From assembly GCA_018262235.1 (NCBI GenBank), contig JAGTRY010000026.1:1-39713 (forward strand): a stretch of DNA of 39,713 nucleotides, in the 5' to 3' direction. The notes beneath the pieces were generated by a model. It was not told where the DNA came from and searched no databases. It saw only the letters and a program-made list of their open reading frames with translations. The stretch's first letter is position 1. Each line of letters begins with the position of its first letter. The translations under genes and the position numbers were made by a program. Shown in pieces: positions 1-39,713 of this stretch. The DNA is from Pseudomonadota bacterium (GTDB lineage: Bacteria > Pseudomonadota > Gammaproteobacteria > Burkholderiales > Rhodocyclaceae).

Positions 1-1
1 C

Positions 2-3000
2 GAGTTCGTAGCGGGCACGACCTATACCGACACGCTCACCGTCACCTCGGCCGATGGCACGACCAGCCTCATCACGGTCAATATCCTCGGCACCAATGAC
101 GCTCCGGTCACAACAGGCGGTGCAGTTACAGGTACGGAAGACACCGCACTGGTACTGACCTGGGCGAATTTCAATGTCACCGACGTAGACGGCGGTTCGT
201 CAGAAGCTATTGTCGTGAGCTCCCTGCCCACGAACGGCGTGTTGCAGTACTCAACGAATGGCGTGACCTGGACAACCATCACAGTCGCCGGACAGACATT
301 GCTCAAGTCCTACATCGACGCCGGTTATGTGCGTTTCGTACCTCTCGCCAACGAATCAGGCAGCGACGCCTACGGTGGAACAGGAACGGGTAACAAACAG
401 GCTGATTATGCGAGCTTCACCTATCAGGTCGTCGATGGCTCCAGCAGTAACGGAACCGGCAACACGGCGACGCTGGTCATTGATATCACGCCCGTCGCAG
501 ATGCACCGAGCCTCTCGCTGACAGCGGGGAGCCCGACTTATACCCAGACATCCACTGCGTCCGGCGTATCCATCGGAAGCGACACTTACGTCATCACGCT
601 TGCCTCGGCGCTGACCGATACCGATGGGAGTGAAACGCTGTCGAACATCACCCTTACCGGAGTGCCGTCAACGGTCACTTTCAGTGCCGGCACCAGGCAG
701 ACGGATGGATCCTGGGTCTTTACCCAGGCCAATCTCGCCAACCTGACCATGACGGTTCCCAGCGGGACGGCAAGCTTTGACCTGCTGGCTTCAGTCACCA
801 GCACGGAGTCGGCCAATAGCAATGCGGCCACCAGTACGATCACCCTGCACATTGATACCAACCATGCTCCGATCGCCGTGGCCGATACGGCGACAGCAAC
901 CGAAGCCGGCGGTACCAGCAACGGCACGGCAGGGGTCAATCCGACAGGCAATGTGCTGAGCAATGACCTGATCATTGACACGACCGACACCAAAACAGTG
1001 GCAAGCGTCAGCCATGGTACGACGACCGGAACTGTTGGCAGTTCGCTGGCTGGCGCATACGGCACGCTGGTCTTGAATGCCGACGGTAGCTACACCTACA
1101 CCGTGGACAACAGCAATACGACCGTACAGGCTTTGCGTACCAGCAGCAGCACCCTGGCTGACACGTTCACCTACACGGTCAAGGATGCCTCAGGCACCAC
1201 ATCCTCGACGACCCTGACGGTCACCATTCAGGGCGCTGATGATGCCCCCGTGGCGGTTGCCGACACGAACGTCGTCCTGAAGAGCGCGAGCAGCACGGTT
1301 GCCATATCGACCACTGCCGCCACCGGAGTGCTATCGAATGACACCGATGTGGACAGCGGTGACAGCGAGCGCGTCTCCGCCATCAAGTTGGCGTCGGCGA
1401 CAACGGCGACGACAATCACTTCCGGCGGCTCAGCAACCATTACCACCTCGTATGGAACACTGGTCATTTACTCTACCGGTGCTTACACATACACGGCGAA
1501 CAGATCAGGCCGGACGGGTTCTGTTAATGATGTCTTTACCTATACCGTCACGGATACAGCAGGGCTGAGTTCCACCGCGACGCTCACCATCACGATCGAC
1601 AATTCCAACTCGGTTCCCGTGATATCGAGCTCCACCAGCATCGTGAACGGTACGGAAGACACCGCACTCATCCTGAGCTGGGCAAGCTTCAATGTCTCGG
1701 ATGCCGACGGGATAAGCTCCACCCTGGGCGTTACGATCACGACCCTTCCCACAGACGGGGTTTTGCAGACCTCTACCGATGGCGTAACCTGGACCTCGAT
1801 TACAGCCAACACGGTAGTACTGAAGAGCACCATCGACGCCGGCTATTTCCGCTTCGTACCGGATGCCAACGAATCAGGCAGCGACGCCTATGCGACCTCC
1901 GGCACCGGCAACATGAAGTCTGACTACGCCAGCTTCACCTACACGGCTACCGACGGCATAGGAAGCAGCACAACTTCCGCAACGGTCACGATCAACATCA
2001 CACCGGTTGCGGATGACCCGATCATAAAGGTGGGTGGGGTATCGATTACGGATGGTCAGACGGTCGTAGTCACCGTGCCTGCTGGCGATGGTCTGACAGC
2101 GCGCATCTACACCTCGATCAGCAATATTTCGACGAGCACGGTTGACACGCTGGCAGAGGTACAGAACCTGCTAACCCTGCTGAACGCAGACACACCGACA
2201 TCAACCACGATTTCGACTGCACCGCAGGATTACACCGCAAACGGCACGGGTTCTCCATCCGGCATTTCCACCGACGGGGCCTACCGCATGACCGGGTTGA
2301 TCTACCTGGAAGCGGGGCATACCTACACCTTCAGCTCGTACATGGACGATACCGCGCTGTTGGTACTGGGCGGCACCGTGGTGCTGGCAAAGAACTACAA
2401 CAGCTGGGGCAACATCACAGCCACCAGCTATACGGTCACCGTCAGTGGTTACTACACGATTGACTGGGCCGTCTATAACGGCGACAGCGTCGGTGCTGTC
2501 TTGCCTTATCTGAGCGTAGACGGCGGCACGGCGCTGGCGCTGAGCACGACCAACTTCAAGATCTACAGTTCGCTGAGCGCGCTGGAAACGCTGGGTGGCG
2601 TCCATGACTCCTTTGTTGCGGTCTCCGGCTCCTATGGCTATTACCCGATTGCCAGCAACAGTGGCGTGGAAGACACGACCATCACGCTATCGCCGCTGAC
2701 AGTGTCACTCTCCGACACCGACGGGTCGGAAACGCTGGTCAGCCTGGTGGCCAAGAATCTGCTGGTGGGAACGGTGCTCTCTGACGGCACCCATACCTTC
2801 ACGGCCACCGCAGGCTCGACTTCGGTGAATATCGCGTCCTGGACACTCACTTCGCTGACCATCACCCCGCCGCTGAATTTCTCCGGTTCCTACAACCTGG
2901 AACTGGAAGCCACCAGCAAGGAAACGGCGACCGGTGAGACGGCCACAACCTCAATCGTGCTGCCGATCCCGGTCACGGGCGTCAACGACGCCCCCGTGGC

Positions 3001-4222
3001 GGTTGCCGACACGATCAGCGTGACCGAAGATTCCGGCACCTACACGATCACGGGCAGTGTCATCAGCAACGATACGGATCCAGACGGTGACACATTGAGC
3101 GTCAGCGCAGTCAACAGCCGCACGGCCCTGGTCAACACCGATATTGCGGGGAACTATGGTTATTTCCATCTGAACGCCGATGGCACTTACACCTATACCC
3201 TGACCAACGACAACGCACAGGTCAATGCACTCAACGATGGCCAGACCCTGACCGAGTCCGTCGCCTACACCGTAACGGATCCCAGCGGGCTGACCAGTAT
3301 CGCCACGCTGACCGTGACCATCCATGGCACCACGGACACCTACACGACCAGTACCCAGATCACCGGAACCGAATCGGCCGATACCCTGACCGGAACCTCT
3401 TCCGCGGATCTGATCCTGGGTCTGGGTGGCAACGACTACATCGAGGCCGGTGCCGGCAGTGATGTGGTCCGCACGGGTGACAGCACGGGTAGCGCAACGG
3501 TCGAGCAGCTTGCATCCTCAGCCTTCATCACCACGGCCGATGCCAGCATGCTGGATTCCAGCGGCCACCTGACGGTAGCGGATGCCACCCACAAAGCCTA
3601 TGGCGATCTGGTCAATGGCGGCGACGGCAATGACGCGATCATCGGCACCGGCAGCAATACCCACCTGTTTTACGGTGGTGCCGGGAATGATTACCTGCTG
3701 GGCGGCTCCGGATCTGACGCCCTGCGTGGCGGGGCGGGCAGTGACCGCATCGAAGGGGGTGCAGGCAGCGACGTGATGCGTGGCGATCTGGGTGCAGACG
3801 TATTCGCCTGGTCGTTTGGGGATCAAGCCTCGACAGCCGGCACAAGCTCGGCCACGACCGGGAATGTCTATGGTATTGCCGCGGGAATCCAGCTCTCTTC
3901 AACAACGGACCTGGTCACCGACTTCAGCAAGGCGGACGGCGATGCCCTTGATCTGCGCGACCTGTTGTCCGGCGAGAGCCACCTCGGACTGGAAACCGGC
4001 AACCTGAGCAATTACCTGCACTTCGAGGTATCGAATGGCAATACCATTGTTCACATCAGTACCACTGGTGGTTTTACAAATGGCACCTACGACGCCACGC
4101 AGGAAAATCAGACCATCGTATTGCAAGGCGTCAACCTGCTCAATGACGGTACGGCGACATTGCTCAACGACAATGCGGTCATTCAGGACATGCTGAAGAA
4201 CAACCGGCTGATCGTGGACTGA
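2..4222 (+). CDS. LapA/BapA-like giant RTX adhesin, type I secreted (5'-partial)
   Basis: The reading frame is open from base 2 to the stop at 4220-4222, so 1,406 C-terminal residues are present and the start lies upstream of the window. In order I see a cadherin-like domain (nt 112-505), an Ig-like block (505-865), VCBS-type repeats ending in N/D-DAPV linkers (855-1260, 1264-1605), a second cadherin-like domain (1630-2020), a PA14/GLEYA-like domain (about 2015-2600), another Ig-like block (2640-2985), a third VCBS repeat (2985-3335) and glycine/aspartate-rich RTX calcium-binding nonapeptides (about 3400-3800, GGAGSD-type). The end is a VCA0849-type type I secretion signal with the ADVF and TDLVTDF motifs and a short hydrophilic tail. 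Such proteins are exported by an ABC transporter/MFP/TolC channel and held at the cell surface as biofilm adhesins. The LapD, LapG and LapE genes next door support a LapA-like role. The N-terminal retention module and LapG cut site cannot be seen here. Confidence 0.9.
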   Translation, partial: EFVAGTTYTDTLTVTSADGTTSLITVNILGTNDAPVTTGGAVTGTEDTALVLTWANFNVTDVDGGSSEAIVVSSLPTNGVLQYSTNGVTWTTITVAGQTLLKSYIDAGYVRFVPLANESGSDAYGGTGTGNKQADYASFTYQVVDGSSSNGTGNTATLVIDITPVADAPSLSLTAGSPTYTQTSTASGVSIGSDTYVITLASALTDTDGSETLSNITLTGVPSTVTFSAGTRQTDGSWVFTQANLANLTMTVPSGTASFDLLASVTSTESANSNAATSTITLHIDTNHAPIAVADTATATEAGGTSNGTAGVNPTGNVLSNDLIIDTTDTKTVASVSHGTTTGTVGSSLAGAYGTLVLNADGSYTYTVDNSNTTVQALRTSSSTLADTFTYTVKDASGTTSSTTLTVTIQGADDAPVAVADTNVVLKSASSTVAISTTAATGVLSNDTDVDSGDSERVSAIKLASATTATTITSGGSATITTSYGTLVIYSTGAYTYTANRSGRTGSVNDVFTYTVTDTAGLSSTATLTITIDNSNSVPVISSSTSIVNGTEDTALILSWASFNVSDADGISSTLGVTITTLPTDGVLQTSTDGVTWTSITANTVVLKSTIDAGYFRFVPDANESGSDAYATSGTGNMKSDYASFTYTATDGIGSSTTSATVTINITPVADDPIIKVGGVSITDGQTVVVTVPAGDGLTARIYTSISNISTSTVDTLAEVQNLLTLLNADTPTSTTISTAPQDYTANGTGSPSGISTDGAYRMTGLIYLEAGHTYTFSSYMDDTALLVLGGTVVLAKNYNSWGNITATSYTVTVSGYYTIDWAVYNGDSVGAVLPYLSVDGGTALALSTTNFKIYSSLSALETLGGVHDSFVAVSGSYGYYPIASNSGVEDTTITLSPLTVSLSDTDGSETLVSLVAKNLLVGTVLSDGTHTFTATAGSTSVNIASWTLTSLTITPPLNFSGSYNLELEATSKETATGETATTSIVLPIPVTGVNDAPVAVADTISVTEDSGTYTITGSVISNDTDPDGDTLSVSAVNSRTALVNTDIAGNYGYFHLNADGTYTYTLTNDNAQVNALNDGQTLTESVAYTVTDPSGLTSIATLTVTIHGTTDTYTTSTQITGTESADTLTGTSSADLILGLGGNDYIEAGAGSDVVRTGDSTGSATVEQLASSAFITTADASMLDSSGHLTVADATHKAYGDLVNGGDGNDAIIGTGSNTHLFYGGAGNDYLLGGSGSDALRGGAGSDRIEGGAGSDVMRGDLGADVFAWSFGDQASTAGTSSATTGNVYGIAAGIQLSSTTDLVTDFSKADGDALDLRDLLSGESHLGLETGNLSNYLHFEVSNGNTIVHISTTGGFTNGTYDATQENQTIVLQGVNLLNDGTATLLNDNAVIQDMLKNNRLIVD
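112..505 (+). repeat. Adhesin cadherin-like repeat, copy 1
   Basis: This copy pairs with 1630-2020 at a constant offset of 1,518 nt (506 codons). Identical DNA runs include the 20-nt block starting at 131 (second copy at 1649) and the block starting at 349 (second copy at 1867). The encoded motifs GTEDTAL, DGV/NGVTWT, SxIDAGYxRFVP and ANESGSDAY are shared. It resembles the RapA2-type cadherin-like domain found in large RTX adhesins. Confidence 0.8.
1630..2020 (+). repeat. Adhesin cadherin-like repeat, copy 2
   Basis: Second copy of the domain at 112-505, offset 1,518 nt. Conserved positions include GTEDTAL at its start, then the IDAGYFRFVP and ANESGSDAY blocks and the DYASFTY strand. The presence of identical DNA, not only similar protein, suggests internal duplication or gene conversion within the adhesin gene. 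Confidence 0.8.
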
Positions 4223-4247
4223 CGCTGCAACACCTTGGTACATAGTC

Positions 4248-4286
4248 AAAAAAAACAGCCCGGCATCATCGCCGGGCTGTTTTTTT
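4248..4286. terminator. Bidirectional intrinsic terminator between adhesin and lapD
   Basis: A perfect 9-bp stem (CAGCCCGGC at 4256-4264, GCCGGGCTG at 4271-4279) has a 6-nt loop and is flanked by a run of A on the left (4248-4255) and seven T on the right (4280-4286). It can therefore stop transcripts from both sides. It sits 33 nt after the adhesin stop and downstream of the minus-strand lapD. The stretch 4287-4433 shows nothing else recognisable. Confidence 0.9.
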
Positions 4287-4433
4287 AAAGGGGCTATGGA
4301 TCACTGAAGTCTGCGCTGAATCGTTCGCACAGCGTGTCGGGCAAAGCCCGGCGCATCAAGGCTTTGAGCCCTACCCTCAATACACGCTTGCGGCGCCCCG
4401 GGCCGGATGGATTTCAAACAAGCGCGGGCTGGT

Positions 4434-6368
4434 TCAATCGGAACTTTGTCTGGCGGTTACCGCAGGGCCGGTCACCCCCGTGACCCCGAGGGCAGACAAG
4501 GTCTGCCATTCGGCCTCGGTCGCGACGCGTTCGGCAATGACCTGGATCTCCAGACTGCGAGCGACATCAACCACCGCCTTCACGAAGCGCTGATTACCTT
4601 CGTTCTGCTCAATCTCGGCAACGAAAGCGCCATCAAGTTTCAGATAATCCACACTCAGGGCATGCAGGCGCGGCATCGCCGCAAAGTGACGGCCAAAGTG
4701 CTCGATCCCCAGCTTGCAGCCATGCTGACTGAGAACCGCTGCAAACCCGGCGATCTCGTCCAGCCCGCCGCTCTCACCAATCCCGCGCTCGGACAGTTCA
4801 ACCCACAAACGCTGTGCACGTCGCCCAGCAGCGTCAAGAATGGCCCGCACACCAGGCAGGAAAGCGGGGTTCGCCAGTGACAAGGGAGACAGATTGACCG
4901 CGATGTCTCCTTCCTTCTCGTCCAGTTGGGTGACCGCCAGTTCGAGCGTCAGCAGATCAAGCTGTGCCGTCATCGCCAGACGACTTGCTGCCGGCATGAA
5001 CTGACCTGCAGTGATCGGTTGCCCATCAACATCCTGCATGCGCAACATCGCTTCACGATGCAGCAAGGCACCATCTATACGCAAAACCGGGAAGAACGCC
5101 AGGTGGAAGGCACGCATCAGCAGCGCTGCTTCGATGCGGCTACGCCATTCCTCGCTACGCGCGGCGACATGCGGCGTTTCTCCGGCATTGCCGGCCAGCG
5201 GTGGTTGCGCGGACTCGGCCTGCATCAGGCAGGCATCCAGACGCAGCATCACGCTGCCCGGTTCTTCGCCGCGCCGGTACACGGTCCAGCCAATGGCAGC
5301 CACCGGCTCACGATCCACATATTCCTGACGATAGAGCCGCGCGAAACCTTCGAGCAGGCGCTCGCACAACTGGGTACTGCCGTGAGCGTCCAGGGCCGGC
5401 AAAAGGATGCCGAATTCGGCACCATTCAGACGTGCAATCGTCGCCGAATCATCATGCTGCTGGACAACGTCGCTCAGCATGCTGGCGCAGGCCTGGATCA
5501 GGATATCGGTACGTTCGCGACCGATGCGCCGATTGATTCCGGCCAGATCAATGACACGCGCCACTACCAGCGCACCGCCCGGCGCGGCCTGCTCATCATG
5601 GAGTGCTTCGCGCAGCCCCCCCATGAACAAACTGCGATTGGGCATGCGGGTCAGCGCATCGCGATTGGTATCGTTGCGCAACTCTTCGATGCGTGCAGCC
5701 TGCTCGGCAAACATGGCCTGCACCCGCAGCACCATCGAATTCATGGCCCGCCCCACTACCCGCAGTTCAGGCACTTCCGGCTCCGGCAGGGTGATGAAAC
5801 GCCGAAAACCGATGGCCACGGCCTGCTCGACAATTGCACGCAGGGGTTTCTGCGTCCAGCGCATCAACAGACCCACGGCCAGACACAGCAGCACGCCGAT
5901 GCTCCCCTGAGTGAAAGCCAGCTTGAGCGTACCGTTCCACAATTCTGCATAGGCATAGCGCGCACTGGCGCGCACTTCCACCTTGCCGGCCTGACGCCAG
6001 CCATCGGAAACCAGCGCCTCGCCCGGTGCAGGATCCAGCGGGACCAGCGAGACAAACCAGGCAGGCGCCGAAGGCGCCGGTGCGCTGGTCTTGCGCACGA
6101 CTTCAAGCTTCCCGTTGATGTCAAAGTACGAAATGGATTCGAAGTGACCAGAATCGAACAGGGCACTCACCAGCAATTCGCGCATCGCAGGATTCTTGGT
6201 CTGCTGCGACATGGACAAAGCCAGTGAAGCCGCGCTATCGCCAGCCTGAGCATACAGTTGCTGGGCCAGATAGTTCCGGGCAGTCAGCACACTCACAGCA
6301 AAACTGCCAGACAATGCCGTCAGCATTGCCACCAGAACACTCAACCACAAGCGGGTCAACAAAGACAT
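4434..6368 (-). CDS. lapD: LapD-like degenerate GGDEF-EAL c-di-GMP receptor
   Basis: Inner-membrane protein of 644 residues that senses cytoplasmic c-di-GMP and controls the periplasmic protease LapG. I placed the start at MSLLTRLW because a GGAGG ribosome site lies 7 nt upstream; ten more in-frame residues upstream begin at 6398. Layout: TM1 about residues 8-30, a periplasmic LapD/MoxY-type domain (about 30-145) containing a PAWFV stretch that may hold the LapG-contacting tryptophan, TM2 about 148-170, HAMP-like segment, GGDEF domain (about 235-390) and EAL domain (about 405-635). The GGDEF signature is NGAEF (315-319). The EAL signature is EAM (439-441), and the usual DDFG is EHFG (556-559). 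Loss of these catalytic residues indicates binding without synthesis or hydrolysis, as in Pseudomonas LapD. lapG lies 41 nt upstream on the same strand, so the two are probably co-transcribed. Confidence 0.9.
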   Translation of the reverse strand: MSLLTRLWLSVLVAMLTALSGSFAVSVLTARNYLAQQLYAQAGDSAASLALSMSQQTKNPAMRELLVSALFDSGHFESISYFDINGKLEVVRKTSAPAPSAPAWFVSLVPLDPAPGEALVSDGWRQAGKVEVRASARYAYAELWNGTLKLAFTQGSIGVLLCLAVGLLMRWTQKPLRAIVEQAVAIGFRRFITLPEPEVPELRVVGRAMNSMVLRVQAMFAEQAARIEELRNDTNRDALTRMPNRSLFMGGLREALHDEQAAPGGALVVARVIDLAGINRRIGRERTDILIQACASMLSDVVQQHDDSATIARLNGAEFGILLPALDAHGSTQLCERLLEGFARLYRQEYVDREPVAAIGWTVYRRGEEPGSVMLRLDACLMQAESAQPPLAGNAGETPHVAARSEEWRSRIEAALLMRAFHLAFFPVLRIDGALLHREAMLRMQDVDGQPITAGQFMPAASRLAMTAQLDLLTLELAVTQLDEKEGDIAVNLSPLSLANPAFLPGVRAILDAAGRRAQRLWVELSERGIGESGGLDEIAGFAAVLSQHGCKLGIEHFGRHFAAMPRLHALSVDYLKLDGAFVAEIEQNEGNQRFVKAVVDVARSLEIQVIAERVATEAEWQTLSALGVTGVTGPAVTARQSSD

Positions 6369-6409
6369 GTCATTTCCTCCCGGCGCTGGAGCGCCCACGC
6401 AGGGTCATT

Positions 6410-7093
6410 TCAAGGTTCATAACCATCTTCTTTCATCTTCCGCATCAAGTCCCGCCACAAGGAGAGCTGGTTGACAGACCCCGTCGCCGTTGCATTGCCG
6501 GGTTTCCAGATACCATCGCTGTTGAAGCTGAATACCGGGGCCAGATCAGGGCGGCGCGATGCAGGCAGGATGCTCGCGGTCAGGCTATCGAGAACCAATG
6601 GTTCAGCCCCCGGGCTTGCATAGTAGCCCAATACCATGTGGGCCTCCGTCACCCCGCTCCCCGGCGCCCCCAGCGTGGCAACAACATAGATCCAGCGCAG
6701 CTTGCTGCGCTCCACCCCGAGTTCGATCAGGCTGAAGTACTTGCCAATGACATAGTCTTCGCAGTCACCCGCTCCCTGCCCGAGAAACTCCAGCGGCGTA
6801 GCCCAGTAATCTACCTGCTTCCATACTTGCTGATCCGTCTGGAAACGAATCCGCCGATCAAAAAACTCGTTCACCCGCCGCAGTTTTTCTGCCTCGGGCA
6901 GCCCCGCCGACTGCGCCAGCATTTCACGCCAGTCACGAAAGTTCTGAGCCCCCCGCTCACCAAACCGGCTGGTAATGCTCTGCAGCATACGATCCAGCTC
7001 AACCGCTGCGCCAGCGATCGTCGCCCCGAACAAAAGGGCCACAATCACCATACGCAAGCGCATGGAATGTGCGTTCGAGCTCAAGAGGCGCAT
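6410..7093 (-). CDS. lapG: LapG-like periplasmic cysteine protease (BTLCP family)
   Basis: Bacterial transglutaminase-like cysteine proteinase of 227 residues. In the known systems LapG cleaves the N-terminal region of LapA-type adhesins and releases them, unless sequestered by LapD at high c-di-GMP. The catalytic triad is visible: Cys111 in GDCEDY, His152 in AHMVLGYY and Asp169 in LVLDSL. The acidic residues beside the cysteine (Asp110, Glu112) match the calcium ligands known from LapG. An N-terminal hydrophobic segment (about residues 13-30, ending GAA) serves as signal peptide or anchor. The start at 7093 has an AGAGG site 7-8 nt upstream; Met11 (7063) is a possible alternative. It is transcribed toward lapD and divergently from lapE. 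Confidence 0.9.
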   Translation of the reverse strand: MRLLSSNAHSMRLRMVIVALLFGATIAGAAVELDRMLQSITSRFGERGAQNFRDWREMLAQSAGLPEAEKLRRVNEFFDRRIRFQTDQQVWKQVDYWATPLEFLGQGAGDCEDYVIGKYFSLIELGVERSKLRWIYVVATLGAPGSGVTEAHMVLGYYASPGAEPLVLDSLTASILPASRRPDLAPVFSFNSDGIWKPGNATATGSVNQLSLWRDLMRKMKEDGYEP

Positions 7094-7295
7094 GTCATGC
7101 CTCTTTCACCGGAAAACCGTGAAATAGTTGTTTGTAGTTTCCATTCCGACACAGTTGAAAGTGTTTGATGTAAGACAAAACCCCACGCCCAGCTTAGAAT
7201 TACCCCAAGCAAGTCCCTCAGTGAATATCGGCAGCAACACGAACCTCTGAACCCTCGCCATGTTGGCATGGCTAGCCCGGAACAGGATTTTTTCC

Positions 7296-9080
7296 ATGCA
7301 TCCATACAAAATTCTTGCTCTCTCTCTGGCCCTGATTGGCAGCAATCTGAACGCGGCAACCCTCAATGAAGTCACCGAACGCGCACTGGCACGCAGCCCG
7401 GATGTTCAGATGCGCCTGCACGATTACAACGCCTCCAGCAGCGAACAACAAGCCGCACGCGGAGGCTTGCGCCCGCGCATCGACCTTGAAGCCTACGCGG
7501 GACGCGAGCGTTACGACCCCACGCCCGGCACCAGCAATTACTTCAATCATCCGGGCGCTTCCCTGCAACTGCGTCAGTTGCTCTTCGACGCAGGTGCCAC
7601 ACGCAACGACATCAAACGACTGGGCTTTGCCAAAGCCACGCGTTATTACGAACTGCTGCAAGCGGCTGACGACATCGCCTTCGAATCCTCACGTGCCTAT
7701 CTGGATGTACAGCGCTATCGCCAGCTCTCCAATCTCGCCAAGGAAAACTGGGCGGTGCACAAGGAACTCTATGACCAGATCACCTCACGCGTACAAGCTG
7801 GCGTAGGACGTCGCGTCGACCTTGAGCAGGCCGCTGGCCGGCTGGCACTGGCGCAATCGAACTGGCTCACCGACACAAGCAATCTGCATGACGTCAGTGC
7901 CCGCTTTGAACGCATCGTAGGGGAAGCCCCTCCCGTGCTGGCTGAAGCCCCCGATCTGACCAAGCAGATGCCCGAAGACAAGCAGATCCTCACGGAAGCC
8001 CTGCGCAACAACCCAGGGTTCATGGCCGCGATATCCAACCTGCGTGCAGCGCGCGCACTCACCGATGTCCGGCGTGCAGCGAACGCCCCGACCCTTGAGT
8101 TCCGTGCCTCCACAGGCGTCGAACGCAATCGCAACGGCTACGACGGCTCTTACAAGAATGACATGGCGCAGATCGTCATGAACTACAACCTGTACCGTGG
8201 TGGATCAGACAGCGCCCGGATCACCCAGGCCGTGGAAAGCTACAACGCAGCAATCGATGGTCGCGAGAAGTCCTGCCGCGATATCCGCCAGACCACCACG
8301 ATCGCCTGGAACAACGTTCGCAAACAACGCGAACAACTGCGCTTGCTGAACCAGCACATGCTCTCGACCGAGAAGGCCAGAGACGCCTACCGCCAACAGT
8401 TCGACATCGGCCAGCGTACCCTGCTCGACTTGCTGGACACCGAAAACGAATTGTTCCAGGCGCGCCGTGCTTACGCCAACGCCCAGTACGACCTGAAGCA
8501 GTCTGAATACCAGGTGCTCTCTGTCACCCATCGCCTGCTGCCTGGTTTGGGGCTGGCCCCAGCGACCGTGACAGCGCCGGATTCGGATGATGGTGATCCC
8601 AAAGATTACGCAGCCCAGTGCAGCGTGGAAATGCCCGCTCCGACAGACCTTGATCTGAATGCCGCCATGGCTTCACGTCCGCCACTCAAACCGGTCCCCG
8701 TTCCAGCCCCCGTGGTACCGACGACGCTCCCCGCTCAATGCGAGTTCGCCGCCAAGGACTGGGCCGCCGCCTGGTCGGCCAAGGATCTGAAGAAATACCT
8801 CGGTTACTACTCGACGAACTTCCAGCCCTTGACCCGCGCTGATCGCGAAGACTGGTACAACTTCCGCGCCCAGCGTCTGAACAAGGACAGCATTTCTGTC
8901 GAACTCAAGGATCTGAGCGTCAAGCAGTTGAGTCCCGAGAGCTGCGAAGTCAATTTCCAGCAAAGCTATCGCTCGTCTGACTACAACGACGACGTCGCCA
9001 AACGCCTCGTGCTCAAACGCGAGAGCGCGGGTTGGAAGATCATTCAGGAAATAGCCCCGAAGAAATCTTCGACCAATTGA
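7296..9080 (+). CDS. lapE: LapE-like TolC-family outer-membrane channel with extra C-terminal NTF2-like domain
   Basis: Outer-membrane efflux protein expected to complete the type I exporter for the adjacent adhesin. I chose Met at 7296 because it gives a clean signal peptide (MHPYKILALSLALIGSNLNAA); an in-frame ATG at 7260 would add 12 residues in front of it. Residues about 25-440 show the two-repeat TolC architecture, including a DLLDTENELFQARRAYANAQYDL-type helix near the end (conserved core DLLDTENELF). A proline-rich linker (about 465-480) leads to an additional domain of about 110 residues (482-594) with W-x-x-AWSAKDL, YYSTNF and WKIIQE motifs. This resembles the NTF2-like domain found at the C-terminus of Cds6-type L,D-transpeptidases. 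Plain LapE/TolC proteins end before this domain. The gene is divergent from lapG. Confidence 0.87.
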   Translation: MHPYKILALSLALIGSNLNAATLNEVTERALARSPDVQMRLHDYNASSSEQQAARGGLRPRIDLEAYAGRERYDPTPGTSNYFNHPGASLQLRQLLFDAGATRNDIKRLGFAKATRYYELLQAADDIAFESSRAYLDVQRYRQLSNLAKENWAVHKELYDQITSRVQAGVGRRVDLEQAAGRLALAQSNWLTDTSNLHDVSARFERIVGEAPPVLAEAPDLTKQMPEDKQILTEALRNNPGFMAAISNLRAARALTDVRRAANAPTLEFRASTGVERNRNGYDGSYKNDMAQIVMNYNLYRGGSDSARITQAVESYNAAIDGREKSCRDIRQTTTIAWNNVRKQREQLRLLNQHMLSTEKARDAYRQQFDIGQRTLLDLLDTENELFQARRAYANAQYDLKQSEYQVLSVTHRLLPGLGLAPATVTAPDSDDGDPKDYAAQCSVEMPAPTDLDLNAAMASRPPLKPVPVPAPVVPTTLPAQCEFAAKDWAAAWSAKDLKKYLGYYSTNFQPLTRADREDWYNFRAQRLNKDSISVELKDLSVKQLSPESCEVNFQQSYRSSDYNDDVAKRLVLKRESAGWKIIQEIAPKKSSTN

Positions 9081-9094
9081 TCGGCTGGGTTTGG

Positions 9095-9128
9095 AACAAC
9101 AAAGGCGCCTGCGGGCGCCTTTGTTGTT
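9095..9128. terminator. Intrinsic terminator after lapE
   Basis: A perfect 15-bp inverted repeat (9095-9109 and 9114-9128) around a TGCG loop. The core is GGCGCC flanked by A-rich and T-rich arms, starting 14 nt after the lapE stop. Its core closely matches the terminator at 10514-10545. Confidence 0.85.
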
Positions 9129-9249
9129 TCAGTGACCCAATACGTTCTCAAACCTGTTGCTCTCACGCGGTCACAACAAGTGAATACAAATCTTCACTCA
9201 GGCTTGAGGTTTACTCGTCAAGAAGAATGCTCCAAAAATTTGCATCATA

Positions 9250-9279
9250 TTGACAAATTTCACGTTTTTTTACTTTTAT
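9250..9279 (+). promoter_or_regulatory. Candidate sigma-70 promoter for the lipoprotein pair
   Basis: A perfect TTGACA (9250-9255) is followed after 18 nt by TTTTAT (9274-9279, four of six matches to the -10 consensus). It lies in an AT-rich stretch (about 9225-9300) unlike the GC-rich surroundings and 73 nt before the proposed GTG start. The rest of the 9129-9351 spacer shows no gene. Confidence 0.45.
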
Positions 9280-9351
9280 TTGCATGGCGTTTTATGTTTG
9301 TGCGATATTGCGCGCACGTTTTTACCCCTGTTCCTTCACTGGAGATATAAC

Positions 9352-9906
9352 GTGCCCAGCATGCTTCGCCATTTTGCAATTGCAGTCATCGTAAGCCTTG
9401 CCGCCGGATGTGCCATGCCCGGACCGGCCTATACCCCTTCCTTTCAGAACGTCCAGAAACTCGCGGAAGTTCAGTCTCAGCTCAACCTTGGCCAATTTTC
9501 TGTAGACAAACCCGATCTCGATAAAATCAGCATCCGTGGCAACACCATGGTCAGCCCGACCGGCTCGTTTGCCTCTTATCTGCAGGGCGCGGTCACCAGT
9601 GAACTGAAGTTGGCCAACAAACTGGCCGACGCAGACGCACCAGAACTCTCCGCTGTCATTATGGAAAACGACTTGTCCGTTCCGATAGCCCCCACTGGTA
9701 GCGGAAAAATGTGCGTGCAGTTCATCGTGAAAAAAAATAAAAGCCCTGTTTTCCAAAAGCAGGTTTCTGGAGAAGTCACCTTTCCTTCTTCGTTCATCGG
9801 GGCTGTCGCCATCCCGAACGCCATACGTGCATATCCCGATCTAGTCGCCAACCTGCTCGAGAACCTGTACGGCGATTCCGATTTCCTTAACGCAACCAAG
9901 AAATGA
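9352..9906 (+). CDS. Conserved lipoprotein of unknown function
   Basis: 184 residues, beginning at a GTG (9352) with a GGAG ribosome site 7 nt upstream; the alternative ATG is three codons later. The frame is open further upstream but lacks a signal-like start there. The N-terminus is a lipoprotein signal with the lipobox LAAGC (Cys20), so the mature protein should be lipid-anchored and periplasmic. The body has no catalytic motif I recognise. From memory it resembles a small lipoprotein family widespread in Betaproteobacteria, sometimes mislabelled as an acyltransferase. A second lipoprotein gene follows after 10 nt, indicating an operon and perhaps a shared envelope function. The product's role is unknown. 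Confidence 0.75.
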   Translation: MPSMLRHFAIAVIVSLAAGCAMPGPAYTPSFQNVQKLAEVQSQLNLGQFSVDKPDLDKISIRGNTMVSPTGSFASYLQGAVTSELKLANKLADADAPELSAVIMENDLSVPIAPTGSGKMCVQFIVKKNKSPVFQKQVSGEVTFPSSFIGAVAIPNAIRAYPDLVANLLENLYGDSDFLNATKK

Positions 9907-9916
9907 GTTCACACCC

Positions 9917-10501
9917 ATGAAATTCAATTCCCTGTTCTGTGCAACAGCCATTGCAGCAACGCTTCTGACCACCGGCTGCGCCCACAACATCAACATTTCT
10001 CCAGTCGCAGAAGCGCCCAAAGCTACGGCAGAGCGTGTAAACAAAACAGTTGGCATGTTCATCTCTGCCGAAGACCGCGCATTGGAAGTTGTCTCCCCAG
10101 GCGGCGGCGGTGACAAACTGAGCTACCTCCCTTACAAGGACCTGGAAGGCCCGCTGTTCTTCACTCTTTCGAATGTGTACAGCAAGGTTGAAACCCTACC
10201 CGGCACCGATGCAGCTACAGTTACCGGCAAAAATGTAAGCCTAGTGTTCAGCCCTAAGCTGACCACAACGTCCTCTTCGTCTAGTGCTTTCACTTGGCCG
10301 CCTACTGACTTCTCAGTCACGATCAAGATGAAAGCCATAGACAATGCGGGCAAGGTCCTGTGGGAAGAGGCGGTCACCGGCAACGGCAAGGCCGAATTTG
10401 CAGAATTCAAGGCAGACTTCCCGCTGGCGGCCCGTCGCGCCAGCAAAGACGCACTGGAACAGCTTGAGAAGCTGGTCCGTGCCAAGGAAGGGGTGAAGTA
10501 A
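9917..10501 (+). CDS. Lipoprotein of unknown function
   Basis: 194 residues with a clear lipoprotein signal peptide (MKFNSLFCATAIAATLLTTG followed by Cys21; lipobox LTTGC). The mature part contains a glycine run (SPGGGG), a serine-rich stretch (TTTSSSSSAF) and a beta-rich region about residues 85-165, followed by a helical tail (RRASKDALEQLEKL). I recognise no family. It starts 10 nt after the previous lipoprotein gene with only a weak ribosome site, so translation is probably coupled. A strong terminator follows 12 nt after its stop, which closes the two-gene unit. Confidence 0.75.
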   Translation: MKFNSLFCATAIAATLLTTGCAHNINISPVAEAPKATAERVNKTVGMFISAEDRALEVVSPGGGGDKLSYLPYKDLEGPLFFTLSNVYSKVETLPGTDAATVTGKNVSLVFSPKLTTTSSSSSAFTWPPTDFSVTIKMKAIDNAGKVLWEEAVTGNGKAEFAEFKADFPLAARRASKDALEQLEKLVRAKEGVK

Positions 10502-10513
10502 GCGCACCAGCCT

Positions 10514-10545
10514 CGGAAAAAGGCGCCTGTGGGCGCCTTTTTCCG
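10514..10545. terminator. Bidirectional intrinsic terminator between lipoproteins and EamA gene
   Basis: A perfect 14-bp inverted repeat (10514-10527 and 10532-10545) with a TGTG loop and A5/T5 tracts flanking a GGCGCC core. It serves the plus-strand lipoprotein pair and the convergent minus-strand EamA gene. It is nearly the same core as the lapE terminator at 9095-9128. Confidence 0.85.
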
Positions 10546-10584
10546 TCAAGGAACAGACCTCTGGCTTCTGTTTGACAAAGTCAG

Positions 10585-11016
10585 TCAGCGCTTCAACCCC
10601 AACACCACCACCCCCGCCCCGACCAGCAGGATGCCGAACCAGGACATGGCAGACGGTCGTTCACCAAGGAAGATCACTGCAAACACAGCCACCAGCAACA
10701 GGCTGAGCTTGTCGACCGGTGCGACTTTCGACGCCTCGCCCATCTTCAGGGCACGGAAATAACACACCCACGAAGCCCCCGTCGCCAGGCCGGACAGGAT
10801 CAGGAACAGCCAGGTACGCCAACTCAGCGCAAACGGATTGCTCCACTTGCCCATGGCATACACGAAGGCAGCGAGTACCACAATGATGACGCAGGTACGG
10901 ATCAGGGTGGCAAGATCGGAATCAACCCCTTCGAGCCCCAGTTTGGCAAAGATCGCCGTCATCGCGGCAAACACGGCAGAGAGAATGGCCCACACGAACC
11001 AGCCGGAAGAATCCAT
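10585..11016 (-). CDS. Half-size EamA/DMT-superfamily membrane transporter
   Basis: 143-residue very hydrophobic protein with about five membrane segments (about residues 5-25, 40-57, 68-88, 100-118 and 122-141). It is one EamA unit, whereas most EamA proteins carry two. The family signature is visible: a conserved Y/F-F-RAL-K-G motif (CYFRALKMGEASKVAPVDK) and the GE-R-S motif (LGERPSAMSWFGILLVGAG). Such half-size members act as dimers in exporting small molecules; the substrate cannot be inferred. The start at 11016 is supported by an AAGGAGG site 6-7 nt upstream. It is a single gene that ends at the shared terminator at 10514-10545. Confidence 0.85.
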   Translation of the reverse strand: MDSSGWFVWAILSAVFAAMTAIFAKLGLEGVDSDLATLIRTCVIIVVLAAFVYAMGKWSNPFALSWRTWLFLILSGLATGASWVCYFRALKMGEASKVAPVDKLSLLLVAVFAVIFLGERPSAMSWFGILLVGAGVVVLGLKR

Positions 11017-11089
11017 TGCCGCCTCCTTGTCATCAATCCTCTGCAGAAAGCACCTTGCGCACGATCATGCACAAGGCGGCTTACGATCC

Positions 11090-11146
11090 GTGGGAGCGAC
11101 GTCCACGTCGCGAAGCCGCGTTTCGCGACGTGGACGTCGCTCCCAC
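11090..11146. repeat. REP-like palindrome with perfect 25-bp arms
   Basis: The arm at 11090-11114 (beginning GTGGGAGCGACGTCC) and the arm at 11122-11146 (ending GACGTCGCTCCCAC) are exact reverse complements around a 7-nt spacer. The GTGGGAGCG head and internal palindromes match the general look of repetitive extragenic palindromes common in Pseudomonas and Betaproteobacteria. No T-run follows, so it is not a canonical terminator. Confidence 0.85.
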
Positions 11147-11288
11147 CGTGCTCGTCGAAGCACCTGTCGCACATTCATCGCGGCCAATGGCCGCTCCAAC
11201 CGGGGAGGCCGAAGACCCACGCGGGGCGGACTTCTTCAGGCGACCTCTCCACAGAGCAGAGTGCAGCGCGGTTCTTCAGGCAAGGCTC

Positions 11289-11348
11289 TGTGGGAGCGGC
11301 TTCAGCCGCGAATTCTCACATCCATTCGCGGCTGAAGCCGCTCCTACA
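11289..11348. repeat. REP-like palindrome, second unit
   Basis: The arms at 11289-11313 and 11324-11348 pair over 25 bp with one mismatch around a 10-nt loop. The arm begins TGTGGGAGCGGCTTCAGCCG, sharing the GTGGGAGCG head with the unit at 11090-11146 but with a different internal palindrome. It belongs to the GGAGCGGCTTCAGCCGC type of extragenic repeat. Confidence 0.85.
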
Positions 11349-11422
11349 CAACCCACGCCGACGCTGTCGGCGCAAATCCCCTCAGTCCTCAGCGCTCATT
11401 GCTCGGCACTGCGCGTAGCGGC

Positions 11423-12892
11423 TCAGCCGCCCGTGCCACCGACCGTCAAGCCATCAATCCGCAAGGTCGGCTGGCCAACACCGACCGGCACGCTCTGCCC
11501 ATCCTTGCCACAGGTTCCGACACCGGGATCCAGCGTCAGATCATTACCGATCATGCCCACATGATTGAGCACATCCGGGCCATTGCCGATGAGCGTTGCT
11601 CCTTTGACCGGATAAGTGATCTTGCCGTTCTCGATCATGTAGGCCTCGGCGGCCGAGAACACAAACTTGCCGCTGGTGATATCGACCTGGCCGCCACCGA
11701 AATTGACGGCATACAGCCCCTTCTTCACCGAGGCAATGATCTCGGCCGGATCCTTGTCGCCCGCACGCATCAGCGTGTTGGTCATGCGTGGCATGGGCAG
11801 ATGCGCGAAAGATTCGCGGCGTCCGTTGCCCGTGGGCGCAACACCCATCAGGCCAGCGTTGTGCATGTCCTGCATGTAGCCGACGAGCACACCGTCTTCG
11901 ATCAGGGTCGTGCACTTCGTAGGATTGCCTTCGTCATCAATGGTCAGCGAGCCACGGCGTCCTGCCAGCGTGCCATCATCCACCACGGTAACGCCCTTGG
12001 CCGCCACGCGCTGGCCGATACGCCCGGCAAAGGCCGAACTGCCCTTGCGATTGAAGTCGCCTTCCAGGCCATGCCCGATGGCTTCGTGCAGCAGGATGCC
12101 GGGCCAGCCGGAGCCCAATACCACCGTCATTGCCCCGGCCGGGGCTGGCCGAGCAGCCAGATTGGTACGAGCCTGATGCACGGCACGCTGGGCGTAATCT
12201 CGCAGCAGGGTATCCGTGAACAGCCGGTAATCGCTGCGACCACCACCACCGGCCGAGCCTTGCTCGCGGCGCCCGCCCTCTTCCATGATCACGGTGATCG
12301 ACAAACGGACCAGCGGGCGCACATCAGCGGCCAACACGCCATCGCTGCGCGCCACCATGACCACATCCCAGGAAGCTGCCAGCGAAGCCATGGCCTGCAG
12401 CACGCGCGGATCTTCCTGGCGGGCGAATTGTTCCAGACGCTCCAGCAGCGCGATCTTGTCGGCATCGGCCAGCGAAGGCAGCGGGTCGACCGCCGCGTAG
12501 AGCGCTGCTGGCTGCGCGCAGGATTTCAGTTTGATGCGGCGTGCCTGCCCCTGCCCGGCAATCGAACGGACAGTCTTGGCCGCTTCGCCCAGCGCCGCCG
12601 TGCTGATGTCATCGGAATAGGCAAACGCGGTCCGCTCGCCGGCAATCGCGCGCACGCCTACGCCCTGCTCGATATTGAAACTGCCGGATTTGACGATGCC
12701 CTCTTCCAGACTCCAGCTCTCGGTGCGCTGGTACTGGAAATACAGATCGGCATAGTGCAGATCGTGGCCAAGGATGCTGCTCAGGGTCTTGTCCAGCGTG
12801 CCGGTCGTCAGACCATAAGGCGCCAGCAGAATCTGGCTGGCGGTATCGAGGGCGCTATGCGTTGAAGATTCGTGCGATGCGGTGAGACTCAT
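11423..12892 (-). CDS. tldD: Metalloprotease TldD
   Basis: 489 residues, close to the 481 of E. coli TldD. TldD with TldE/PmbA forms a zinc-dependent peptidase that degrades unfolded peptides and matures some modified peptides such as microcin B17. The zinc motif HEAIGHGLEGD is visible (His269, Glu270, His274), and the C-terminal TCGKDGQ segment holds the conserved cysteine. The N-terminus aligns with E. coli TldD, including the DLYFQ and IEQGVGVRAI blocks, which supports the ATG at 12892. The gene follows the nitrilase-family gene after 104 nt on the same strand and is probably the last gene of a yhdP-nit-tldD unit. Its partner pmbA is not in the window. Confidence 0.95.
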   Translation of the reverse strand: MSLTASHESSTHSALDTASQILLAPYGLTTGTLDKTLSSILGHDLHYADLYFQYQRTESWSLEEGIVKSGSFNIEQGVGVRAIAGERTAFAYSDDISTAALGEAAKTVRSIAGQGQARRIKLKSCAQPAALYAAVDPLPSLADADKIALLERLEQFARQEDPRVLQAMASLAASWDVVMVARSDGVLAADVRPLVRLSITVIMEEGGRREQGSAGGGGRSDYRLFTDTLLRDYAQRAVHQARTNLAARPAPAGAMTVVLGSGWPGILLHEAIGHGLEGDFNRKGSSAFAGRIGQRVAAKGVTVVDDGTLAGRRGSLTIDDEGNPTKCTTLIEDGVLVGYMQDMHNAGLMGVAPTGNGRRESFAHLPMPRMTNTLMRAGDKDPAEIIASVKKGLYAVNFGGGQVDITSGKFVFSAAEAYMIENGKITYPVKGATLIGNGPDVLNHVGMIGNDLTLDPGVGTCGKDGQSVPVGVGQPTLRIDGLTVGGTGG

Positions 12893-12996
12893 GCGAGGGA
12901 TGCTTCCTTGAACAATTTGAAAATCGGGATGAGATCAGCGAGCGTAACACCGGCCTCTGATCTGTGCCGGAATAGCGCCGGACCGGACGGGATTCA

Positions 12997-13809
12997 TCAG
13001 TCGAAAATCCGGTGTTTGAGTGCCGGCAGGCTTTCACGCACGCTGGCAATCCGGGCTGGATCGAGCTCGCCACAGAGCACGCCACTCCCCATGGCGAGGC
13101 TTGCAACAATCTCGCCCCACGGATCGATCAGCATGCTGTGGCCCCAGGTCTGGCGTCCGGAGGGGTGTGTCCCGCCCTGGCCGCAGGCCAGCACGTAGCA
13201 CTGGTTTTCGATGGCGCGCGCGCGCAGCAGAACCTCCCAGTGCGCACGGCCGGTCGTCGCCGTGAAAGCAGCGGGCACCACGATCAGGTCCAGTTCGCCC
13301 ATGCGCCGGTAGAGTTCGGGGAAACGCAGGTCGTAGCACACGGAAAGACCGACACGTCCGCAAGGTCCGTCGAAGACGACGATCTCACGACCGGCTTCGA
13401 TGGTGCGCGACTCATCATAAGATTCGGCACCGCGCGTGAAACCGAAGAGGTGGATCTTGTCGTAACGCGCAACCTGCTCGCCCTGGGGATTGAACACCAG
13501 GGTAGTGTTGAGCACATGGTCCGCAGCGCTGGCAGCCAGCGGCAAAGTTCCACCGATCAGCCAGATGGCATGACGCCGCGCCATGTCCCCCAGAAATTGC
13601 TGGATCGGCCCGGTGCCCGGCACTTCGCGGATCCCGATCTTGGCTGTTTCGTCAGCACTGATCAGCGCGAAATATTCAGGCAACAGCACCAGCTGCGCGC
13701 CTTGTACAGCGGCTTCGGCAATCAGCCGCCCGGCCTCGGCGAGATTGGCGCTCACCTCAGGGCCGGCAATCAATTGCACGGCAGCAAGTTTGCAAGAAGG
13801 AAGGCTCAT
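12997..13809 (-). CDS. Nitrilase-superfamily carbon-nitrogen hydrolase (Nit1/Nit2-like)
   Basis: 270 residues from the start at MSLPSCKLAAVQL, chosen because GAGG lies 8 nt upstream and homology begins there; the frame extends 40 residues further upstream into yhdP. The Glu-Lys-Cys catalytic triad is in place: Glu45 (LLPEYF), Lys118 (RYDKIHLF) and Cys158 (GLSVCYDLRFPE). The domain fills the whole protein. Family members hydrolyse amides; the Nit1 branch removes deaminated glutathione as metabolite repair, and the sequence is of that type, but the substrate is not proven. The gene starts 10 nt after the yhdP stop, so the two are almost certainly co-transcribed. Confidence 0.9.
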   Translation of the reverse strand: MSLPSCKLAAVQLIAGPEVSANLAEAGRLIAEAAVQGAQLVLLPEYFALISADETAKIGIREVPGTGPIQQFLGDMARRHAIWLIGGTLPLAASAADHVLNTTLVFNPQGEQVARYDKIHLFGFTRGAESYDESRTIEAGREIVVFDGPCGRVGLSVCYDLRFPELYRRMGELDLIVVPAAFTATTGRAHWEVLLRARAIENQCYVLACGQGGTHPSGRQTWGHSMLIDPWGEIVASLAMGSGVLCGELDPARIASVRESLPALKHRIFD

Positions 13810-13819
13810 GCCTATATCC

Positions 13820-16800
13820 TCATTGGGCAGCCCCTTCTGTACCTGCTGGCGCAGAAGGGGTTGGTTTATCTTCATGCAGGTCGAAGCGCCCTTCGACCTT
13901 TTCAACCTTCGGATCGGCCCATGACCCACTCACCGTGTAGTCGTAGCTGAACATTTTCTCCACCGGATCACGCAGGACTTTCTGCCCGAGATAGACAGCC
14001 GCCCCCACCGCGGGGTTGAGCACACCCAGCGCGGCCTGCCCGACGATCACGCCGACAGCCACCGTTTCCGAAAGCGTTGGCTGGACACGGACACGCAGGT
14101 CATGTTCCTCGCGGTTCAGGTCCGTGCTGCCAGAGATGAAAACCTTGGCAGCGGGACCGCGCACTTCCAGATCCCCGGTATGCAGAATCCCGGCTTCAAC
14201 ATGCATGTCGCCGGAAATCCGGTCGAAAGCAAAGCCCTCGGAGAACACATCGCGGAAATCCAGGGTGATGCGCCGGGGCAAGGATTGCAGGCTGAGGATC
14301 CCGATCAGGCGTCCAGCGCCCGGTTCCATCTTGCGGAACTGGCCATCGCTGGCCTTGAGTTTCAGGGTTCCTGTCATGGACGGGTAATGCAGGCTTGTCG
14401 GCAAGCCGCGCCAGGACAGGTCGCCCTCGAAATCGACGCTTCCCTTGCGAACCGTGTTGGCCAGACCGAAATGCCCAAGCATGGAACCGGCATCCTCGCT
14501 TTCGAGTTTGAACTCCACCCGCGTACCCGTACTGCGCAACCAGCTGCCCGTGCCGGTCAGACTCATGTCTGGCGCGCTCAGGCTGATGCTTTTGAGCAAC
14601 CAGCCTTTGTCGTCGCTGGCCGCCTGGAGGTTCAGCTTGCCCAAGTCCATGCTGCCCAGCGTGAAATGATCGGCCACCACATCCAGCGCAGGCGGTTGAC
14701 GCAAGGGACGCCCGGTTTCCGTCACCACGGGCTCCGGCTCGAAGCCCCCACTGACCGGGTGCAGTGCCAGTTGCGACAGGCGTGCACGCAGGCTGCCATT
14801 GCCGGATTCGCTCCAGCTCAAATCACCGGCCAGATCCGGCCCCTCCAGATGCAAGGACCAGTTGCCATCCCGGCGCACCGCCTTGCCGCTCACATCCTGA
14901 AACCGGTGGCCGGACACGGTCAGCTCACCCACACGTGCCGCCACGGCCAGTGCAGTCCCGGACATGCTGCTGTTACCGAAGCCGGACAGCAGGTCTTCAA
15001 GCACCGGCTGCCAGCGCCCGACATCCAGGGTTTTCAGGCTCGTGGACACCCGCCAGCCCTGGACCGGCAACACGGCATCCTCGCCGGAGGCAACCGCCCC
15101 GCTGGTCAAGGTGCACTGGCTGCCCCGGCACTGCTCCACCCAGGCCACATCCACGCGCTGATCCTGTTTCACCCGCCAGTTCAGGGTCGAATCATTGCTT
15201 CCCTCCCGGCTTTCCACACGGACATTGAACCGCACAGGCCAGCGCTCATTGGCCTGCTTGCCCAGTGGCGCCGGCAATTCGCTGGTGATGCCGACCATAT
15301 TGCTGTCCACGCTGACTTCGACAAGGTTGCGACGCACACGGACCAGGGACGTAGCCGCAGCTTCGCCACTCAGATGATCCCAGGCGGAATTCGGCACAAA
15401 GCGCCGCAAGCCTGCCACCGTGATCGGGCCTTGTCCGTCAAAACGCAGGCTGCCATCCGCCTCGGTCACCCCGGTGGTGCGGACCCGCTTGCCCAGAAAC
15501 ACAGCATCCGCACCAGGCAGGCTCACGCCCTTTTCGGTGAAACTCAGCGTCCCGTTCGCATCAAAGAATTCCGGCAAGGCCGGAATCAAACGCAGCGTAT
15601 TGCCGGTAAAACGGTAATCGCCCTTGACGCGGGTATGCTCGGCATCGTTCAGGGGCACTTCGAGATGCAGGTCCAGATTGCCATTACCCTGGGTCTGCAG
15701 ATCACGCGTAAAGCTGCCCGCCAGGCTGGCGATCGGGCTGGCATTCACATAGTGCAGAAAATCCGTGGTTGTCCCAGTGGCCTTGCCATCCACGGTCAGG
15801 ATCTGCCGCCCATCATCCATCAGGTCGGGAATTTCCACTTTCACATCGCGTACCTGAACATTCCGGTAACGCCCTTTGTCGGCACGGATCGTCAAGCGCT
15901 GCCGGTCCAGCACCAGGCTCCCGTACGCCGCAGTCAGGCCCGGCCAGCCCGGCGCGTAGGTCTCCAGGCGGGCATCCACCAGCTTGCCTTCCAGATGGAA
16001 GACCCCCGGGCTCTTGTTGAACGGAAACTGCGCCAGATCGCCCGTGAGCTGAAAGCGGATGTCTTCGGCAGTACCACTGCGCAAGGATTCGTGCAGCCAA
16101 TCCGGCACGTATGCCGTCGTCACCGCTGGAATGTAACGCCATACCGCATCCAGTCGTGTGCGTTTGGCACGCGCATGGATATCGAGATAGCCTGGACCAC
16201 TCGGCCGGGCCTGCCAGTATCCAGCCACATCGGCACTCAGATGCGGATTGCGCACCCGCCCATTGAGCAACTTGATGGTCAATGCCTCGCTGCCGCCGGC
16301 CCGGGGTTTCTCGTATGACCATGCTCCGTTCAGATCGACACGATCCAGCAGCAGGAGCGGCTCATGCATGATCCCGGGCATGTTCATGTTGCCGTCTTTG
16401 ATCTGTAGCTTGAAGTCCCCGGTTTGCTCGGTACCACGGAACGTGCCTGACAGTCCCGTCACCCCGGGCAAATCGCCCATCGGCAGCAGGGTTACCGCAT
16501 CGACCTGGGCATTCACGTTGAAATGCTCGATCTTGCCGGCACGTCCTTGCCAATCGAGTTTGACTGCACTGATCCGTCCCGTCGGACTCGCCTGTCGCAG
16601 GCGCGCAGCCGTCTCCTCTGGCAAGGGCAGAGAGGCGGCCAGTTGCGCCAGCACCCGCACATCGAGCATGCCGGAGGTCAGGCTGCCCTGCGCGGGGCGC
16701 TTGTCGTTCTCTGCCAGGTAATGAAAGCCGATCCGGGTCGGACCGACCCGCAGCCCGTCGGTCGTTGCCAGACTCAATCGCTCCGCGACGAAGTCGACCT

Positions 16801-17812
16801 CCTCTTCGCTCGCCGTCAGGCTGATCCGCCCCTGCAAGGACGCCAGATTCAGCATCGGCAGATCTTTCCCGAGGCGTAATGCCACGTCAGCCAGGGCTAC
16901 ATCCGCGGTCAGTTTTTCCAGATGCTTGCCATCGAAACTGAGCCAGGTGCGCAGCCCGCCACGCCCGCGCGGCAAAGCCAGCGGATAGTCCAGCCACTTT
17001 TGCCAGACGGCCAGATCTGCTCCGTCGAGCGACAGATAAAAGGTCCCACGCCAGTCTTCCAGGCGTTTGAAGCCCTGTCCATGCAGATCACCGCGCACGT
17101 CGAGATTGGCCGAATAGGCCGTGGGCGGACTGGCCAGCAAGGCAAAGCGATGCGCGCTGCCCGAGTTTTCGAGCCGCAGATTCACGCGATCAAGCGCCAG
17201 GGGCGGAGCGTCACGCTGCTCATCGGTCCACACCAGACGTGCATCGCGGATCAGCACCTCACGCTGATCCAGCACGAAGTCACCAAAGCCGGAACCCGTC
17301 CCGCCGCTGTTGATCTGCAAGCCGGCGATGAAGAGCCGGCCATCGGCCTGACGCCGGATATCCAGTTCGGGATGCAGGATTTCCAGCCGATACAGGCGTA
17401 GCCGCTGGTAGAGCAAGGAAGACCATGCGACCGAGACTTCCAGTTGCGGCAATTCGAGTGCCACCCGGCCTTCATGGTCAAAGACGCGCAGACTGCGGAT
17501 GGACAGTTCGGGACGCAACCCGGACCAGTTCGCATCCAGCCCGGCGATCTGGACCTTCAGCCCGAGTTGCTGGGAAATGGCTTGTTCAATCCGCTCCCGT
17601 TGCTGCGCGATCTGAGGCGCAGCAACATAGCGCAGCAACAGGAAACTGACCGCCAGCACGAAAAACCCCAGCCACAGCACACGCCAGACCAGACGCGACA
17701 GGTGCAAGGGAAGCCGCACACAGCTCCGCGCCAGACAGCGCCAGTGCAGCGCTGCCACAAGACGCGTACGCCAGGAAGGCGGCGCCGGAGAATCAATCGG
17801 GGTGTCGGCCAT
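13820..17812 (-). CDS. yhdP: YhdP-family AsmA-like envelope lipid-transport protein
   Basis: 1,330 residues, in the normal range for YhdP (about 1,270 in E. coli). A single N-terminal membrane helix (about residues 42-64, WLGFFVLAVSFLLLRYV) anchors a very long periplasmic region built of beta strands. The start of that region (QLGLKVQIAGLDANWSGLRPEL) and the end (FDRISGDMHVEAG, then LGQKVLRDPVEKMFSYDYTVSGSWADP) are typical of this family. In E. coli YhdP, with TamB and YdbH, bridges the periplasm to carry phospholipids to the outer membrane. The start at 17812 has only a weak ribosome site. The gene heads the yhdP-nit-tldD unit and is divergent from glnE across 125 nt. Confidence 0.93.
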   Translation of the reverse strand: MADTPIDSPAPPSWRTRLVAALHWRCLARSCVRLPLHLSRLVWRVLWLGFFVLAVSFLLLRYVAAPQIAQQRERIEQAISQQLGLKVQIAGLDANWSGLRPELSIRSLRVFDHEGRVALELPQLEVSVAWSSLLYQRLRLYRLEILHPELDIRRQADGRLFIAGLQINSGGTGSGFGDFVLDQREVLIRDARLVWTDEQRDAPPLALDRVNLRLENSGSAHRFALLASPPTAYSANLDVRGDLHGQGFKRLEDWRGTFYLSLDGADLAVWQKWLDYPLALPRGRGGLRTWLSFDGKHLEKLTADVALADVALRLGKDLPMLNLASLQGRISLTASEEEVDFVAERLSLATTDGLRVGPTRIGFHYLAENDKRPAQGSLTSGMLDVRVLAQLAASLPLPEETAARLRQASPTGRISAVKLDWQGRAGKIEHFNVNAQVDAVTLLPMGDLPGVTGLSGTFRGTEQTGDFKLQIKDGNMNMPGIMHEPLLLLDRVDLNGAWSYEKPRAGGSEALTIKLLNGRVRNPHLSADVAGYWQARPSGPGYLDIHARAKRTRLDAVWRYIPAVTTAYVPDWLHESLRSGTAEDIRFQLTGDLAQFPFNKSPGVFHLEGKLVDARLETYAPGWPGLTAAYGSLVLDRQRLTIRADKGRYRNVQVRDVKVEIPDLMDDGRQILTVDGKATGTTTDFLHYVNASPIASLAGSFTRDLQTQGNGNLDLHLEVPLNDAEHTRVKGDYRFTGNTLRLIPALPEFFDANGTLSFTEKGVSLPGADAVFLGKRVRTTGVTEADGSLRFDGQGPITVAGLRRFVPNSAWDHLSGEAAATSLVRVRRNLVEVSVDSNMVGITSELPAPLGKQANERWPVRFNVRVESREGSNDSTLNWRVKQDQRVDVAWVEQCRGSQCTLTSGAVASGEDAVLPVQGWRVSTSLKTLDVGRWQPVLEDLLSGFGNSSMSGTALAVAARVGELTVSGHRFQDVSGKAVRRDGNWSLHLEGPDLAGDLSWSESGNGSLRARLSQLALHPVSGGFEPEPVVTETGRPLRQPPALDVVADHFTLGSMDLGKLNLQAASDDKGWLLKSISLSAPDMSLTGTGSWLRSTGTRVEFKLESEDAGSMLGHFGLANTVRKGSVDFEGDLSWRGLPTSLHYPSMTGTLKLKASDGQFRKMEPGAGRLIGILSLQSLPRRITLDFRDVFSEGFAFDRISGDMHVEAGILHTGDLEVRGPAAKVFISGSTDLNREEHDLRVRVQPTLSETVAVGVIVGQAALGVLNPAVGAAVYLGQKVLRDPVEKMFSYDYTVSGSWADPKVEKVEGRFDLHEDKPTPSAPAGTEGAAQ

Positions 17813-17937
17813 GTAGGGCTGGACGTGGCACGCGGCAAGGCGGCATGATGAACTTGGTCAGGATTTTAACCCATGGTCCGTTCATATTCCTGCCGTTCGG
17901 GCCGTAGTTACGTGAAACTTGCACACAGATTTCCCTC

Positions 17938-20601
17938 ATGAGCCAGATATTGATCGCCCGCGCCGCTGCGCATAGCCGTTACCTGCAACGTTTGCTGACG
18001 GCCCGCCCCTGGTTGACCGAGCGCTTGCTTGCAAGTTGCATGCAAGCCTTGACCCGCTCCGACCTGGAAGCCTTCCTCGCCGAAAGCCCGCTGGACGAAA
18101 ACACCCTGGCACCACGCCTGCGCGCCCTCAAGGCCTGGGTCGCCGCCCAGGTGATGGTGCGCGATCTGGCCGGACTGGCCCCTTTGCAGGAAGTCACCGG
18201 GGCCATGACCATGCTGGCGGAAATCGCGGTGAGCACCGCACAGCGCGTACTCACCGCACAGCTTGCCAGCCGTTACGGCCTGCCCCGCAATGCTGCGGGC
18301 GAAGTGCAGGAGCTGATCGTGATCGGCATGGGCAAACTCGGTGGCGGCGAACTGAATGTTTCCTCGGATATCGACCTGATCTTCGCCTACCCCGAAGATG
18401 GCGACACGGATGGCGCACGCTCGCTCAGCAATTTCGAATTCTTCACCCGGCTCGGGCGCCAGCTCATCGGGGCCATCTCCGAACCGACCGGTGACGGTTA
18501 TGTCTTCCGCGTCGACATGCGCCTGCGCCCGAATGGTGATTCAGGTCCGCTGGTGGCCTGTTTCGAAATGTTCGAGAACTATTTCATCACCCAGGGCCGC
18601 GAGTGGGAGCGTTATGCGTGGATCAAGGCCCGCCCGCTGACCGGAAGCCGTCACGACGAACTCAAAGCCATCGCTCGTCCCTTCATCTTCCGCAAGTATC
18701 TGGACTTCGGCGCGATCAACGCAATGCGCGAGCTGCACGCGCAGATCCGCCGCGAGGTGGCCCGCCGCGACATGGTCAGCAACATCAAGCTGGGGCCGGG
18801 CGGAATCCGCGAAATCGAGTTCATAGCCCAGGTTTTCCAGCTCATCCGTGGAGGAGGCGATCACGGCCTGCAGATCCGCCCGACCCTCAAAGTGCTCCAG
18901 GCGCTGGTGCATCGCGGCCAGCTCAGCGCCGAGACGGTCCAGGAACTCGCCAGTGCCTATGATTTCCTGCGCCGCCTGGAACACCGCATCCAGTACCTCG
19001 ACGACGCACAAACCCATAGCCTGCCGGATTCCGCCGAGGACATGCTGCGCCTCGCCCAGGCCATGAACTTTGCCGACATTCCGGCCTTGCACGCCGCACT
19101 GGACGCACATCGCCAGCGGGTCGGACACCATTTCGACGAAGTGTTTGCCGACCCCGTCGCCCAGGAACACCGCCTCGAACCGGTCTGGCAAGGGGCCTGC
19201 GAAGCGGGCCCGACCGGCGAATGCCTCGGCGAGCTGGGTTACCGCAAACCTCAGGAAAGCTCCACCCGCCTCGAAGCCTTCCGCAACAGTGCCCGCCTGC
19301 GCAGCATGGGCGACGAAGCCCGCAACCGGCTCGATGCGCTGATGCCGCGCATCCTCGAACTGGCCGCACTCCGCCCCAATCCGGACGAAAGCCTGGCACG
19401 CATGATCGCGCTGCTCGAAGCGATCTGCCGCCGCTCGGCTTATCTGGCGCTGCTGCAGCAATACCCGCAAGCCCTGGCCCGCGTGGTCGAACTGGTCTCG
19501 GCATCGAGCTGGGCCGCCAGTTTCGTCACACATCATCCCTTGCTGCTCGATGAGTTCCTGGACAATCGCCTGCTCACCGAAGAGCCCGACTGGGCAACTT
19601 TTGCCAGCGAGCTGGCGGCCGCCATGGATCGTCTGGGAGACGATGTGGAGCGCCAGATGGACGTGATGCGCGAGGCACACCACGCGCAGGTCTTCCGGCT
19701 GCTCAACCAGGATCTGGCAGGCGGCCTCACCGTCGAACGGCTCTCCGATCACCTCTCGGCCGCAGCCGATGCGATTCTCGAAGAAACCCTGCGCCTGAAC
19801 TGGCGCCGCGCCCGTCATCACGCACCTGAACACCGCTTCGCGATCCTCGGCTACGGCAAGCTGGGGGGCAAGGAACTGGGCTATGCCTCGGATCTGGATC
19901 TGGTATTCATCCACGACGATCCGGATCCGGAATGCCAGATGGTTTACGCACGACTCGGCCAGCGCATCAACACCTGGCTGGACAGCCGCACCGCCGCCGG
20001 CCACCTCTTCGAAACCGACATGCGCCTGCGCCCGAATGGCGAATCAGGGCTGATCGTCGTCTCCCTGGAAGGTTTCGAACAGTACCAGCGCCATGACGCC
20101 TGGGTCTGGGAACATCAAGCCCTGACCCGTGCGCGCTTCTGTGCCGGCAATCGCGAAGTGGGCGAAAAATTCGAACGCCTGCGCACAGCGCTTCTAAGCG
20201 AATCGCGTGATATTGAAATCCTGCGTACCCAGGTGCTGGCCATGCGCCAGAAGATGCGCGATGCGTTTGCCGACAAGGGCGAAGGTTTTGAACTCAAACA
20301 CGATGCGGGCGGCCTGATCGACGTGGAATTCATCGTGCAGTTCCTCGTCCTCGCCCACGCCCACGCCCATCCGGAGCTGACCGAGAACAAGGGCAACATC
20401 GCACTGCTCGGACGCGCCGCCGCAGCCGGGCTGATCACGCCAGAACTGGCCACCGGCAGTGCCAACGCCTACCGTGCAATGCGCCATGCCCAGCACGGTT
20501 TGCGCCTGAACCAGCACAAGAGCCGGGTATTCGATGGCAGCCTGGAAGCAGAGCGCAAGCCAGTGCAAGCGCTGTGGCGGCAGGTGTTCGGCACAGCGTA
20601 G
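17938..20601 (+). CDS. glnE: Bifunctional glutamine synthetase adenylyltransferase/adenylyl-removing enzyme
   Basis: 887 residues, slightly shorter than E. coli GlnE (946). It adds AMP to glutamine synthetase when nitrogen is plentiful and removes it when nitrogen is scarce, under PII control. Two nucleotidyltransferase domains are visible, each with its metal-binding motif: GMGKLGGGELNVSSDIDLIF beginning at residue 130 (N-terminal, adenylyl-removing) and GYGKLGGKELGYASDLDLVF beginning at residue 638 (C-terminal, adenylylating). Each is followed by an M-R-LRPNG-SG block. The PII/GlnE helical domains fill the remainder. Start at 17938 has a weak ribosome site. It stands alone, convergent with the MCP gene only 20 nt downstream. 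Confidence 0.96.
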   Translation: MSQILIARAAAHSRYLQRLLTARPWLTERLLASCMQALTRSDLEAFLAESPLDENTLAPRLRALKAWVAAQVMVRDLAGLAPLQEVTGAMTMLAEIAVSTAQRVLTAQLASRYGLPRNAAGEVQELIVIGMGKLGGGELNVSSDIDLIFAYPEDGDTDGARSLSNFEFFTRLGRQLIGAISEPTGDGYVFRVDMRLRPNGDSGPLVACFEMFENYFITQGREWERYAWIKARPLTGSRHDELKAIARPFIFRKYLDFGAINAMRELHAQIRREVARRDMVSNIKLGPGGIREIEFIAQVFQLIRGGGDHGLQIRPTLKVLQALVHRGQLSAETVQELASAYDFLRRLEHRIQYLDDAQTHSLPDSAEDMLRLAQAMNFADIPALHAALDAHRQRVGHHFDEVFADPVAQEHRLEPVWQGACEAGPTGECLGELGYRKPQESSTRLEAFRNSARLRSMGDEARNRLDALMPRILELAALRPNPDESLARMIALLEAICRRSAYLALLQQYPQALARVVELVSASSWAASFVTHHPLLLDEFLDNRLLTEEPDWATFASELAAAMDRLGDDVERQMDVMREAHHAQVFRLLNQDLAGGLTVERLSDHLSAAADAILEETLRLNWRRARHHAPEHRFAILGYGKLGGKELGYASDLDLVFIHDDPDPECQMVYARLGQRINTWLDSRTAAGHLFETDMRLRPNGESGLIVVSLEGFEQYQRHDAWVWEHQALTRARFCAGNREVGEKFERLRTALLSESRDIEILRTQVLAMRQKMRDAFADKGEGFELKHDAGGLIDVEFIVQFLVLAHAHAHPELTENKGNIALLGRAAAAGLITPELATGSANAYRAMRHAQHGLRLNQHKSRVFDGSLEAERKPVQALWRQVFGTA

Positions 20602-20621
20602 AAGATTTTCGGCCCGGGGCT

Positions 20622-22244
20622 TCAGCAGCGGAAGCGCGCTACACTGCGTGACAGGGTCTGAGCGAGCCCTTCGAGCTCGGTAGCCGCTCCGCGTCCGCGT
20701 TCTATCGTCTCCGAATTGCGTTCGCTGGCACTGGCAATCCGCTCCACACTCATGGCGATCTCGCTGGAGGCGCTGGATTGCTGGCGCGCCACCTCGCTGA
20801 GTTCGCGCAGGTTTTCGAGCGACTGATGGGCGCCCTCATCCAGGGTCTTGAGTGGCAAACGCAGGCTTTCCACCTCTGCCACGCCACTTTCCACATGCGC
20901 CTTGGCCACGTTCATTTCCTTGGCGGCCTCCCGCGCCTGCTGCTGGACCTGCTCGATCATCCGCTGGATCTGTCTGGTCGCCGTGCTGGTCTTCTCGGCC
21001 AGCTTGCGTACCTCGTCAGCCACCACCGCGAAACCTCGGCCCTGCTCGCCGGCACGCGCCGCCTCGATGGCCGCGTTGAGCGCCAGCAGATTGGTCTGAT
21101 CCGCGATCTCATGGATGACAGAAGCAAACCCGCTGATTTCCTCGGCGCTCCCCACCAGTACGGCCATGGAAGCCGACGTTCCTTCCACGGTTCCCATGAT
21201 CTTGCGAACTTCATCCGCCGCATGCAGCACCATGTCGCGACCTTGCGTTGCCGTTTGCGAAGTCTCGTTCGCCACTTTCACCACGGCCTCCGTTTGCTGG
21301 GCCGCGTTCCAGACACTCTCGGTGAGATTCTCGACCATCGCCGCGATCCCGCTCAGGGATTCGCTTTGCTGGCCGGCACTATCGGCCACCCCGCCGACGA
21401 CTTCGCTCATGGCGCTGGCCGCCCCTTCCACATTGTGCGAGCTGCTCAGCACTTCACTGATCACGTTCCGCAGGCTCTGCTGCATCTGCGCCAGGGCACG
21501 CAGCAGTTGCCCCACTTCATCCTGCGACTGCGGAACGATGCTCACGCGCAAATCACCATCGGCAACCAGATCGGCAGCCCGCACCGCCTCGGCCATGGGC
21601 CTGACGATGCTGCGCGCCATCACGAAACTGGTGACCAGCCCCAGACATAATGATACGAGCAAGGTCACCACGCTCGCCGCCAGCACCCGCCGCCAGCTGG
21701 CGATAGCATTGTCATAACTCGAACGGGCTTCGACCGTCTGTACTCCGATGACCTGACGGGTCGCCTGCGACACGGTTTTGAAATCGTCATCAGCCGTCTG
21801 CATGCCGGAACGCCCCATGGCCGGGTCGACCGAAGCCATATCCAGGGCGGTATTCACGGCTTGCCGGTACTTCTGCAGTCCGGCACCGATCTGCTTGAAC
21901 GAGGTTTTCTCCGCATCGTCACTGGTCACGCTCATGTCAGCCATCAGTTCCACGACCTGCTTTTCCAGTTTTCCCAGTGCCGTGTTGATGCCGGCCACGC
22001 GGGCCGCCACCTTGTCGGTCTCCATTCCGTCAAGCTGGGTAAACAGGCTGTAGGCATCCGCGTGAACGGCCAGCAGATCGGACTCCAGGGTCTTGATCAG
22101 CACTACATGATCGAAACGCTCTTCGAACAGATCCTGCAGGGCGCCGCCCACGGAATTCAGCCCGGCATAGGCGATCCCGCCCATGACCAGCATCAGCAGC
22201 ATGCACAGCAACGGCGCAGCAAGCATCCGGTGGATAATCCGCAT
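20622..22244 (-). CDS. Methyl-accepting chemotaxis protein
   Basis: 540-residue transmembrane chemoreceptor. I chose the start MRIIHRML (AGGGG 8 nt upstream) rather than the ATG at 22298. TM1 is about residues 9-29, a periplasmic four-helix-type sensor domain spans about 30-185, TM2 about 187-210, HAMP about 211-265 and the signalling hairpin about 270-540. The tip contains the near-invariant block [22 protein letters not shown] and the [16 protein letters not shown] stretch that binds CheA and CheW. No CheR-tethering pentapeptide is present; the protein ends in RSVARFRC. A gene for a secreted Cache-domain protein lies 120 nt upstream on the same strand. The ligand is unknown. Confidence 0.92.
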
Positions 22245-22364
22245 GACCGATCCCCTGTCCTGCGCTGCACGGAAATCTCCGCGCAGCGTCATCCGCATTC
22301 AGAACCCCGAAGTGACCAGGGCGCAAACCCGTAGCGCAACCTGTCCGCTCACGGGCACCCGGCC

Positions 22365-22817
22365 TCAGCGTTTGTAGACCCCGGCACAGACCACCACGTC
22401 GCCGGTTTTTTCGCAGTACGCCTGCTTGGGTAGCACCTTCTTCGAGATCGGATCGGTGAATTTGTAGTCCTGCCAGAACTTGCCCTTGCTCGCAGCAAGC
22501 TCCATGCGCTCCTTGTAGAAAGGCTTGCCATCGGGATCCTTGAAATCGATCAGATCCTTGTCGACCATCTTGGGGTTCTGCCCGTGGGCCAGGACCTTGC
22601 CATGCAGGTCCATCACCGTCGGGTACAGATCACGACTGATCCACTTGGCATCCTTCCCGGTAATCTCGCTCAGCGTCTGGGCGCGATTTGCCTTCAGGGC
22701 GGCAACCACCTTGCCGACCATGGCCTCGGCATCCTTCGGCGAAGCAAATTCCTCGGCAGCAAGGACCGGACCGGACAGGGCAATCAGGGAAATCATCAGC
22801 AGGCTTGCAGTTTTCAT
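22365..22817 (-). CDS. Secreted single-Cache-domain protein
   Basis: 150 residues starting at the second of two adjacent ATGs (22817), with GGAGG just upstream. A cleavable signal peptide (MKTASLLMISLIALSGPVLA) precedes a domain with the pattern of a free-standing Cache sensor: an N-terminal helix (DAEAMVGKVVAALK), a strand-turn with VMDLHGKVLAHG, then KDLIDFKDPDGKPFYKERME, and a final strand pair holding YCEKTGDVVVCAGVYK. The two cysteines could form a disulfide. Such domains usually sit inside chemoreceptors and kinases and bind small molecules. As a free periplasmic protein it could present a ligand to the MCP encoded directly downstream; that is inference. Confidence 0.82.
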   Translation of the reverse strand: MKTASLLMISLIALSGPVLAAEEFASPKDAEAMVGKVVAALKANRAQTLSEITGKDAKWISRDLYPTVMDLHGKVLAHGQNPKMVDKDLIDFKDPDGKPFYKERMELAASKGKFWQDYKFTDPISKKVLPKQAYCEKTGDVVVCAGVYKR

Positions 22818-22908
22818 CATTCCTCCGGAAAAAGACCCGTGCGGCGTAATCCGCCAACCCGGCACAAGGGCAAAAGCGGAGATCGAAAAATCCCCCGCTG
22901 CATGGAGG

Positions 22909-22936
22909 ATTACGGCGGTCTTTCCCGACAACTTGA
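22909..22936 (-). promoter_or_regulatory. Possible weak sigma-28-like promoter for the Cache-MCP pair
   Basis: On the minus strand TCAAGTT begins at 22936, and after 16 nt from TCAA there is GCCGTAAT (22916-22909). The spacing is one nt longer than ideal and the -10 matches GCCGATAA at only five of eight positions. Its interest comes from the much better plus-strand sigma-28 match about 65-90 nt away. The region between 22818 and 23000 holds no gene. Confidence 0.25.
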
Positions 22937-23000
22937 GCGCCACAGAGCCAGGAAAGACGGGGTTTTCCGCACCCTGCCCTTTCAGACATCACCCCCTGGA

Positions 23001-23027
23001 TCAAGTCAGTTATCCGAGTGCCGATAA
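23001..23027 (+). promoter_or_regulatory. Sigma-28 (FliA) type flagellar promoter upstream of the signalling operon
   Basis: TCAA (23001-23004, extended TCAAGTCA) and a perfect GCCGATAA (23020-23027) are separated by exactly 15 nt. This is the arrangement of flagellar class III promoters (TAAA-N15-GCCGATAA). It lies about 90 nt before the first gene of the six-gene operon, on the same strand. This suggests the operon is expressed with late flagellar and chemotaxis genes. Confidence 0.62.
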
Positions 23028-23114
23028 GCCTATGGAGGACCTCCCATCAACCCATTCCGCGCAAGCGCCAGACAAACCGTTTCACGTGCATGGATATCCG
23101 CTCCAGAGGGATTC

Positions 23115-23933
23115 ATGGAAACCATTCAAGGACCAGGCAACGCCAGTATCGAGGTGGCACCCAACACCGTGCTGCTGGTCGATGACGAGGAAAACATCTT
23201 GGCCTCCCTGCGCCGTCTCCTGCGCAAGGATGGCTATCGCATCCTGTGCGCGACCAGCGGCCAGGCCGGGCTTGATTTGCTGGCCAGTGAAAAGGTTGAC
23301 GTGATCATCTCGGACCAACGCATGCCACACATGGTGGGCACGGTCTTCCTGCAAAAAGCGCAGGAACTGAGTCCCAACAGCGTACGCATGATCCTCTCCG
23401 GCTACACCGATCTGGAAAGCGTCACCGCTGCCATCAACCAGGGGGCGGTCTACAAGTTCCTGACCAAACCCTGGGACGACGAGATCCTGCGTCTGTCGAT
23501 CAAGGAAGCCCTGCGCCACAAATGGGTGCGCGACGAAAACCGCATGCTCCAGGCCATGCTGGTGGAAGTGAACGAAGAACTGGCCCACGCCAACCAGCTG
23601 CTGGCCGAGCGCGTCGATTTCGCCCAGGAAGCCTTGCACAACTTCCAGGAAATCGTGCATGACCTGCCGGTCGCCCTGCTCGGCATCGATGCGTCAGGCT
23701 TGCTGATGTTCGCCAACAAGGCGGCCTTCGATCTGCTCGACAAGCCCGTGGCTTTCGGTTCAGCGGCAGCCCCCCAGTTGCCGGATGGCATCTCCGTCCT
23801 GTTGGACAACCCGGACATTGGCGGCGCTGGCGTCATCTTCAACGGACAGCCCCACACCGCAAAGATCCAGCCCCTTTCCCACAAGGCCCGCGGCCACATC
23901 ATTTCCATCATTCCCGACGCCCCAACGCCATGA
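23115..23933 (+). CDS. Response regulator: REC plus coiled coil plus PAS-like domain
   Basis: 272 residues; AGAGGG lies 4 nt before the ATG. Residues about 17-135 are a receiver domain (LLVDDEEN acidic pair, phospho-acceptor Asp67 in VIISDQRMP, conserved Lys in FLTKPWDDE). Residues about 138-175 form a helix rich in heptad-like positions, and about 176-270 look like a divergent PAS domain (FQEIVHDLPVALLGIDASGLLMFANKAAFDLL). No DNA-binding or enzymatic output is visible, so it probably acts through protein contact, perhaps modulating the kinase encoded next. Its stop overlaps the start of that kinase gene by 4 nt (ATGA). It is the first gene after the sigma-28-like promoter. Confidence 0.87.
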   Translation: METIQGPGNASIEVAPNTVLLVDDEENILASLRRLLRKDGYRILCATSGQAGLDLLASEKVDVIISDQRMPHMVGTVFLQKAQELSPNSVRMILSGYTDLESVTAAINQGAVYKFLTKPWDDEILRLSIKEALRHKWVRDENRMLQAMLVEVNEELAHANQLLAERVDFAQEALHNFQEIVHDLPVALLGIDASGLLMFANKAAFDLLDKPVAFGSAAAPQLPDGISVLLDNPDIGGAGVIFNGQPHTAKIQPLSHKARGHIISIIPDAPTP

Positions 23934-25756
23934 TGAAAACGCTTGATCCGCTGGGCTGGCAAAATTTCCTGCTGCTCGATCTGGTCGAGGTCGGCATCCT
24001 CGTCATCGATGCCGAGTCCATCCTCTTTGCCAACACCACCTTCTCGCGGGTCGTGGGGCTGACCCTGCGCGAACTTCAAACCAAAAGCCTGCGCGAGCTT
24101 GGTGGAGACGCCTGGGTCGATTTCACGCTCGGCCAGAGCTGGGCCGACGCCCTGCCCTGGCCCATGGCAGACGGCTCGGACCGCTGGTTCGAAGTCAGTC
24201 TGCAACCCACCGACTTCGAAGACCGTGTCGTCCATATCGCCACCTGTACCGATGTCACCTCGCGCATGCGCGCCGAGGGCGCGGAAGCTTCGATGCTGCA
24301 GATGCTCACCGAGATCATCGAAGGCTATCCGGTCGGCACCTTCGTACTCGACAAGGATCATCAACTCACCCACTGGAACCGTGCTTGCGAAGTCCTTACC
24401 GGGCTTTCCGCAGGTGATGCCATCGGCAGCGACGACCCCGGCAATGCCTTCGGCATCAAAAAGGGAGAATTGCTGGCTGATCGGGTCATGAGCCCGGTCG
24501 ACGAAACCGCGCTGCTCCGGTTCTATGATGGCCGTCTGTGGAAGTCCCCCGCGGCAGAAGGCGCTTACGAAGCTGAACTGCATTTCGACAAGCTCGGCGG
24601 CATCCCGGATCGCTGGATGCATGTGGCCGCCACGCCGCTCCGGGATGCCAGTGGCGCCATCATCGGCGCCATCGAAACCCTGATCGACATCACCGCCCGC
24701 AAGAATGCCGAAGAAGAACTGCGCCATGCCCATCAGGCCGCCGAACAGCTGATTACCGAACGCACCCGGGAACTGCGCGAAGCCAAGGCCGAGCTGGAAG
24801 ATGACATCGCCCGGCGCCAGCTGATCGAGCAGGAAATGCAGCAACACCTGATGGAAGTCACCGCCCTCAACGCGCAACTGCATGAAACGCAGGAACGCCT
24901 CGTGCAGAGCCAGCAGCAGTTGGTGCAGAACGAAAAACTCGCCTCGATCGGCCAGCTCGCCGCAGGCGTGGCACACGAGATCAACAACCCCATCGGCTAT
25001 GTGTTCTCAAACTTTGGCACCTTGCAGACCTATCTGGCCGACTTGCTCAGCCTCATCGACGCTTACGTTCAGGCAGAACCGGCAATCAGCGCGGAAAACC
25101 TGCGCACCCAGCTGGGCCAGCAACGCAAGAAGATGGACCTGGACTACCTCAAGAACGACCTGATGGATCTGATGCGCGAATCCCGCGAAGGCATCGAACG
25201 GGTACGCAAGATCGTGCAGGATCTGAAGGATTTCTCCCACGTCGATGCGAGTGCCGACTGGCAGTGGTCCGACCTCCAGCGCGGGCTGGAATCCACGCTG
25301 AACGTGGTCAACAACGAAATCAAGTATAAAGCCGATGTCATACGAGAGTTCGGCACCATCCCGCAGGTGCAGTGTCTGCCCTCCCAGCTCAACCAGGTTT
25401 TCATGAACCTGCTGGTCAACGCTGCCCACGCCATCAAGTCCGAAGAGCGCGGCACGATCCGGGTCAGCACCGGCACCAGCGACCAGAGCGTGTGGGTCGC
25501 CATCCAGGACAATGGTTGCGGAATGTCGCCGGAAATCATGAGCCGGATCTTCGACCCTTTCTTCACCACCAAGCCGGTAGGCAAAGGGACCGGGCTGGGA
25601 CTATCGCTCTCCTACGGCATCGTGCAGAAGCATCACGGCAAGATCGAAGTCTGCTCGGAGCCTGGTGAAGGCACAACCTTCAGGGTCACCCTGCCCATCA
25701 GCCAGCCCGAGGACGAGGCCAGTCCGGCCCAGCACACCGACAAGGCGGAAACATGA
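23930..25756 (+). CDS. Soluble PAS-PAS sensor histidine kinase
   Basis: 608 residues without membrane helices, so cytoplasmic. Two PAS domains (about residues 12-120 and 125-265, the second ending with the IDITARKNAEEEL linker) are followed by a coiled coil (about 265-335). The phospho-acceptor His349 lies in GVAHEINNPIGYV. The ATP-binding domain shows the N box (NQVFMNLLVNAAHAI), G1 (QDNGCGM), F box (IFDPFFTTK) and G2 (GKGTGLGLSLSYGI). The stretch between the His motif and the second dimerisation helix (REGIERVRKIVQDLKDFS) is unusually long, as in the second kinase of the operon. It overlaps both neighbouring response-regulator genes by 4 nt, so it likely phosphorylates them. Confidence 0.92.
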   Translation: MMKTLDPLGWQNFLLLDLVEVGILVIDAESILFANTTFSRVVGLTLRELQTKSLRELGGDAWVDFTLGQSWADALPWPMADGSDRWFEVSLQPTDFEDRVVHIATCTDVTSRMRAEGAEASMLQMLTEIIEGYPVGTFVLDKDHQLTHWNRACEVLTGLSAGDAIGSDDPGNAFGIKKGELLADRVMSPVDETALLRFYDGRLWKSPAAEGAYEAELHFDKLGGIPDRWMHVAATPLRDASGAIIGAIETLIDITARKNAEEELRHAHQAAEQLITERTRELREAKAELEDDIARRQLIEQEMQQHLMEVTALNAQLHETQERLVQSQQQLVQNEKLASIGQLAAGVAHEINNPIGYVFSNFGTLQTYLADLLSLIDAYVQAEPAISAENLRTQLGQQRKKMDLDYLKNDLMDLMRESREGIERVRKIVQDLKDFSHVDASADWQWSDLQRGLESTLNVVNNEIKYKADVIREFGTIPQVQCLPSQLNQVFMNLLVNAAHAIKSEERGTIRVSTGTSDQSVWVAIQDNGCGMSPEIMSRIFDPFFTTKPVGKGTGLGLSLSYGIVQKHHGKIEVCSEPGEGTTFRVTLPISQPEDEASPAQHTDKAET

Positions 25757-27084
25757 GCGACAGCCTGAATCCTTCGCAAGCCCTCTGGCCCGCCGGCTTC
25801 AGTTCGGCACCGATCATCCTGCTCGTGGATGACGAACCCAACGTCCTCAGCTCGCTACGCCGCCTGCTGCGCCCCTGCGGCTATACAGTGCTCACCGCCG
25901 GAAGCGGTGCAGAAGCGCTGGATACCCTGACGACCCAGGCCGTCGATCTCATCGTTTCCGACATGCGCATGCCCGGCATGAGTGGTGATCAGCTGCTTGC
26001 CCAGGTCCGCAACCGCTGGCCCGACACCATGCGCCTGCTGCTGACAGGGTATGCCGAAGTCTCCTCGGCCATCTCGGCCATCAATGAAGGCGGCATCTAT
26101 CGCTACATTTCCAAGCCCTGGGATGACGAAGAACTCATCCGGATCCTGCATCAAGGTCTGGAACTATGCGGCCTGCAACGTGAAAAGGCCCGCCTGGAAG
26201 CCCTGACCCTGTCCCAGAACGAAGCCCTGCGCGAACTCAATATCACCCTGGAAGACAAGGTCCGCCAGCGCACCGAGGAATTGCAGATCGCCAACCAGGA
26301 AATCCTGCTGGCAATGGAGAAGCTCAAGAAAACCTTCTTCACCTCGGTGCAGGTGCTCTCCAACCTTATCGAAATGCGCGCCCCGACCCTCGCCGGCCAC
26401 AGCCGGCGTGTGGCCGATATCGCACGCCGGATTGCCGAGAAGATGGGCGTCGGGACCGAATTGCAGCACGAAATCCTGCTCGCCGGCCTGCTTCATGACA
26501 TCGGCAAGATCGGATATCCGGATGCACTGTTCGGCAAGCCGCTCAACAAGATGACCGGGGAAGAGGCCGGTCTGGCCCGCAAGCACCCGATCAACGGCGC
26601 CGCCGCCCTGATGTCGATGCCGGATCTGCGCGGGGTGGCCGAACTCATCCGCAGTCATCACGAACGCTGGGATGGGCAGGGTTTTCCGGACGCCCTGGCC
26701 GGTGACAAGATTCCGCTGGGCGCCAGGATCCTGGCGCTGGCCAATGATTATGACGGCGCCCAGATCGGCACGATCACGACCAAGCAGATGAGTGTGGATG
26801 AAGCCAAGGCTTATGTGCTCGAAGGCCGCAAGTTCCGCTACGACCCGGATGTGGCCGATGCCTTCGGTCAATTGGTCGGGCGGATGGCACGCCAGCCGGT
26901 GCTGGAACGCCGCCTGAGCGGAGCGGAACTCGAAGCCGGAATGGTCCTGTCGCGGGATCTGTACAGCCCGGACGGCATGTTGTTGCTGGCTACGGAATAC
27001 GTTCTGGACGATCTGCTGATCCACCAGATCCGCGAATATGAATCCTCTTTCGGCAAACACCTTGTTGTCTGCGTGCACGCCTGA
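25753..27084 (+). CDS. RpfG-like response regulator: REC plus HD-GYP c-di-GMP phosphodiesterase
   Basis: 443 residues. The receiver domain (about 20-140) has LLVDDEPN, phospho-acceptor Asp70 in LIVSDMRMP and the Lys in [10 protein letters not shown] coiled coil (about 145-195) leads to an HD-GYP domain (about 195-385). Metal-binding residues are visible: AGHSRRV, His248-Asp249 in [15 protein letters not shown] and the [14 protein letters not shown] block, where the eponymous GYP is GFP, a change seen in active members. The enzyme should hydrolyse c-di-GMP when phosphorylated. A C-terminal tail (about 385-443) of unknown function is typical of this architecture. The start overlaps the kinase stop by 4 nt. 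Confidence 0.92.
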
Positions 27085-27091
27085 TCAATCC

Positions 27092-29605
27092 ATGACCACA
27101 AAATCCACACTCAACCTCCTGTTCATCGATGCCGACCCCTCGCTCTACGAGGCGGTAACCACCGTCCTGCGCGCCGCAGGGCAGGCATTCAAGCTCACCA
27201 CCCTGAGCAGCGCCGAAGCACTCGACACAGCGCTCGACGACATGACACACGATTGCGTGGTGTGTGCGCTGCGTGCGACGGGAGCCTTTCCGAACACGCC
27301 GTCCCTGCCTGGCCTGGGCATCCTGCAGCGCGTACGCGGGCACAGTAACAGCCTTCCACTGATCATGCTGTGCGCCCCGGAGGATGAAGAAACCCATGCC
27401 TGGCAAGCCATCTGGGACGGCGCCGACGATTATCTGGTCTGCACCGCATTGCAACGTCTGCCCCTGGCAATCCAGACGGCGGTCCGTCACCGTCATTTGT
27501 TCGCGTTGCGCCAGACCGAAGAAGAGGAATACAAGCTTGCCCTGGCCGTGCTGCGTGGCAGCAGCGATGGTTTCTGCGTCACCGACACGAACGCGAGAAT
27601 CCTGTTCGTCAACGACAATTTCACCCAGATCACGGGCTACACGCTGGACGAAATCGAGGGCCAGAATCCGCGCTTCCTGCAATCCGGCAGACAGAGCAGT
27701 ATTTTCTACCGCAACATGTGGGATTCCCTGATCAAGCACGGGAGCTGGCGCGGCAACGTCATCAACCGGCGCAAGGACGGCAGCACCTATACCGAATGGC
27801 TGCGCATCACCGCCGTCCACGCCAAGAACGGCCAGGTAACCCACTACGTCGGCCAATTTGGCTACGTCTCCGAACAGAAACACCTGATCGAGCGCATCAA
27901 CCAGCTCACCCAGTTCGACCCGCTGACCGGCCTGCCCAATCGCAACCTGTTCCTGGACCGGCTCGACCAGGCCTTGATCAACGCGCAACGCAGCAACGCC
28001 AGTGTCGGGGTCATGCGGATCAATCTGGACCGCTTCCGCCAGATCAACGACACCCTGGGGCAATCTGCCGGCGACCATGTACTGATCGAAATGGCACAAC
28101 GCTTCACCGGCCAGGTTCGGCAAGGCGATACGGTGGCGCGCCTGTCCGGCAACGAATTCTGCTTTCTGCTCAACAACCTCAATGCCGCGGAAGACACCCA
28201 GGGGCTGGCCACACGCCTGCAAGCCCTGATCGCCCAGCCTATCGAACACGCCGCCCACTCGCTGGTCCTCACGGCCAGCCTGGGCATCAGCGTCTCGCCA
28301 CGCGACGGAGAAGACAGCGAAGCCCTGCTCAAGGCTGCCGATGCGGCACTGATCCGGGCCAAACAGGAAGGCGGCAACGGTTTCAGTTTCTACTCGTCTG
28401 ACATGGATGCCGATGCGCAACGACGCCGGCTGATCGAGACCGAGCTGCGCCAGGCGCTTGACCGCGAGGAACTGAGCGTGGTGTATCAGGCCCAGAACAG
28501 TCTGGACAGCGGCAACATCCTCGGCACCGAAGCCTTGCTGCGCTGGTCGAATGCCACGCTCGGCCAGGTCAGCCCGGCAGAATTCATTCCGGTCGCCGAG
28601 GAAACCGGCCTGATCATTCCGATCGGCAACTGGGTGCTCCAGCAAGCCTGTGCGCAGAACAAAGCCTGGCAGGATCACGGCCTGTCCCGCATCCGGGTAG
28701 CCGTCAATCTCTCGGCACGCCAGTTCCGTGTCGCAAGCCTGGTGGACGATATCGCCCAGATCCTGGCCGAAACCGGTCTGGCCCCGGAATATCTGGAACT
28801 GGAGGTCACCGAATCCTCGCTGATCCATGATATCGACAACGCGATCGCCACCTGCCGCAAACTCAAGGCGATGGGCATCAAGCTCTCGCTCGATGATTTC
28901 GGCACCGGTTATTCCTCGCTGGCCTACGTGTCGCGCTTCCCCTTCGACAAACTCAAGATCGACCAGAGCTTTGTGCGCGACATCACCCTGAACCCGGCCA
29001 ACGCCGCAATTGCCACCGCCGCCATCGCAATCGCACGCGGCCTGAACCTCTCCGTACTGGCCGAAGGCGTGGAAACCGAAGCGCAAGCCCTGTTCCTGCG
29101 CAATCGACATTGCGATGCCATCCAGGGCTACCTGTTCGCGCGCCCACTCCCGCCCAAGGACCTCACCACCCTGCTGGCCAACAACACGCGCTTGCTGCTC
29201 GGAGTCCCGGCGCCCTTGAGCAATCAGACCCTGCTCATCGTTGACGATGAAGTCGCCATCCTCAATGCGATGTGCCGTCTGTTCCGCCACGAAAATTACC
29301 TCGTCCTCACCGCGCAGAACGCCGAGGAAGCCTTTGAACTGCTGGCGCGTCACCCGATACAGGTCATCATCTCCGACCATCGCATGCCGAGCATGTCCGG
29401 CACCGAATTCTTCTCGCGTGTCCGGCAACTCTATCCGGAAACGATCCGCATCATTCTTTCGGGCTATACCGAACTCGCGTCGGTAATGGACGCCATCAAT
29501 CACGGCGCGGTCTACAAATTCCTGACCAAACCCTGGGATGACGATCAGCTACGCGAACAGATCCGGGAAGCCTTTCGCACCACGACGCAACGCGAAGCCG
29601 GTTAA
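27092..29605 (+). CDS. Pseudo-REC-PAS-GGDEF-EAL-REC protein, probable c-di-GMP phosphodiesterase
   Basis: 837 residues from MTTKSTLN, 7 nt after the preceding stop; an in-frame ATG at 27038 lies inside the preceding gene. The N-terminal receiver-like domain (about 1-130) starts LLFIDADPS but has no Asp at the acceptor site ([10 protein letters not shown]), so it is probably not phosphorylated. A PAS domain follows (about 145-265). The GGDEF domain (about 275-430) has SGNEF at 352-356, which predicts loss of cyclase activity. The EAL domain (about 440-700) keeps its catalytic set: Glu480 in [47 protein letters not shown] and [10 protein letters not shown]-terminal receiver (about 710-830) has Asp762 in VIISDHRMP and closely resembles the receiver of the first gene. 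Confidence 0.92.
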
Positions 29606-29613
29606 GGCTGGCC

Positions 29614-32600
29614 ATGGAACGCTATACCGCCCCGATCCGCACGGCCATTGCCAGGCTGAACAACTGGAAGCTGGTTGTGCTGGTGCTGATCGCGGCAAGT
29701 GCCATCACCGCTCTGTTTGCGCAATACGTCTACAGCGATGCACGTCGCGGTGCGCGGATGAATCTGGCCATCATCGCGAAACTCAAGGCCAACGAAGTCG
29801 AGCGCTGGCTCACCGAGAAACGCAGTGGTCTGGTCCAGCCACCTTCGGGTTATCTTGCCCTCGCTCTCGCCGAATGGCAGAAGGGCAAACCCGGGCCAGA
29901 CGCAAATGCAGCGCTGGTCGCCCACCTCAACTTCTATCTGCAACGCTATCAGGACGCCAGCGGAATCGCCGTGTATGACGCGCAGGGCCGCTTTGTGATG
30001 TGTACCGAGGCGACGCATACCGCCATGCCGATGCAGATCGAGACGCGTGCCATTCTGGATGGGCCGGCACATCTGATCGATTTCCATGCCGACCCGGCCG
30101 GGCAGCCACACCTGGCTTTCTCCACCCCACTGCTCCTGCATCATGCCCATGGCAACCAGCTCATCGGCTTTCTCCTGCTGGAAATCGATCCTGCCCGTTA
30201 CCTGTACCCTTTCATCCAGAACTGGCCGGGCAATAGCACCTCGGCGGAAACCCTGCTTTACCGGCGCATCGGCAACGAGGTGGAGTTTCTCAATCCGCTC
30301 CGCCACGACCCCGCACCGCCCCTCACCAAACGCGTCTCACTGAGCAATCAAGGCCTGCTGGCGAGCAGGCTGGTGAACGGTCCGGCGCAGGCAGCGGAAG
30401 GCATGGACTATCGCGGCGTAAAAGTCTTCGGTGCAAGCCATCTGATCAAGAACACACCCTGGCAGGTGCTTACCAAGATGGACCGCAGCGAGATCTATGC
30501 CGATGCGTTCAACCAGACCATCCGCTTCGGCATATTCGCCCTGCTGCTCGCCATGGGTCTGACCTTGCTGCTGCGTCAGACCCATGCGCGTGCACGCAGT
30601 CTGGCCAGCCTGCGCCAACAGACGGCAGACATGGCCTTGTTGCGCGCCTTCATCGACTGTGTGCCGGAAACCTTGTTCATGGCACACCGGGATGGACAGA
30701 TCCGCATCATCAACACCACCGGCGCGGCCCGGCTCGGCCATACGCCTGAACAGATCGTCGGTGCCAATATATGGGCGCTGCTCCCTCCAGGCGTTTCCCA
30801 CGCCCGCAAGGCGACGGCAGAAGAAGCCTGTCGCAGCAACCAGACCCGCAGCCTGAGCGATCAACGCAATGGCATCGAATACCTGAGCATGTTCTATCCC
30901 TTGGGCGATGGCGAACATGTTGTCCTCATCGCAACCGATGTCACCGCGCGCAATGCAGACGCCAAAGCGCGTCGCGAAGCCATGCAGACCTTGCAGGGCT
31001 TCATCGATCACATGCCCGGCTTCGCCTATGTAAAAAATCATGAAGCTCGCATTTTGCTGGCCAATCAGCGTTTCCAGGATCAGCTCGGCATCAATCCTGT
31101 CAGCATGATCGGCAAGCGGCCGAACGAGATCTTCCCCGACGCAATCGGTCAGAAAATCCTCGCGGAGGATTTGCGTGTGCTCGCCCAGGGCACCCCCGAA
31201 GTGATCGAAGAGGAAATCTCCGGGCGCTTCTATGAATCCACCAAATTCCTGATCCCCGCCGGCGAAGGCAATGTCAATCTGGGCGGCATCACGCTGGATG
31301 TCACGGCCCGCCACCAGGCTGAAGAAGCCTTGCGCAGGAGTGAAGAACGCCTGCGCTTGCTGACGGACAACCTGCCCGACAGTTTCCTCTACCAGATCGC
31401 CCAGGAAGCAGACGGTACCCGTCGATTCCTTTTCGTCAGCTCGGGGGTTGAACGGGTGCTCGGCGTCCTGCCCGAAGAAGCCGTCAAGGACAACAAGGCC
31501 ATCCTGGACCGCATCGATCCGGATCAGCTTGACGAACTCCGGGTCGCACAGGAACAGGCCGTCAACGGCAATTTCAGCCTGGACCTCCACATCCGCCGAG
31601 CCGATGGCCGCTGGGGCTGGCTCAACATGCGCTCCCATCTGCGTGCGCGCCAGACCGAGCAGGAACCCCGCATCTGGGATGGTGTCGCCAGCGATGTCAC
31701 CGCGCTGCGCCATAGCGAACAATTGCTGGCCCTGCAGGCACGCCGTGCCGGAGTCTTGCTGGCGCTACCGGCTCAAGCCGAACAGATGGATGAAGCGGCG
31801 TTCATGTCGCATGCCCAGGACCTGGCCGAACAACTCACCGACAGCCAGATCGCCTTCATCCATTTCGTCAAGGAAGACCAGGAAAACATCGAACTCGTGG
31901 CCTGGTCACACAACACCATCGCGCATTACTGCAAAGCTGCTTTCGAGAAGCACTACCCGCTCAGCAAGGCAGGCATCTGGGCGGATTCGGCACGCCTCAA
32001 ACAAGCCGTCATCGTCAATGATTACGCACACCATGCCGGGCAGCACGGTCTGCCCGCCGGGCACTCACCGCTGCACCGTCTGATCAGCGTACCGGTCATG
32101 GAAGGCGGGCTGGTCCGCATGATAGCCGGGGTCGGCAACAAAACCGGGGACTACACCGATCTGGATGCCGAGACGGTCCAGCTCATCGCCAATGAAACCT
32201 GGCGCATCGTGCGCAAACGCCGCGCAGAACTTGCCTTGCAACAAACCGTACAGGTTGTCGAAGCCAGCCCGGCGATCTGCTTCCGCTGGTATGCCAGGGA
32301 TGACCGGCCGGTTGCATTCGTGTCGGACAACGTCCGCAACTGGGGTTACGAACCGCAGGACCTGATCGCCGGCCATCCTCCCTACACCACGCTGGTCCAC
32401 CCGGACGATCTGGCCCGCGTCATTGCCGAAGTCAGCACGCACAGGACACTCAAACACACCCAGTACAAGCAGGAATACCGCCTGCTCAAAGCAGATGGCG
32501 ACGTCATCTGGGTATCGGACCTGACGACCGTCCGTCACGATGACAAAGGCAACCCAAAATACTTTGACGGCATCGTCACCGACATCAGCGAACGCAAGCT

Positions 32601-33504
32601 CTATGAACTCAGACTGGCAGAAAATCTGGCTACCCAGCAGGCTCTGAACAAGAAACTGGAGGACGCCCACAACCAGCTGCTGCAAGCCGAGAAACTCTCC
32701 GCCATTGGCCAGCTTGCCGCCGGCGTGGCACACGAGATCAACAACCCGATCGGTTTCGTGCACTCCAATCTGGGGACCCTCAATGAATATGTCGCCACCC
32801 TGATCAACCTGTGCGACACCTATACCAACCTGTTTGAAGAGACCCAGCCCGACGACACCCCTCTGCTTTTCGAGATTCGCCGGATCAAGCAGGAGCAGGA
32901 TTACAACTACCTGCGCAGCGACATTTTCCCTTTGCTGGAAGAATCCCGCGAAGGCCTGATCCGTGTCCGCAAGATCGTGCAGGATCTGCGCGACTTCTCA
33001 CGTTCGGGCCCCCAGGAATGGGGAGCTGCCGATCTGCACAAAGGGCTGGACTCCACGCTCAACATCGTTGCCAACGAACTCAAGTATAAATGCCATATCC
33101 ATAAAGAATACGGTAACATCCCCGAAGTGGTTTGCGTCATCTCGCAGATCAATCAGGTATTCATGAACCTGCTGGTCAACGCAGCCCAGTCCATCAAGAC
33201 CCAAGGTCTCATCACCCTGCGCAGCGGCATGGAAGGCACCGATCACGTGTGGGTCAGCATTTCCGACTCTGGTGAAGGCATCCCGCCCGAAAACCTCAAC
33301 CACATCTTCGAGCCCTTCTTCACCACCAAGCCCGTAGGGGTCGGTACCGGACTGGGGCTTTCGCTGGTCTTCGGCATCATCACCCGCCATCATGGGCGCA
33401 TCGATGTCAGCAGCGAACCTGGCAAAGGCAGCACGTTCCGGATCACGCTCCCCGTCACCCAGGCACCTGAAATCAACACTCAACCCGTACAGGAGGCACC
33501 ATGA
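29614..33504 (+). CDS. Membrane hybrid-sensor-type histidine kinase with dCache-like, multiple PAS and GAF domains
   Basis: 1,296 residues; AAGG lies 6 nt before the ATG and the gene begins 8 nt after the previous stop. TM1 is about residues 20-40 and TM2 about 305-324, enclosing a periplasmic double-Cache-like sensor. The cytoplasmic part has PAS domains at about 345-450, 455-570 and 575-705, a GAF-like domain (about 710-870) and a further PAS domain (about 880-995). A coiled coil leads to the phospho-acceptor His1040 in GVAHEINNPIGFV and an ATPase domain (NQVFMNLLVNAAQSI, FEPFFTTKPV, GTGLGLSLVFGI). There is no attached receiver. The kinase core is close to that of the soluble kinase at 23930-25756. 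It overlaps the next receiver gene by 4 nt. It integrates a periplasmic signal with several cytoplasmic ones; the ligands are unknown. Confidence 0.92.
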   Translation: MERYTAPIRTAIARLNNWKLVVLVLIAASAITALFAQYVYSDARRGARMNLAIIAKLKANEVERWLTEKRSGLVQPPSGYLALALAEWQKGKPGPDANAALVAHLNFYLQRYQDASGIAVYDAQGRFVMCTEATHTAMPMQIETRAILDGPAHLIDFHADPAGQPHLAFSTPLLLHHAHGNQLIGFLLLEIDPARYLYPFIQNWPGNSTSAETLLYRRIGNEVEFLNPLRHDPAPPLTKRVSLSNQGLLASRLVNGPAQAAEGMDYRGVKVFGASHLIKNTPWQVLTKMDRSEIYADAFNQTIRFGIFALLLAMGLTLLLRQTHARARSLASLRQQTADMALLRAFIDCVPETLFMAHRDGQIRIINTTGAARLGHTPEQIVGANIWALLPPGVSHARKATAEEACRSNQTRSLSDQRNGIEYLSMFYPLGDGEHVVLIATDVTARNADAKARREAMQTLQGFIDHMPGFAYVKNHEARILLANQRFQDQLGINPVSMIGKRPNEIFPDAIGQKILAEDLRVLAQGTPEVIEEEISGRFYESTKFLIPAGEGNVNLGGITLDVTARHQAEEALRRSEERLRLLTDNLPDSFLYQIAQEADGTRRFLFVSSGVERVLGVLPEEAVKDNKAILDRIDPDQLDELRVAQEQAVNGNFSLDLHIRRADGRWGWLNMRSHLRARQTEQEPRIWDGVASDVTALRHSEQLLALQARRAGVLLALPAQAEQMDEAAFMSHAQDLAEQLTDSQIAFIHFVKEDQENIELVAWSHNTIAHYCKAAFEKHYPLSKAGIWADSARLKQAVIVNDYAHHAGQHGLPAGHSPLHRLISVPVMEGGLVRMIAGVGNKTGDYTDLDAETVQLIANETWRIVRKRRAELALQQTVQVVEASPAICFRWYARDDRPVAFVSDNVRNWGYEPQDLIAGHPPYTTLVHPDDLARVIAEVSTHRTLKHTQYKQEYRLLKADGDVIWVSDLTTVRHDDKGNPKYFDGIVTDISERKLYELRLAENLATQQALNKKLEDAHNQLLQAEKLSAIGQLAAGVAHEINNPIGFVHSNLGTLNEYVATLINLCDTYTNLFEETQPDDTPLLFEIRRIKQEQDYNYLRSDIFPLLEESREGLIRVRKIVQDLRDFSRSGPQEWGAADLHKGLDSTLNIVANELKYKCHIHKEYGNIPEVVCVISQINQVFMNLLVNAAQSIKTQGLITLRSGMEGTDHVWVSISDSGEGIPPENLNHIFEPFFTTKPVGVGTGLGLSLVFGIITRHHGRIDVSSEPGKGSTFRITLPVTQAPEINTQPVQEAP

Positions 33505-34076
33505 GACTGATCCTGATTCTTGACGACGAACCCGCCATCCTCCAGTCCCTGCGCCGCCTGCTGCGGATTGCGCCTTGCAGCTACGGCAACCAGTCTTTCA
33601 ATCTGGAAATCGAGATTTTCAGTTCGGCCCGTGTCGCACTTGAACGCGCCAGCCATACCGCCTTCGACCTGTTCCTGACCGACTACCGCATGCCGGAAAT
33701 GGACGGAGTCAGCTTCCTGAAAGCCGTCAAGAAAATCCAGCCCGAAGCATGCCGTCTGATCCTCTCCGGCTACGCCGACCTGAACGCCCTGACGCGCGCA
33801 GTCAATGAAGTCGGCATAGACCGTTTCATCGGCAAGCCCTGGAACGATTACGAGCTGGTCTCCGCAATCGCCCAGGCCCTGGCGCATCGCGAGCTGCTGC
33901 TGGAAAACCGCCGGCTGGCGGACCTGATGCGTCTGGACTGTGGTGACATCGCGCCGGCCGATATCGAAGCGCAGATGCTGGAGAGCATCGAACCCGGCAT
34001 TACCAAGGTCAACTGGGGCCCGGATGGTTCCGTGATACTCGACCCGGACTTGCAGCCGGAAACGGACAAGCCCTGA
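33501..34076 (+). CDS. Stand-alone response regulator receiver protein
   Basis: 191 residues. The receiver (about 1-130) shows ILDDEPA, phospho-acceptor Asp61 in LFLTDYRMP and Lys in FIGKPWNDYEL. It carries a roughly 10-residue insertion after the first helix (SYGNQSFNLE). The remaining 60 residues form a helix (LLLENRRLADLMRL) and a short tail with no known output domain. Its coding sequence overlaps the kinase stop by 4 nt, so the two are a translationally coupled pair. It could be a phosphate carrier in a relay or a protein-contact regulator. It is the last gene of the operon and converges with cheB. Confidence 0.88.
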   Translation: MRLILILDDEPAILQSLRRLLRIAPCSYGNQSFNLEIEIFSSARVALERASHTAFDLFLTDYRMPEMDGVSFLKAVKKIQPEACRLILSGYADLNALTRAVNEVGIDRFIGKPWNDYELVSAIAQALAHRELLLENRRLADLMRLDCGDIAPADIEAQMLESIEPGITKVNWGPDGSVILDPDLQPETDKP

Positions 34077-34078
34077 AA

Positions 34079-34103
34079 CCCCGGTTTCACGCACAGACCG
34101 GGG
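34079..34103 (+). terminator. Weak hairpin at the convergence of the signalling operon and cheB
   Basis: A 7-bp stem (CCCCGGT at 34079-34085, ACCGGGG at 34097-34103) with an 11-nt loop starts 2 nt after the stop codon of the last operon gene. There is no T-tract, so it may be only a weak or factor-assisted terminator. It lies in the 48-nt gap between the two convergent gene sets. Confidence 0.35.
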
Positions 34104-34124
34104 CAGACGAAGTACAACTCCAGC

Positions 34125-35195
34125 TCAGCGCCCGAAACGGACGATCAGCTCCGGAATCTCGTCCAGCCCCACAACCGTCTGAACCCCACCCAGCTTGATG
34201 GCTTCCTTCGGCATGCCGAACACCACGCAGCTCTCCTCGTCCTGTGCCACGGTATGCGCGCCAGCATCAAGCATTTCCTTCAGGCCACGCGCGCCGTCAT
34301 CACCCATCCCTGTCATGATGATGCCCAATGCATTCGCCCCCGCCGAATGTGCCGCAGAGCGGAACAGGACATCCACTGAAGGACGGTGACGATTGACTAG
34401 CGGGCCATCCGTGACTTCGACGTAGTATTGCGCGCCACTGCGTTTGAGCAGCATGTGGCGCCCGCCCGGCGCAATCAGCGCCCGTCCCGGTGCGACCCGG
34501 TCATTGTTCTCGGCTTCCTTGACCCGGATCCGGCTCAGGCCATTGAGTCGCTCGGAAAAAGCCGCCGTGAATTTTTCCGGCATGTGCTGAACAATGACAA
34601 TCCCCGGCGCCGTCACCGGCAAGGTCGTCAGCACCGCCTCAAGCGCCTGGGTGCCCCCCGTCGAGGTTCCCATCACCACCACGCGTTCGGTCGTTTGGGT
34701 CATTGCCCGCGAAGCTTGCGGCAGGATGACATCCGCCGTGTTCTTCGCCTGGACATGCAAGGGCGGCGCAACGCGCTGCGTCAGCCGTTTGAGGTTGACG
34801 CCCGCGGCATTCTTGACGGCTTCGACCAGATCGTCCGACGAATCACTCAGGAATTGCTTCAGCCCGAGTTTGGGCTTGGTGATGATGGCCACCGCCCCTG
34901 CCGCCAGTGCTTCAATCGTCGTCTGCGCGCCTTTTTCCGTCAGCGTCGAACAGATGATCACCGGGGTTGGACGTTCGGACATCAGCTTGCGCAGGAAGGT
35001 GATGCCATCCATCCGAGGCATCTCCACATCGAGCACGATCACATCCGGCCACTGCTGCTTCATGCGCTCGATGGCAATCAAGGGGTCCGCCGCTGCAGCG
35101 ATCACCTCGATATGCGGATCGGCATTCAACAGAGCTGTCACGACTTGCCGCACAACAGCAGAATCATCCACCACCAAGACCTTGATCGTTTTCAT
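34125..35195 (-). CDS. cheB: Chemotaxis protein-glutamate methylesterase CheB
   Basis: 356 residues. It removes methyl groups from, and deamidates, chemoreceptors, and is activated by phosphorylation from CheA. The receiver (about 1-120) has VVDDSAVVR and phospho-acceptor Asp56 in [13 protein letters not shown]. The catalytic domain (about 165-356) has Ser178 in GTSTGG, His204 in VQHMP and Asp300 in [10 protein letters not shown]. The linker between them (about 120-165) is typical in length. AAAGGGG lies upstream of the ATG at 35195. The start overlaps the cheD stop by 4 nt, and it is the last gene of the minus-strand chemotaxis cluster. Confidence 0.97.
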
Positions 35196-35743
35196 TCCAG
35201 CCCCTTTTTCTGTGGCGTTTTCTTGATACTGTCCGGCGGATTGATCTGGCGTGACCAGACGTGTCCGTTGCTGATATCAAATATGATGTTTCGATGCCCG
35301 ACACCAAACAGGCTTTCCGATACCACCGGAATACCACACGCGGTCAACAGCAAGCGTGCCGTCAAGCCGTTCTTAGTGCCAACATTGGTCTGATCCAGTG
35401 GCGCGTGATGCGGAAACATGTTTCCGCCTCCGAAGATTTTGGCCTGGCATTCCGTCTGCCGCACGCCGCGCATGGCAAGCGCCTGCAGCATCAACCACAA
35501 GGCTTCATCACCATAACGACCATCCGGCGGTGAAGCCTTCGTCCGCCCGCGCGTAGGCAGCAGGAAATGCGACATCGCACCGACCCGCAACCGGGGATGC
35601 CAGATCGTGATCGACACACAGGAGCCGAGCAGCGTCCGGATCCGGTGCGTCGCGTCACCAACATAGAATTCTCCCGGTTGCAGGAATACTTCAACACGAT
35701 GCGGATGAGCGTCTTCCTTCATGACAATTTCACCCAGCATCAT
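35192..35743 (-). CDS. cheD: Chemoreceptor glutamine deamidase CheD
   Basis: 183 residues. CheD converts specific glutamines of chemoreceptors to glutamates and in some species partners with CheC. The catalytic Cys42 lies in LLGSCVSI and His59 in GAMSHFLLP; their 17-residue spacing matches the known CheD active site. The GGGNMF and VGTKNG blocks are also conserved. It overlaps cheR upstream and cheB downstream by 4 nt each, so the three adaptation enzymes are translationally coupled. No cheC is seen in the window. Confidence 0.96.
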
Positions 35744-36540
35744 GGTTTCCGGTAAACCGAAGGAATCACAGGTTTCAAGGCATCCGAAATCCCGTTCAGA
35801 CTCTCCGAATGCCCGATCAGGAAATGACCTCCCGGTTTCAACAGCGTGGCGATCCGCTCAACGATCTGCTGCTTCGTCTCCACGTTGAAATAGATCATCA
35901 CATTGCGCAAAAAGATGACATCGAACATGCCCAGTCTGGGCAAAGGCTGGTTCAGGTTGATCTGTTCGAATCTCACGCGCTGGCGTAGGCTTCGCTCGAC
36001 CAGCAAGGAACCCGCTTCACAGCCCACCCCGCGCAGACAATAGCGTTTGAGGTATTGCGATGGCGTCTGCCTGGCCCGCTCCATGGGGTAATAGCCGGAG
36101 CGCGCGCGCTGAAGGACGCGCGTACTGATATCGGACCCCAGGATTTCCCAGGCGCCATCCGGTCGGCAATCCGCCAGCACCATCGCGATGCTGTAAGGCT
36201 CCTCACCGGTTGAACACGCGGCACTCCAGACCCTGAAGGTCTGCGAGGAAGCCTGGGCACCGACGGCCAGTTTCCGCAACAACTCGAAATGCTGGGGTTC
36301 CCTGAAGAAGAAGGTTTCATTGGTCGTCAGAAGATCGACGGCCATCTGCACTTCTGCCGCGGCCGTGCCGCTTTGCAACAGCCGGAAATATTCGGCATAA
36401 CTCCCCAGCTTATGATGCGTCAGCCGCTTGCCAAGCCTGCCGCACACAAGCGGTTTCTTGGCCGGGGAAAGACTGATGCCTGCAGCCTCGTAGATGAACT
36501 GCTGAAATTGGGAAAACTCTCTGTCTGTAATCTGAATCAT
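35740..36540 (-). CDS. cheR: Chemotaxis protein methyltransferase CheR
   Basis: 266 residues. It methylates glutamates of chemoreceptors using S-adenosylmethionine. The N-terminal helical domain (about 1-85) ends with the family motif TTNETFFFREPQHFELL. The methyltransferase domain begins with FRVWSAACSTGEEPYSIAM, the SAM-binding loop, and includes FDVIFLRNVMIYF. The beta-subdomain between them, which binds receptor pentapeptides, is present by length. The ATG at 36540 has a moderate AGAG site. A 109-nt gap separates it from cheW, wider than the other gaps in the cluster, but no promoter is evident there. Confidence 0.97.
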   Translation of the reverse strand: MIQITDREFSQFQQFIYEAAGISLSPAKKPLVCGRLGKRLTHHKLGSYAEYFRLLQSGTAAAEVQMAVDLLTTNETFFFREPQHFELLRKLAVGAQASSQTFRVWSAACSTGEEPYSIAMVLADCRPDGAWEILGSDISTRVLQRARSGYYPMERARQTPSQYLKRYCLRGVGCEAGSLLVERSLRQRVRFEQINLNQPLPRLGMFDVIFLRNVMIYFNVETKQQIVERIATLLKPGGHFLIGHSESLNGISDALKPVIPSVYRKP

Positions 36541-36649
36541 GTTTGAATCGTCTCTGGGGGTAATACCAAAACATCCACCCTATGCGCTCTATGCATTATC
36601 TCTTTTATGGCAGGAACTCTACCGCGCGCATCATACGGAAAAATCATGG

Positions 36650-37204
36650 TCAGCCATCCAACGCTGAAAGCTGCACCACGGCTGCCATGGTCTCCCTCGA
36701 AAAAATTCGATCGGCATCCAGCACGATCACGAAGCGTCCCTTGATCTTGCCCATGCCCCGGATGAAATCCGCCCTGATCCGTGTCCCCAAGGAAGGCGGA
36801 GGCAGGATCTCGGACGCTGCAATTTCGATCACCTCATCAACAGCATCCACGATCATACCAACCACCTGCCGATCGCTCCCGGCTTCGATTTCCACGATCA
36901 CAATGCAGGTACGTTTGCCTACCGTGGCCGCCGGCCGGCCGAATCGGGCCTGCAGGTCCAGCACGGGCACTGCCGCGCCGCGCAGGTTGATCACCCCGCG
37001 CACGCTCTCGGGCATCATTGGCACTTCGGTAAGGCGGTGATACTCGATGATTTCCTTGACCGACAGAATGCCGATTGCGAACAACTCGCCAGACAGCGTA
37101 AACGTCAGAAACTGAGCGAGCGGCTGGTCTGTTTGCCCCGCAGCAACCCGCTCGCGCCCCGTTTCCGCAACCGGTGCAGGACGGGCTTCAGTGATGGCGG
37201 CCAT
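36650..37204 (-). CDS. cheW: Chemotaxis coupling protein CheW (copy 1)
   Basis: 184 residues; it links chemoreceptors to CheA. The CheW domain spans about residues 28-170, with FAIGILSVKEIIEYH, MPESVRGVINLRG, VPVLDLQARFG and GMIVDAVDEV. A 28-residue N-terminal extension rich in Ala, Pro and Glu precedes the domain. GGAG lies 8 nt before the ATG. It follows the MCP gene after 12 nt. Its sequence is very close to the other CheW encoded at the window edge, including identical DNA runs, so one probably arose from the other by duplication. Confidence 0.95.
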   Translation of the reverse strand: MAAITEARPAPVAETGRERVAAGQTDQPLAQFLTFTLSGELFAIGILSVKEIIEYHRLTEVPMMPESVRGVINLRGAAVPVLDLQARFGRPAATVGKRTCIVIVEIEAGSDRQVVGMIVDAVDEVIEIAASEILPPPSLGTRIRADFIRGMGKIKGRFVIVLDADRIFSRETMAAVVQLSALDG

Positions 37205-37216
37205 GGCCCGGCTCCT

Positions 37217-39151
37217 TCAGAACTTGGCAAAATTCGATTCATTCACCTCATCCATATCCATATCCAATTCAACAAACCTGCGGTTCTCAACACGCCCGAT
37301 GCCCATGCCCTGTCCCTTGGCCGTCCTGCTGGCCCGCTTCACGGGCTTGCGCTGCAAACCTGCCGACGGGGCATCCGTAATGGTGAAGAATGACATCAGC
37401 TGTTGAAGCTGTTCTGCCTGACCGCTCATTTCTTCAGCCGTCGCGGCCAGTTCCTCGGAGCTGGAAGCATTCTGCTGGGTGGTCTGGCTCAGCTGGCTCA
37501 CCGCCGAGTTGATCTGGCTCACGCCGGAGGATTGCTCTTCGGACGCTGCGGTGATTTCCTGGACCAGATCCGAAGTCTTCTTGATGTTCGGAACCATTTC
37601 TCCCAACAGATGCCCCGCCTGCTCGGCGAGTTCCACACTGCTGCTGGCGACCGTGCCGATTTCCTGGGCAGCCACCTGGCTGCGTTCGGCCAGCTTGCGC
37701 ACTTCCGCAGCGACCACCGCAAAGCCCTTGCCATGTTCACCGGCACGCGCCGCTTCAATGGCGGCGTTCAGCGCCAGCAGATTGGTCTGATAGGCAATGT
37801 CATCGATGATGCTGATCTTCTGGGCGATCTGTTTCATCGCCACCACCGTGGCTTTGACCGCTTCGCCCCCTTCCGTGGCTTCACTTGCCGCTTTCGTGGC
37901 GATCCCGTCGGTCACCCGTGCGTTCTCGGTGTTCTGCGAGATGGAGGCCGTCATCTGTTCAATCGAGGCACTCGTTTCTTCCACGCCCGCGGCTTGTTCA
38001 CTGGCGGCTTGAGACAAGGATTGCGCCGTGGCACTGACTTCTTCAGAGGCGCTGCTCAGTGCATCCGCACTGCCATTCACTTCGGTCACAACTTGAGAAA
38101 GACGCGACACCGTGTTGTTAACGTACTCCTGCATCTGCGCGAAATTCCCTTGGTAGTGGCCTTCCACCTTTTTCGTCAGATCACCTTCCGACATCGCGCT
38201 CATGACGCGGATCACATCCTTGATGCTCTCACCGGTAGTACTGACCAGATTGTTCAGGCCGTCCCCCATTTCCTTCTGGAAACCCTTCAAGCCGGCAAGT
38301 TCGACACGTGCGTCGAAATTCCCGTTATTGGCTGCAGCCACAACCTGCCGCTGTCCTTCAATCACCTGCCTGAGCCGGTCGGTCATGTTCCGGACTGCCA
38401 GCAACATGCTTCCTGCATCGTCTTTGCGGATCGCCACGTCCATCGACAGATCACCATCGGCGATCTTCTGCAGGACCTCCGCGGCATAAGCCGGTTCGCC
38501 TCCGAGTAATTTCAGTAGGCCCCGGGTAATGGCAAAGCCCACCAGCCCGGCCACAACCACCGCGATGATCGACAACCCAATCACCAGCAGGCGGGTTTCC
38601 TCATAGATCACATCCGCATGCTTGTCGGCCTCATCCATCGCCTCGCGCTGATAGTCACTGAACTTTTCGAGTGCAACATCGAAAGTGTCGAGCGCAGGGC
38701 TGAAATCCTGGCGCATGAACACGATCGCACCGGACTTGTCCGTTTTGATGAGCTCGTAAAAGCGGGCGAACATCGGCCCCAGCACGGCACGTTTGTCGAG
38801 AACATCCTTGAGCAACCGCTTGCCCTTGTCACTCCTGACGGTTCCTTCCAGCTTGCCGAATGCTTCCGAATTCAGCGCACGACTCTCCTCGACATGCTTC
38901 TTGATTTGATCTGCCTCCGCCGGACTGGCAGCCAGCAACATCGCGCGCAACTGCAATCCCGCATCCAGCGTATTTTTGATGAGGTTATTGGCGATCTCGA
39001 CCTTGGGATAATGGTCATCCATGATCACCGTGACTGACGTATCCACCGCCGCAAGCCGCACGACACTGAGTACCGAAAGGATCAGTAGCAATGCAATGAC
39101 AGAACAAAACCCCAGCGCAAGACGTGTGGCCACTTTCATATTCGCAAACAT
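37217..39151 (-). CDS. Methyl-accepting chemotaxis protein with C-terminal CheR/CheB-tethering pentapeptide
   Basis: 644 residues. TM1 is about 8-32, a periplasmic four-helix-bundle sensor (4HB_MCP type, with the MLLAAS motif) about 33-185, and TM2 about 188-208. HAMP domains follow (about 210-265 and a second region about 300-355). The signalling hairpin (about 370-600) has [40 protein letters not shown] at its tip (quoted core: [16 protein letters not shown]). After a basic linker (about 600-630) the protein ends in NFAKF, which fits the aromatic pattern of the pentapeptide that tethers CheR and CheB. AAAGGGAG lies upstream of the ATG. It is embedded between two cheW genes. Confidence 0.94.
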
Positions 39152-39271
39152 GATGCTCCCTTTACCAAACCATTAATCAGTAAACGCTGTATCCACCAAC
39201 CCCTGCCATAAAATCAAAAATGCCTTATGCATTCACAAAAACATACGTAAATTCAATCCACAGCCATCAGA

Positions 39272-39713
39272 TCACCCCGCCTCAACCAGCGCGTGGATAT
39301 CCGCATTCGCCCAGACACGATCCACATCCAGCAGGATCACGAAATTGCCCTTGACCTTGCCCATCCCGCTGATGAAATCCGCCCGGATCCGTGCCCCGAA
39401 GGCGGGCGGCGGCTCGATCTCCGCAGCATCGATATCCAGCACCTCATTGACCGCATCCACAATCATCCCGACCACCTGGCGCTCGCCATCGGATTCGACC
39501 TCCACGATCACGATGCAGGTGCGCTTGGTCACCGCTGAAGCGGGCCGGCCGAAGCGGGCCTGCAGGTCCATCACCGGCACCACCGCTCCACGCAGGTTGA
39601 TCACCCCGCGCACGCTCTCGGGCATCATCGGCACTTCGGTGATGTTGTGGTATTCGATGATTTCCTTGATCCCCAGGATGCCTATCGCGAACACTTCACC
39701 GGCGAGCATGAAA
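39272..39713 (-). CDS. cheW: Chemotaxis coupling protein CheW (copy 2, 5'-partial)
   Basis: 146-147 C-terminal residues; the frame continues past the right edge. Just before the in-window Met there is an in-frame Phe, matching the FTLSGELFAIGIL region of the first CheW, so the true start lies outside. The motifs FAIGILGIKEIIEYH, MPESVRGVINLRG, VPVMDLQARFG and GMIVDAVNEV are present. It ends 120 nt before the MCP start. The upstream genes beyond the window are probably cheA and cheY, judging from usual gene order. Confidence 0.94.
   Translation of the reverse strand, partial: FMLAGEVFAIGILGIKEIIEYHNITEVPMMPESVRGVINLRGAVVPVMDLQARFGRPASAVTKRTCIVIVEVESDGERQVVGMIVDAVNEVLDIDAAEIEPPPAFGARIRADFISGMGKVKGNFVILLDVDRVWANADIHALVEAG

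Follow-up and report, generated by a model that had tools for sequence, protein, structure and literature searches.

How are two histidine kinases, several receivers and two c-di-GMP phosphodiesterase domains wired together when a single operon encodes them, and which cellular machine would they serve? The question is raised by six genes, A to F, which are read in one direction (plus strand) from 23115 to 34076 of the window, that is, the whole 39,713-nt stretch of DNA analysed. The host is a freshwater bacterium. As an observation, the initial annotation of this locus is confirmed, while its interpretation, a dedicated relay that lowers c-di-GMP as cells become motile, is partly supported.

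Packing is as tight as first described: 4-nt overlaps join A to B, B to C and E to F, and gaps of 7 and 8 nt separate C from D and D from E, respectively. The operon had been taken to start at 23001; the element at that position is a promoter candidate (23001–23027, plus strand), and gene A itself begins at 23115. Domain searches returned the content that had been predicted. Pfam domains make A (23115–23933) a stand-alone response regulator, in which a receiver (REC) is followed by a long coiled coil and a PAS domain, with no enzymatic output. B (23930–25756) is a PAS-PAS histidine kinase with a HEINN motif, as judged by Pfam domains and a kinase alignment, and C (25753–27084) is a REC-HD-GYP protein of the NosR family, assigned by its domains, motifs and NF053512 score. 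D (27092–29605) has, by domains and motifs, the architecture pseudoREC-PAS-GGDEF-EAL-REC and is a predicted EAL phosphodiesterase, its GGDEF being degenerate (SGNEF). E (29614–33504) is a large histidine kinase of 1296 aa with Cache-like, PAS, GAF and PAS regions and again a HEINN motif, and F (33501–34076; 191 aa) is a response regulator made up of a REC, a helix and a C-terminal tail conserved in alignment. Three receiver proteins had been counted earlier; intact receivers total four (A, C, the C terminus of D, and F), with a pseudo-receiver at the N terminus of D. As had been claimed, none of the six proteins has a DNA-binding domain (Pfam, E ≤ 0.1).

A 7-bp perfect inverted repeat, CCCCGGT-N11-ACCGGGG (34079–34103, found by direct reading), is a possible terminator between the convergent F and cheB. 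It would be a weak one, with no T-run on the plus side, and it is missing from the output of a terminator scan with a loop limit of 8. The chemotaxis cluster noted behind the operon (CheB, CheD, CheR, CheW, MCP, CheW) is present 3′ of it, but in convergent orientation, and of four other Uliginosibacterium loci examined, G007 alone has CheB and CheD matches in the stretch covered. Upstream, on the minus strand, are an sCache sensor (22365–22943) and an MCP (20622–22298). We rejected both as members of the system: the sCache sensor is unmatched at E ≤ 1e-5 in 100 related loci, and in G007 it is GlnE that lies upstream. An anti-phage reading was also rejected: scanned with PADLOC, three of the six proteins (B, C and F) yielded nothing beyond weak Cas3/HD-type matches for C.

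Two kinases and four receivers

The kinase cores of B and E are 56% identical and have the HEINN box in common. The best NCBIfam match of B is NF038348 (T2SS_HK; 366.8 bits), under its cut-off of 450, and the Cache-like region of E also scores below cut-off. E has N-terminal hydrophobic segments, membrane segments being judged by eye from the translation, and is apparently membrane-anchored; B is apparently cytosolic. Receivers of the operon are 33–50% identical among themselves, as compared with 24–28% to CheB, and NF053512 is the best receiver-domain match not only of C but of A, F and the C terminus of D. At E ≤ 0.1 none of the six proteins matched HPt, and none is a kinase–receiver fusion. 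The locus had been labelled a phosphorelay (His-Asp-His-Asp); because HPt and hybrid kinase are absent from the operon we reject this label, and a branched node of two kinases and four receivers fits better.

Two of the receivers carry no enzyme. In 13 other loci, GGDEF-EAL proteins have a C-terminal part that is homologous to A (structure model pLDDT 88.6); nine of these fusions align to residue 265 of A or beyond, and four end at residues 222–227. Since A is fused to GGDEF-EAL proteins in other bacteria, it probably acts on D. F carries the conserved tail motif EPGITxVxWGxDGSV and is probably a docking or targeting regulator. In fold searches with the models of A and F, the best matches listed were mainly receiver domains.

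We favour, at a probability of roughly 0.55, a branched two-component node with a FliA-type promoter, in which two kinases and four NosR-type receivers tune the lowering of c-di-GMP. B (PAS-PAS) and E (Cache-like/PAS/GAF/PAS) would sense different inputs and would phosphorylate, or dephosphorylate, the shared set of receivers, two of which would act through their own enzymes, HD-GYP in C and EAL (with a degenerate GGDEF) in D. A would be a REC-coil-PAS adaptor for D. F, in which a long helix and the tail follow the REC, is the usual companion of C. Because the promoter is of FliA type, the phosphodiesterases would be present during expression of the late flagellar genes, with the strength of c-di-GMP lowering then set by the two kinases. 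We infer in this scheme the phosphotransfer pairs, dimerisation and the sign of the output.

The initial annotation knew of no described system of just this composition. There is a precedent, however, because two kinases branching to EAL and HD-GYP regulators are known from Shewanella oneidensis, where, in the available parts of the report, HnoK and HnoS branch to HnoB, HnoC and HnoD (PMC6335343). Like that network as there described, the operon has two kinases with different inputs (B and E) and several regulators, one with EAL (D) and one with HD-GYP (C). Unlike it, C has HD, HHE and DGxGFP intact, whereas HnoD is degenerate; HnoC is a transcription factor, whereas the operon has no DNA-binding regulator; and the Hno sensor is H-NOX, whereas this genome (97% complete) has no HNOB match. 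A and F have no counterpart among the Hno components in that account, and the likeness drawn here is one of architecture.

The operon also resembles NosP-NosK-NosR of Burkholderia, for which the available text reports demonstrated NosK-to-NosR phosphotransfer (PMC12570481): C is of the NosR family, and a HEINN-type kinase adjoins a REC-HD-GYP regulator. It differs in having two kinases, with three receiver proteins besides C, in its intact HD as compared with HG-GTP in NosR, and in having no FIST/NosP in A to F, the two FIST genes of this genome lying on contigs C165 and C151. With no FIST in A to F and no HNOB in the genome, we rejected NO sensing via NosP or H-NOX inside the locus.

The C–F neighbourhood in relatives

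Conservation of the six genes in order, suggested as a check, was not borne out. Among eight Uliginosibacterium genomes, three have all six genes (two of them with inserts), two have A-B-C-F, and F is missing in three; the contiguous order A-B-C-D-E-F was seen in the window alone and in no relative examined, and exact six-gene conservation is rejected. Among cultured species, U. aquaticum has the full set of six together with the promoter, whereas U. gangwonense has A-B-C-F. The widespread unit is C–F, not the six-gene set: C lies directly 5′ of F in 63 of 76 loci from the best 80 of 504 relatives. These neighbourhood counts use 79 of the best 80 (L125, with an unrecognised F tail, was dropped); the longer L039–L041 stood in for L065–L067, with which they share their genomes, and each count omits loci that did not extend far enough on one side. 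The loci were chosen by F similarity, and some are near relatives and not phylogenetically independent. Co-occurrence with motility genes was upheld in part. Each of the 23 genomes that have an F orthologue (best E ≤ 1e-40) has FliA over cut-off, as against 60 of 78 others (p = 0.0105, kinship ignored), but in the stretches covered Che genes stand beside the operon in G007 alone of the four other Uliginosibacterium loci. One genome just outside the F threshold (G013; 4.9e-39, two in-frame stops) has no FliA over cut-off, and counting it in gives 23/24.

In relatives, the genes that come after C–F are often those for a Ras/Arf-like GTPase, a kinase and a REC-MshEN-secretion/pilus (T2SSE) ATPase, all of which are absent from the window; Dechloromonas is one genus with both the GTPase and the ATPase. 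In the best 80 of 504 relatives, the GTPase comes after F in 33 of 79 loci; where at least 5 kb downstream could be read (63 loci), 27 have the GTPase, 26 the REC-ATPase and 26 both, and 36 are without the GTPase. By genome, the GTPase is found in 12 of 23 with F and in 1 of 78 others. This Rhodocyclales/Sulfuricellales locus has related D, E, C and F and the same receiver and kinase families as the operon. It differs in its order, often D-kinase-C-F and not A-B-C-D-E-F, in the added GTPase, kinase and ATPase, and in that no sigma-28 pattern was seen before it in the 100 related loci. No description of a C-F-GTPase-HK-REC-ATPase locus was found in the literature searched, including the available part of PMC4316618. 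MshEN, according to the part available of another report, binds c-di-GMP (PMC4624772).

These neighbours are consistent with a different origin, in which the operon derives, by trimming and rearrangement, from a surface-machine hub whose ancestral output was a pilus or secretion ATPase, the flagellar link being a local rewiring in Uliginosibacterium. The Uliginosibacterium C clade does fall among GTPase-bearing lineages in a midpoint-rooted tree of 73 C sequences. However, the GTPase has no match in any of the eight Uliginosibacterium genomes and so does not act there, the sigma-28 pattern occurs once in GTPase-bearing loci, inside a kinase frame (L050), and the link is a genomic one that the 36 loci without the GTPase do not show. 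We regard this origin as possible, but only tentatively so. The same caution applies to its extension, in which C–F would be the core of an undescribed multi-kinase hub of Beta- and Gammaproteobacteria, F coupling two c-di-GMP phosphodiesterases to the GTPase and to a phosphorylatable, c-di-GMP-binding REC-MshEN pilus/secretion ATPase; the Uliginosibacterium version would have lost the GTPase–ATPase arm, gained A-B, taken up a D-E block that separates C from F, and come under FliA, so that a surface-machine controller became a flagellar one. Since the sigma-28 pattern precedes the operon only in G007 and G002 among the related loci, and GTPase and ATPase lie beside many relatives, a flagellum-only role for the family is not established. 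The operon appears to be related, in rearranged form, both to multi-kinase c-di-GMP networks already known and to a gene cluster that is widespread.

Enzymes and promoter

As a whole protein C scores 551.2 bits against NF053512, over the curated NosR-family cut-off of 400. It keeps the HD dyad, the HHExxDGxGFP motif (with Y replaced by F) and a later Asp. Among 83 sequences, the dyad H is present in 77 and the D in 72, and the Y position of the motif holds F in 43 and Y in 37. D has the EAL signature and ExxET-type motifs, as do nearly all of 57 relatives, and the EAL glutamate is present in all 54 of these that have a letter there; its N-terminal REC is degenerate in the window, G007 and G002 and looks intact in three Rhodocyclales relatives examined. 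The EAL and HD-GYP phosphodiesterase domains named at the outset have intact catalytic motifs, from which activity is predicted.

Membership of the NosR family nevertheless suggests another role for C. In the available parts of the sources, the HD-GYP domain is degenerate in NosR of B. pseudomallei (HG-GTP; PMC12570481) and in HnoD, which suppresses HnoB by direct interaction (PMC6335343), and VC1087, a REC-HD-GYP protein placed beside them by description, is called degenerate or inactive. Given such relatives, C, though its motif is intact, may have a regulatory function: it would be mainly a phosphorylation-controlled inhibitor of D, with no hydrolysis of its own, from which kinase activity would release D. 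The HD dyad, HHE and later Asp kept in C and in most of its relatives argue against this role, which we consider unlikely.

PdeH is a single enzyme, unlike the operon, which holds enzymes, two kinases and adaptor receivers together. The two are alike in joining a c-di-GMP phosphodiesterase to flagellar genes, here as read from the promoter; PdeH (YhjH) is a phosphodiesterase and FliA affects yhjH, in the sections available of PMC4866697. The candidate, TCAAGTCA-N11-GCCGATAA, sits 114–88 nt 5′ of A, with 13 of 16 consensus matches, a perfect −10-type octamer, and spacing and layout equal to those of the site that precedes motAB in this genome. The sigma-28-type promoter of the initial annotation is thus borne out as sequence, and it recurs in three species.

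One such match alone is no more than chance would give. The strict pattern TCAAG-N13-16-GCCGATA has three matches genome-wide, one of them before motAB, against four in the reversed control; a search upstream of this genome's three flagellin genes gave no site of at least 12/16; and the window has two other sites of at least 12/16, both on the minus strand within operon genes, of which that at 25016, inside B, also reaches 13/16 (Markov-shuffled windows had 13/16 sites in 0 of 10). The site could on these grounds be a chance match, with another promoter driving the operon. It is recurrence that points the other way. When both strands of 100 related loci were searched (1.75 Mb, with some genomes present twice), T[CA]AAG-N12-17-GCCGATA matched three times (reversed control, one), directly 5′ of A in the congeners G007 and G002 and within a kinase reading frame of L050. 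The motif stands 93–114 nt 5′ of A in three species, and base composition gives a probability of about 1e-5 for TCAAG plus GCCGATAA within 170 nt when four spacings are allowed. Before the operon the pattern was found nowhere else among the 100 loci; it was not found in the congener G004, some of the G003 region is given as N, and in a gapped alignment of the 130 nt 5′ of A a motif-less locus aligned as well as the motif-bearing ones. No sigma-70-like site was found in 22300–34300 (0 against a shuffle mean of 2.8). A chance match seems to us improbable. With fliA present in the genome (TIGR02479, 284.7 bits; cut-off 189.6), the operon is a candidate for the FliA (sigma-28) class 3, in which case its transcription would depend on FliA.

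Least probable is that C acts on 3′3′-cGAMP or pGpG and not on c-di-GMP: its best HD-GYP structure match is 5z7c, 3′3′-cGAMP-specific phosphodiesterase 3 (E 7e-25, followed by 4mcw at 1.8e-20 and 4r8z at 1.2e-19), but the ranking is by sequence alone, and the remaining enzyme domains of the operon are GGDEF-EAL.

Meaning for c-di-GMP signalling

c-di-GMP is a ‘settle down’ signal. Here, one operon with a flagellar-type promoter brings together two kinases, two unrelated predicted phosphodiesterase folds and two output-less adaptor receivers. Because it occurs in a genus with cultured species, the sharing of one c-di-GMP output by several sensors is directly testable. The comparison also yields F as a marker protein, together with a recurrent neighbourhood in which c-di-GMP turnover is tied to a small GTPase and to an MshEN-bearing ATPase fused to a receiver.

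Operon architecture and candidate promoter

The six genes A–F form a real, well-packed operon on the plus strand (23115-34076), in which neighbouring genes overlap by 4 nt at three junctions and are 7 and 8 nt apart at the other two. Pfam assigns REC and a weak PAS domain to A, PAS-PAS-HATPase to B, REC-HD-GYP to C, PAS-GGDEF-EAL-REC to D (whose N-terminal pseudo-receiver is seen in alignment), a Cache-like domain (under cut-off), PAS, GAF, PAS and HATPase to E, and REC to F. The composition given by the initial annotation is reasonable, as is the direction of effect that it proposed, a lowering of c-di-GMP. Convergent to the operon, on the minus strand, are genes for CheB, CheD, CheR, CheW, an MCP and a second CheW (34125-39709). 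Divergent from it, also on the minus strand, are a single-Cache protein with a signal-peptide-like start (22365-22943), which had no match in 100 related loci, and a four-helix-bundle MCP (20622-22298).

A FliA-type promoter candidate upstream of A, TCAAGTCA-N11-GCCGATAA (23001-23027, plus strand), agrees at 13/16 positions with the FliA consensus printed for Salmonella, TAAAGTTT-N11-GCCGATAA (PMC4866697). The strict pattern matches three times in the whole genome, once ahead of motA-motB with identical 11-nt spacing, and FliA is encoded in this genome. The motif also lies 93 nt upstream of A in Uliginosibacterium sp. 31-16 and 102 nt upstream in U. aquaticum; besides these two, 1.75 Mb of related loci held one pattern match, within a kinase frame. 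It was not found upstream of A in U. gangwonense (G004), and the region upstream of A in another congener, G003, is partly N. The genomes with the promoter are the same three that carry D and E. Against it, a reversed control pattern gave four genome matches, and a second 13/16 site lies within gene B (25016, minus strand). No 12/16 site was found ahead of the genome's three flagellin genes. On sequence grounds, a FliA promoter of the operon is credible.

Two kinases and four receivers

The kinase cores of B and E are 56% identical and have a HEINN box in common; the NCBIfam model T2SS_HK is the top match of both, each under its cut-off. Receiver domains in A, C, D (C-terminus) and F show 33–50% mutual identity, as against 24–28% to the adjacent CheB, and all four have the NCBIfam NosR model as top receiver-domain match, with C above its cut-off (551.2 versus 400). 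Related cores together with related receivers would be expected of two kinases that share one set of receivers. Among the six proteins there is neither an HPt domain nor a hybrid kinase, so the phosphorelay label of the initial annotation does not apply; the operon is better explained as a branched node of two kinases and four receivers.

The receiver residues DD, D and K do not vary among 83 distinct REC-HD-GYP proteins drawn from related loci and the window (83/83), while the HD dyad is kept less strictly (H in 77/83, D in 72/83); C of the window has the full set of both. Of 57 aligned D-type proteins, 54 have a letter at the site of the EAL glutamate, and every one of these has the glutamate. 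At the third position of GGDEF, 27 have D and 15 have N. D of the window reads SGNEF, and cyclase activity is therefore unlikely. Its N-terminal receiver looks degenerate, as in G007 (sp. 31-16) and G002 (U. aquaticum), and appears intact in three Rhodocyclales relatives (L070, L074, L080); the pseudo-receiver thus probably arose by decay inside Uliginosibacterium.

A and F are receivers without an enzymatic domain. AlphaFold2, run with alignments of relatives, models A as REC, a 61-residue helix and a PAS-like fold (pLDDT 88.6), and F as REC, a long helix, a further helix and short tail strands (pLDDT 86.4, the tail lower). The tail motif EPGITxVxWGxDGSV is largely kept across 49 F proteins, with P165 and G176 invariant. 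At 13 other loci (a genome fetched twice being entered once), the C-terminal part of GGDEF-EAL proteins is homologous to A, nine alignments extending to A residue 265 or further and four ending at 222–227. On the strength of these fusions, A probably acts on D.

A branched design of this kind has precedent, contrary to what was first thought: in the Shewanella Hno network, as described, two kinases branch to EAL and HD-GYP regulators (PMC6335343, PMC8846402), a likeness of described architecture. In Burkholderia pseudomallei, NosR is reported to be phosphorylated by NosK (PMC12570481). The HD-GYP partner is described as degenerate in both systems (PMC6335343, PMC12570481), whereas the motif of C is intact; the Vibrio REC-HD-GYP protein VC1087 likewise has an HD that is not intact and is inactive (PMC4212101). 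By comparison with the known systems, the operon has no DNA-binding regulator and no H-NOX or FIST sensor, and A and F are additions. It is a new form of branched kinase/c-di-GMP system, a kind already known. Elsewhere in the genome, a FIST protein adjoins a histidine kinase of another type (L155, G000:C151), a possible NosP pair.

Gene order among relatives

Conservation of the six-gene order, which had been expected, was not borne out. When F was searched across 101 genomes, all six genes occurred together in three of the eight Uliginosibacterium genomes (G000, G002, G007), and in two of these (G002, G007) a DctP-like gene and an additional kinase separate B from C. Two further genomes, G003 and G004, have an A-B-C-F set; G001, G005 and G006 gave no F match at E<=1e-10. 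The DctP-family (TRAP solute-binding) protein within the signalling operon of two congeners (L039:13023-13967, minus strand, and its equivalent in L040) adjoins the extra kinase and starts without an obvious signal peptide; it is possibly a cytosolic ligand sensor.

Neighbourhoods were counted at named loci of the best 80 of 504 relatives, 79 being analysed. In this set C lies immediately 5' of F in 63/76 loci, kinase-C-F order is found in 40/72, D is upstream on the same strand in 31/61, and D-kinase-C-F order occurs in at least 17. The closest relatives of E outside Uliginosibacterium are kinases of D-kinase-C-F loci, and for these reasons C-D-E-F in the window is most simply read as a D-E block relocated between C and F. 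At L051 and L053, several kinases with related cores and differing N-terminal parts stand in series ahead of C-F (cores 51–61% identical to B in L051), which suggests many-to-few signalling. At L032 (G013:C16), an F homologue with two in-frame stops lies near a REC-bearing 466-aa frame; the source genome gave no FliA match over cut-off.

The C-F core and its neighbours

Among the same best 80 of 504 relatives, the gene after F encodes a small Arf/Ras-like GTPase in 33/79 loci; where at least 5 kb downstream was available (n=63), the GTPase was present in 27, a REC-MshEN-T2SSE ATPase in 26 and both in 26. An example is L074:10574-14654, where, as in equivalent loci, the GTPase, a 400-aa kinase and the ATPase come after F. 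Across the 101 genomes, the GTPase occurs in 12/23 with F versus 1/78 without. It had no match in any of the eight Uliginosibacterium genomes. In the tree of C, the Uliginosibacterium clade (100/100) adjoins a Thauera sequence and, with midpoint rooting, sits among GTPase-carrying lineages; loss of the GTPase in Uliginosibacterium is therefore likely, though not proven. MshEN is reported to bind c-di-GMP (PMC4624772), and in the literature searched we found no description of a receiver-fused, MshEN-bearing pilus/secretion ATPase. The C-F core, with its recurrent GTPase/REC-ATPase neighbourhood, is the most interesting by-product of this analysis.
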